Part shown: one piece after another, positions 1 to 64,000 of the stretch
Layout: every line of letters starts with the position of its first letter
Position numbering within the stretch: the stretch's first letter is position 1
NCBI RefSeq assembly: GCF_947623445.1
Contig: NC_135243.1
Location: forward strand, 22,080,479-22,144,478
Direction of reading: 5' to 3'
DNA: 64,000 bases
Source of the DNA: Clavelina lepadiformis
Taxonomy: Eukaryota > Chordata > Ascidiacea > Aplousobranchia > Clavelinidae
Translations under genes and position numbers: made by a program
The notes under the pieces: model-generated
Database searches by the model: none
Told to the model about the DNA's origin: nothing
Seen by the model: only the letters and a program-made list of their open reading frames with translations

Positions 1-1170
1 TGGGAAAAGCGTTATGTAGGGCTTGTAGGCTTTGGTTTCTGAGAAATCGTGGAGCAGTGCTTGCGTGATCTTAGGAGGCGCTGTCTTGCATCAACTGTTA
101 ATTTGTTGTTGGAATTTTGATAAAGTTATTTTTGCATCTAGTGGAGTGCAGGAGTGTTGTAATACGCGCGGGCTTAAATGAATTTCTCAACTAACGTAAA
201 TTCGATTTTCGAAAAAAAACTGAAAAAGGAATATTTTGTTGATTAATAAACTATCTAATTGTCATAGCTGCCAAATTTGTCCTCACGTACCACTTAACAT
301 ACAACAAACTACTACAGCGGATTATGTTACTGTCGCATTCAGGAATGTGCTTGTCACATTTTTCTCCTCCCACAGAAAAATGATAATCACCAGCGAAATG
401 GAATCAGAGCCCCATACACTGTTTTCCAGCGCGTATCACGGTTTGAAACGAAACGGAACTCGGAACGTGTTCTTCCAAGTCAAAGACAAGGTTCAACGGA
501 TTGAAGTTTTCTATTTTATTACTCAGTCAATAATATATATACATATATATAGTATACGGTTATACGACTACGAAATGTATACGGTTACGATGTACGAAAT
601 GTAGGCCCCAGAATCCCAGACTCTGTTTTCCATTGTTCCATTGTTCATTCCATTCCATTGCATACCATTGTTCGCAAACTGATGGTTGGTCACATTGCTA
701 TTAAACGAATGTTTTGGGACACAATTCGACATGCTTCAATGTCTATTGACCTTGTATTGCTGTTCTGCTTTGTTGCATAATGAATGTGTATTTATTTTTG
801 TTGCTTCGATCGCTGTTTTAACATCACCACTTGTTTCGGTCGGTTCGGTTTGAACTGTTTTCAGTTTAGTAAAACATGAATTTTAAGTAAATAAGATCTG
901 GTCCTTGTTAAAACAGAGGGAATTCTAATAAAAACAAACCGGCGATTGCAGAACGAAAACGGTCAACTGTAAAATCGAAGTCGGTTCTTAAACAAATGAA
1001 CTAATTAGAGCAAAGACATCACTAGATAGTGAAGAAATTCCACGAGAAGCAACTGTCCTTTAGTGCCCCACACTACGCAGTAAGATTTTGGTGTGAACTG
1101 AAAAGTATTTTCAACACGTGTTTAATTTACTCGAGTGCGGAACTAACTCTGTTAAAATCGCTTTTTATTG
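1..1170. other. no supported gene
   Basis: I see no exon chain I can defend here. The longest open frame (236-604) has no matching splice partners or recognisable domain. A good acceptor-like tract ends at 376 and a short different frame runs to a stop near 502, which could be a last exon of a gene entering from the left, but nothing else supports it. Confidence 0.4.
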
Positions 1171-1195
1171 CTAGTCGCTGAAAAGCTCTTCTCTT

Positions 1196-1420
1196 TCAAG
1201 GCTCATTAGATGCCAAATAGTCTCCGACATGTGAATTGCAGATAAAGGAAACCAGGGTTGCAACAATTTTACAAGCGTCCGCGCCATCGGCTGATTTCTT
1301 TTGATGCTGTTCTCTTTGCGTATTGGGATTTTTACTGGCGAATAGCAGCAAACCAATCCAAATAAGGTTTAGGAATGCGCTAGTCTTTGCCATTTTCTCG
1401 GCTTGAAAACGAAGCCGCAT
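1196..1420 (-). CDS. possible small secreted protein, unrecognised
   Basis: This frame encodes up to 74 residues; an inner Met (MAKTSAFLN...) starts about nine codons in and gives a tidy signal-peptide-like N-terminus with the hydrophobic run LIWIGLLLFA. The remainder is short and polar with two cysteines (DACKIV... and FICNSH) and no domain I recognise. A canonical AATAAA lies on the same strand about 40 bases after the stop, as expected for a short single-exon transcript. A donor-like GTAAAA sits just after the hydrophobic run, so the true product could also be spliced. It could equally be a chance frame; the evidence is only the signal-peptide character plus the polyadenylation signal. Confidence 0.3.
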   Translation of the reverse strand: MRLRFQAEKMAKTSAFLNLIWIGLLLFASKNPNTQREQHQKKSADGADACKIVATLVSFICNSHVGDYLASNEP

Positions 1421-2211
1421 TGTTTGGCTGATGTTTGCAAGGTTGTACCTCGAGAAACATGTTTTTCACTGTAGAAGAGGCGCCGACAGAAGAGGTATTT
1501 TGTTCAAATGCTGAGAAAAACAAATTAAAACTTTTATGAACTACAGTACGATAAAGTTCTGAGGATTGTAATGAGTTTAAAATACTATACAGATAGGAAA
1601 AACTTAACTATGTCTTTTATTTACACTTAACTTTCTCCTTTGCAATAGTAACAGTTGTTGTTTCACATCAGTAAGGAAATATGGTGAGTATAGTGAGACA
1701 GAGAGTCGTAAAAATCTCGCACAAATTTTACGGCTAATTAATGTACAACCGTTGTCTGCATTGTTATAACTTATTAAAGTTGTAATGATTGATGATAATT
1801 GCTGCAACGTAAAATTTGTGTGCAACGCTGTACTGTGAGCCTGCTGCTTGTCAAGATTTTATTGGAGCTTTATATAAAAAATATATCTAAGCTTTAAAAA
1901 CGAGTCTTTTTTGTGATGTTGTTGAAACAGAAAGAGCAAGGGGCCACAGCTTTTGCTAAGTAGCAAAATTGAATGTCAAAGTCAGTGAACTGTGTCAGAA
2001 AGAAAGTTAATTATCTCTATTATTATGAGACAAGATCGAACCATTTTCAAACAAAAACGCGGAAATAGCCCATAAATAATTTGAGCAGTTTCACATTTAC
2101 GTACACGTTTGGGCTAGTATACTTTTCTTTTTTAAAAGTGTATGCTTGCCTAGTGTACAATTAATGAAATTTCATCATTTGCAGCGTTTGGGCTAAATAA
2201 ACTTTTACAAC

Positions 2212-4359
2212 ATGAAGCCTCTGTTGTTTTTCTGCGCTTTGCTTGGGCTTTCCGTTGCACAAAGTGAGTAAGCAAAGTAAGCCAAGAATATTTATACTGT
2301 TCAGCTATAATGCAGAATCATTAACCGAATTGTAAAGATTTTTATTGTTACAGTTAACTTATGGAATTTTTATTATGGGTAGATGACCTGGATATCTTCA
2401 CTCCAAAGCCGAGTTACATGCTTTGGGCCAGAACCGTTTTCAAGCTCCCTCACGCCTCTATTGGTCAGTGTGCGTCCAGATGCGTATCCATGAGGGGACG
2501 CTGCTTGTCATTCGAGTACAACAGACGCCACAGATCGTGCTTTGGTCGTAGGCACGGTGAAGAGGTTTTAAACAAACAAAATCGACCTCACATCAGAAGA
2601 AATCGTCGTTATGATTTCTATGTTTCAAACACAGGTGAAAGTTGTCTCACTGAATATTTCCTTTAATAAGTAACATCCTTAATAGTTAATATGTTATACA
2701 GTAATATATCCCTATGTGATATCCTTAATATCTTGAAAGAAAAGATTGTAAGCGGATATGAGATAAAGGTTTCAAGTTGACTTTTTTTTTTCAAGATTTT
2801 GGATTACAGTATATTGAAAACTTTTTCTCTGTGATTTCTCACAAAATTTTTAGAAAAACTGTCAAGGGCGTTACGTAGACGAGAGCATGCTCCACAGCGC
2901 CCCTCAGCGTCGTCCACAAGAGCACCATTAACGCAAGAATCGATTGTCGTGCTCCCAGCCACAAGGTATAGAGGCTAGATGGTCAAATAGCAGTCCCTGT
3001 AAACTTTTCATGCTACATTCTCTACTGGTGTACCAAGTACCAGTTTTTAATTAATTAAGTTACCTAGTCACATATAATAGGGGGACAAGTCAAGAACGTC
3101 TTCATTTTCTGTTTCATGAAAAGCCTGTTTTTGCAGGTTTATTCCACCTGCTAGTAGAAGAACTACTCCAACAACAACAACAACAACAACGACGACAACA
3201 ACACCATCAACACGTACACGTCGACCAGCACAACGTATGTCTATGCTATTGAACTTAATGTGTTCAGCTAAAAACTTGTCCAGAATTATTTTGTCTTCTG
3301 AAACGTGAGCTTCTTTACACAGCATGCTTTGAGCCGGTGGGAATTGCCGATGGTCGCATTCCAAAGTCTGCTTTCCGAGCGTCGTCTTATTACAAAAGCT
3401 ACAAACCTCAAGGTGCGAGACTCAATGGCGACATTGCGTGGATGGCGAACGCAAATAACCAGAATCAATTTTTGGACGTAAGTCGTTTCGAAATTTCCTG
3501 AGAAGATATTTATTTTGTTTTAGGAAAAAATGCTCCGTTTCCCTGCTTTTTGAAGCTCTAGTTTAACAAATGTTATTGCAAAAAACACGTTCCAGTATGA
3601 AGCTGCAAATTCGCATTTAACTTGAGAGAAATACTTCTCGATGCCAAACAAAGTATGCTAGGAATGTTATTAACAAACATTAACTTTTCCTGGAGCCCCA
3701 TAGAACGTTTTACCAGTTTCACCTGTTCATACGAAATATTTATTTAATGGCCAATCATTTGCTAATGACCGTATTCTTAAATTTATTGGTATCAAATGCA
3801 GATTGATCTTGGACGGGAGGTCCAGCTCACCGCTATAGGAACCCAAGGTTTCTATTACTTCTTCCGACAAAATTACGTCACCAAGTACAAGATTCTCTAC
3901 CAGAATCAAAGGGGAAGCCTCACCGCTTATCAAGAGGTTCCTGGCGAGGACAAGGTGCCGTGACTTGAATATAAGAAAATGAAAATGAAGCTGTCACATT
4001 AAGTTAAAGATGTTGTTTTGAATGCATTTTTTCCTAGAACAGTGGTTGAGAAATTGCTATTACTGTACAAGCAACGTTGGTTATCATTTCATTTTAAAGC
4101 TTGTTGGTTTGGCTTTTTATCTTCATTAGTTTAGAATTTTCAGCCTTGTTTCAACCGAAGTATCGTCGACTCAGCTGAAATATTGAACTACTATACTCAC
4201 TATGTATTTTGTCAGATTTTTGATGGAAACACTGACGCTTCAATCGAAAAACGAAACAAATTTACAAATCAGCCGTTCCGCGCACGTCACATCAGGATCG
4301 TTCCAACCGAGTGGTACGTCAATATCGCCATGAGGGTGGAATTGTATGCTAACTGCTAG
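2212..4359 (+). CDS. secreted PAN/apple-like + F5/8C (discoidin) domain protein
   Basis: Coding exons 2212-2263, 2383-2634, 2854-2965, 3137-3234, 3323-3477, 3802-3954 and 4216-4359 join in frame to 321 residues. Residues 1-17 (MKPLLFFCALLGLSVAQ) are a signal peptide. Exon 2 encodes a cysteine-bearing module (GQCASRC, RGRCLSF, RSCFGRR) that resembles a PAN/apple fold. A basic stretch and a mucin-like linker follow, with 11 consecutive Thr at 151-161. Residues 173-321 are a complete discoidin domain: it opens CFEPVGIADGRIP, contains QFLDVDLGR-type core sequence across an exon join (LD/IDLGREVQLTAIGTQG), and closes with RIVPTEW...LYANC, so the first and last Cys can form the family disulfide. 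Such domains bind glycans or phospholipids outside the cell, suggesting an adhesion or lectin-like role. The donor after exon 6 (AAG/GTGCCG) is weak. A candidate AATAAA is near 4687. Confidence 0.82.
3167..3201 (+). repeat. coding (ACA/ACG)n trinucleotide run
   Basis: A run of ACA with two ACG interruptions lies inside exon 4 of the discoidin gene and encodes 11 Thr in a row in the linker between the PAN-like and discoidin modules. It is a likely site of length variation. Confidence 0.85.
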
Positions 4360-5086
4360 AAGGACTTTGTGTGGATTGCAGAAGATACTCAATTTTGGAA
4401 CTCTTCTTTTTGATAGTGATTCTCTTCTTACTTTTCCACCGAAATCTCTTGTTTGGTTTTTCATATTTATGTTTAACAATGTTTTGCAGAATTCCGTTGT
4501 AGCTGCTAATTTGAGTGACACTTTGCCTATATTAAAAGCAAAATTTTACAGTGTACAACATTCTTCATGATTATTATATATGACGCTGCATTCAAAGCAT
4601 ATGTCGCATATAAACAAAATTTGCTTTAAAGAACTCTTTGATGGATTGGATGGTTTGAGTTGCCTATGATTAGAATCGCTTCCTGCAATAAATGTGAATT
4701 TCCTGTTATATATTTGCTAATGAAATATGGCAAGGGTTTAATGAATGAAAATGTCAGAGTTAATCTGTCAGTACAAATGCTGCTATTCTCCCGAACGATT
4801 CTTTAAAAACATCTCCGTATAAACGTGTTGTTATTCTACGCATCACTGCACTCGCGTCGCTTTAGGCAATTTTAGACGCTTTGGTCGACAACACTGAAAG
4901 CAACTGGTACCGGCTGCGGTTTTGCGCTGTAAATTAAAACGGTAAATACTTTATTGAAATTTGCAGGTTGGGTCGAAAAGAAGATCGCAATTTTACGTGA
5001 TTTACAGAAAACTTTTAGCGGTTTGCTGCGCAAGGAGATTATAAATAAAGATATGAAATAAAGTTAACGGATTATTTGAATGAAAA
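4360..5086. other. 3' UTR and intergenic spacer
   Basis: The interval between the discoidin gene stop and the LRR gene start. It contains the AATAAA candidate for the upstream gene and no further coding signal that I can support. Confidence 0.5.
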
Positions 5087-7848
5087 ATGGAAGTTAACAT
5101 GAAGCAGAAACAGGTCCCATTTTGCATTCTTCTTCTCAACTTGTTCATGCTGTTGACGTCATCGCAAGGGTGCCCGCTTGGTTGCAAATGCAACACGGAC
5201 TTAAAACAAGCCAGTTGTGTGGCTATAGACTTGGACAACGTACCAAAACATTTGCCCTTATTCATTGAGGTAAGATTGTGCGGTGAATGCGTAATGATTG
5301 TAATAAAACTAGCTTAGCTTTGTTGATGTTGAATGTTTGTCGAACCCCTGTGCCGAGTGTTGCTTGTGCGGTTCTAAAATAACTAAAATAAGATTGAAAC
5401 ATACGTGCGATCACAGCCTGAATCGATGTCCTTTCTATGCTGTGCGCTTGTGCTTGGCGTGAAGCGCACGCAGGAAAATTAGATATGCCACAAATCTTGA
5501 TTACATTAATCCTTCAAAAACTGAATCTTATTAGAATCAGCATTCATTGCACATGCATTCGTAGCATCGGGTCAGTTACCGCAAAATGACAACAACTTGG
5601 ACACGCGTTTATTAAAAATTAGAGAGGGAACGTTGCATGCTGGAATTTTAACGATACTTCGTTAAGCAAGAGAAATTCATTGTATCGTTTCGACGTCAAA
5701 TTTACAAGCTTAATTGTTTCCTCAGAAATTGGATCTTTCCAAGAACAGCATAAGAACCGTGGGTATGGGATCCTTTCCACGTCAAATCAAGCTAATTAGG
5801 TTGGACTTAACAAACAACAGACTCACAACCTTGCACGAAAAGTCACTTAATTCAGAGAAGTCAGAGATGATCAAGTCGTTGAAGTGGTTATCTCTCAAGT
5901 CAAACAGACTGACCGAAATGCCAACAGATGCCTTGGTCGGGTTGGCAAAGCTAGACGAGCTATCATTGGCTAATAATCAAATCAAGAGTTTGTCATCCTT
6001 TGCATTCGACGGCCTCGTCGATTTACAGACTTTGGATCTTTCGAAAAACAAAATAAGCAGCATTGCGAATGATGCGTTTAGAGTGAGTCTAAATACAGTA
6101 GTTTGTCTAAACAGCTAAAGTGCGTTGTCTAATTTTACTGTAATACTGTAAATTTATTGAAAGTGTTTGGGTGTTATTTTACTCTGAAATGTTAAAACAA
6201 GAAATCAGTTTTGCTTTGTTGGAATTTAGAGCCTCAACAACGTGAAGCAACTGGATCTTTCGTCAAATCAACTCATCACTCTCTCACCCAGCTTGTTTCA
6301 ACATTTAACGTCATTAACACGAGTTCGTAATAATATTGGTTAATATTGGTTATTATTTAATTAATTAATTATGACTTTAATGTGTACAGTTTGCCTCATA
6401 ATTCTGTTACTATTTGTGTTCAAAAGAGGATACGTTAGATCAATGTTGTGTTCAAATTATAGGTAGTTTCGAGTGACCTTGACTGACTTATGTGGCTATA
6501 ACTATGAATTGTTTTTGGTCTATGTATTACCTGACTGAACTTATACGTGGCAAATAATAGCACTGCATTTGTTTTCTTCAGCTTAACCTTTCTCGAAACA
6601 CCCTGACGAAAATACATCCCGAAGCTTTGACCCATTTTCCACGGCTCCAGGAGCTCCACTTTTCCGCAAATCGGATCCAAGTTCTTCAAGATGAAACGTT
6701 TACTTACTTAGCTGAATTGCTTATCCTGGATTTCAGCCGAAATGAGATAACGAAGATACACTCCAATGCGTTTCAAGTAAACTTTTACTGGCAATAACAT
6801 TTTCACATAACTTACTGTACTTCTTGTTACAGCCCATAAACTATGTAGGCCTACTGTTTGACCTTTCATCTGGAGTGCTGGTGCTTTTATTGGTGAAACA
6901 ATTATTACTCCTTCATGCTACCGCCTACAAAAGAAGTTTGTATAAAAAACCTTCAAGTTTTATTTCACTTAGTTATTTATTTTTTAGGGTTTGACCCGCT
7001 TGGTAAATCTAAATCTGAGTCACAACATGCTGACGTCAATCATTAATGACGCAGGCAGCTATTGTCTATTTAATGGTATGCGATCACTTCGTGTTTTGCG
7101 GCTTGATTCGAACAGAATTACGTCACTTCCGGAGAAGGCGGCCGCGTGGAACGGACTGAATGCTTTGTCAGAGCTGCACCTGTCCGATAACCTCATTTCT
7201 AAGTTTCCGATTTTGGAGGAAAACACGAGATTGCCACGATTAACTTTGCTGGAATTTAGCTCCAATCGACTTTCATTGTTTAACACTTCCGCATTTGCTG
7301 CATTTCCCGCGCTCGAACGCGTTGATTTAAGTCAAAATGTGATCAGCGACGTCAGAAGTGACGCATTTGCAGCCAACATTATGTTGAGAGACATCAACTT
7401 GCAGGGAAACAAGATAAAAATTCCATACGCTACTTGGACGCTTGGGAAACAACAGAGAATCGACTCAAGGGGCCATAAGCGTGTTTCTTGTGTAGCGCAC
7501 CTGGCGGACAACCCTTGGATATGCGACTGCCACGCGTTGGCGTTTGCGAGCTCCATTTCAAACTTAAACTCGCAAAGCGATGACTCAGCTAAAGTTTACG
7601 TTAATACTGACGTAATGATTTGTGACGCACCAAGCAAGTACAAAGGTCAAAGTTTGACCGAATTTTCGGAAAATACGTCGTTAGATTGTGACGTCAAGCC
7701 ACCGCCTGATAATAACTTGCTGGTGTTGACAATTTTAATTTTGATATTTTTCGGAGCTTTTTTAATTTTTTCGTCAAGGTTACCACTGAAAGCAATATTT
7801 CCTATTTATATCCAAAAATCAACGAAACCTATATCTAAATATTTATGA
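5087..7848 (+). CDS. leucine-rich-repeat type I transmembrane protein
   Basis: Exons 5087-5269, 5726-6082, 6230-6322, 6582-6776 and 6988-7848 join in phase 0 throughout, giving 562 residues. The start is 5087 or the Met four codons later; either gives a signal peptide (hydrophobic ILLLNLFMLL) followed by a cysteine-rich LRR N-cap (CPLGCKCN...). About a dozen LRRs follow, of the LxxLxLSxNxI type (KLDLSKNSI, RLDLTNNRL, ELSLANNQI, QLDLSSNQL, NLNLSHNML). A C-terminal cap with the DNPWICDCHALAF signature lies near residues 440-512, then one transmembrane helix near 518-541 (NNLLVLTILILIFFGAFLI) and a tail of about 21 residues. There is no TIR or other intracellular domain, so it is more like an LRR adhesion molecule or co-receptor than a Toll-like receptor. 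Introns fall at repeat boundaries. The donor after exon 3 (CGA/GTTCGT) is weak. Confidence 0.85.
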
Positions 7849-9119
7849 TCATTTTTTGAAGTCGTATTGTAATTATGACGTCATATGTGCTTTTACAAAT
7901 CAAGCTTTCCTTAAGATCCTGTTTGGCAAGTTTTTGAAATTGTGAAATTTTATTTGTCCTGGCCAGCGTCGAAACTTAAACATTTGTTTAATTTAACATT
8001 TTACAAACGAAAGAAAAATGTTTTCCGAAAATTAAAGTATAGTTTTGGACTGCAGTATCTATCCATATAAGAACATTTAGTAGGCGTCTGGTATTAGTTA
8101 TATTCTGTATACATTTTCACGTAATACTGGATTCACGCATACGCAAAAATGTGTTTTTTATTACCTGAGCAGCGCAGATGCACGCGCGTCATGAAAATAA
8201 CGACAAATACAATTAACGATAAAAGTCTTACATTCTTGATCGGTCAATCATATTCCCATTGCTTTCGAACGTGTGACGTCATCGGTAATTAAAGCTGGCG
8301 GTAAAGGCTTAATGATGTCATAATTATGTTACCAAATGTTTTAGGATGTGTATTTGTTGTTTTCAATTGCAATAATACCAAGAAAAAACGGTATAGAGAC
8401 GTTTATCGCAGATATAGCATCTTGCCATTATGACTTAAAATTTTAACGTATATAAACTAAGCAAAATAAGCAAAAAACCGTAAGGTCAATTTCCGCGGAG
8501 GTAAAGGAATAAAAAATGTTGAAAATAGAAGTTATTTCTTGATTGCCCCAAAATGATATGGAATAGATATTGCAAAATTCATCCTTTGACGTCATCAGCC
8601 TTTCCAGCGCATCGCTATGCAACCGAATTCTTCATATTTGGCGACGTGCACTATAGCTTCGTTATTACACAAAAGTTGATTAGAAGAAGCAAGCATAAAT
8701 ATATGCTTGGAGCTGATTTGCTTACAATTTTTCTGATAAAAAAGATCATTCCACCGCCTACGTACGTCCAAGCAAGTCTGGGAATTTCTTCTCTTGCAGG
8801 TTTGCGTGTGGCATAGCACGAAACACTATATCATGACTTGTGTAACTCAACTATAGTTTGTCGCTCGCATTAATGGAATCAGCTGCTTCATCTAAAGCAT
8901 TTTGTCATTGGTTTTATTTTTAGATGTGTGTTATTGCACTTTCAGCTAAAATTGAATCGCTGTAGGCTATTTAAAATCAAAACGAATGTTGGGTAAAACA
9001 TTGCCATGCACGATTCAAATATGATTAGTTCGTGTGGCCGACGTGACAAATGGCGCATAAATATTTTGCAACAATACAACACAAAGCCTTGCATTGATTA
9101 ACACAGCTGCAATGAAAGT
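7849..9119. other. no supported gene
   Basis: AT-rich spacer after the LRR gene. Only short unsupported frames are present. Two TGACGTCA octamers lie here at 8274 and 8587, and another just after the gene at 7876. Confidence 0.5.
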
Positions 9120-9470
9120 TATTTTTGTCAATTTAATCGGAATCTGTAAGGAAAAAAATTCTCAGAAGTATAGAGATTGACAGATAAACTTAGGCTTATG
9201 AAGTTGTCGAAAAACATTTTTAAACTTTTTCGGGTTTTATTTTCGAAACCGTCGTGAGTTTCGTGTTTCACAAATTGATGAGAAGCTGCCAGTGCGTGCA
9301 CCAAATTTTGAACTTTGGGAATAAAACATGACCAAGTTTTAGTCACAACAGAAATTTTGTAAGTTTCACAATTTATAAAATTTTATGCTAGAATGCAAAT
9401 ATATATTATTTCGTGATGTTTTAAATGCAAAGCGTTTTCAACTTGATCTTTACAAAACAATTCCATATTA
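9120..9470. repeat. dispersed repeat, partial copy
   Basis: This segment is a diverged partial copy of the sequence at about 12790-13100. Shared stretches include 'agagattgacagataaact', 'gtcgtgagttt', 'tttgggaataaaacatga' and 'tagtcacaac'. It has no recognised coding content. Short frames over it belong to the repeat, not to a gene. Confidence 0.6.
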
Positions 9471-9644
9471 AACTACAGTACCGTGTTCATAAAAAGATAC
9501 TCTGTATAATGCAAACATTTATTTCATTAAGAGCATGCCAAATTAAAATATATCCCTGGTGCAAATTTATTGAATCTGACGCGAAGACAATTCTACAATG
9601 AAAATACCAATTTACTGCGTCTACACATACAGTATATCTACTTA

Positions 9645-10500
9645 TTTGTTGCCCAAATTACACAAAACGCCATCCCACGACCGGCAGTCCGTCGATTAGT
9701 TTGGTACTTATTGCGTTAATTAAATCAGTTGCTTCTTTAAAAGTATATTTGGTCACTGGTGTAATTTTTAAATTTGTTGGGTTTGAATTTTCTGCTAGAG
9801 CTAGTCAATTGCTTTCTGAAAAAAGTTGTAAATTGGATAAAAAAAGATTACCAAAGCACAATTTACAAAGATGATAATAAGTACATGCTGTATACGTGCC
9901 AAATGCTACGTATTACATTGCACGAGCAAGCCAAACCAAATCACCGTAAGAGTCGGTTGTTACGAATGCATGGAAAGCTATTTTTGTAAGTGTAATGTTG
10001 GAATCCGTGGAAATCATTTCTTAGAACATTTGAAATTTATAGAAAAACTTACAAAGTCGTGCAAAAATCTTTTTCAAACTATTAGGAATTTTATTATTGC
10101 AAACATCGTGAGTTTCGTGTGTTACAAATTCGTCATAGACTGTCAGTGCGTGACGAAACTTTGACGTTTGGGAATAACACATGAGTAAGTTTAGTCTTTA
10201 TTTTACGCTTGTTGATATCTTGTCCAGGGTACACACATAAACTATGTTTAAATCATATTTATTTAAATCAAAAACGTTTTTAAGTTGATCCGATTTGATT
10301 TAATATTACACCATGTCTGCCAAGGCTTGAAGTTTTGTAAATTGTTTTTTCGAGCGACTTTTTAAAATTAAATTTGTCAATGTCGTTTCTCGGTATAATT
10401 GCCTACTATTTAAATTCAAAGCCTTTTATGTATACATTAAACTTTCCAAACTGAATATATGATTACGTCATACACTGGCAAAAATAAAAGAACAAGACTC
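9645..10500. repeat. dispersed repeat, long copy 1
   Basis: Colinear with 12487-13310. Both hold, in order, a 'cacgaccgg/cacgaccct' start, 'aaatttgttggg' or 'gatttgttgga' with 'ttttctgcta', the 'gtcgtgagttt'-type core with 'cagtgcgtga' and 'tttgggaataa', and near the end 'atatgattacgtcatacactggc' or its close variant. No TIR, target-site duplication or protein domain was recognised, so the family is unknown. Confidence 0.6.
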
Positions 10501-10839
10501 GTCATGCTGAAGGTTTGTTGGCAAAATATGAACAAATATAATATTACTTTTGCAAACACTTTCGGAAACTAAACTTGCTTTAAAAAAGCCAGAAAAAGTT
10601 AATTTTTACATTTTTGCGGTTTGCAAACACTACATTGTTACCAAATACTCATATATATAGTGACGCCATCCACGCGGTTTGAAATACTACCGAAAGTTAC
10701 GATTGTTGAATCATATAACATCAAGCGCCGTAACCGCGCTAAATGTACGAGATCATGTATAATATACAATATTAATAATTAAATATACCCGGAAATAAAG
10801 GCAACCTGTACTTATAATAAAAAGTTTGAAAATCGCAGC

Positions 10840-12480
10840 TTAGTTATGACGTCACACGTTCGTTGTACGCGGTCAAGTGTTCTTCAAAATCTCGTTATGA
10901 CGTCACCACTATCTTTTGAAACGTTTTAAGAAATCATTGTAGCCTGATCTATCTTGGTCCGGGCCCAAACTTCTCCAATTGCTTATTTCGGATTTTTACA
11001 CAACAAAGAAAATAGGGTTTTGAAATCAAAATTTATAAAATACTTCGTCATGTTTCGATTTCGGACCTTTTCAGTTATACATTTAAAAAAAGTTCAGACG
11101 CAGTTAACCTGTTTTTTCTTTGACGTCATAATCCATAAAACCGAGTACACAACTACACATAGCCAATCGTGTTATACCTTTGGCACGAAAAGGATATTTC
11201 GATGCGAAAGGGTATTTTTAAAAGATTAATCACTGCAACTCAAATTACAAACGATTATATAATATTTGCATTAATCTGCTTTCAATTAACGGGACAGCAA
11301 GCGTATTGCTTGCCTTATTTAAGTAACAATAAACACCCATTTTATAAAGGGTTAGCCAGAAAAAAATATTCCCATTAACGTGATCTCATCAGCAATCAAA
11401 GACGCTGTAGTCGTTTTAATTACGTTACAAATGCTTGATAAGGTATGCTTTTATTTGATTTATTTCGGAAATAATGCAACAAAAAGTAGTTTTTAGAAAT
11501 ATAACAACGTGGATAAACGTTCAAAAATATCAACAAGCGGTTATAAAATTCAAAGAAATACGAGCGCTTGAAACCTGTACTTGCAAATATTCTTGGAACT
11601 GGTCGTTATAAGTGCAGAGGTAGGATTAAAATAAGGCACAGGTAACTATATTGCTGTGACGCAAATAAGACTTGAAACACGTGACCAGCAACGTGATAAG
11701 GGTTCAACGTTCAAACAACGTGGTGATGATCACGTGATGGATTTACAACTAAAAAATTTGAAAAGTACATACCGAAAAAATGCCTTTAATCTCGTGCAAT
11801 AAATCTTATAGCCGTTAGTGCATAACACGTGGCGGTCGCGTGACGCAGAGCCAAAATCGTCATTCCAAAATCGTACTTTGCGGAATGTTGAACTTATATC
11901 TTGTGTCAATGGTTAAATTCAAAGTAACGACATTTGTTACAACATTTGCATATTGTAACAAAATTGAAATTATATCATCGTAAAGTGAAAAGTGCAATTG
12001 ATAGAAAGTATATTAATATCATAGGTATAGGTATATAGACATAGGTATATATAAATAGAAGATAAAAGCGAAAGCGACATACAATACTTTTAATATTCAA
12101 CATCATTAAAAAAATGATAATTAAATCAGAACAGATTTTAAAACTAATAGAATAATTAAGCAATATATCAGCAGATTAAGTGGAACATCGTATAAGAATA
12201 ATTTCTGCAGAAGTTGAAATCAAAAAATTAAAAGATCCTTTCTTCATCCTCCAAGACATCGACATCGAGATGTTGCAGATTTCATGTTTCATCCACAATC
12301 TTCCCTTATCGCCATCGATGCGTCCAAAGTCTTCATATTTGGTAAAAGCGTCAGACATATTTGTTTCTGTAATGCAGAAAACTTAATTGCAGAAAGCGCG
12401 CATAATAACAACAGGAACTAATTAGCAATTTGTTGATTAAAATTCATATCGCTATCTACGCATATCTTTGCATTTTATGC
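10840..12480. other. no supported gene
   Basis: AT-rich sequence between the two long repeat copies. It includes three TGACGTCA octamers (10847, 10898, 11121). The open frames at 10954-11378 lack any recognisable domain or splice partners. Confidence 0.4.
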
Positions 12481-12486
12481 ACAAAT

Positions 12487-13310
12487 TGTATATTACGCCA
12501 CATCACGACCCTGTAACTCAAATACTTCAGCACCCGCATTAGTTTAATTAACTTCTTTTTAAGGATGTCGTCATACTGGTATTATTTTTAGATTTGTTGG
12601 ATTTGCATTTTCTGCTAACGAGAATCTCTTTTTGTTCTAAATGTTAAAACTGGCTAAAAACATTTTTAAAGCACAGTTTAAAAATAAAGACAGCGCAAAT
12701 TTTACATGCGACACCCCATCTATCTATTATTTTGCACAAAAGAAATCTAATAAACTTAATTGATGACCTTAAAAGCTATTCTCGTAAATTTCATTGAAAT
12801 TCGTGGAAAATATTTCTCAGAAATTTAGAGATTGACAGATAAACTTAGACTTACTTAAATAGTTTAAAAACTTCTTCACACTTTTGAAATTTATTTTCGC
12901 AAATGTCGTGAGTTTTGCAAATTGGTGAGAAACCGACAGTGCGTGATCAAGCTTTGAACTTTGGGAATAAAACATGACTAAGTTTTAGTCACAACGGAAT
13001 TTTTGTAAGTTTCACGATTTATAAAATTTTGAGCAAGAATGCAAATGTTTATGTTATTTCGTGATGATTTAAATACAAAGCGTTTTCAACTTGATCTGTA
13101 GTTTAATTCAATATTACATCATGTCTGGCAATATTTTTAAAATTGATAAACATTCTTTCATGTGATGGCATTTTACAATTAAATTTTTAGTGTTTTTTCT
13201 CTTTCCAATTGCCTACGAATTGAATGCAAATTTTTTTATGTATACAATAAACCATCCAAATCCGATATATGATTACATCATACACTGGCGAAAAAAGCAA
13301 ACAAATTGCG
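12487..13310. repeat. dispersed repeat, long copy 2
   Basis: Second long copy of the repeat at 9645-10500, in the same orientation and with the same order of shared blocks. Divergence is clearly visible by eye, so the copies are old. Confidence 0.6.
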
Positions 13311-14554
13311 CCATCCTAAATGTCTCTCCGCACAAGCTTTTTGAACACATCGTAGATGCAAGTCGCAAGTTAACCTGCGACCTTCAACCATCACATCACC
13401 TCAGGGATGTTTTCAAAAGTGTTTGCGTGGCATCCAATACTTTATATTTCTGTAAACCACCTTTATTGCAGCGCATTTGATGCGACCTATAATACTATAA
13501 AGAGCTAGTTTGCAAACCGTTACTGCATTTGACGCTCTTTTGAAAAATTGTATGACGAAAACCGAGAGCGGACGCTTCGTAGGATTTAGTTAGCATTCAC
13601 AAACGTGATTTTGCGTAAAACGTAATTTAGTTGTTAAGAATTCAGTGACTAACGTCACGTCGTAAATATATAATTTCATTATGACCACACTATGTTCAAC
13701 ACGGTTGACATTTTGTAATTGATGCAGTGACGCAAAATCTAGAGTAGAATACGCAAACGTTTCTACATTACGTAAATATAATTGCGTGGAATAAAGCATG
13801 GGAACTTTAAACAACGTTTCGAAGACGTTATATGCTATCATACAAATTGGGCCGAATTTTTCGGTAACAACTGACACGGACTGAGTATTATGAGCTAATG
13901 CGAAAGTGTTAAAACTTGTCGAACTATAGATTTGTAGTTTCAATAAACGACCTAATTTGGTAATTACCTTGTTTTTTTCGAATTTTAAAACAAGTTTAAC
14001 TGAAAACGCACTATACCATTAACACATGTTTATCTTGCAAATTTTACGCCCACGTATGCTTTCCCACTGGCGTGTCAAGTGGCCAAATATCAGACGAAGA
14101 TAAGAATATACCGAAAATTAATTACGACAAAGTTTCTTCTGTAACTTTATGGACCGATTAAAGGCATTTAGACTAATTAAATCAAGGCCATTAAATCAAC
14201 AACATTTTCCCGCGCTATTTGGTACCAGGGTCCACAGGAATCAATGTTTTAAAAATGTGAATTGCCAACCATTTTGGAAACGTTGTTAAGCATATTGAAC
14301 AATGCGGAGGCAAAACGCTCGGTTTTGCGCGTTATATCGTAAATATCTTTTTACTCAACAGCGCGGTAATCTCAAAACTCTGTCAAATTTTGAAGGTAAG
14401 CTTTTAAAATTTTACAATTACTTGTAGGTTTCCACATCAACGTGGACCATATTTCAAACGGCAGCCCGCAACCTAAGTAAACATAAGCTAACCATATAGG
14501 CGGAAATTTAGCATTTTTCCCATACAAAGTACTCCAAGAACAAGCAGCCTACCT

Positions 14555-15133
14555 TCACACCGGGTTCTTAACATTCCTCCCCAAATCGTTGGAAACAGTG
14601 ATGATTCCCGGATGCCTTACGTTTTTCTCCTGATCGCACGAGATCTCATCGGACAACAACTTGATCTCCTTGCTGCTGCAAGCTCTCTCGTTTGATGAGG
14701 ACGCAACACCACTGCTCTCTCCGCTGTAGAGCGACTTTAAGCTTCCCTCGTTGCTAATAGAAACGGCCGAGACCGCGTGCTTGTTTCCAGGAAGCGTTTT
14801 CGTTTCCTTGTCGAAAGCGAGATTGGCGAATCCGGTGTAATGACCTTTCTTCGCAGCGTCCAGGGCATCTTTGGTGGCATCTTTTGTGTCATCCGGATTC
14901 GACCTCATCTTTTCGATGTTGGGGATTGTGATCATGTACCACACGAACCAGAAGAGGACTCCAAAGAAGATGCTGATTCCTCCGATGTAGCCGACAAAAT
15001 CCGAGTAATTAAATCCTCCGACAATCCCAGCAATCATCAAAGGGATTCCGGCCAGGAGCAAAATCGCTCCGATGATGTAGATCGGGATGCATTTGGTCAA
15101 ATCGCCATTCCTTTTACAGCACGGAAATCTCAT
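14555..15133 (-). CDS. TMEM238-like two-pass membrane protein
   Basis: A single uninterrupted frame of 192 codons, GC-richer than its surroundings. After a basic Cys-containing start (MRFPCCKRNGDLTKC) come two hydrophobic helices, roughly residues 17-39 (IPIYIIGAILLLAGIPLMIA) and 45-68 (DFVGYIGGISIFFGVLFW), the second followed by FVWYMITIPNIEKM. The arrangement (short loop with D-F, 'YxGG', then W/WY and an 'I-E' exit) resembles the TMEM238 family of small membrane proteins, whose function is poorly known. The C-terminal half (about 110 residues) is polar and serine-rich and probably cytosolic. No intron is needed. The family call is from memory of the pattern; membrane topology is better supported than the name. 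Confidence 0.6.
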   Translation of the reverse strand: MRFPCCKRNGDLTKCIPIYIIGAILLLAGIPLMIAGIVGGFNYSDFVGYIGGISIFFGVLFWFVWYMITIPNIEKMRSNPDDTKDATKDALDAAKKGHYTGFANLAFDKETKTLPGNKHAVSAVSISNEGSLKSLYSGESSGVASSSNERACSSKEIKLLSDEISCDQEKNVRHPGIITVSNDLGRNVKNPV

Positions 15134-18100
15134 TTTTTAATCTTTTGTGTCGTAACAAAGAACATATAATTCCGACACAGAGTAATAGGTTAACTGTCTT
15201 CCTTGTTAAAATATCAGTTCATGTATAATTCATAACACGTTTCCCGCTCGTTTACGTCGGTCGTCTGTAAAAACATGTTTCTTAACAACAGGTTTTCAAG
15301 GAAAAGCTCCAGAATAAGACGCTATTCAACAATATCTAAGCACATGAAAGACGCAATGCTAGTATGTTACCCTCCACACGATAAAGACGACAACGAATCA
15401 TGTCTATCAAGGCTGTTTGCTTAACAGTTAGCCACTGACAGGTTTAAATTGTTGATTGAATCTGAAACTTGTTACATAGATAGAAAGTTCTCGCTAGTAC
15501 GACGAAGATCACCGGTTGCGCTCTTTTCAACGCTTTGCTTGCAACTACGTGTACATCTATGTAAAGAATGTTATATAAAACTTGTTACATTACACACGCT
15601 GCATTGTAGGGAAACGGATATAACGCTAATTTGTTTTGCACAAATTTCCACGTAGTTGTCTAAATGTCTCTTTCTCCGTAAGGGAAATCATTTCCCCTGG
15701 ATTCTTGATTCACTTGAACGGCCGTAATCGCAATTTTCAGCGACGTGACTTTAAGTTCGTTGCAAGTGGCCCGCCACAAACTGAATACTGGGATTTTTCT
15801 TCTGCTATATATAAGCGTGGCAATATTACGTCACAGTACGATAAACGCGCGACCTAGCAGCTATTTATAGAACAGTTCGTGCACTGCATACATTAAAAAA
15901 AAACGAAATATTTCACTTTCGACAATTAGAGACTTTTTTTGCGGGAAGCGCTTTACACAAAGCCCCTCGGCCGCACCAATACCTCTGATACCGCGACGTA
16001 AGCGAATAACATCATATTATATCTGTGCGTCGTTATCCGTCATCCACAACCAGCGTGGTTTATGGTTTGCATTTAGGAAAACTTGACTCTATTTTACCAA
16101 GCCGCTTTCCCACTAACCTATTTGCCGATAACTTAACATTCTACAGTGGTTTGAAGTCTGAACAACTTGCGTTTTAGAACCTGTTTCCTCCGATCTTAAG
16201 ATCCAATCAAGTATTTGCATAATTCATATTGTTCTGTCCTTTTTGTATGCTACAAGAATAGGCAATTATTCGCTTATAATGCTTTCAAACCACCGTGTTT
16301 ATTTTTGGAGCTAAGGCCACAAACTGATTCCTCCACAAACTTACTTGCATGCTACAGTACAACATTGCTCACATTATCCACGTGGGAATAACTCTATTAA
16401 TGAAGTTGTCATTAACATGAAAGGGCTGATTTCCCAATTCAGCGGCAACGTTGCCACAACCTAACACCACCGTTCCATTTGAAAGCCCTCATCAATACAA
16501 TAAACAGAATACGTAATTAACATAAACAAATGGCCCTTAACGTCAGTACGCAGAAACAACAGAACCTCAATATAGGAGATTACGTCATAACCGTTGGATG
16601 CATAACGACGTTCAATGAAGAAAAGTACCCTGGTTATCTTAAGTTAGTTTCAGTTCTTTAAAACTAGCCAAGTATATTTGTTGTCCATGAGTTTGCGAAA
16701 TTCTGATTAACAAGTTTCTGTGTTGCACAAGACCATTTTTTGCTATTTTAGGAGAGTATCAGTGTAAACATCACAATGCTTATTATAACGCATTTCATGT
16801 CGCGTTCAAAATACCGTTGATATGATCGTTACATAGTCGAAACACAATAAACAAAACAACGGAAAACTTACAAGGCATCGAAAATAAGAAAAGGTTAAAA
16901 GTTGCCAACGATCGACCTTTGCTCACTATTATGACGTGGAAAAAGGATTTTTCAAAATAACGGAAGCGTTTTTTCCGTCGTTAACTGCGTTGTTAGTCAC
17001 TTTTTATAGATGGTCGATAACAACCTTAAAAAATTATGGGATGGAAATTAGGTCAGACATTGTCTGCACTTTGGACCATACACAAAATATCAACCATCTT
17101 TCAGCTATACTAGGCTAATACGTGAATCGTTTAAAGTTCTTAGCACATTCACCAAAAGCAACAGATAATTAGCTGTGTATTCTCCGTATTACATAAATTA
17201 CGTGCCAAATATCTTCCAGCGGCCATAAAATATGACTCAAAATTTGACAGGAAATTTTGGCACGAAGGAAAGACATTTCACTGAACAAGCTACGCTAGCT
17301 AATACAAACACATACCATGCTGCTATGAGCTAGGCCTAAAGGGCTCCGGTTCATTTTTATTCAAGCGAAACAGAACCGTTTTCAGTTATTTGCACTGTTA
17401 TACTTGGTGCGTGGTTACCTTAAAATTTGTGTTGCCTTTGCGTGAACACAAAAAGTCAACTGAAATGGGCACGCATCAATAAACACGTGTCGTCACGGCA
17501 CACCTTGTGATCTTACCAGTATTATGACGACACAATAGACAAGACGATTGTTTACCTTTGACTACCCAGTTTAACAGCGTTAAAAGAAATTTAATGGTCT
17601 CAAAAATTCCGATTGAGGATAAGCGCATTACATAACATCCACTAATCCAGGCTAATTTTTTGACTTAAAACCATTTCTGTTGAAGCTAAACTGACACCCT
17701 GCCGTTGTGTTAACTCTAATTTCTATTGTTCCTCTTGCGTTGTAAGTTATGCGTTATAATGAATGGGAACTGGTACCGGTTTTTGAACGCGAAATTTGAT
17801 ATAGCAGAGTTATGCCTCGAGGTAAAGCTGATGACAAAGTACGGTCGCCAACACATTACAGCATTAAACCATACGGCCACGGGCATATGACAGCACAGAT
17901 AATAGGTTATTTGCTTGATTCTTACGACACTAACTAATCAGCGAGTGTTATTACTAAAGACTTGAAACCTTATATACACCATTAACACCAAAGCACTAGC
18001 TTGCCACGACTACCTAGGAGCTTGGGTCAAATTTAAAATTAAATTTGTATTGGCGTAAAAATGGTTTTAGCCATGGTTTTGAGCAAATTAATATTCTTCA

Positions 18101-20410
18101 GTATGCAGTGATGGCTTATCGAAAATGCTGCCAGCTTTTAAAATACATTCAAACTTTCAAACAGGTAATCGACGCCTACTTAACTACGCCTATTCAACTA
18201 TGGCTCTCTGCAATCACATCTATAAGTTAAAAACATATTTCCTTGCTAAAATATAGACTACAGCAACGGTTCTCCTTGTTTACAGGTGTCTAAAGATGAA
18301 CAACATAAAAAAGATTAAATGAGTTTGGCTGCCTATAACTGGGTCTGAATAAAATGTACTTAAAGTCTTAAACCAAGTTGTTAAAAATCAACAGAGTTGG
18401 CTTCTATTGCGTCATAATGGTATCGTTTTTCAACACTGTATTGTTATGGTTGTAGAAATGCTCTTACGACTTTAACATTGTGGGTCAGAATCTTGCAATG
18501 GTAAAACTTTGGAATAATTGTATCAATGCTACAATGTCACTGCTACTGCCACAATCCCGTGTTAATAGCTGCGAAGACTTCACCTAATTTGTAAAAAAAT
18601 AAAACTGTCTTGGCTACTGCACCTTTTATCCAATCCGACTTACAGTAATATTGGTAAGTACATTTGGTGTTACTAAATAACATGTCAAATACATATGTTC
18701 TCTTGTCAATGCATTATAAGTATGAATTCTATGACCCCGTACATATCAGTTTAGATATATTAACTACAAATAATTTCCGGTAAGGCAGCATGACTTGCGT
18801 GGCGTCACTCTTTGAAGCTGTGTCACGTCACACGCGCGATGAAGGTTGGCAAGCTGGCATATTGCCGATAGTAGTTCGATGACAAACAGCACTGGATCCA
18901 TTGCGTGTGAAAGCAGGCTTGTGAGGGCGTAATTTTCTATAGTGTGACGTCATTATTGATATAAATACGTGGATCAAATTTTGCTATGGGCTGACGCTCA
19001 TAATTTTGCTGTAAAATTTCCATCTTTACTTGTAGTATCATGATTAATTTTCAAAAGTATACAAAAATTAAACTTGCGGTTGGGTATAGTAGACAAAAAA
19101 TTGACAAGTTTGTTTCCATTCATGAACGTCGGACACAGTTGATAGGTTGGTGTTTTAATACAAGCAGTACCATTATTTTGCCAACCAACTCTACCATTAC
19201 TTCCAGTCCAAAATTATGAGCGTGGCGAAAATTGAAAAATGAGTGAATTACTTACATGAAGCTTTTTTTCGGTTGAAACTGTATTTTGCATTTTGCTGTT
19301 TGATTGCGCATTCTAGCGTGGTTTCAAATCAATCAAAATGAACGTAAGGTGACGCTCTTGGCAACTACAGCTTTGAAAATCAGTGGTTTCTTCTTATTTA
19401 AGATGGATCTACAAATTTACATTGTTTTAAGTTCGCTAAATCACTCACTAGACTAATTTAAAGAAACGTTAACAGTAACAGAGAATAATCCCAGCATGAA
19501 CTTTACGCAGAGTAAGAAATTCAAAACACTTAATGAGCTATCAGTTATATAAGAACTGAAAGTTTGTCCCCAAAGTTTAATGGTAAAATTAATTGATATA
19601 TCCAAGGCATATTGACATAAACATTAACACATGCGGTCTACAAAGATATTTTTCAATATCAGAAACACTTACTCAAAAGCTAGCCATCAAAATTGTGATA
19701 CAGGGGACGAATTTACACCGCATAGAAATGACCTTTGATACCAATTAAAACGTCACAATCTAATTAGAGAACTGCGATAACGTCGTGACGTTTAAAACCA
19801 ACAAAATTGTTTGCGTTTGGTAAATAACCAAGGTCACACAATGTATAATACTTCCCCATGTCGTTTGCTGTAACTCGGCTTATTGTGGTGTCTTTTGTGT
19901 AGAGATACTTTGAGGATGTTTTCGGAGATCTTTTTTTTAAGTATCCTTTAGTTTGCCAAACTTATATTAGGCAAATATTTGAACACGCTCGGTTGGATAC
20001 TTATGGTTCTATATTGTTCCAGCATTTATGAGAGTAAATTTATTGCTGGTAAATGTAAGATTTGGACAAAAAGTGTTCAGAAATTATTGATTTATAACGA
20101 CAGAACTAAATTAGTGACATTCATTCGAGAGGTAACACACAAACGTTGTAAATAAATTGCCGAAATGGAGACCAGAAAACCTTATTTCACCGCCAAATAC
20201 GTAAAGTGTAGGCTGAAAAGTGACAGAAAGACAAAAAGAAGAACAAATCACTTGTGTTAGCAGCCAAATGTACAACTTTAGAAATGCGTTTTTATGACAT
20301 GTTATACCAGGTATATATTTATACATACAGCTTGTTTAAGTCTGACGTCATGAAAAGCAGTTCAAGACCAAGTCGTGAAATTTTTTTTCGCTTCTTATTA
20401 AAGGCAAAGG
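15134..20410. other. gene-free stretch
   Basis: About 5 kb of AT-rich sequence with no exon chain, RNA gene or intact transposon that I can recognise. One TGACGTCA octamer lies at 18945. Confidence 0.4.
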
Positions 20411-20512
20411 TTTCAGGCCAATGTTCCCTCTAAGCTGCGCGCGTGCGCAAATGCGCACTACTGACACGGTCTTCGCGCACAGAAATTCTGTGCTGCGCAC
20501 AAGAAAAGAATC

Positions 20513-20862
20513 AAGGGACCGGGTAAAATCTGGACACGACGCAATTCGCGGATCGTCTTTGGACGGTTGAAATGGACGATTTTTGCGTAAGCGTCCATGG
20601 ACGATTTTAGGATAAGCTTAAATAGCGGATATGAGGAAAACGTGCATGGACGGTTTTGGGATATACTTAAATAGTGGATATGACAAAAGTGTCCATGGAC
20701 AGTTATGGAATAGGCTGAAATAGTGGATATGATGAAATTGTCCATGGATGGTTTTGGGATAGGCTTAAACAGTGAACATGATAAGAGCGTCCATGAATAT
20801 TTTTTGTGATAAGCTGAGCTGACAGGAGAGAAGTGATTATCATTGTCCATCCAATAAAAACT
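20513..20862 (+). repeat. left inverted arm made of ~57-60 bp tandem repeats
   Basis: Units of the form 'gtccatggacggttttgggat' shortened by variants, each followed by 'aggcttaaatagtggatatga', recur about five times. The block ends in a unique tail containing 'gataagctgagctgacagg'. Its reverse complement is at 22812-23092, which has fewer units. Further units of the same repeat continue at about 20885-21070. Confidence 0.8.
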
Positions 20863-21111
20863 TGTTTAAAGCAGTGGTTTCGAGATCGACCATGAACGAC
20901 TTTATGCTAAGCTTAAGTAGCGGATACGAGAAAACGTCCATAGACTGTTTCGGGATAGGCTTAATTTAGTGGATATAATAAAAGTGTCGATGGACAGTTA
21001 TGGAATAGGCTTAAATAGTGGAAATGATGAAATTGTCCATGGACGGTTTTGGGATAGGATACAGTGAGTATGATGAAACTTTTGGGTATTGTAAGTGTAA
21101 GCTATTTTAGA

Positions 21112-22021
21112 TACAGTATTTTTTTAATAGAAACCACCCTCGAATAGAAACCGCACGATTTGATTAAAAATACAGTAAACAATAAAAACCGCCCTCGCAT
21201 AGAAACAGCAGAAGACAATGCTGAAATCTCTTCGGTATAATATAAAGGTCATTGAGAGCTTGCACATGCGAAAAACAGCAGTTTTCACATTGTAGTAGTG
21301 ATCGGATAGTAATAGAATAAAACCCTTTTGTCAAAATAGAGCACAGAATTTTATTGTTATCTAATCCAGGGATTCTCAAACTTTTTTGTTCTGCGACCCA
21401 ATTTTGAAAAAGATATTTCTATGCGACCCCATTTTGGGGACATTCACGTTAATAACATTAAAACGGGGTTAGTTCTTTTGTCTATTAAGACTAGGGTTAA
21501 TTAGGATATCAATAATTAATTTACAGCAATCACAGCGTAACTATGCATCAATTGTTACGATTGGTTATATTTTATCGTTCGACATTTCACACCAACGGTT
21601 GCGGTCAATCCTTCAAAAAGGCATTTCTTCGAAATGGATAGCCTATTAACATGACAATTAAAATATTTAATAGCCTTTTTCCATGTGCACAGGCCGGGCT
21701 GGTTGTAAAGTCATCAAGGACCACTTACATAACTGCCCTAAAATGCAGTCATTTCCATGTGAATTTTTGAAAAACTTGGCCACTTCAGATTGACATCATG
21801 GTAAGACGACAACCTACCGGCACTAGACCAAAATTACGATCCCAAAGTTTCATTACGCGACCCCATTTGGGGTCGCGACCCATAGTTTGAAAAGCGCTGA
21901 TCTAATCAACACTACCGGAACTTCATGTAATAAAAATAGAAGCCGCCCTCAAATAGAAGCCGCACAAAACCTTCAAAAATAAAAAATAGTAGCCGCGGTT
22001 TCTATTCAAGAAAATACGGTA
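21112..22021. mobile_element. Tc1/mariner-like non-autonomous element (TA target)
   Basis: Ends resemble each other as inverted repeats: 'cagtatttttttaatagaaa' at 21114 and, read on the other strand, 'ccgtattttcttgaatagaa' ending at 22019. Both are followed by 'accgc'. A TA dinucleotide flanks each side (21112-21113 and 22020-21). Sub-terminal 'atagaaaccgccctcg'-type motifs are repeated on both sides. No transposase is present. Confidence 0.6.
21359..21907. mobile_element. hAT-like MITE nested inside the Tc1-like element
   Basis: Element 21367-21899 begins 'cagggattctcaaactt' and ends 'agtttgaaaagcgctg', an imperfect inverted repeat. It is flanked by an exact 8-bp duplication 'atctaatc' (21359-21366 and 21900-21907). 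Inner ends carry facing 'gcgaccccatttt' and 'gcgaccccatttggggtcgc' motifs. Confidence 0.85.
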
Positions 22022-22179
22022 ATTGTTATGTGCTAATGGCAAATTTTTTCATGGCACTTGGGATAAATGAATGTTTCAGCACAGAAAACATGAAAGGCAA
22101 CAAGACAGTCTGAATTGTGGCCCACATGCTTTCAAGGTATTTTTAGAAAGGATGTATCCAAATTTGTGAAGATTAAGTA

Positions 22180-22534
22180 TATATGTAACGATTATTTTCT
22201 CGCTCAGTGAGCCAGGTTTTAATTTCACGCTTACGGTGAACCGCGACACCAATAACTGTGAGTCACTTTCCACTGTGAATTGAGTAGCGTTATCACGCTA
22301 ATAAACCAAACCGACGATCCTCGAAAAGCCACATTTTATTGGTCTCAGCCAGACGCCGACTCAGACTTTTTCTTTTCTAAAATCGCACAATCTTTATATA
22401 CAACCAGGGTGCCAAAACACGTGATTAAAATAGTTCAACAAACGCGTACACGGTGCTGATTGGTAAAAACGCTCGCTTCAAACGAAAATACGATGATAAG
22501 TAACAACATGTGGGGACAAAGTCCGTAACATATA
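22180..22534. mobile_element. probable solo LTR
   Basis: The segment 22184-22530 (347 bp) starts TGTAACG, ends CGTAACA, and has the 4-bp direct duplication 'tata' on both sides (22180-22183 and 22531-22534). It contains 'tttatata' near 22394 and 'aataaa' near 22301. Single-copy and without adjacent retroelement genes, it fits a solo LTR left by recombination. TATA-like target sites can match by chance in AT-rich DNA. Confidence 0.45.
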
Positions 22535-22811
22535 ATCACTATTATCATGATCACTATTTGGCATCACAATGTATAATTGCGTATATTCCTAAAATCAAAT
22601 TGGATTTTAAGGAATTGTGAAAAATAGCTTTTCTATCCCAAGCAAGGTTGCACATTATTCAGACCCAGAATGGAAAGCTTGCTGTTCTTGGGTGAGAAAT
22701 CCCCTGTGCAATAAGATGAAATAATAGCCATCATACGCCCAATTAATTTAACTTCTCCCCCGCGTTCACATTCAAATATTGAGTGGACACAACACCTTTC
22801 AAATACATTAA

Positions 22812-23092
22812 AATTGAGTTTTTATTGGATGGACAATGATAATCACTTCTCTCCTGTCAGCTCAGCTTATCACAAAAATTATTCATGGACGCTCTTATCG
22901 TGTTCACTGTGTAAGCCTATCCCAAAACCATCCATGGACAATTTCATCATTTCCACTATTTAAGCCTATTCCATAACTGTCCATGGACACTTTTGTCATA
23001 TCCACTATTTAAGCTTATCCTAAAATCGTCCATTTTCAACCGTCCATGGACGATCCGCGGATTGCGTCGTGTCCAGATTTTACTCGGTGCCA
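22812..23092 (-). repeat. right inverted arm of the same tandem repeat
   Basis: Reverse complement of 20513-20862, including the unique tail 'cctgtcagctcagcttatc' and the outer block 'gcgtcgtgtccagatttta'. Together the two arms make the element foldback-like. Confidence 0.8.
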
Positions 23093-23693
23093 AAAATCAA
23101 ACTTGAATTGAAAATATAATAAACGCATAATAATGGCCGCAGTGAGCACGTCTGATGTTGCTCACAGTGGTCCAAGAGACCGCTCAGGGAGTTAGTGTGT
23201 TTGCTCAGACTCGTGAAAAATTAGAGGGAACATTGTTTCAGGCCTTTGTGACGTGTAAACATTATAACGTTCGTAAATTTGTGAATTAACGATATTGAAG
23301 AGACGGGTAAGTGCGAAAACAAGTTAAGCATTAACCGAAGAAGACTTGTCATTGAGTATATCCTGTATATAGATGTTAGGCTATTAGCCTACAGTAAAAG
23401 TTGGCTAGCTTGAATTCGGTCAATTTAAAACTGCGGGTGAATCGAAACAACTTTACCGGTTTTGGCAAAGTTAATTTTACGATCTTTCACTGAAAGCTCC
23501 TTCATCTTAAAGTTCGCAACAACCTTCAGTTAAAAGTTCGTATAAAGATGCCTGAAACCTTAGAAAGGAACAATCATAACAGAGACAAGTAAAGCAGCTA
23601 TACTATTAATATAAATACATATATGCAGCTAATGAAGGTTAAGATGACCCAAGTAGGCTACATTGTGTTAGAAAAATCTGATTACTAAGTAGG

Positions 23694-24103
23694 CTATAGA
23701 TCAGGGGTGGGCAAATTTGTTCAATGAAAGAGTCATTTGCGGAAAAATATAAACACCAGCGAGCCGCAAAATCAGTAATGATTGTCAATTTGGTTATTAT
23801 ACTATTAGTAGTCATTTTGGGATATTACTTTTTAACTAAAAGACCCATAAAAACATGTTGGTGAGGTGCATTTTGACAACCTTTGCCATAGAGTATAGAA
23901 TCTATACCTGAAAACAATGTCGGAATCGATGTCTAGTGTTACGTCATAAACGAAATCCTGGCCTAAATAAAGAAAAAATAGACAGAAACTTTCATAAACG
24001 GTACTCTTGGTAGCCTTTATATTTTTTGGAATTTTACGATTCGACTAGAAGAGCCACAAAAAACATGCCGGAGAGCCGCAGTTTGCCCACGTCTGCTATA
24101 GAT
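23694..24103. mobile_element. hAT-like MITE with perfect 8-bp TSD
   Basis: Element 23702-24095 (394 bp) begins 'caggggtgggcaaattt' and ends 'gtttgcccacgtctg', an imperfect 14-bp inverted repeat. The exact duplication 'ctatagat' flanks it (23694-23701 and 24096-24103). Sub-terminal 'gagccgc' motifs face each other. A 170-bp member of the same family lies in reverse orientation at 34720-34889. Confidence 0.9.
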
Positions 24104-25260
24104 GATTAAGATAGCGGATGCAATGCATTTGGGCATTACCTACACTATGTTTAATGCCACAGCCGTTTTTGGAGAAAAGAAAACTTTATTTTCTACCAAA
24201 AATGTTGTACACGAAAAAAAACGCCATAATTGAATACTAAAATGCGTCTAATATGACCCAGCCACGCATTTTTGGTCACTTGCTGGCGATTTTATCAACT
24301 TCGAGTAACACAAAACTTCGGAAAACTTGAAGTAATTTGATCTGTTTCTTTAGCTTAGAGTTAACGAGCTTCCATTCTATTGCCTAAAGGGCCTAAACGT
24401 ATGGCCAGCTTATGCTTATTATGACGCGTGAGCAATTATGACGTAACAATGCGAAACCAACACGCGTTATGTTTGATTCAGGTACGGTTGCAGGAATGCA
24501 GGTGTATGCCCAGCTACTGTAAAGTGTTTGGGTTGAAATTACAATTAAGTTGCAGCCTGCTTGTTGTTATTCACACCATAGATTCACTTGATCCAGATAG
24601 CAACCATTCAGCACCTGGTTTCCACATTGTGACGTCATAATTATAGCGATTTCCGTAACAACTAGCGGAAAAATTGCAGATTTTTGCGACATGTTTTCGG
24701 CGGTAATTGCTTTACCGACAAAGATTATGAAAAGTTATTTTGTATATTTACTGACATTTTATTCGGATTGAAGTTTAAAGTTAAAGTTATTGCAGCAATT
24801 TGATTGCATTCATAATGCTATGCATTTGATTCAGTTGAATGACAACTCAATTAAATGAAAAACAAATGTGTTTGGTATACTGTACTCTCATTTGTCAAAT
24901 GTTGTCTATGAAAGATTTCAATTTTCTTGTTGAAAGCTGTTTGTAGAATGTTACTAACGATTGAATTATAGCAACGCTGCTGTGCTTCAACAACCGAATA
25001 TCGATTTAAATCTTGTTTGCAGCGGTGTCGGAAATCAGTTTTAGCTTTCCATAGTGTTGGCAGTTTTATGACGAAAGGAGCTTTCTGAGAGCAAGGAAAA
25101 AGTTATAAAAGTGTTTAACGAAAAATTACCTTTCAAGTTTGAAGTCAAATTCGTAAATAGCATAAAAAGAATGCTTTAACCATAAAGGTGTTTTGGTCCC
25201 AGGGTTGTCGTAGAGATTTATCTGCAGTTCTTAAAGTAATCTTCTACTTATCACTACAAA
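24104..25260. other. no supported gene
   Basis: Spacer upstream of the globin gene. The frame at 24428-24640 has no recognisable domain. One TGACGTCA octamer is at 24630. An acceptor-like 'ttatctgcag' ends about 35 bases before the globin ATG. Confidence 0.4.
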
Positions 25261-26677
25261 ATGACCCTTAGTCAAACACAGGTCACTCTGATTAAAGACT
25301 CTGGGAGAAAATTGAAATCAGTCGGTTCCAAGGAACTTGGATTACTAATTTTTCACAGGTAAGTGGAACGTAACACGCTGAATTTCGAACAAGAAGGACT
25401 TATACCAATGGAACTGATTAGATGTACGGGGTCCGTATTTTAATCTTCGAGTTGGAATGATCCAAAGTAGGCGAACTAATCAATGGGCTACGTTAACCAC
25501 AAATGTTGGCAATTGGTTTAATTTTATGTTGATTTAGAAACGAAATCAACATTTTAAATTTATAACAAAACGTTGAAATTACTAACAAAATTTATTTTTG
25601 CGCATTAGTCACTTTCGTACGTGTTGGGGTTGTTGCGGTGTAGGTCTACGTATATATAGGTATATGTCGTAAATATAGGTATATGTCCACGCGTTTATAA
25701 TGCACAACAGGTTTTTACGACGAAAACCTTTCTTTTTCACCAGACTTTTAAACCAAGAGCCCCAGGTGCGAGGGGTATTTTTAAATATGGGAGTACCGAT
25801 GGGTGAAAACGAGATATCTCTGGAATATGTGAGAAATCATCCTAAACTGCTCTCACATGCCAGCAAGTGAGTGATATGTAGATAATAATCTATGAACACC
25901 GTCTAAACAACATGATTTCAACCAGGTCAATTTAAAGGTAAACTTTAACCCTTTAGTTGGCAATGTTTTTGTAATTAAGGCAAGTATACCTAACTTTTTT
26001 GGAGCGGTGAATGCAGCTGCTTTCAAAGTTTCAATTATTTTGGTTAAAGTATCGACAAATAAGCCGTCAACTGTTATTGGCTACCGAACAATAAGGTATC
26101 TGACGTCATTAACGACAGCGGACGATTGATTTGAGGTTCTCATTTTAAGATTTACAACAATCGACGGAGTGTAGTGTTGAACACTCGGTAAGTTAAATTG
26201 CTGTGTTGTGCAGGATAGGTTCAGCCGTAGCTTCCTTTGCCAACAAGTTTGAAAACCCAGAGGAACTCGAAGCTTTGACGACGCGACTTGGAAAGGCGCA
26301 TGCAAACAGCAATGTCGAGTTGCAACATTTTGAGGTAAAATTAACAGTTTTTTTATTATTAGACCTATTGTTTAATTTTCAGTACAAAATGACGCCAACG
26401 AAAGTTCTTTTTTGGTTTCTGATTAAAATATGTTCAGGGTGGATTTTTAATTCATAGACTAAAATGTGCACTGATACAGAAACAGCATTTTTCAGGTTTA
26501 TTCCAACACATTTTTTTAAAATTTTAGTCCATGGGGCCGGTCATCCTGTCAGTAGTAGGCGATCAGCTTGAGCTACCTACGTCGTCACCTGTTATAGAAG
26601 CTTGGGCGGAAGGTTACGGAGTTTTGAAAGCCGGAATTCTTAAGGCCATGGTGGCTCACACCTCAAATGGGTCCTAA
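25261..26677 (+). CDS. globin
   Basis: Exons 25261-25358, 25744-25866, 26214-26334 and 26528-26677 join in frame (phases 2, 2, 0) to 163 residues. The start MTLSQTQVTLIKDS is helix A, and LGLLIFHRLLNQEP is helix B/C. HPKLLSHASK gives the distal His (E7) at the usual spacing. NPEELEALTTRLGKAHANS carries the proximal His (F8), followed by VELQHFE. SMGPVILSVVGDQL and IEAWAEGYGVLKAGILKAM are helices G and H. Introns after IFHR and HFE are at the ancestral B12.2 and G7.0 positions; the third, in helix E (HASK), is an addition. The Trp normally found in helix A ('IKxSW') is Gly here. It should bind haem and oxygen; no signal peptide, so probably cytosolic. Orthology to a particular vertebrate globin cannot be set from this sequence. 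Confidence 0.9.
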
Positions 26678-27777
26678 ACTTGTTTTTTTCGACTCGGAAC
26701 TTTAGCGTCGTCTTTAAACTTAAGCAATGACTTTTTCTCATTGTTTTCATTTGTTAATGTGCGCACCATGAAAACCTAGGGTTGATGGTAACAGGTTTGT
26801 GACAAACTTTAAAACTGTTCGAATATCTTGAAACGAGTTGCAATTGTATCATGTTTAATCGGCTATGAAAATACAAAAATAGCGCCGCGTATGACGCGTC
26901 GAGAAATCGATCTGAATGACATAAAAACAAACAAACGGCAATTTAACTACGAAAGCAGAATTCCAATGAAATGGTAAGCGCCAGAAATACGGTCTCGTTA
27001 CGGTAAAAATTTTATGGCACGTATTGACTTTGCTACACATGTAATATATCGCTACACATGTAATGATATCGCTTATGAAGAGTTGCGTATCATTTTAAGC
27101 AAAATTTGTTATTAGTCTAGGGCGACAGCTAGCGGTCGAAAGAATTTCACGAAATGGTCTCGATAATTACTCGTTTTGAAAATACCATCTTCAGAAAACT
27201 CAAAAACATAACGTTCAAATTTCATGAAAGGTTTTTCAAAAAAGCACCAAATGCTATAAAAATAAACGTCTAAAACAACATTTGATCGTCACCTTTCAAG
27301 CAATAAAACAACATTATTGTGTCACTTTGTGAAGTCACAAAATCTTTCACTGCATTTGTCGATGACGTCGCGCAAACATTGCATCACTACGACAAGAAGT
27401 ATAGAGTAATACCGTTTGGCTGTTACTACAAGAAGTCAGACAGTGATAAATAGTAAAGATAAGATAAGGATGAGGCGTGCACCATACAAGGGATCATTCA
27501 GCGCCATAGTCAACTACTGTTGATGCATATTCTGGTATGTAAGCGCCTATGGGTAAAATAAGTTACGCGGTTAATTTTGATTCATAGAACAGGTTTCTTT
27601 TCAAAATTTTGAAATAAAGCCAAACGTTTCCACAGATACAAACTACAAAAAGTGGTTGAATATAATGTTGTTACGACGGTGCAAAATATACAACAATATG
27701 TTGCAATTACAAAATGAGAAAGCACAAGTCAAATAAGCAGCAAAACGAGTATAAGAAGAATTACAGTTTGAGTTGTT
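26678..27777. other. intergenic, no supported gene
   Basis: AT-rich spacer between the 3' end of the globin and the convergent 3' end of TMEM198. AATAAA candidates for the globin lie far away (about 27260 and 27300). Confidence 0.4.
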
Positions 27778-27783
27778 TTTATT
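27778..27783 (-). terminator. polyadenylation signal AATAAA for TMEM198
   Basis: TTTATT on the plus strand, AATAAA on the gene strand, about 145 bases after the TMEM198 stop codon. No closer candidate was noticed. Confidence 0.5.
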
Positions 27784-27927
27784 AAATAATGCAAAAAAGT
27801 TAAAACCATTGCTGCAAATGTGGCGAATGCTGGCAATGGAATGACAGAGCTAAAACGATTGCTGAAAGATAAAACTTAAAATTAACACTTACGGGTGACG
27901 AGAGTTCGGAAAATAAAATTATGCTTT

Positions 27928-30900
27928 TCAAGAGGGGTTTGCCCCTCCTGAAAACCCACCTGTGCCTAAACTCTGGCGACTGTTTCTTTTATTCTCAGCC
28001 GCTCTCAATCGCTCAGCATGGGCCGAAACCGCTTCTCTGTTCCCGGGGGGTTTCGGCTGCTGTGATAGCAGAGACTGAGTGTCGCTCTCTGTGCCACTGT
28101 TGCTCCGGTGTGAGCGCGAGCTTTGAAAGGGTCTGAAGCGCCTGCCGCTGCGATTCTCAGAGCAATTTCGGTTGCTGCTCTGCGCTTGTGCCTCGCTCCC
28201 GTTGCCATGGTTACTACCTTGTCTGGAGGAGCTGTGCGTGACCTGGTTGGAGAAGTTGTTGATGTCTTGATGGTTTGGTTCGTCCCGACCTGCTCGTCTG
28301 TTCTCTTGCCGTTGAGCATTCCTCAACTGGACGTTCCCAGCGTAACCTCCTCTTGGGTCTGGGTTGTTTTCCACGACGTATCCCGACCCGCTGGACACTC
28401 CCTGAAGCAGATCCCTCTGGATGTTGGTCTGCGATCTTCCAGGACCAGCCGGAGGACGTGAAACATACGCTCCCTGATCTGTGTGCACGACTGTGTGTGA
28501 TGACGTCACCGGCTCACCAATGCCAAGCTCCGTGCACTCGAAGTAGCTCTGGAAGGAAGTTAAATAAAATTAATGAATTGAACATTGAAACATTAATAGA
28601 AGTCATATTATTATGTTATCATAGATAAAATAGAAATTATAAAGTTTAAACTGTTTAACTGAGTAATTACTACAGGTACTTTAAAAATAATCTGCTGAGG
28701 CAAAACAAATTGACTTCTTGAATAAAGTTTTTAAAGCACAAGTTTGCATAAATTTTTTTAAGAGAATGAAAAATAAAGCAAACACTGTATGTTGCGCAAG
28801 ACCCCAAACAATTTTTTTCCAATCATGCGATCAAGTTAATAAAAAATCTAATTCTAGCAACAAACTAAAAGTTTGCAATAAAGTAAACATGTAAAACAGT
28901 AAAGTAAACACTGCATGTTGCACAAGTGCATGGAGAATACAGGGAAGTACAAACGGTACAAAGTTTATACCGATATACCTCAAATTTTGAACATTGGTAA
29001 ATATACACAACAAGCGGCTTATCAAGTTATGAGATTGTGTTTTCATAATAACCGGCTTTGAAATGAATCTTTCAAGCGCAAAGTGAAGAAATCAGTGTAC
29101 ACTGGCTGAAATGCTAAATTTACGTTTTGTCTTTTGAATATGAGTTGATCCCTTTATTTATCTATGTGTAAAATATGTTGGAATGCTTGGAAGTGATATA
29201 TATTGTACTGCACAATATATAAAACTCATAGCCATCAGCTAAGTAAAATAACTGGGCGTTCGGTGTGACGTCACGCAAGCAACTCACCCATGCGCAAAGC
29301 AGAGCATGTCAAGTTTTGCGGTTAAGTAATTGCTAAAGTTACTCTAAATATTCGGTTTTGTCTTTCCTTTCAAACGGCGTAAAAATGTAATCGTAAAACG
29401 TTCCACGTTGCTTAGATTTCATAGATTTAATGGAAAAGTGTAAACACTTTTTTAGAAAAAAAATTAGGGAATTTTGAGGATATCAGTCCAGTGCTCGTTT
29501 TTTATTTGGAAAAATTGTTTTAAGACGAATACGATCAAAGCGAAGTATCTATGCAGCAACGCTTACTAGAACGTACATTGTTGACGATCCAAATCGCTGG
29601 ACGTAATTGAAACACTTTCATGTCCGACACATAAATGGTAAATGACCCTACCTACGAGAACAGGTCGAGCGAACACACCCCTCGCAAATTAGGCTTAATT
29701 ATCACTCTTACAAAAGAACAATGTGTCACTGCTAATCCCATATTTTGAACGAAATAATGTATTTTATTACTTGATACTTTGTTCAAAATGACAAGAAATA
29801 AACGATAGATACGAAATAAGGTTCAAACTGCAAGTGCTCGGATTGAACTTAGCATCTTTCCGTCAAAGTACGTTGTACAGAAAACATAACGTTCGCCAAG
29901 GAGTTAAAAGAGAAAAACAAACTCGAGAAGAGAACAATTTATGCTCCTGTTAACCACTCTCTATGTTGAAAGTTGAAACTCTGTGTTAACCACCCAGAAT
30001 GCGTCGCAAGTTGCAGTCTTTAAAATAAGGACACGCAGTTTGTTGTAAAGCGGGCGGGGGAGGCAACGTTGTTAAACTGTCCATTAATGAACAAAAAACT
30101 TGTTACACAACAGATTTTGCCAAAAATTAAAGAATTTTGTTATGCTTAAACAGGTCTTCATACTACGATACAGGGCCATAGGCTAAAATGATTTCCAGAA
30201 ATGAAGCTTTGTGCCCACATTGACACGATAAGAAACCAGTCAGAGATCATTAAAAAATTAATTTAGAGAAACTTTGAGTATTTTAACGCGTCTTACGATT
30301 TCTGAAAAACGCAAAACTTTGCCAAAGTCCAGGCGTGCCGTGGCGGTCACAATCATGGCACGCCAGCACTCCCTGACTTGGCGCTGTTGATAACAATGCA
30401 GTTTAGCATTCCACATAAAGACTATGGACAAATTTGCAAACATCCCCTTAAAATAGTAACTTTCTTGTTAAATGTTAATTGGGAAAGGAATATGATCAAC
30501 AAAACAATAATATGATCTTAATTTCTTAAATGTTCGAAAAAATATTGCAAATAGAAACAAACTAAAAAACCATAAAACGCACTTACAGGTGGTAAAGTAT
30601 CGTAGCCTTGGTTAGGTTGCTGTGTACCGCCGAGGTTAGGGTCAAAGTTCGCTTCCTCGTGGACTGCTTCATCTTGCCTCCGTGTTCGAGGAGGAGAAGG
30701 TGGAACAGATCTCGCACTCCGGGATGTTGCTCCACTTCTCTGGTTCGGTCTTCGTTGGTTGTGAGATCGCCTAAGAGTGTGAACTATCCATTCAGTTTGC
30801 TGTTTCTGACAAGTCTGTCCGAAAGTCTCTGAAATGTTAAAAATAGATTAAATAGCAGAGTCGTAATGATTGGAGTCAGTGACTCAACTCAAGTCACTTT

Positions 30901-33900
30901 TTCCAAACACTTCAGATAACTCGACTCCTTTTATAATAAAATACATAAATGACTTAATTTGAGTTAATAGTTCAAATGACTGGAGTCGATTGGTTTTGAT
31001 AACCTGTTGGACTCGATACAGTATTTCTATGCTGTATAGAAGGTTTGAACTACATGCCTCAAGCTATTGTCTACTTGATGTAGTCTTTTAGAAACCACGT
31101 ACACGGAATAGTCGGTACGAAGAGCGTTGCTTTGTTATAGATTTTAAATTCAAACATATACCATGCTTTTGATTAAACTGCAATACAGCAATCTATATCT
31201 TACAAAAGATAGGCTTAGCCGCAATGTTCAAGATTGTTCTCATTAAAAACAGAATTATTTTGATAGCAGTATATGTTGATACTGTACAGACAGTCAGGCT
31301 TAGTTAGGGTAATGTAACATGGTTTTGTTATACAGCAGTTTAAAGTGACCTGCTGCTGTGTGACACATGACTCACAACCTTTAAAAGTGACTTTCTCTTT
31401 ACCTTTGGTGTGGTCGTATCCACTCGATGTAACCTTCCATTGAAGTAGAGTACCTGCCACTGTGAACACAAAAAATTCGATTTTTTATTAATAAAGTAAC
31501 TTTTAGTTGCCAATACACTAGACTACTACAAGAATTGTAATTTATTAAATTGATTATATTATTAGGAATTTCATTATTTATTGATTGATTAATGCTAAGT
31601 TAAAGTTTTGTTTACTTATAGATATTCGGCTATGGCAAATTTAACAGTTTAAACAAAAGATCAATTTAAATAAAACATTTTCATGTTCAAGAATTAAGCT
31701 ATGACTCAGACAAAACAAACTGCCCACTTTTCTGATTAAATCATTTTGTAGCTATCTAGAGCTTTTAAACGCCACTGTTGATTATACGTATCAGCACTTG
31801 GTTAAAAATTAAAAGAATTAGTAGAACCTTAAAACCCATCAGAAAGTTATCCTCTGCAAATCTAAGATTATGTTCTTAATCAAAGTGTGTTAAGGCAAAG
31901 CACTTGATACTTGTATGCTGTAGGAGTGTGTGTTGTTTGCGGACCACACAGAATACTTACTACATAAAGCTGGCCAGACTGATAGTATAACCCAGGTATA
32001 CCAGCATACATTGATAGACGGCGCCGCCATCAAGGCCTCCCATATATATCTGTAGAGAAAAGAACAGATAAAGACTTGATATGAACCCATAGTGGTGATA
32101 AGGCCGAAACTATATTAAAATGATGGGTTCTTTTGTTTGGTGGTGTAACCTCATGATGAGTAGGACCTGGCTTTCTACCAAAAGAAATTTCCACGCTTGT
32201 AATAAAAATTCAAAATGAGCCAGTATTGAAAATTTCCCTAGGTGGGATGTGGTGAAAGGATACAGTGTCTCCTGGGGATTTTATCATATTCATATTTGAT
32301 ACAATACAATGAATGAAACCACTGTCATAGTGTCAGATCACATGACATAGCAATTGACCATAATATTTAACATTAAATGTGTATAGGGTACATACTACAC
32401 AATGTAAAACATAGAGTCTGGTGAATGGCCTTCAAGGCAGCATTCGAAAGGGCTAAGCTTACAAAACGTTTTTGCCATGATAATACAACTCCTTTATTCA
32501 CCATTCCAGTGTTGCTGTGTTGATATGGCTTATGGTTGAAAACAATATTTTGACTGTTCAAATAATATTTCAAATACAATTAGCTTCAACGAAACTACAA
32601 TTTAAGTGAACTTTCTATGCTAAAATGCAAATTTAGACCTTCGCAACCCAAAATCTTATCAGCCCAGGATACGGCGGAAGATGATAGGATAATCACATCT
32701 TCAAATAGAAAAAAAATATAAACGCAAACTTACCTTAAAAGAAGAAATTGTTCCATGAAGTAATCGATGCAAACAGTTATTAGTGCGCTGCCCAAAACAG
32801 CTGTGCTGAAGAGCACGCAGTTCCTCTGAAACTTGAGAGTGAGCACAGAGCATACCACCCCAGTCCCGAAGATTATACTGACAGGGATCCAAGCAGTTGA
32901 TGGGTGATAAAAAGACTGCAACGCTATCATACCTGTAGATATGTACATAGTAAAATAAAAAAGCATATATAGGATGGTGCTCTAAGGTTAACTTTTATTT
33001 TTAATCGCTCTTTACAAGCTTTCGCAAGCATCAGCTTGCTTCATCAGGTGTACAAACAGATGCCAATAAATGGAATATATAAATGTAAATACGTAAAAAC
33101 ATATTACTGCTGTGTCATTTGTTTCCAGAAGAACCCATTTGCTTGACAAAAAGAAATAGACAAATGTGTATAATCATTAATGTCAGTAAGAACACTATGA
33201 GATTACATTAATTTATTGACATGAATTATTAACGTGGAGAAGCACAAACGGTAAGAGTAGTTCATGTGCTATGCTGTAAAAAAATTCAGACAAGAAAATA
33301 GAACACAAGGTAACAAGTAAAATAAGTTTTACAACACTAATTAAACTTTAAAAAACTATGCTTAGAATTGCAGCTGCCTAATAAAGGGCTTTTTCTGTAA
33401 GAACAAATGAAACCCATCAACCAGAAGCACATTTTATATTGGAATGTTCCAAATAATCAATATCAATGTGCGCAACAGCCTGTTGAGATTTACTTCGATT
33501 TAAAAGCTCTGAAATGGATTATGCAATTTATGAAGCATGGATTGAAGACAAAGTGATCGCATAAGAACTAATAAAAAGAAATTCAGTGTAAATTCATCAG
33601 TGAAGTGCAAAAGTGAAAATTATTTGTTAAAATCATAACACTTTGTTTTGATACAAGTCATGAAGTACTGCCATGTAAGTAGAAGTCATGAGATACTTCG
33701 AAGTCATGTGTTTTGGTACTTTAGTCATTTTTAATGCATCTAGTTATACACATCCTATGCTGCTACACACTCTTTTGTTTTACTTTTAACACACGTTTTA
33801 AAATCTCTTATCTTGTCCCATATTTGCCATGTGTTTACAACTTGCAACAGAATCTAACAAGACATCAAGAGTCAAGACACCAATCAACCTCGTTCTATGG

Positions 33901-35345
33901 CAGTAAATACTTAGTTGTAATCGTTAATTGGCAATAGTAGTGCCCTTAAAAAATTGTAAGTAACATAAAAATGTTAACACACATGCAATCATATATTCAA
34001 ATAATATTTTAGAACATGTAACACTGTCAAAAATAAACATTTTACTAGAAATGATAAAGATACTATGTTGTGACAATGTAACCTATTAAACCTAATATGT
34101 TGTTACCAGCTATTGCCAGGAGGGTCCCAAGGAAAAAACCTTGCAAGAAGAGGCCAGCATATAAAATGAGTAGTGTTATGAGTCCACAGAGTATCCCTAT
34201 ACCAGCTGCTATGCCTGCAATAACATAAATCAATTATTCATTGTCGTGTGGTGTGAATCATTTTCAAAACTGCACTGTAGGTCTATACTATATATCTAAC
34301 AAATTAGTGGTTTGTCCAAGCTCACTACTCATATTAATAATAATTGACAGAAAACAGCACTGGCACTGTCCACAGATATTCTTGTTATTATATAATGTAT
34401 ATCAGTGACTGAGAATTATATTAGGAAGTCTGTAAGTGTGGGAAGGATTAAAAAATGGAATTTCTCTGCTTTTTATACTTGCTGCTAAATTATTATTCAG
34501 GATTTTCCCCCGAAAACACCAAACAATTTTTTTTTTCAATCATGCGATCGAGTTAGTAACAAATCTATTCTCTAGTAACAAACTAAAAGTTTGTAACAAA
34601 TTAAAAGAAAAAATCACTATATTTCCACATAAAAAAGCCTGTGTAATAATTTTATTTGATCTCAAATTGGTCTCGTTATGGCTGGTCCAGCTTCACTTAA
34701 CATGATAGTTAGTTTATGGCAAAGGTGGGTAAATTGCCGGCATGTTTTAGTGGCTTTCTAGCTGAATAATAATATCCATCATGGTTCATTATCCATGCAT
34801 TGTTTACCATATTTGTATTGATACTACTGATCTCGCTGTTTGTAGCATCCACAAGTGACTCTTTCATTGAACAAGTTTGCCAACCCCTGGTCTATGGCAT
34901 GCTATTATTTAAACATATTTTACAAAAAAATATAATGACCAAGTATAAAGACAGAGCCAGCAAATCGTCACCTGTCGCCATCTCCATAGAAATCTCCTGC
35001 TGAAACAGTCTCTCTTCTCGACACAAGAGGAAGACCGTGGCAGATCCAAAAATGAGTCCACTTAGAAACATCACGCCTTTGAAGCAGCGATAACCTAAAT
35101 TATACGAGTAAAAACTTGTCAAAAAATGCTATCACAGAAAACTTGGTAAATAACAAATACGTAAAAGTGACTATACAACTATAATCGTCTTGTACGGTTT
35201 GCCAATACGCTAACCTACCAAAAAAGCAGTAAACGAGACCCAGCAAACCCAGTGTCCCACTGACGATTGAGACGACCACATCATACTCTGAGACTTGTAT
35301 TTCATCACATACAACAGTGATATTTGACGCAGTTAATCTGCTCAT
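27928..35345 (-). CDS. TMEM198: TMEM198 orthologue, multi-pass membrane protein
   Basis: Eight exons read on the minus strand: 35345-35219, 35094-34972, 34214-34107, 32932-32734, 32049-31964, 31459-31403, 30828-30587 and 28548-27928. They join to 520 residues with every splice in frame. Across joins the family hallmarks appear: VYCFFGYRCFKGVMFLSG, IFGSATVFLLC, then GIAAGIGILCGLIT, LFLQGFFLGTLLA, IIFGTGVVCSVLTL, a membrane exit near CIDYFMEQFLLLR, WYTWVILSVWPAL and TLLQWKVTSSG. This gives about seven membrane helices in the first 235 residues (DUF4203-type). In vertebrates TMEM198 is reported to associate with LRP6 and promote Wnt signalling. The last two exons (about 287 residues) encode a polar, Arg/Ser/Gln-rich, low-complexity cytosolic tail, longer than I recall for the vertebrate protein. 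The acceptor-like TTTTTTAG six bases before the ATG suggests a 5' UTR intron or a trans-splice site. Confidence 0.9.
28796..28890 (+). repeat. intronic dispersed repeat, copy 1
   Basis: Shares 'aatcatgcgatc', 'aacaaactaaaagtttg' and flanking sequence with 34517-34612 in the same orientation. Both copies are in TMEM198 introns. Confidence 0.65.
30870..31030. repeat. 'gactc/gagtc'-rich intronic repeat
   Basis: Several copies of 'gactcaactcaagtca', 'actcgactcc' and 'gactggagtcga' occur within about 160 bp of the TMEM198 intron. This looks like a degraded transposon, but I found no clear ends or target duplication. Confidence 0.3.
32985..33060. repeat. possible transposon fragment with self-complementary motif
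   Basis: The sequence 'aagctttcgcaagcatcag' followed by 'cttgcttcatcag' is partly self-complementary and resembles ends of retroelement copies seen in many animal genomes. It lies in a TMEM198 intron. No boundaries were found. Confidence 0.25.
34517..34612 (+). repeat. intronic dispersed repeat, copy 2
   Basis: Second copy of the 28796-28890 repeat, including 'ccaaacaattttttt', 'aatcatgcgatcgagtta' and 'aacaaactaaaagtttg'. Confidence 0.65.
34712..34897. mobile_element. short hAT-like MITE, reverse-orientation relative of 23702-24095
   Basis: Element 34720-34889 begins 'caaaggtgggtaaattg' and ends 'agtttgccaacccctg'. The flanks 'gtttatgg' (34712-34719) and 'gtctatgg' (34890-34897) match at 7 of 8 positions, a decayed target-site duplication. 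Read in reverse, its ends align with the 23702 element ('acttgttcaatgaaagagtca', shortened here, and 'ccggcatgtttt'). Confidence 0.75.
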
Positions 35346-37623
35346 TGTTTTCTAAAAAATAGATAAATCACATCGTTGTAGTAAATAGGCATATAGCGCT
35401 CAGATGTTAAAGCCTATATCCATGCCTTAGCTGCCTATAAAGGGACGAGTACAGCCTGTGTATGAAAATAATCCTATCTTGTTCATTAAAACCTAAATTC
35501 TCGAAAATATGCAGAACACACAGCAACAAATTTTATAGAGTTTAACGAATTTAATCTAAGTCGGCTCATTGGTCGGAGAGGTTGGTTGTGTCTGGCTCGT
35601 ATATATGCAAGCTAGGTTCCCAGTTGGATTAACAAGTTGTAACATATTGAAAAATACGGTACTTGCACCGTTGCAAGCACAACGTTCATTAAAAAGTATG
35701 TACATGTGCACACAAAGCTTTTTTATCTCCATGCAAGTTCATAAGAATTAAACAAAGAGTTGAGTGCATGCCATCAACCCAAAATTTACACCTTTGCACA
35801 AAAAACTTCTCTTATGTACAAACAAAATTTCCGTGTTCAAATGCGCAAGGAAGGAGCTCAACTAGTGACTCAAGCACACCTGGAGTTAGTGGTATCCAAT
35901 GTGCCGCTTTATATAGCCTAGTAGAAAACGGAGCAAAAAGTAGAGTCGCCTTTTTGCAAAGAGATGGTTCTTTTCCCGGTGGTCAACGCCATTTCGGCCG
36001 AATAATTCCGGGTGAGCTCCTGCCATACTGAATACTATTGACTGTTGGAGCCAGACAGCAAGATTTGGGGTATAGGCTAGTATACAAGTGCAAAACCACA
36101 GGATGCTTTTGTATACTAAAGTAACTAAACCTCAGTTACTCAAATTGTGACGTCATATGGTTGTGCACTTACTAAACCTGGCAAGTTAGCATTCTGGGTA
36201 CTTTCGCTGATTTACGGCTATACGGCAAAAATAATGGCGAAAAATAGACGATACGGTACGAATAATCCGTAATAAACCTCCAGCCATTTACTGCGCAGTT
36301 TTTTTGTTCAGAAGTTGGAAACTTTTTCACTCTTACACAGACATCTTTAAAATGCATCTGCCCTGGTATGTTTCATTAAATGAAAAAGCTTATTGTCAGG
36401 AGTAAATGACGGAACAAATCAAAAAGTAGCTTAATTATGCTCATAAACTCATAAATGTTACAAAATGACTTTTATTAGAAAAATTTTTAAACCCAGAAAG
36501 GCCAAATATTATTTTAGTAAAACTTTGCAAACAGTGATAATATATTTTCTAATCTTTGTATTTAAAAAGGAAAACAATGTCAAGCGTTAGATATTGTTTA
36601 TAGACAGATTTTTTCAGACTCTGTTAAAGGACTTATCAGAAAGCTTGAAACCGAAATGTGTTTTTTAATTTTAGTAGAATCGTAAGTTGTAATACGTGAT
36701 TTTTGCATAACAACATTTGCTAAAGTAAATCTGACTTGTAGTTGTCCTCCAACATGGCGGCAAGCAAAACTGTCACTTCATTTGCAACTTACAAATACCA
36801 AGCTGAGAATAATATTACACCAAACACAGCAACAATTATTTATTGCCCATCTTGAGTAAAACAAAAGTGACTTAGTAACAACAATTAATAGCTTGCGAAA
36901 AAACGAATGAAAATATAGGTTGCGGTTGGCGTCCTAGGCAGCTGCCACTAACAGAACAAAAGCAAATATGACGTTACATAAAAGTGACATTGCACGCGGC
37001 AGACAGTAGCAGAAAATACGGACATTCGGTTTTAGCTGCAGACGGTAACGGAATTCCTTGACCATTATTCTATGCATAGCTACTGCTGTCTGACTGTTCT
37101 TGACCTACCAGCTATATGTTTTTGTGTGTCAGTTTGTGTCCATTATACGCGTTGTACAAATACACTTCAATTGTTTCTTTATTGCTTAATTATTTAGTCT
37201 CCATGGTGTAAATTGATTTAAAATTTTCAATCAAGTAATTTTAACAGAAGTCATAGTGCACAGTCAGTAAGTCTAAACAATCTCTAGACATTAGACAATA
37301 TTATCAAAAAGTTCAGTACATTGGCGAATGAAAATATTGCACAGCGTCGGCTAAATTGCTAAACCAATCTAACTTGGCTTGGTTTCTAAAATTTCAAACT
37401 ATGTTGCTATACAACACAAAATAAAGTCAATGTTCAATTACACACAGTTTTTTCGAAATTGAACTTCGTAGAAAATATTATTTTAAGTTTAAAAGGCTTA
37501 TTGTAGTACTGCCAAAGCATTGAACACTTTTTGAGCTACTAAAGAAATTCGTTTACCACAGTGCTCATTGGACACAATAAGTTTCATGAACAAGTTTAGC
37601 ATCATTTTTCCAATTACAAAATT
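35346..37623. other. intergenic, no supported gene
   Basis: The region between the TMEM198 start and the 3' end of the first GTPase gene. The frame at 35768-36031 has no domain I know and no splice partners. One TGACGTCA octamer is at 36148. Confidence 0.4.
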
Positions 37624-40600
37624 TCACCACCAACACTTTTTCGCACCCAACGCGTATAGACCTCCTCCAACCACTCCAGCAGCAGCTATTATTCCTAGCG
37701 GTGGCACAAGTATAGAACCAAGTCCTAAAGCAACACCAACGCCGGCTACTCCGCCTCCGGTTACCATCTTAAACTTCTTATTTTTCTTTTTCATCTCTTC
37801 GTATGTAGATTCTGAGGCTTCTTTTAAACAGGACAGAGTTGCAATTGCGTTCTCGTCGTCAAGGTTAGCATTTGTACGTTTGCGGCTGCTTTTAAGTAGT
37901 TTCTGCTGTTTTTTTTTCAAGGACTTTGGAGAAGTGAAACGACTCATCTGGAAAGTACGTCTTAAGTTATGTTCAAACTTTAAATTTCTACATAGTATTG
38001 TTTCATAAGTTTCATTGCTTACTTTCCGAGCTGCTTTAAACAGAGGTTATCAAATTTTTATCAATGGAGCCAATAACGAATGGCTTTGGGCAAATCTTTA
38101 CCTTTTTTAGCTTCTCCTTGTGTTTTCTACACTCCTCTCCCAAAATTGCTTTAGGTTCTTCTGCTAACTATGAAAAAGATGATTATTGTTTATAGGATAT
38201 AACGTTACTTATTTTTTACAGCAACAGTCACAATGTTTTTAGAATAATTGCGTAGTAGAAATATATTTTTTAATATTGTATCAATAAAGAGCAGCGCATT
38301 GAAATGTCTTTATCATAAAACATTGTGTATAGGCATTGCCTACAGTTTTTCACTTCAAGTTAAATATATGGTTACATATTTTTCAACTTCTTTATCGATT
38401 TTTATTTTTAGTTGCATTCTGCCATCTTCGTGTAAATTTTCATCAATATTTTCTATTTCTTTGTTAAATTCTTGAAATAATCCATCTTGAACTTGACTAC
38501 TATGCTCTTCAAAATTTTCCGAGTGTGGTTTCTAGGTAACAAGCAAAAATGATTAACTCCAAAATATTTTTAATCACAGATCCTTTTTGAATAATTTTAT
38601 ATTAAAAAGTATGTGGCAACAAAGAGCAAAACATTCCTAATCGTTAATTGCTCTTTTAAATGATATTCAGCAATACTGTACAAGAAAACATGTCCGAAAT
38701 TTATCAAAGGAATGAAACGTTGTAAGAAATTAAAAAATAAATTACCTGAGATAAAAGCACGTACAAGATTGCTCATACGTTGTAAATTATTTTTTTACCT
38801 TGATCCTTATCAACCACGAATGAGCTAATTTATTCGATACTTTCTCCAAATGACGTTGATCAACTTGAGTCTGTTTAATGGGAAAGTTAAAGGTCAGCAC
38901 TTTGCAATCACTCACATAAGGTTGCAAACGCCCACAAAAATGTTTCAAACTTTCCCTAAGTTACCTTCATCGCTTTAAAAATTAACAGTACATTTTTTGT
39001 TAAATTGCTTTTTGCTTTAATCAGGCTTTGACTGTCAATTTCCACAAGATTAGTTTCAAGATAAGAGTTGACTTTTTCTTGCATTTCGTCATGTATCTTT
39101 TGGAACTCGAAAAGGTCAGTGAAATTTTTCCCCTGCAAAATCACAAGAGGCGTCGTATATATGGATAACGAATTTAAACAAGTAATAAAGAAAGAAAGAG
39201 AAAGAATGTGGTTGAAACAAAGAAGGTGATGCTGAAAGAAGAAGAAAATCAAAACAAAAAAACAAAGCGGGAGAGAGAGAGAAAGTTGAAAATACAAGTA
39301 AAATTGAATAAAGCTACATTACCATGCCAGTTTGATACATTTTGATGCATTCTTCAGCAAGCTTATCATTTTTTTCTTTGTTTTGTTCCACAACCTGAAA
39401 ACACAGAATCCGGGATGAAGTTTAGGAAAGTGAAAATTTACAGTATATTGTAGTTTAATATTAGCCTATGTTTTTGAATGCATCAGTTAAAATCCTCTGA
39501 TACAGCTTTGTACTCAATAAGCATTTTAAAGTTAATCGTACAAATATCGAAGAAAGACAACGAAAATGGTAAAAACTTGAGTTAAGTTTCAACATAACAT
39601 TGTATTGGAGTTAAATTACATAGATTTTATCAATTTCTTCTTGCAATTTCTTTTGTCCTTTCATTCTTATTTTTTCTTTGCTGTATTTTGATTTATCTCG
39701 AAACGCATCAAAAGCTTCCTTTTCACTCTTTTCATGACGGTATTCGAGAGAAGTTTCGTGACATTTCTATGTGAGTAAGTAATTAAGTTCTTTACAAAGC
39801 AATAATAATCATTAAAGCTCGTTCAGGTGACCTGAAAACGCAAATACCTGCAAATGTTTTGTATAGATATTTACGCATTTGAAGACAAGAAGTTCCATTT
39901 TAGCTGCCTTGCCTGCCTATAATAATATGACATACATTTAAAGTTTTTTATTAAATTTGGTTTTCAATTTAATTACGTTTGTGTGGGGTTGACAGTTTGA
40001 CACCATGAGGGTAAATGTCGATACTTCTGTAAAAAGAACAAAAAACTAGTTTATCAGTAAATATTACATTCTGCAAAACTGTAATTCAAAAGAAAAAGTC
40101 TTTGTATGCATTGAATACTGTACTAGATATTGAACACTGTTGACATGAACGCATTTTTACAGAGTTATGCAGAGTTGTTGAAACGGAGTATGGTTACCTC
40201 AAGATACGATTCTACAGACTCGGTTGATTCACTGTTAATGACGTCAGCGAATTCAATTGCAAATTTATGTAACTGCTCACAAGTTACTACTTCATTGTCT
40301 ATCTTCTTCACATTCCCCAAACCAAGACTGTTCTCATCGTAAAAGGTGGAAAAAAAATTTACTGCAGTCTTCAAAAATTCAACATCAATCTCTAAAAAAA
40401 TGCAATAACACTGTTAAATATTTCTTAGCTTTTTAAAAATTGTTTGTGAATTATAGATTTAACGTCTCTAATAAAGTAAAAACAGCTCGTAAACACTAAC
40501 ACGATTGCACAATGCAACAAATTATTAAATTGTATTTCACAAGAAAAGATTGTTACCATGAACAGAACATGCTTTTAATTTCGATCCCATTCTTTTTACG

Positions 40601-42284
40601 TTAGGGCCTGGAGAAGGCCAAAGAAAACACGACATTCCAGAAAACGTTTCTTCTAGTAAAGTTTTGGTGTCAATATGCTCTTGGGCCCCATTTCCGTGCA
40701 ACACTGTTTTGAGATAAGAATTTCCTCCTTCGACACCGTGAGAATGGTCGTCAACCATCTCCCAATCTCGAATCAAAAACATAAAATCCTGGCAACCAGA
40801 GCTAAAGTAAGGTTTCTAAGATTTTGTCGTTGCGAGGTAATCATAACAACGTGTTGTTTTATTACAGGCACGAATGTCAATAAAGATAATATTTTCGTCA
40901 TACTATGAATTCAATTTACAGCGCGCCTTCCTGCGGTTTTTATTCGAGAGTTAAGTGAAAAAAAGTAAAATAAACATTTTACCAACCTGAAACGGACAAC
41001 TGTATTTTGTATCTTTAACTTTGGTCGCATACTCTGCAAATTTCTATGAAAATATATCAAAAAATTATCTTATCTGTGGCTAGACATATACTCAAACAGA
41101 TATAGGCTTTTAATTAAATACAACACAAACTATACTAACGCTCAAAGCTTGAAGATAAAGGCTGTCAATTTTATCTTTAAGATTAAAGAATTGATAGGAG
41201 CTGAGTAGGAGACTAAGAGCGAGTAAAATGGCACTTTCTTCAGTGCTAGACATGTGATCGAATGAACCCTGTGTGTCCATAAGGAATAGAGCCACCTGTG
41301 CCAAAACAAAGAAAATTAAAGTTACTGGTTGAAGAAGTAATGAGCAGAGAACAGTTTTCATAAAAGCATAAGATTTCAAACTTGCTGAAACACATTTTGC
41401 AACCGATTAACATAAGACACTAAACATTATAAGTTCGGGCTTTCTAGTTTACAAAATCATCTCGTAAAAGGTTTCAAATTTGTTCTGTAACTGTGAGTAT
41501 AAGATGTCTAACTATAAGATTAAGGTTTTATCAAAATCACCTCTCCGTTTTGTTGGGTAGAGATTATGTAAGGCTCCGTGGTGATCCATATTCCTTCTGT
41601 GCAACGCTCGCTTGCTCCTCCTCGAAATTTAAAGGGTCCTAATATTTGATCTTTGTCGTTGGGATTAAGCTGCAGTGAAACGCATTTAGTTGTAGAGGAT
41701 CATTTAATGATCATTTCATAACTTCTAAGTAACACCGACTGCATTATTGACTGCATTTGTACAAAATTATCTATAGTACATATCAGTACAAGTATCACGA
41801 AAGTATCATTCATATGTTTTTAAGAATAAAGTAAGTTTTTTTTTAGGTTGTAGAAATAAACATACGCTTTTTCCTTCCAAATAGCGAACAAACAAATTAA
41901 ACAAGAAAGATTTTCCTGTTCGAAAAGGTCCCGCTACCGAATAAACCGCAACTGGATACTTTGCTACGGTTGGATTTCCCAGCACTCGCTCAAGAGCGTC
42001 TTTATTTAAAGTGGTTTTCCCGTTTTCTTTTTTGATGATATTAATTACTTCAGAAGACGTTGCTGCTGAAACATGTAAATTTTAAACAATCCTTCTTATA
42101 TTGTACCGTGCTTAAAATTAAAAGAATGAATGCACTCATTTTAGTATTGATTAGAGAGTTTTCTAATTTACTCACCAAAAGCAGTTTTCAACATTTTTGT
42201 TCCTGCGTCTACTCCATCTGATATTTGACCAAACAACCGCGACGCTGCCTGTTCGTACACATGCGATTCTAGCGGAATACTCAT
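37624..42284 (-). CDS. atlastin/GBP-type GTPase, copy 1 (716 residues)
   Basis: Fifteen exons on the minus strand: 42284-42176, 42065-41866, 41669-41541, 41295-41140, 41043-40987, 40788-40557, 40391-40198, 39916-39848, 39766-39620, 39394-39323, 39132-38965, 38870-38799, 38531-38376, 38167-38102 and 37947-37624. All junctions are canonical and in frame. The GB1/RHD3 GTPase domain shows the P-loop GPFRTGKS (82-89, with the Arg-finger position R85), the switch region CTEGIW, the DTQG motif (153-156) and the RD motif FLIRDW (R224-D225). Spacing and wording (LFLMDTQGSFD, FFNLKDKI, PFQ) are atlastin-like. The stalk (360-609 and beyond) is built of repeated helical exon pairs. Residues 670-710 form a Gly-rich hydrophobic hairpin around VPP, and the protein ends CWW. 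Atlastins fuse ER membranes and GBPs act in cell-autonomous defence; which role applies here is unknown. Confidence 0.9.
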
Positions 42285-44007
42285 TCTAATTGTGTTGTTT
42301 AAACTGACTGCTGGAGAGATGTGCGAGTCTTAATTATTCTCATACACTCAAATTTGACTAATCCCCAAACTGTAAAGTTGATAAAGATTAAATTAAAAAA
42401 TATCTTTGAAGCAAAATATAACACGATTCAGCCGAAATTATGTAGAGTATCCACGCATTTAAATAAAACAAGATATAACACAACCTTCAGTATTGATGGC
42501 GTATCTGTTGCGTTAAAGGCATATCACATAGAAATCAAGAAAAGCTACGTTGCCGTGATTGCAACCTTTGTTTGTCTTGTGTAGTGCGCTTAATTACCTT
42601 TGCAAAAGGTACAGTTTATACACCAGAGCTGGTTACATATAGACACAAATCACCAATTATTAAACGGACGTCAGAGCAAAAGTAAACAAATATGTGAAAA
42701 ATAACAGCGAAATAGAGCGTTTTGGCAGATTAAGAGTCTAAACCTCTAAGATGCAAGCTCCACTTTTTAAAGAAAGTGTTTTAACGTGTTGACCTGTATA
42801 ATGTTTGCTGGCAGGTCAAAACAGTATAAACTCGTATTCTATGACAAACTACGGCTGATAGCAGAGTTTACTTTGTTCATAATATCACACTCAAGTCGTT
42901 TTCTGAGCTTAAATTTTAACCCAATACAAACAGTATCACGCAGTGACTTCAATTATCCTTTGTCCGGCACAAAACGAAAATTGTAAGCTATAGCCTTTAA
43001 TATTTTTCGCGTCTTTTGTCAAACAGAATTTCACTAACTGTCAAAAATCGTTTTATTTTCAAAAACTAATTCAGAAAAACGATTTATTTTAGAAAAATAT
43101 ATTACACCTGCCGATGATAAAATCGTCCCCTCTTTGAACATACAAATAAGCAAATTACAAAAAATAGGGTCATTGGAAAATATAATGTTGCTTGAGGCTC
43201 TTTTGAGGTTTGTTGCTTGAGGCTCTTTTTTAGTGAGGATTATACGATAGGAAGCGCTTTGCCCAAATCAGCTTTGATGGTTTATTTGATCAATTTTTTG
43301 AATCTAAAAACAGCGACAGAGTTGCATCCAATCCTTCTTGTCTAGTTCACTTATTTCCGTTCATTTATGAATGGCAAAATCGCTATGACGTAACCAACGG
43401 TCAATACTCGATCGTTATGTAGACGCCCATAGACCCAGTTAGGCTGTTAGTACAAGCATGATTTAGAATTAGAATCACATCAAAAAGTAAGCAAGTAATT
43501 TAACCATAAAAAAATGTAGATTTTTCAAAGCAATTCAAAAGATTGAGGACGTTTTCTCGATCCAAAACAAAAAGTCAAAATTTTAGATTTGTAAATATCA
43601 AATACATCATCTTTATAACAAAAAAGAAATTAGCAAGTACTTTTTAGAGCAAATAAAGTTTTAATAATACATAATAATCAAGTTTCTCTTTTTTTAACTC
43701 TCACAAGAATATTTTTTGAAGGTATTACAACATAGGCTACAATTATACAAATATCATATAAAACATCTACAAGACAACTTCATTTTGTCAACAAGAAGGC
43801 ATCGGTTTAAAAAACTTTGTTTCTTGATTGTAACTAACTAAAAGGGTTTACATTAAGATTAAAAAACATAAATTTTTCAAAAAAGTAAGACCTTGTAGAC
43901 TGGATAATTGTAAGCATGTAACTGAAGTAGATTTTGCTGAAGAATATTATATTGCAAATTGGAAAAATTATGTAAAACTGTGCATAACATCATCAGAATA
44001 AAGTAAT
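42285..44007. other. spacer between GTPase copies 1 and 2
   Basis: AT-rich, no supported gene. Just upstream of the copy 1 ATG there is an acceptor-like 'ctctccagcag' about 25-30 bases away on the gene strand. Confidence 0.4.
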
Positions 44008-47000
44008 TCACAGCTCATAATTACTCGCTCTACTTTTGTACATGACCCCCAGCCCCACACCACCTAATCCCAGTGCAATGGAAACAGGTGCTGGTAATAC
44101 GGCAATTCCAGCGACTAGGCTAACTCCAGAAATGGATGCTAAACCTAGACCAAGGTGTTTTTGAAATTTTTGATTTCTTTCAAGAACAGAAATGAACGTT
44201 GAATCCGATTCTGTCTTCACCGAGACGTTGGTTTCTCTTCCACGATGAAGATCCAGATCAGCACGAGCGCGTTTTCGGGTATCTTCAAGTAGGTCTTCTT
44301 GTTTCCTCTTCAAAGAGGTAGGAGTGGTGAAGCGAGATGCCTGCATAATGAGTTACTTTACGTCTTTTTGTAGTAATTCGAAAAATATCCATGATGTAAA
44401 GTTGTATTTTTAATGGATTAAATTGTAAGTGTAAGATAAGTTAAAATATTATTCATAATTATTTGCTTGCCCCCGTTAGTTGATCTTTATGCTTTTTTAT
44501 TTCTTCATCGACAATTTGAGGAAGAATTTCTTTCAACTACAACAACAAACTATTACTGTTAAATGAAAAAGGAAAGATTTTTTCTTTGGTAATAATTAGT
44601 TATAGGCCTAAACACCAAGTAATTACAAATAAAACAAAATAAACAAAATGAAACAAAATAAACAAATTATTACATATTTTTGAACTTTGTTGCTAATTTT
44701 TGACTTAAGATCGTCTTTGGCTTCATCAAGTAAATTATCATCAACGCCTACAGCGGCGTTTTTGAACTCTTCCAATAATTGTTGTTGCGCTTGACTGCGA
44801 CGCTCTTCAAATGTTTCAAAATGGAGTTTCTGCAACATGCAACATTTTCCTCGTAACCACTCATTGTTAAGGTTAGGCTACATAATATTAGGATGGTTTA
44901 TTAATTTAAACAATATCGTTGATAGCGTTCAGATAAAAGTAAATGCACAATTAAATGATGTAACTTTTTCGACAGAAATGGGAAGAAGCCTATCAAGTTG
45001 GTTTAGTTTCATGTATAAATAGCTTTAAATTCGACATAGATTAAAATACATTTTACGAAGATTGCAACATTTTACCTACCCCAAATTTTTCCCGCCACTT
45101 GTTGGCCACTTGTTTTGCTAATTCGCTTAAATGACGATAATCTACTTGGGGCTGTCAATTGTGAAAAGTAATTAACCATATTCAAAGAAACTGTTTGCAA
45201 AATTATCTTTTATAACTTTTTTAAAGAAATAAATTAATGATTTTTTACTCTTGATGCTAATTAAATTGAATTCGAAAATTCTATTAACAAAATGATTCTA
45301 ACTGCAAATTAAGAAAATTACCTTTATAGTTTTGTACAAAAGAGAAACTTTTTTCTGCAAATTCTCCATCGCTTCCTCCAAGCTATGGTCGTTTATCCAC
45401 ACATGTTTGCTTTGAAGATGAGTCTCAGCTTGTTTGATGACATCAGAATGTGTGTCGAAGAAATTTTTAATGTTCATGAAATTTTTCTCCTATGAAGTTA
45501 TCGTAATGTCATCAGCAAAATATAATTTTTTAATGCAAGCGCAAAATAAAGAGAGGAGCAGAAAGAGAGAGATTAAGAAAGAGGGATAGATTTTCAAATG
45601 TAAACCCGTTTCCGTTACCATGCCAGATCTATAAATATCTACACACTCTTCAAGAAGTCTTTTGTTTTTTTCTATGTTTTGTTCCAATACCTGTTAAATA
45701 ATGATAATGCGATTAAAAATTGCAATCTAAGTTTAAAAAAAATTTCGGCATAACAACAGCTGTAACTTACAAGCAAACATATAAATCGACTTACATATAT
45801 ATCACTGAGCTCTTTCTGTAGTTTTGTCTCTCCGTTTTTCTTAAGAACTTCGTTGTAATCTTTTGATTGGTTTTCGAATTCTTCAATAGCTTTCATTTCT
45901 CCGTTTTCATGACGATTTTTAAGGGACTCTTTGCCAAATTCCTGCATAACAGGTAAATGTCTGAAAAAATTTTAAAATGTTTGTTTCAAAAACTGTCATT
46001 TTTGTTAAAAGTTTCTCACCTTCAAGAATTCTTTGTAGATATTAACACATCTGTGGATGAGCAGTTCCATTTTAGCTGCTTTACCAGCCTGTTAAACATT
46101 TCTATTTTTATCAATATATCTTACATAAGCTTATATTATATTGAGGAGTTTGAATATGTATAACACTGATTTTTAGAAGAACTTGTTAAACAAATTAGCA
46201 TAATTTATAATGCGTTGGTTTTACGAAATATCATAGCTTTTAAACCTATCTTGTTCAACACAGCATGGTTGAAGCGTGCAAGTGAAGCAAGATCCAAACA
46301 TGCCAACATGCTCAGAACGGATCGAAGCGTGAGCGTCTACAACATGCTGTAATTTCCTTGTAATGCTTATATCAATTTAATAGGTTTACCTCCATATAAG
46401 ACTCAACACTATCCACACACTCCTTGTTGATAACATCAGCAAGAAGAATTCCAAATTTTAGCAAATCTTCACACGTTACTTGCTCATTATCAATCTTTTT
46501 CAAATGAATTCCTTTCTCCTCAGAAAAATATTCAAAAAAGCTTGACGCTATCTTCAAAAATTCTTCGTCAATGTCTGAAAAATGTCATTTACAGTACAAT
46601 ATTTCCTTAAAAGTCATTAAACTTTTAAAAGATGTTTAGACCGACGTACCCGGTGCAGATTTCTGAAAATTGTCATAGGACCATACTCGGACGAAAAGAA
46701 GAAAAACTTTATATAAGATATCAGAAATATAAGATTTTATTTTTACCTTTTAATGTACACGCAGTGGCTTTTTCACCCATCCTTTTTATATATTGACCGG
46801 GTGGGGGCCAAAGAAAGCAAGAAATATAGGAAAATGTTTCTTCAAGCAATGATTTTGTATCAATGTGTTCCTGTGCTCCTCTATCTTTTAACACTGTTTT
46901 GAGATAAGAACTTCCACCTTCGATTCCGTGAGCATGATCCTCTTTCTCCCAATCTCGGACGAGAAACATCAAATCCTACCAGGAATAGGAAAAATAGTTC

Positions 47001-48459
47001 AAAAACAACTAAAAATCGTACTTTGCATGACAGCAATGTCAGTGAAAGTTAGCGAAAACAATTTCAGCACCAACTCAAAATTATTTGAAAAAACTTATGA
47101 ACGAAGAAATATGTGGAAATGCTTTCGTTATTATGAACACTTCTATGGTTTTTTCAATAAATTAGGCTCTTGTTTTTCTATACCAACCTGGAAGGGAGAG
47201 GCCGATCTTGTGCCTTTAACGTTGCTCGCATACTCCGAAAATTTCTATTAAATATCGCGATAAACAACAATGTAAGGCGTTTTGCACTACTAAGATCAAA
47301 AAATTATAATTCCATACCCAAACCATAGTATAATTCTCTTGCTTCACTTACGCATAAAGCTTGAAGGTAAAAACTGTAAATTTTGTCTTGCAGGTTAAAA
47401 AACTGATAGGAGCTGAACAACAAGCTTAAGGCAAATAGAATTGCACTGTCCTCAGTGCTAGACTCAAGATCAAACGAACCTTGAGTATCCATCAGAAATA
47501 GTGCCACCTTACAGAAAACAAAATACTTCTGTACCTGTATGTTATCTAAAAATGTTTGCGTGCATGCAATTGCAACAAACATCATATTTTTTTAATTATT
47601 TAAAAGTAAATAATTTGGTGTAAACGACCAAATCTGGGTAGGATCATTTTGTACGATTCCAGATTTGCCATGCATACCTTCTTGTCCTTTTTAGTGGAAA
47701 TTATGTGTGGTTTACATGTGATCCATATTCCGTCCGTGCAACGATTACTTGCTCCTCCTTTGAATTTAAAAGGGCCTGTAATTTTCTCGTCATCATTTTG
47801 ATCAAGCTGAGTCGAAAACAATTATATCGCATAAAGCATTGTTAAAGTTAAAGTAACAATGCCAATCACAAAGTGTTAGTGTTAATCAGTAATCAATAAA
47901 TATTATGAAAAATTAGAAAATTTAAGCTATAAGTTGGTTATTGGAAAACTAGATCGGAGAAATAGAAAGAAAAACTTTACCGTTTTCTTCTCCAAATAAC
48001 GAGCAAAGAGGTTGAGCAAAAGCGATTTCCCGGTTCGAAAAGGACCGGCAATAGAATATAAAGCAACCGGAAGATCTGACACTTCTGGATTTCCTAGAAC
48101 TGATTGCAAAACTTTTTCATCTAAACTGACTTTTCCCTTGTCTTCTTTGATAATATTGACTACTTCATGTGAGGCGTTTGCTGTGCGCATAATACATATC
48201 AAACTGTGTATAAGATGATAATTAATTAGGTAACTAACAACCATACAACGCCAACACCACCACAATCAACACCACAAAACTATCAAATAAATAACAACCA
48301 GAAGCTATTACAGTACAAGAGTGCAAGTAAACAGATGTCTTAAAACCCAGATATGATGCTTTTAATGCTTAATAATAACTAGTTTGGTAATAATTTACAA
48401 AGATTTTCCTTTTCATTTTGCAATGTTGATCTTGTCTTACTTGAATACTGCTTCGCCAT
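44008..48459 (-). CDS. atlastin/GBP-type GTPase, copy 2 (about 685 residues)
   Basis: Exons, minus strand: 48459-48441 (tentative), 48180-47981, 47806-47678, 47507-47352, 47244-47188, 46975-46747, 46574-46390, 46088-46020, 45941-45795, 45690-45619, 45489-45322, 45151-45080, 44829-44674, 44536-44471 and 44340-44008. Exon order and most exon lengths equal copy 1. Motifs: GPFRTGKS (52-59), CTDGIW, DTQG (123-126), FLVRDW (R194-D195). The same exon-pair stalk follows, then a C-terminal hydrophobic stretch (LGLGLASISGVSLVAGIAVL, turn at PAP, then a Gly-rich half). It ends NYEL, not the Trp-Trp of copies 1 and 3. Intron 14 starts with GC (GGG/GCAAGC), the known minor donor. The six-residue first exon is chosen only because it supplies an ATG, a GTAAGA donor and the right phase; the N-terminus may be longer or elsewhere. 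Confidence 0.85.
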
Positions 48460-48755
48460 TTAGTTCCTTCAGCTTTTTGAACTTTCCTAATATCAAAATC
48501 TTTGTTGTTAGTAATGAATTTTTTAATGCTGCCTCATCTGTTTAAAAAGCTGTAACAAGTTGGTTATTTTATTTCCTTAAAAGTATTGGACTAACAACTA
48601 TTTAGATTGACGATGGTGAACAAAACATGATGATAATTAATAGGACACCTGATTATCTGTTCCGATACGCACAATATTTTTGCCGATTCATAAGCAAGTT
48701 AGTCACATAAGGTTTCCGTTAGGCTGAAGAACTATTGACAATGCTATACTGTACC

Positions 48756-49403
48756 AGTGGTTCTCAACCGGGAGACACTTGCCTCACTACGGGAGAAATA
48801 TTTAATTTCTGCAAAGGAATTTATTCAAGGGAGAGATTGGGGCGAAAAAACTGTGAATGAAGAAAACTAAGTTTGAGATAAGAAAAAAGTTTATTTTTAC
48901 CACTACGTGTTCTCAAAAGGTAGAATATATGCTGTTATAGCCATTTTGAAATTGGACAGATGTTATCTTGTATATCCTGTAAAACAGTAGCTTTATAGCC
49001 GATAAAGAACTCTTGGGCTATTTTGTTTGACAAACGCCGTCCTTCCATACGTAGACAAAAATTGCCAAATTGCCGTCTCTCTACTAACAGATTACAACAC
49101 TTATTTTTTCGCCAAATTAGCTGTATTTGCAGAGTAATCACTTCTGCCGCTTCCATCGTCATCGTCTTTTGCAAGCGCGGTGACCTTTGACACGCTTTTC
49201 TCTTGGAATTCCACGGACACGGATTCTCCTCGAGTTTCTCAACATGGCGCTCGGAATTCTCATTAGGGTTGAATAAAAATTTGTTTGGTTAATTTGTAAA
49301 ATTTTTGTTTTGCAATAAAACAAGATTTTTGTAATTTCTGAGCAACTGACAGTGTTTCTGGTTATTATGGAAAGCAAATCGAAAATACGCTGAAAACCAC
49401 TGT
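48756..49403. mobile_element. possible decayed hAT-like element
   Basis: 'cagtggttctcaacc' at 48756 and 'cgctgaaaaccactg' ending at 49403 are imperfect inverted repeats of hAT type. Flanking octamers match poorly, so the boundaries are not proven. A frame inside (48935-49174, minus) with ERRQFGNFCLRMEGRRL may be a transposase relic but was not recognised. The right part is also inside the duplicated flank. Confidence 0.35.
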
Positions 49404-51270
49404 TTTAGACCGACTGTTCAAAATTTAGAACCGTTAAAAATGATGACGTTTCTGTTGAACATCTGGCCTGGGGTTTGGCATACCCGCAGTGTAAACCATT
49501 ATATAATGTTTTAACTGCAGTCTCTTCAACCTTGAAAAATGTTTTTGAATAAGCTCATATGTAACTTACTACGCTTCGTCCTAACTCAAAATACAAATAT
49601 AAGTTTCAATGAAATATCTTACTACTGCAATAAACGACTTTCAACCAATTATTATCAACGCGACAATTCGCAATTGATACATAAGGCACACATATGACCA
49701 TGACGAATGCAAACGGCACATATTGTGTGGTTGTTTTCCGGTTCACACCGACATAGTAGTCGACAAACAAAGTGATGTGTTTGGAGTGGTTGCAATATTT
49801 ACTAATAGCTTGAGAGCTGTATCGTTTCGTTAATCATTAAATTATGTTTAAACGCTTCTTCAGATATAGAATTGCAAAGCATGAATGATCGCATGGTTGC
49901 AGCTGACGTACAAACTTTGTACACTCAAACAACACTCACAAACGGTTGCAAAATTCAAGTGGCAAGCAACGGGGACCGTTGTATGTGACTTATTGACATT
50001 TTATTTCGTGTCAGTTATAGTAACAACGGAAGAGATAACTTGGCTATACCTATACTCTTTCGTACTATTTTGATTGCAATAATCTGATACAGTTTGAAAC
50101 ACATTTTGTATGTGGCATAGAACAGAGGTGTCCACATATTTTTCACTGAGGGCCATGCACTAACGATGCTAACCAGTGGCCGGGCTATTCACTACGTGTG
50201 AAGATTGTTGCTTTGCTTACAACGTAATAAAGATTAGGAAGATCATTAACAATGCCATCGGTGGTAAAATTTATTCTGTATCTGAAAATACTAAACAGTA
50301 TGTCGAGGAAACATCACTTAAAGCTTTAAACAAATTACCCAACCGTAGCGACCCACTTGTCGCTGCAACTCTAAAAAGTGCAACAAACGCAAAGTCTACG
50401 CAGCTCAGCGCTATATAAGACAAATATCTAGAAAAAGTATTATTCAAATGATTTTATTCTGAAAATGGGCGAATAAAAGCCGACAATGCTTCATGGTTCT
50501 TTGTGGGTTCAGTGATGCGTTGCGAAAGATGTCACATAAACGCTTATTAGTCATCTTGGTTCTCATTATATTTTGATTAAGACTTATGTGTATATAACAA
50601 CAAAGATTTTTCTTTATATATGTGCTTTCCAAAAATTCCTTTGGTTTTGTCATATTTCATGTAACGCATAACAGCAGTTAACAGTTAACTTTTTAGGGTT
50701 TCGTGGAAGTTAGGACCATATACAATCGCAGTTCGATAGGTTATTCTTATTGTAATGCACAATTGCTTAATTGCTTCGTAATAACGTACCCTAACTTAGT
50801 TCACCTTAAAGTTAACGAAATGAAAGTAAAAAATCATAACTAAACGCACAGGAAAATAATTTGCACCTGAATAACGCAGTTTTATGTCAGATGAAACGTG
50901 ATGATGGTCGTGGACCATCCAAAAATACTGTAGGTGACGGGACCCAGTTGGCCCGAGGGCCGTAGCTTGGACAACCCTGGCGTAAAACCATATAACGTTA
51001 AACCCAGGAATGGAAACTCAATCTCGGCATCATTTTTGTAACCCTTGAGCGTTGCTTTAGTTAACGCATTTCTCCGCTTGCAGATAAACTACTGTTGTAA
51101 GCTCTTTTTGTCCAGTTCGTCATCACAGTCCAGGTTAAACAGTGCCTTGTCTTCAATGGCTGTTTTGGTTTAAGTCATTGTAATGTATTATGCCAGTACG
51201 CAGCCTATGTTATGTTACCTCTATCTACGTTAAACCTGTGATGTTTATTTTACGTACATGCGCTACGTGC
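49168..51270 (+). repeat. ~2.1 kb duplicated segment A (upstream of GTPase copy 2)
   Basis: Colinear with 57785-59826 and very similar by eye over most of its length: the inner translated frames 49885-50073 and 58542-58730 differ at only a few residues. It starts around 'ttgcaagcgcg' and ends around 'tttacgtacatgcgcta'. It carries a hAT-like element (50123-50979) shared by both copies. Confidence 0.85.
50115..50987. mobile_element. hAT-like MITE inside duplicated segment A
   Basis: Element 50123-50979 begins 'cagaggtgtccacat' and ends 'gcttggacaaccctg', with facing 'gagggcc' and 'ggcccgagggcc' motifs inside the ends. Flanks 'gcatagaa' and 'gcgtaaaa' match at 6 of 8 positions. The frame 50176-50418 lies wholly inside it and is not regarded as a gene. 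Confidence 0.65.
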
Positions 51271-53293
51271 AAAAGCAATTTCAGCCGTTAGGAAAAAACA
51301 TTTTTGGTTCCTGTTCTAGGCCACTTTGGCTGCAGATCCTCTACCGCGATTCCAGCGACCTGAGGAAACTTATAACTTATGAAGTTATGAGCGCCAAGGT
51401 AGAACAGCTCACCATTTTACCTTCAAAAGGACACAACAGACTTGAGGGTAACTTTAATATTTTCATTCGAATTTTTAACGAGAGAAAAATGCCGCTTTTC
51501 AAGCTCATCTCCATCATAACTGATGTATTATTATCATTGGTCGCACCAGTGGGTTCATTACACTGTGTAAGGAAAGTGAACCTTTCCTGGATATGCTGAA
51601 ATATTTCTGTATCATTCGTCAACAAGCGTTGTGTTGAAAGATTGTAACTGAAAGTAATAACTGATACCACCTGGCAGACTGCCAACTCTTAGAAACAAGC
51701 TTCGACATTCCTGATTATGAGAAGTTAGTTTCCTCTTCCCAGTTCCAAGTCTTTCACTAAGGTTGGAAAAGATTTCCTTATTTGAAATTCAGCGAGCCCT
51801 GTTTTGTGTCTGGTTTATTTTTGAGTTAAGTTCATAGAAAGGTCAGTTACGGCTATTTCTCATCATACAGATCGGAAGGATAAAGGAGTAGGAGGAGCTA
51901 GTATCCACCAGAACACAATGTGCAAACTGAAACTGTGTTAAAGAATTTTTGTGTCTTCTTTTTTGGTAGAAATAATTAGGGTTTGTGATGTTATAGCCTA
52001 TACCGCATTACGTGAAAACAAAGTAAATATTCGCTAATCGCAGGCTGAAAATGGTATGTGTAGTTTTGCGATGCTAAAAATTTGACCGGCTGATCTCACG
52101 AAGTTATAGCCACTTAAAACGAAGACCTTGGGTGACAAAAAGTTGGGCACCCTAGTCTTCGCTAAGTCTCTATCTTGCCTTTCTTATGTGGTTATTTACT
52201 TTAAATCGACGTTCTTAGAAAATGCTCTTTCTCCTAGCTTTCATTACAAACAGATGTTTATCTCCAGCTAAAGGGAAGCGTATTTAACACATCTCTACAG
52301 TACTGTAACTTCGTCAGTCAGTCAGCTTTGTAACTTTTAGCCTCATTGAGCATTCTATTGTGTTTAATAATACTTCTGAACGTTATCAATAAAACAGATC
52401 GAATTTCTTTTATTAAATAGGTATTTTATTATATCAATTTACATTGTTCGCAGATATATTACAATGATCATATTTCAAAGAATTTGCTGGTAGGACTACA
52501 TAAGAGAAAATAGCACTGTTTGCAAGCTAACATCACTACAACAAAAACGATATAATTTCATACGCACAATTACAAACTAGGTTTAAATTAAAGTTATAAA
52601 TTTCTAAACGGGTTTCTTTATGCAAATTTTAAATGCATTAACCATTACTTCATTTTTCTACAAAAAATACAATATAGTAGCCGTCCAATCGTAGCCAGGA
52701 AAATGTCTTTCATATTGTGGTTAACAAATTAAATCAACAAGGCGGCCATAACGCTTTTAACTTTAATAGTATTTTAAGCAACTGTATTTTATTGAAACAG
52801 ACAAATAAGTATTTAATCTGCAGAGCAAAATTTCCAGGCAAAAAAAAGTACAGTATTATTTGGAAGGGGTTCATTTTGGAGCGTTTAACTGATTCAGTAA
52901 AAAAGCATTATTTGAAATATATTTCTCCGCCTAAAAACATATATTTTTTACATTTATTTGTATAAAATAAGCTTCAGCTTTTAAAAAAAAAATTTCTATT
53001 GATAGTAAGTTAGTTTTGCAACAAGATTTCAAGTTGAAATAAGAACCAAGCTACAGTAAAAATACATTCTACCGATAACCATCAAATTCTCAAATTAACT
53101 TTCAGAATATAAAGGTTCTAGTTAAATCAAACATAAAATGTGGGACTTTAAATCCTGTTTTCCCTTCAAAAAATTTAATAAAATGCAAAGTTAATTGAAA
53201 TCCCAAATCATGTTTCCAATCAGGTCGATATTTAAGAGAAACCAAATTCTAACATTCAAACCCAACTGACAAGCTTTCTTGTATATGTCTATT
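51271..53293. other. spacer between segment A and GTPase copy 3
   Basis: AT-rich, no supported gene. An AATAAA on the minus strand near 52953-52958 (about 335 bases after the copy 3 stop) could be its polyadenylation signal. Confidence 0.4.
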
Positions 53294-56200
53294 TCACCAC
53301 CATGAATCTTTTGCTCCTATGCCATAGAGCGCACTAATTCCTGCTCCAACACCTAGAGCAATTCCAACTGGTGGAAAGACGATTCCCAAACCAACACCTA
53401 ATGCCCCAGCACCTCCGGCTGCACCAAACCCTGTTACCATTTTTACCTTCCTATTTCGTTCATTGACCTCTTCATATTTCGAATTTGACTCTTTTTCCAC
53501 GGTCGTGTAGGTGTTATTTCCATTCATTACATCTAAGTCGACATCTGTACGTTTTTTACTTGCTTTAAGAAGATCCTCTTGAGCTGACTTCAAGGAGGGA
53601 GGAGGAGTAAAGTAGCTGCCCACCTATAAACAAATAACGATAATCAAAGTTTTGTCAGTATCAACAACACACATTAATTGCTTTCTCTTCATGTTCTGGT
53701 ATTTGAAATGGTACCTTCTCAGTAAATGAACAACATGAAAAGTTATTGAAATCAAATACCTTTTCAAGTTCGGTTCTGTGTTTTTCTGTTTCTTTATCTT
53801 CGATTAATTTGCGATTCTTTTTTAACTGTATACAAGATGAAATGACACCATTTCAAAGTTTGAATAAATCTTATGAAAACAGTTATATTGAAGTTGTTTT
53901 TGTATTTAACAAAGTAAATGTTTAAATAAACGTTTCGTTAAAGAATAAAATGTTCGTTCAAACTTATTTTTTAAATTGACGTTAAAAATAAAGCATTCTT
54001 ACGTAATTTTTCATGAAATTGTTGATCTTTTTTATGAGAATGCTTTTTCCCTTTTCATTCAAACTTTTATCAAAGTTTTTTGTTTCCTCATCAAAACACT
54101 CCAATAATTCACTTTGTACTTGATCACACCGTTCTTCGAATTTTATTGAAGGTGTATTCTGCAATGAAATTAAATTAACACTACTATGAATTCATTTGAA
54201 AGAAGTTGTGTATGTACTGCTAGATCTTCATTACATCTAAACTTGTAGAATTGGTTTATAGCTATATACTGGAAAAAGCGTAAACTGGCATTGTTAAATA
54301 GTTTTTTTGTCATTCAGTTGACATAAATACGAAACAGCAAAGTAGTTTTTATGCGCAGTAATTATACTTTATACAGTAGTGATAGTAGTAGGCCTACTTA
54401 TGATTCTGATTACAAATTTTGACATTTCAATGATACCTCGAAATGTTTGAACCACTTTTCTGCCACTGTTTCAGCTGCGTTTTCCAAATAACGATGTTCT
54501 ACTTGCCCCTGTTTGAATGCACATGTGCGTGTATTGAGTACACGAGCTTAAACAACGACGGGAAAATAAAATGTTTTAGGTTTAGAATTAAGAGTTACCT
54601 TCATTGATTTGAACATTGACATTATTTCCTTTTTTAACTTGTTCAATGCTGTAGCTAAGCTATTATCGTTCATCTTGATATGATTAGCTTTGAGACGATT
54701 TTCAGCGTTTTCTTTTTCATTAGAATGGACTTTCAGGAATTCTTCAACGCCTGAGAAATCTTTTTTCTGCAGAAATACTTTGCTAGTAGTTGGCAGGAAG
54801 TAAGGAATAACGAAAATTAACAGTAAATTACAATTTATAAGGCTTACCATATGCATTCTGTACATTTCAACACATTCTTCTAAAAGGGCGTTGTTTTTTT
54901 CTTTTTTTTGTTCTAAAAGCTGTACAAACAGCATTTAAAAACCAAGATGCAATATTGCGAGATACTTTGTTTAAAAATTTTAGTAACTGGAAATTAAAAT
55001 GCACATAATAAATTTCTACTTTACTTTAATAGGCATTTGGACCGAGACCACATAAAATATTATAGTTGACCTTATAATGGTTTGAATATACTGAGTAAAA
55101 AATAAACATCATTTGTATCTTGTAGTAACAATATACGTTAAAAATGATCCGATCAAACTATTTTTGAAAGCATTGATTGTTGAAAACATATATGTAACAT
55201 CAAACAGATACAACTCGATTTTAAAAATTTAAATGATGGTTATTTAGTCTAGGAATTGAAACAATAACAATACATATATATTTTCAATTTCTTGCAGCAA
55301 ATTCTCTTGGCCCTTTATCCTGAGGTCTTTGTTACCATGTTTCGATTTTTCTTGAAACTCATTGAGAGCTTTTTTCAAACCACGTTCATGACGCTCGTTG
55401 AGTGGTTCATTGCCAAAATTCTGTAAACAGAAACTAGGTTTACTGTGAGCGACCAATCGTTTGATAATTATTAACTCTCATTAATTTCAGTTATTGGGTA
55501 ATTTTCAGTTGGTAGCGTTCTTACCTGCAAGCACAATCTGTAGATGTCAACACAATCGCGGAAGATAAGTTCTATTTTAGCTGCTTTTCCCGCCTGTAGC
55601 GATTGATACATATTTGTAAGAATGAAGCATACATGAAGTTAATTTCTGCTCAATTTTAGATTATAACTTTCCTCAAAATATGATTCTACTGTATCGATTG
55701 ATCCTTGGTTGATGACATCAGCAAAATGACTTGCGAATTCATATAGTTTCTTGCAATTAAGCTCTTCTGCGCCTTCCCGCTTCACCATGAGATTCTCATT
55801 CTTATTCTCAAAGCAGAGATAATGGAAAAACTCAGTCGCTTTCTTCATAAAGACAAGGCCGACATCTGACAACAACGTTGCAATACTATTTTTAAGAACG
55901 AGATTTTGAAAATAGTTTTTGAAATATAAACCTGACTGTTAATAATAAAACTATTTACTATAAAGTTTTAAGGCAACGCAAAGAAAGAGCATGGGTTTTC
56001 ATTAATTTAAGGTATTATTACCTTTCATATCACAAACTTTGGAGTTTTTCCCCATTTCTTCGATTTTGGGAGCTGGAGAGGGCCAAAGATAACATGAAAG
56101 CTCCGAAAAGTTTTCTTTGAGGAATTTGTTGGTTTTGACGTTTTCATCTGCCCCGTCATCTCCGTCAAGAACAGTCTTGAGATAGCATTTTCCACCATAC

Positions 56201-57471
56201 AAACCGTGCTTGTGATCTTCTATTGTTTTCCAGTCACGAATAAGGAACATGAAGTTCTGTTCCATAAAAAACCAAAATAAATTTGTAAAAAGAATTATCT
56301 TGTAACTATTGAAAACAGAAATACTCAATTACACTAAAATTATAGGTTTGTATTAAAATGAGTTTACGGTATGCCTTAAGTCCAAGTAACGGAATTGAAT
56401 AGCTAGTTACTAACCTGGATTAAAAAGCTAGACTTTGTATCTCTAACATTTTGTGCATACTCTGCAAAGTTCTGAAAAATCGTGAAAAGTTTTAGTTAAT
56501 GCGAAATTTCATAGCAATGCTATAAATCAATGTTAGTTTTTAGGTTGTTTTGTGAAAATAAACGTAAAATAAATCTTAATGCAATTTACCCCCAAAGCTT
56601 GAAGATGAAGGCTATCGATGCTGGTTTTCAAGTTAAAGAATTGGTAGGAACTGAGTAACAGACTTAAGGCGAATAAAATTGAGCCTTCCTTTATACTGGA
56701 CTTTTGATCAAATGCACCTTGTGTGTCCATAAGAAATAGAGCAACCTGCGTAGGAAGCGATGAATCAAAGTTGGAAATAATTTTTAGTACTTTGATATTT
56801 TTAATCATACCTTTTTTTTGGTCTTGGTGGAGATTATAAATGGTTCCTTCGTAATCCATATTCCCTCCGTGCAACCTTCACTGACTCCACCTTGGAACTT
56901 AAAAGGTCCAGTGAGCGGCTCTTTGTCGTTTGGGTCAAGTGGTGGTGGAACACTTTTTGTGGTCTTTTTACATAAAAGATTTATCGTGTTTGTCAAATTG
57001 AAACTTGTCGGTTAATGGAAGAAAAAAGTATCTTAATTAAAAGAAAACTTAACTTAAAACTTAAAAAAAACTTTTAATTGGGTATATCTTAAAATAGAAT
57101 TTACCATACCTCTCTTCGTTCGAAATAACGAACAAACAAATTGAGCAAAAAAGATTTTCCAGTTCGAAATGGGCCTGCCACAGAATAAATTGCAACAGGA
57201 TATTTTGCCACTTTCGGATTTCCAAGAACCTTTTCAAGAACGCTTTTATCTAAGTTAATCTTTCCATTCTCTCTTTTGGTAATCTTTATCGCCTCAGTCT
57301 CGTTTACTGCAAAATATATTGCACTTTTTTTAACGACGTAAATTGTTATTACTGCAAAAAATGAAGACAAATCAAGAAAGGTAATAATGATTTTAATCCT
57401 TTTTACTTACAGGATGTTGTAGAATAAAAATCTTCGTCTTCGTTTGAAAATTTTAACACATCAAAGTCCAT
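53294..57471 (-). CDS. atlastin/GBP-type GTPase, copy 3 (about 710 residues)
   Basis: Exons, minus strand: 57471-57411, 57306-57110, 56963-56811, 56745-56590, 56471-56415, 56256-56022, 55865-55672, 55593-55525, 55420-55274, 54919-54848, 54766-54599, 54508-54437, 54158-54003, 53825-53760 and 53623-53294. Motifs: GPFRTGKS (65-72), CTEGIW, DTQG (144-147), FLIRDW (R215-D216). Exon 3 needs an acceptor 24 bases further out than in the other copies and so adds eight residues (TTKSVPPP). The exon 7/8 join conserved in the paralogues would require a GA donor (GAG/GAAAGT). A canonical alternative uses GT four bases on (exon ending 55668) with an acceptor 13 bases inside exon 8 (exon from 55580) and stays in frame, at the cost of the conserved AGKA. 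The C-terminus is a Gly-rich hairpin around FPP ending DSWW. Confidence 0.85.
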
Positions 57472-57784
57472 TCTCACGATCTTAAGCAAAGCATCAAAAC
57501 AAAACTGCCTTTTCGGAAACAATATTTGATTTTTATTTACTTTTCTTTCACCGTTAAAGTTCCATACTGTGTATAAGCGTTTTTATATTCAATGAGTAAC
57601 TGAAGTCATGTTTAACCTCATATCCCGTACATCTTGTGTTAAGCATTATATTACGATACTTATTATGAGAGCACCAAGTTAGCTATGTTGGCAGAGCTTG
57701 CAATTTTCAACTACATAGTTAGTTCAATATGCTTTTAGTGCCGTTGTGAACTTTTTGACCTAGAAAAGTTAAACAATCGAATTT

Positions 57785-59826
57785 TGCAAGCGCGTTGACC
57801 TTTGAGCAAAGCTGACAAGGATTCTCCTCGAATTTCTTTGTGAATTTCTCCACGTGACGGTCAGAATTCTCATTAAGGTTGAATAAAAATTTGTTTGGTT
57901 AATTTGTTAAATTGTTTTTTTGCAATGAAACACGATGTTTGTAATTCATGGAAAGGAGCAGTTCACAGTGTTTCTGGTTTGTAAAGGAAACACATGAAAA
58001 ATACGCTGAGAAGCACCGTTCAAAACTGTCAAATCGCACAACCATTTAAAAATGATGACGTTTCTGCTGAACTGGGCTTGGGTTTGGCATACCCGTAGTG
58101 TAAACCATTATAGCCTATAATGATTTAACTGCACTCTCTTACCTTTAATCTCGAAAATTAGTTTCGAATAAGCTAAAAATTTACTAAGCTTTGACCTAAA
58201 TCAAAATACAAATACAATTTCCAATGAACTATCTTACTGTTACATTAAACGGCGTTTAACCAATTTAATTATCGACATGCGACAACTAATTAATGCGACA
58301 ACTCGCAATTGATAAATATGGCTCACATATGACCGTTACTCTTATCACTGCAACACATGACAAATGCAAATATAATGTACTCTTTGGCTGTTTTCAGGTT
58401 TACCCCTGTAAAGCAGTTGTCAAACAAAGTATCATGTTTGGAGTGATTGCAACACTTACCAAAGGCTTGAGAGCTGTATCGTCTCGTTAATTATTAAATC
58501 ACGTTTAAACGCTTCTTCAGATATAGAATTGCAAAGCATGAATGATCGCATGGTTGCAGCTGACGTACAAATTTTGTACACTCAAACAACACTCACAAAC
58601 GGTTGCAAAATTCAAGTGGCAAGCAACGGGGACCGTTGTATGTGACTTATTGACATTTTATTTCGTGTCAGTTATAGTTACAATGCAAGAGATAACTTGG
58701 CTATACCTATACTCTTTCATACTATTTTGATTGCAATAATCTGATACAGTTTGAAACACATTTTGTATGTGGCATAGAACAGAAGTGTCCACAATTTTTT
58801 CACTGAGGGCAATGCACTAAAATGCTAACCAGTGGCCGGGCTATTTACTACGCGTGAAGATTGTTGCTTTGCTTACAACGTAATAAAGATTAGGAAGATC
58901 ATTAACAATGCCATCGGTGGTAAAATTTATTCTGTATCTGAAAATGCTAAACAGTATGTCGAGGAAACATCACTTAAAGCTTTAAAAAAATTACCCAACC
59001 GTAGCGACCCACTTGTCGCTACAACTCTAAAAAGTGCAACAAACGCAAAGTCTACGCAGCTTAGCGCTATATAAGACAAAGATCTAGAAAAATTATTATT
59101 CAAATGATTTTGTTCTGAAAATGGGCGAATAAAAGACGACAATGCTTCATGGTTCTTTGTGGGTTCAGTGATGTGTTGCGAAAGATGGAACTCTTCTACA
59201 TGTAACTCATGTACATGTAACTCATAACAGCACTTAACAGTTAACTTTTAAGGGTCTCGTGGCAGTTAGGACCATATACAATCGCAGCTGGATAGGATAT
59301 TCTTACTGTTTTGCACACATATTAAATTTCTTTGTAATAACGTACCCTAACTCAGTTTATCTTACAGTTAACGAAATGCAAGTAAAAAAATCACAACTAA
59401 ATGCACGGGAAAATAACTTGCACCTGAATAACGCAGTTTTATGTCAGATAAAACGTGATGATGGCCAAGGACCATTCAAAAATACTGTAGGTGACGGGAC
59501 CCAGTTGGCTCGTTTCTTGGACAACCCAGGCGTAAAACTATATAACGTTAAACCCCCGATGGAAACTCAATCGCGACATCATTTTTGTAACGCTTGAGCG
59601 TTGCTTTAGTTAACGCATTTCTCCGCTTGCAGATAAACTACTGTTGTAAGCTTGTTTTGTCCAGTTCGTCATCACAGTCCATGTTAAACAGTGCCTTGTC
59701 TTCAATGGCTGTTTTGGTTTGAGCCATTGTAATGTATTATGCCCATACGCAGCCTATGTTTTATTAATTATTATCTTTGTCTACGTTAAACCTGTGATGT
59801 CTATTTTACGTACATGCGCTATGTGA
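57785..59826 (+). repeat. ~2.0 kb duplicated segment B (upstream of GTPase copy 3)
   Basis: Partner of 49168-51270 in the same orientation, lying 5' of copy 3 as segment A lies 5' of copy 2. The offset between the segments is about 8.6 kb, close to the gene-to-gene offset of about 9.0 kb, so gene and flank were probably duplicated as one unit. Confidence 0.85.
58772..59537. mobile_element. hAT-like MITE inside duplicated segment B
   Basis: Counterpart of 50123-50979: element 58780-59529 starts 'cagaagtgtccac' and ends 'cttggacaacccag', with the same flanks ('gcatagaa' and 'gcgtaaaa'). Its presence at the same site in both segments dates the insertion before the duplication. Confidence 0.65.
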
Positions 59827-60083
59827 CGACGTCTTTGTTTGCTTGACATTGCTGACAATCATTCTATGTTGAAGTGACCTGTTGAACAAACAGGTCACTG
59901 CTGCTTCGGGTTGCTTTGAAACAAAGCCTCGAAACAAACTACAAATTTTACCATTTCTCCTTCAGCTTCTCCTGGATAAATATACCAGACTCCGGAAGAA
60001 TTTCCAATAAACTTCTGGCGTTTCTCATTGTTTCCACCAAAGTTGCTGTTTCAGTTGGATGACCCATCGCACAAGTGTTCTCC

Positions 60084-60358
60084 TTACTTGAATAAACAAT
60101 CAAACTTTTCGCTTATGTTGTTCAAGCGTGTTTCAGAGGTTTCTTGCATTGAAATTTCAGAATTTGCGTTGGTAGATATTTGTGTTTGACCCGGCGTTAT
60201 TGTTGGTTGACAAGTTGTTTTTTGATTACCCCCTTCGGAGGTTTCGAAGTCAGAAAGGGACACATTGTCACAAAGCGAAACGACGTTATCTTCCATTTCA
60301 GTTGGAATCGAAGCTTGTTCTCGTTGTTCTTCATGAGTTGTTGATTGCGATTGTTGGT
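60084..60358 (-). CDS. possible exon, unrecognised polar protein
   Basis: On the minus strand a frame stays open from about 60358 to 60084, with a Met at 60296 (MEDNVVSLCDNVSLSDF...). The composition is Ser/Thr/Glu/Gln-rich, like a disordered region. A GTAAGG donor-like site lies at its end (TTCAA/GTAAGG). Downstream to about 59940 two other frames look mildly protein-like but do not connect by splice sites that I can justify. It could be a gene fragment or chance. Confidence 0.2.
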
Positions 60359-60609
60359 ATTACACCACTTTAACGTGATCGGACCTAATTATTTTTTTAC
60401 TGACATTAAAGTAAAGATTATTGCCGTGATTATTCTTGGCGTGACGTGTTAATGTAGCAACGAATCCCCTACAAATAGTCCAAATGCATTTGAAACAAAA
60501 ATGTATGTCCCTTTGAATCCTTGACAATTTTGTCGGTGTACCGTCAGCTGATTTTTGGCTAACCGAAGCGCCCTGGAAAACTCTGAAAAACTTTTTGCTT
60601 GCTTTTTGT

Positions 60610-61012
60610 GGTGGTCGGACGACTCAACCCACGGACGATTCAACCCGGACAATTCAACCCACGGACGATTCAACCCAGGACTATTCAACCCCGGACGATT
60701 CAACCCACGGACGATTCAACCCGCGGACGATTCAACCCGCGGACCATTCAACCGCGGACGATTCAACCCACGGACGATTCAACCCGCGGACGATTCAACC
60801 CGCGGACGATTCAACCTTGGACGATTCAACTCTGGACGATTCAACCCACGGACCTTTCAACCCAGGAAGATTCAACCCAGGACGATTCAACCCCGGACTA
60901 TTCAACCCGCGAACATTTCAACCCACGGACGATTCAACTCCGGACGATTCAACCCGCGGACGATTCAACCCACGGACGATTCAACCCGTTGCCGTTCAAC
61001 CCCATTCAACAA
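60610..61012 (+). repeat. 16-bp minisatellite array, forward
   Basis: About 25 copies of a unit like 'ggacgattcaacccgc' or 'ggacgattcaacccac', with 15-bp and point variants. Because 16 is not a multiple of 3 and the unit makes no stop, all three forward frames are open with a repeating 16-residue pattern (e.g. RFNPRTIQPADDSTRG). These frames are repeat artefacts. Confidence 0.95.
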
Positions 61013-61429
61013 TGCCCTCAAATCACTATTTCTGTGTTCTCATCCGAACATTTGGTCATTTTTGGACGGTATAAAACGCGATATCGCGATACAACGGCTC
61101 GGTGCTCAAAACGCAGCAGTTGTTAATTTGGACCAACCACGAAGCAAATACACGCACCTGGCTCACAGACTTTCGGCAAAGGTTTGCAATTATGCAAATG
61201 AGCCAGATAAATTGATGTATCTGCGTGCAATCGCTCATATGAGCTAATTAATTACCGTTTGTAGTACCCTTTGTTTGTAGTAACAAGAAGTGGTAAAAGA
61301 AAGAAAGGAAACACAAAACGCTTTATATTAGCTTAGGCCTATTGCCGCCTATATATTAGCTTTATTTAGCTTACATAATATTGGCTACAAAGTAACTTGG
61401 TGATAACCTTATTAACCTAAGGCCCTAAG
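61013..61429. other. spacer between facing minisatellite arrays
   Basis: Ordinary unique-looking sequence between the arrays. No terminal repeats, target duplication or gene seen. Confidence 0.5.
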
Positions 61430-61712
61430 CCAATCGTCCGTGGGTTGAATCGTCCGCGGGTTGAATGGTCCGGAGTTGAATCGTCCGTGGGTTGAAAGGT
61501 CCGTGGGATGAATCGTCCTGGGTTGAATCGTCCGGGGTTGAATCGTCCGGGGTTGAATCGTCCGTGGGTTGAAAGGTCCGTGGGTCGAATCGTCCTGGGT
61601 TGAATCGTCCGGGGTTGAATCGTCCGTGGGTTGAATCGTCTGCGGGTTGAAAGGTCCGCGGGTTGAATCGTCCGCGGGTTGAATCGTCCGTGGGTTGAAT
61701 CGTCCGCGGTAT
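61430..61712 (-). repeat. 16-bp minisatellite array, inverted
   Basis: About 17 units of the reverse complement ('gttgaatcgtccgcgg' and variants) face the forward array across a spacer of about 415 bp. The pair could form a long hairpin. Confidence 0.95.
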
Positions 61713-62367
61713 GGGAAATGGTGTAGTGTAATGGTGGTTTAGGGATGACCTAAGCCAAACCAAGTCTTACAGTCTTATAGTCTGACTCCTATGATTGTCT
61801 TTGACTCCGTTGCGTTTACTGTCTCTATATTGCTTCTTAAATCAACACCAACTTCATAAAGTTTAATTTGTTATATTGTCCGAATAGGTTGTCACATCGA
61901 AACCAATTAATCATCATTCCACATTTTGAATAGAACTATTGTTTGAATTCAATACTGAATGTGGCAAAACGTAAAACAGATCCAAAACTAAAAACCGAGA
62001 GAAGTACTAGCAAGTCCTGAAGGGACAAGCCCTTGCAGAGACTCGCCGGCCCGAGCATCCAGAGCATAACGATTTGAACCAAGCTTAACGTTTTATATCA
62101 TACACGTCAGCCAATCAGCTAACGCCATGTTCATTTATCGTTGCTACGTGTATGTGTGTAATATCTATTATTCTACGAATCTACGTCATCCAAACATTTC
62201 ATCAAGTACACTTCAAACTTTACGCCGTAAAACAACGCTACTTGAAACACTTCAATCTACGTCAGCCCGCTACAAGCTTTGCACATTATTATCTGCCTGG
62301 AGAGAAATCAAAACTTTATGCAATGCCAATAAATATAACTAATTGCAATTTCTACATGATCCCCACA

Positions 62368-62420
62368 GCGGGTTGAATCGTCCGTAGGTTGACTCGTCCG
62401 GGGTTGAATCGTCCGTGGGT
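62368..62420 (-). repeat. small outlying cluster of the same 16-bp unit
   Basis: Three units ('gggttgaatcgtccgt', 'aggttgactcgtccgg', 'ggttgaatcgtccgtg') lie 650 bp beyond the inverted array in its orientation. Confidence 0.85.
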
Positions 62421-64000
62421 AGGCCTATACGTTTTCCGATACGCAAGTAAACGGATACGGGCATTCCGCATACGATACCTATCAGAAATCTACCATTTAT
62501 TCAGAATACGCACGTACCAAGCGGACAAAAACGCTTCCGCATTTTACATACGAAACCGAGTAGAACATTGCTATACTTTTGTCCGCTAAACGTAATAAGC
62601 CTACCGGTATATGCTGTGGGCTTGGTCCGCAGTCGCCATAGTATTTACAGTACTTTAGATTAAATTATTATCAGTGTCGTTACATTTCTGTAATGTAACG
62701 TAAAAATCCTGTACCGCTGCTAATTTAAGCAACGTAGTAGTTTTTCATTAATGTGGTAGTTTGTCAGCTTTAGTTCTGTAGTACGCTCCCGGTAGCCTAG
62801 ACCTGTATAGTGTAGGCCTATAGGTTATACTTCTCAGTACCCTATTGCATTAAAGTGCCGTAAAAGTATCGTAGCCTATGCAGGATCTGTAATTTGTTCA
62901 TCTCCAGACCATAGCATAATTTCTATTTTTGTACTTATGTCATCTTCAGTAATTTGCGATGTTACTGTTTTCTGGCTAGGGCGCTAGGCCTATATACAAA
63001 ACAATACACTCACTAACCCTAACTGCTTGTAGGCTTATAGCTTCATAATTTACTGTAGCAGTAACAGTATTAGGTCTACACCACACACGTATAGAATATT
63101 TATCAGTAAAGTGATGTAAATTGTTAATGGTTCTAAACTTTAGAAAACATAGCCTATTCTGTCATTGTAATGTAACCATTTTATGTGTAGATTTATGTTA
63201 GTGGTAGTACCGGTAATTGGGTAGTTAGTAATAATAGACATTGAAAAGCTTGTTCAATTAGTAAGAGCCTCTTTTGTCCATATCTAAGTAAAACTTTGCA
63301 GCCTGCTTGTATTTCATACATCTGAAATTTCGAAACATGCATATTTTGGCTTACAGGAGTGTTGTGGTAATCTTGAATTTTAAGTAGGATGTTGTTACTC
63401 TTTTCAGCTGATTATGTAAAAAAGTGTAGGTTTGTAAGAGACCAGTACATAAAATAGAAAAAACTTGTGTCATCCTCAAAAAGAAGTAATGCTGGGGTAA
63501 AAGATGATACCACAAATAAATGCTGGAAGTTATTCAATGAATTGCGTTGGCTAAATGACACGCTCCAACATCAGCTGTATGCAATTTATTTAAGAAAAGG
63601 TTGAATGTAATGCTCAACTATACTTAAGATTACACACTTTACAGTATAACTAAAGGTTCGCTGAATTTATAGTGGTTGTTTTATGTTGTCTTTGTAGAAC
63701 TGACCGCAATTTCGACAATATTGTTGGCAAAGATCGTCTTGATGTCATAATTTATGATAATGAGCTGCAGTATATAATGTTGCTTTCAACCAATCATAAC
63801 TTGAAGAAAGTTTATGAATACTGGTATGACCACTAACATCTGCATTCGTTGCATGTGCTTTGAAATTTAATTTATTATCCATTCTCTACCACTAAAAAAG
63901 TGCTCTGTATTTTTAAAGTTAGTGGTAAGTCCAAAAACGATTTGGCCTTAATAAAAACACATTTGGTTGTAAGTAAGTATATTGGATAAAGGTTTTTACT
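62421..64000. other. no supported gene
   Basis: AT-rich sequence to the window end. I recognise no exon, RNA gene or transposon end here. Confidence 0.4.

Follow-up and report, generated by a model that had tools for sequence, protein, structure and literature searches.

An atlastin stalk exon pair appears to recur in three adjoining GTPase genes of Clavelina lepadiformis

Does the stalk of three neighboring atlastin-family GTPases in Clavelina lepadiformis repeat the helical bundle of atlastin, and how many times? The genes, here termed A, B, and C, adjoin one another on the minus strand at positions 37624-57471 of the window, the whole 64,000-nucleotide stretch of DNA that was analyzed. An original prediction had assigned them 15 shared exons and a bundle repeated three- to fourfold by duplication of a phase-0 exon pair. 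This observation stands in part: the exon sizes and the similarity of exon pairs were recovered, whereas exon 1 of gene B and a fourth unit were not found.

Gene A, 42284-37624, minus strand: atlastin-family GTPase, 15 exons, 716 aa; splice-consistent model, Pfam GBP (PF02263) E 3.8e-41.
Gene B, 48190-44008, minus strand: atlastin-family GTPase, 14 exons found, 682 aa as modelled; Pfam GBP E 5.5e-39.
Gene C, 57471-53294, minus strand: atlastin-family GTPase, 15 exons, 710 aa, donor of intron 7 ambiguous; Pfam GBP E 3e-40.

Fifteen exons were thus found in A and C each and 14 in B, where an in-frame ATG begins the first exon found. Spliced alignment returned an identical set of 15 exons for gene A, the stop codon excepted; since A, B, and C themselves supplied the aligner profile, this agreement is a check on exon boundaries rather than independent evidence. 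Exons 8-14 measure 23, 49, 24, 56, 24, 52, and 22 codons alike in all three genes, confirming the alternation of short and long exons, and the helix motifs quoted in the prediction are present in the exons of A-C. Phase 0, expected throughout the stalk, holds at introns 7/8 through 14/15 in genes A and B, with intron 14/15 of gene B beginning with GC. In gene C, a phase-0 reading of intron 7 requires a 'gaaagt' donor and a phase-1 GT-AG alternative is present, which the aligner picked in gene C and in the relatives L009, L011, and L012. The amphipathic helix proposed for all short exons is weak by helical moment, with mixed results for exons 8, 10, and 12 and values not above shuffles for exon 14.

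The sequences of A-C show the GTPase domain of atlastin followed by its first stalk unit (exons 7-9). A profile search of the PDB yielded atlastin-3 at 205 bits (E 1e-59) and GBPs at no more than 46 bits, placing this GBP-type large GTPase domain nearer to atlastin than to GBP and bearing out the predicted kinship. The P-loop with its arginine (GPFRTGKS) and the DTQG and RDW motifs are intact in A, B, and C. Solved atlastins align across the GTPase domain and their single three-helix bundle and end at exon 9 or at most 10 positions beyond it; the alignment running to the end of exon 9 locates a three-helix bundle immediately after the GTPase domain in A-C. Exons 10-15 fall beyond this bundle, and exons 10-14 together with part of exon 15 precede a hydrophobic stretch. 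Counted by eye, the arm comprises ~340 residues in A-C vs. ~130 in the atlastin of C. lepadiformis itself. At its C-terminus each protein has a single hydrophobic stretch, 41-45 residues long with PP or PAP at its center, followed by only 4-9 residues, and hence no atlastin-type C-terminal tail.

Gene A exons 2-7, 40198..42065, minus strand: GTPase domain (P-loop GPFRTGKS, DTQG, RDW) and first stalk helix, from the PDB atlastin alignment.
Gene A module 1 (exons 8+9), 39620..39916, minus strand: corresponds to the second and third helices of atlastin's three-helix bundle; alignment with atlastin-1 and -3 extends as far as its end.
Gene A module 2 (exons 10+11), 38965..39394, minus strand: from family-profile hhalign of M1-M2.
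Gene A module 3 (exons 12+13), 38376..38870, minus strand: from family-profile hhalign of M1-M3.
Gene A exons 14+15, 37624..38167, minus strand: pre-membrane segment, putative hydrophobic hairpin (protein residues 668-712), then 4 residues; unlike modules 1-3.
Gene B module 1 (exons 8+9), 45795..46088, minus strand: from the gene model.
Gene B module 2 (exons 10+11), 45322..45690, minus strand: from the gene model and family profiles.
Gene B module 3 (exons 12+13), 44674..45151, minus strand: from the gene model and family profiles.
Gene B exons 14+15, 44008..44536, minus strand: putative hydrophobic hairpin; intervening intron starts with GC.
Gene C module 1 (exons 8+9), 55274..55593, minus strand: from the gene model.
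Gene C module 2 (exons 10+11), 54599..54919, minus strand: from the gene model and family profiles.
Gene C module 3 (exons 12+13), 54003..54508, minus strand: from the gene model and family profiles.
Gene C exons 14+15, 53294..53825, minus strand: putative hydrophobic hairpin.

Alternatively, A-C could be ordinary GBPs, the apparent repeats being two GBP bundles plus long effector helices. The length following the GTPase domain is similar in GBPs, some members of which carry a CaaX lipid anchor. GBPs also share with A-C the GTPase superfamily and an organization in gene clusters, and are described as having two three-helix bundles with one helix, helix 9, in common, ahead of an effector domain (PMC9005921). 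Against this identity stand the weak GBP match in the PDB search, the hydrophobic stretch at C-termini (CWW, YEL, SWW) in which no CaaX-type end was seen, and a chromosome-6 relative with more than two units (see below). GBP_C (PF02841) was likewise not matched by A, B, or C in a Pfam profile scan to E 10, where HMMER filters drop most matches above ~0.1. The scan of A-C returned GBP and no other GTPase family, thus no RHD3/Sey1-type GTPase domain. Searches of the genome with PF02841 and PF05879 gave no matches, but with their positive controls silent as well these searches do not demonstrate absence. Ordinary GBPs were set aside on the missing GBP_C match and the PDB preference for atlastin, and we consider this identity quite improbable.

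Compared with atlastins (ATL1-3, Drosophila ATL), A-C thus have the GTPase domain, the first three-helix bundle, and a hydrophobic stretch near the C-terminus in common; atlastin has one bundle only and then membrane segments, whereas two further units are supported in A-C. The C-terminal amphipathic helix in the atlastin domain plan (PMC12312388) is missing in A-C. The premise that known atlastins possess one bundle applies to atlastin proper, with two bundles described for GBPs and a longer helical domain for Sey1p/RHD3 (PMC9005921, PMC9804665, PMC3866526). Sey1p/RHD3 follow an atlastin-like plan with this longer domain ahead of the membrane segments (PMC9804665; PMC3866526), as do A-C by description; Sey1p is absent among the PDB matches listed for the A-C profiles. 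GBPs and Sey1p/RHD3 are precedents for a longer arm, and A-C vary a known machine.

Whether the additional exons repeat the atlastin unit was addressed by comparing family profiles of exon pairs 8+9 (M1), 10+11 (M2), and 12+13 (M3) via hhalign. M1-M2 scored 29.3, equalled in 0/100 column, 3/100 block, and 0/60 reversed-block shuffles, where block shuffles keep seven-residue blocks; M1-M3 scored 24.5, equalled in 0/100, 0/100, and 0/60. Both later pairs match exons 8+9 in register, and M2-M3 similarity is weak (4/100, 3/100, and 5/60 shuffles as high). Exons 14+15 have no similarity to M1, M2, M3, or M1out in the family-profile comparison, so that three copies are supported, not the upper bound of four. 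In each of the six C4 proteins tested, a unit HMM places the start of unit 2 two residues, and that of unit 3 one residue, beyond the residue that opens the short exon, a register extrapolated without gaps. Profile comparison thus supports that the helix-2/helix-3 unit was copied into exons 10+11 and again into exons 12+13, with a short and a long exon per copy.

A competing account holds that exons 10-15 are a generic coiled coil acquired from elsewhere, that their likeness to exons 8+9 reflects helix composition or periodicity, and that the exon regularity is coincidental. Several observations lean this way. A stalk-only profile run against the PDB meets atlastin (E 0.027) only after the mite allergen Der f 21 (E ~0.005), and a reversed stretch of the window-family protein L010 scores 18 bits with the first unit HMM; bits alone hence do not separate forward from reversed sequences, and register and shuffles carry the repeat argument. 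Within genes, pair scores range from z 6.7 (C8-C12), 5.0 (B10-B12), 4.8 (B8-B12), and 3.9 (A8-A12) over 3.1 (B8-B10) and 2.4 (C8-C10) down to chance level (A8-A10, 0.3; A10-A12, 0.5; C10-C12, -1.5). A spliced search with repeated generic units and four shuffled controls per step recovered unit 1 above controls in all three genes; unit 2 exceeded them in none of the three nor in L022, and among A-C unit 3 did so only in B, and slightly (3.8 vs. <=1.3). Atlastin alone is not clear of controls against window M3 (2/60 and 4/60 shuffles as high) and slips register in the second half of window M2. Chimeric rows, in which the first short exon is followed by a long exon from farther along the gene (L016, L020, L023, L029), sit in the M1all and M1out profiles and in one later HMM, leaving the window-only M1-M2, M1-M3, and M2-M3 comparisons unaffected. 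Nevertheless, seven-residue-block shuffles seldom reach the observed M1-M2 and M1-M3 scores, the register relative to the exon start is constant in six proteins, phase-0 exons alternate between short and long, and a chromosome-6 relative has tandem units. A generic coiled coil is therefore judged unlikely, and unit copying remains the preferred reading.

The genes are not a local family, as had been supposed: profile matches to GBP spread over contigs C1-C6 and C9, and the match table yields 42 GBP-type loci (DTQG exon), A-C included, besides one intronless true atlastin. Gene A is 95% identical to L010 and gene C 98% identical to L009 over 544 residues, suggesting that copies differ in age. 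On chromosome 6, four long exons of L022 match a three-atlastin bundle HMM (E 4e-6, 9e-4, 0.05, and 0.25; two of these matches to the atlastin-only profile are strong), as do three of L024 (E 1e-4, 0.12, and 0.19), the best of 3340 reversed ORFs reaching E 0.5. A chromosome-6 relative accordingly contains more than two tandem units with the atlastin loop signature. Because some first training rows were chimeric, this distant-paralog claim rests on cleaner profiles, built from three atlastins, either by themselves or together with four C4-family rows, and from the three atlastins alone for the C6 exon sets. Against atlastin, C6 sets m2 and m4 gave 0/60 in both kinds of shuffle; the sets were picked because HMMs had matched them, a choice the shuffles do not allow for, and two of 12 pieces (L022_3 and L022_5) are in no set. 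Set against M2 or M3 of the window genes, the C6 sets mostly give noise or alignments that are out of register. In the spliced search, L023 has a clear unit 2 (13.7 vs. <=1.2 in controls) and L024 a slight one (4.6 vs. <=2.5). Stalk variation of this kind is probably found throughout a large family of genes in C. lepadiformis.

Such duplicates might simply be housekeeping atlastins that fuse ER membranes, their longer arm being neutral; the intact GPFRTGKS, DTQG, and RDW motifs and the C-terminal hydrophobic stretch agree with this. The separate atlastin in the same genome and the short end after the hydrophobic stretch speak against it, as does divergence of exons 11-13, which share 29-42% identity across A-C where exon 4 shares 69-83%. 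Exons 8 and 10, with 54-70% identity, are as conserved as GTPase exons, so it is not the whole stalk that diverges fast. We assign the housekeeping role a low probability.

We favor, with reasonable though not high confidence, that A-C are dynamin-superfamily GTPases derived from an atlastin-like ancestor, whose exon-pair copies stack into a longer arm serving tethering and GBP-like defense. Copying of an exon pair would have lengthened the short helical arm that joins the motor to the membrane anchor. Each long exon may form a long helix common to successive three-helix bundles, those of exons 10-13 being inferred from sequence, and the stacked units would make an arm two to three times as long as that of atlastin, anchored by the C-terminal hydrophobic stretch as a putative membrane hairpin. 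Upon GTP binding, the GTPase heads would dimerize between molecules on facing membranes, and the arm swing would pull these membranes toward each other or keep them at a wider spacing. As the atlastin tail is missing, A-C may act in tethering more than in fusion. That so large an expansion stands beside a single intronless atlastin suggests GBP-like cell-autonomous defense rather than ER upkeep; the function would be GTP-driven tethering over a larger distance, probably in immunity. More speculatively, and with considerably less confidence, the atlastin arm may be a modular spacer in which the phase-0 pair for helices two and three of the bundle was copied a differing number of times, the ~40 GTPase loci acting as graded tethers of different reach that replace absent GBPs in cell-autonomous defense.

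An antiviral atlastin paralog is described in silkworm, where BmAtlastin-n, one of five atlastin homologues, resembles A-C by description in its GTPase domain and coiled-coil middle domain (770 aa) and differs in being reported without transmembrane segments (PMC4926086). In literature searches outside which most subscription papers lay, we found no description of long-stalk atlastin relatives of the A-C type and none joining guanylate-binding protein, tunicate, and atlastin. In ascidian literature 'guanylate-binding protein' was met only in a peptide table; publications naming atlastin and Ciona, judged by title and abstract start, did not concern tunicate atlastins, and those listed for repeat and stalk terms concern Drp1.

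In Sey1p, a role in spacing ER junctions has been suggested for the longer bundle, and the same arm-length question is open there (PMC9804665). If our reading is true, C. lepadiformis would offer a natural series of atlastin-type machines differing in arm length, making it directly testable how arm length contributes to tethering and fusion. The A-C family would then be a candidate answer to the question whether atlastins took over GBP-like defense where GBPs are missing, a question raised in PMC9005921.

Gene models for the three neighbouring atlastin-family GTPase genes A, B and C were hand-built, with splice sites checked (window coordinates):

42284-37624, minus strand, gene A, 15 exons
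48190-44008, minus strand, gene B, 14 exons; exon 1 not found
57471-53294, minus strand, gene C, 15 exons

The 15 exons originally predicted per gene are thus present in A and C, with 14 found in B. Alternation of short and long exons is borne out for exons 8-14, which comprise 23, 49, 24, 56, 24, 52 and 22 codons in all three genes. The stalk exons had also been described as uniformly phase 0, which applies to introns 7/8 through 14/15 in A and B. Intron 7 of gene C (55671-55594) is ambiguous, as keeping phase 0 requires the unusual donor gaaagt and a phase-1 GT-AG alternative is present; the latter was preferred by the spliced aligner in gene C and in its relatives L009, L011 and L012. The last intron of gene B (intron 14, 44470-44341) has an unusual donor beginning with GC. 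A spliced-alignment script, using a profile itself built from A, B and C, returned the same 15 exons of gene A with the same boundaries, stop codon excepted.

The proteins are atlastin-like, as proposed. Pfam GBP (PF02263) matches all three at E 3.8e-41 to 5.5e-39, and GBP_C was absent from matches listed up to E 10, most of those above about 0.1 being discarded by HMMER filters. The top PDB match of the A+B+C profile is atlastin-3 (205 bits, E 1e-59), compared with at most 46 bits for GBP5, GBP2 and GBP1. Bundle-containing atlastin chains align from profile position 28-31 to 414-424, position 414 being the end of exon 9, and the alignment of two shorter atlastin constructs stops at 322. P-loop GPFRTGKS, DTQG and RDW motifs are intact in A, B and C. 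PDB entry 9jju and three related entries ('LOC432253 protein') ranked next below the atlastins, at 104 bits and well over the GBPs.

The stalk was predicted to be an exon pair multiplied three to four times. Each candidate module (M1, exons 8+9; M2, exons 10+11; M3, exons 12+13; M4, exon 14 and the first part of exon 15) was represented by an alignment of six genes clustered on the same contig (A, B, C, L010, L011 and L012), with L009 omitted owing to its incomplete model. Scores from hhalign were compared with 100 column, 100 seven-residue-block and 60 reversed-block shuffles. M1-M2 scored 29.3 (matched or exceeded by 0, 3 and 0 shuffles, respectively), M1-M3 24.5 (0, 0 and 0) and M2-M3, more weakly, 14.7 (4, 3 and 5), while M4 scored at noise level against M1, M2 and M3 with the same shuffles. 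In the M1-M2 and M2-M3 alignments the two short exons face each other, as do the two long ones; the M1-M3 alignment, also in register, takes in the tail of the short exon plus the long exon. All six proteins were matched by a unit HMM, and gap-free extrapolation puts the unit start two residues (M2) or one residue (M3) beyond the short exon's first residue; some further matches were out of register at near-zero bits, and a reversed L010 stretch scores 18 bits.

Other comparisons were uneven. Same-gene pairwise z between the modules starting at exons 8 and 12, at exons 10 and 12, and at exons 8 and 10 was, in that order, 3.9, 0.5 and 0.3 in gene A, 4.8, 5.0 and 3.1 in gene B, and 6.7, -1.5 and 2.4 in gene C. 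Three atlastins alone matched M1 clearly (29.9; 0/60 and 0/60 shuffles as high) and M2 modestly (17.0; 0/60 and 0/60, with register lost in the second half); the M3 score of 15.6 was not clear of controls (2/60 and 4/60). A stalk-only profile ranks Der f 21, an allergen from mites, above atlastin in the PDB (E 0.005 versus 0.027). When repeated generic units were used for a spliced search, the second unit failed to exceed four controls in A, B and C, and the third exceeded them slightly, in B only. Taken at family level, the sequence comparisons support three copies of the unit, mainly through M1-M2 and M1-M3 homology, register and exon pattern; a fourth copy is not supported.

The family is not local, contrary to the original prediction. 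Across the genome (209 Mb, 95 contigs), the GBP profile found at least 42 places with a DTQG exon, A-C included and the genome's own atlastin additional, distributed as at least 13 on contig C3, 10 on C2, 8 on C4 (which carries the window, at 22080479-22144478), 5 on C9, 3 on C6, 2 on C1 and 1 on C5. We inspected 22 of the 39 loci outside the window (L009-L030). The C4 cluster includes L009-L012; the complete layout could be modelled in L010-L012, but the L009 model reaches no further than exon 13. A tree built on the GTPase part (27 rows, L025 omitted) places the seven C4 genes in a single group (100/99), those of C9 and C5 being nearest.

Among the other 18 loci, a three-atlastin HMM matched at least two separate long exons in four: L022 (four; E 4e-6, 9e-4, 0.05, 0.25), L024 (three; 1e-4, 0.12, 0.19), L019 (two; 0.03, 0.05) and L027 (two; 0.03, 0.21). 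A control set of 3340 reversed ORFs gave nothing better than E 0.5, and values above about 0.1 are marginal since an L025 match at 0.28 looks spurious. With four C4 rows added, six of the 18 (L019, L020, L022, L023, L027, L029) had two long exons at E < 0.05, of which L022 and L027 have two under the best reversed value, 0.0037. The remaining loci gave one long-exon match or none, which does not imply absence of units. Downstream exons of the C6 genes retain, by eye, an atlastin-like loop ahead of helix 3. For exon sets m1-m4 from C6 relatives including L022 and L024, picked from HMM matches, shuffles as high as atlastin were 0/60 of both kinds against m2 and m4 and 1/60 and 0/60 against m3; the first C6 unit gave 0/60 of both kinds against m2, m3 and m4. 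Direct comparison with the window modules was mostly noise or out of register (of 60 shuffles, as high against M2: m2 51 and 51, m3 7 and 8, m1 18 and 40; against M3: m1 2 and 8, m3 0 and 3, m4 0 and 1). At least one branch besides the window family therefore has repeated units, which may have arisen once or separately.

The surroundings show further features. The upstream flanks of B and C (49699-51217 and 58356-59766) share four blocks of 87-97% identity, the two copies of each lying 8.55-8.66 kb apart, although the proteins are just 47% identical; a mobile element inserted twice, or recent exchange, could account for this. L009 (C4:22147500-22155800), is a near-copy of gene C whose model diverges inside exon 13 and lacks exons 14-15; it is perhaps a truncated or recombined copy. 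ORFs at 5714-7848 (plus strand), in which leucine-rich repeats, a cysteine-rich flank and a membrane-like segment are discerned by eye, look like a receptor gene. A minisatellite with repeats such as DSTRGRFNPRTIQPAD occupies 60517-61766, with several open frames on both strands.

The genome's own atlastin (L001, C7:12756778-12757578) is one intronless ORF of 562 aa, whereas the modelled relatives have many introns. From first stalk helix to hydrophobic stretch, the arm counts by eye about 340 residues in gene A versus about 130 in this atlastin. Long arms as such have precedents, in the two bundles of GBPs and the longer helical domain of Sey1p/RHD3; literature searches found no account of a metazoan atlastin family with an arm lengthened via a multiplied exon pair, which seems new.

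In atlastin, GTP-driven head dimerisation on facing membranes and helix-bundle movement are described as drawing membranes together (PMC7326814, PMC12312388). Extra units placed between bundle and membrane should give a longer arm. In A-C, the C-terminal hydrophobic stretch (41-45 residues) is followed by only 4-9 residues, and the missing C-terminal tail suggests that tethering may be favoured over fusion. One atlastin paralog of the silkworm, whose middle domain is a coiled coil, is antiviral, and the paper describing it reports no GBPs found in Ciona (PMC4926086). Recent copies are present (A and L010 95% identical; C and L009 98% (97.8%) over 544 residues). Identity among A-C is 29-42% in exons 11-13 versus 69-83% in exon 4; exons 8 and 10, at 54-70%, lack comparable divergence. 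Clustered expansion, recent copies and divergence of exons 11-13 would fit a birth-and-death defence family.
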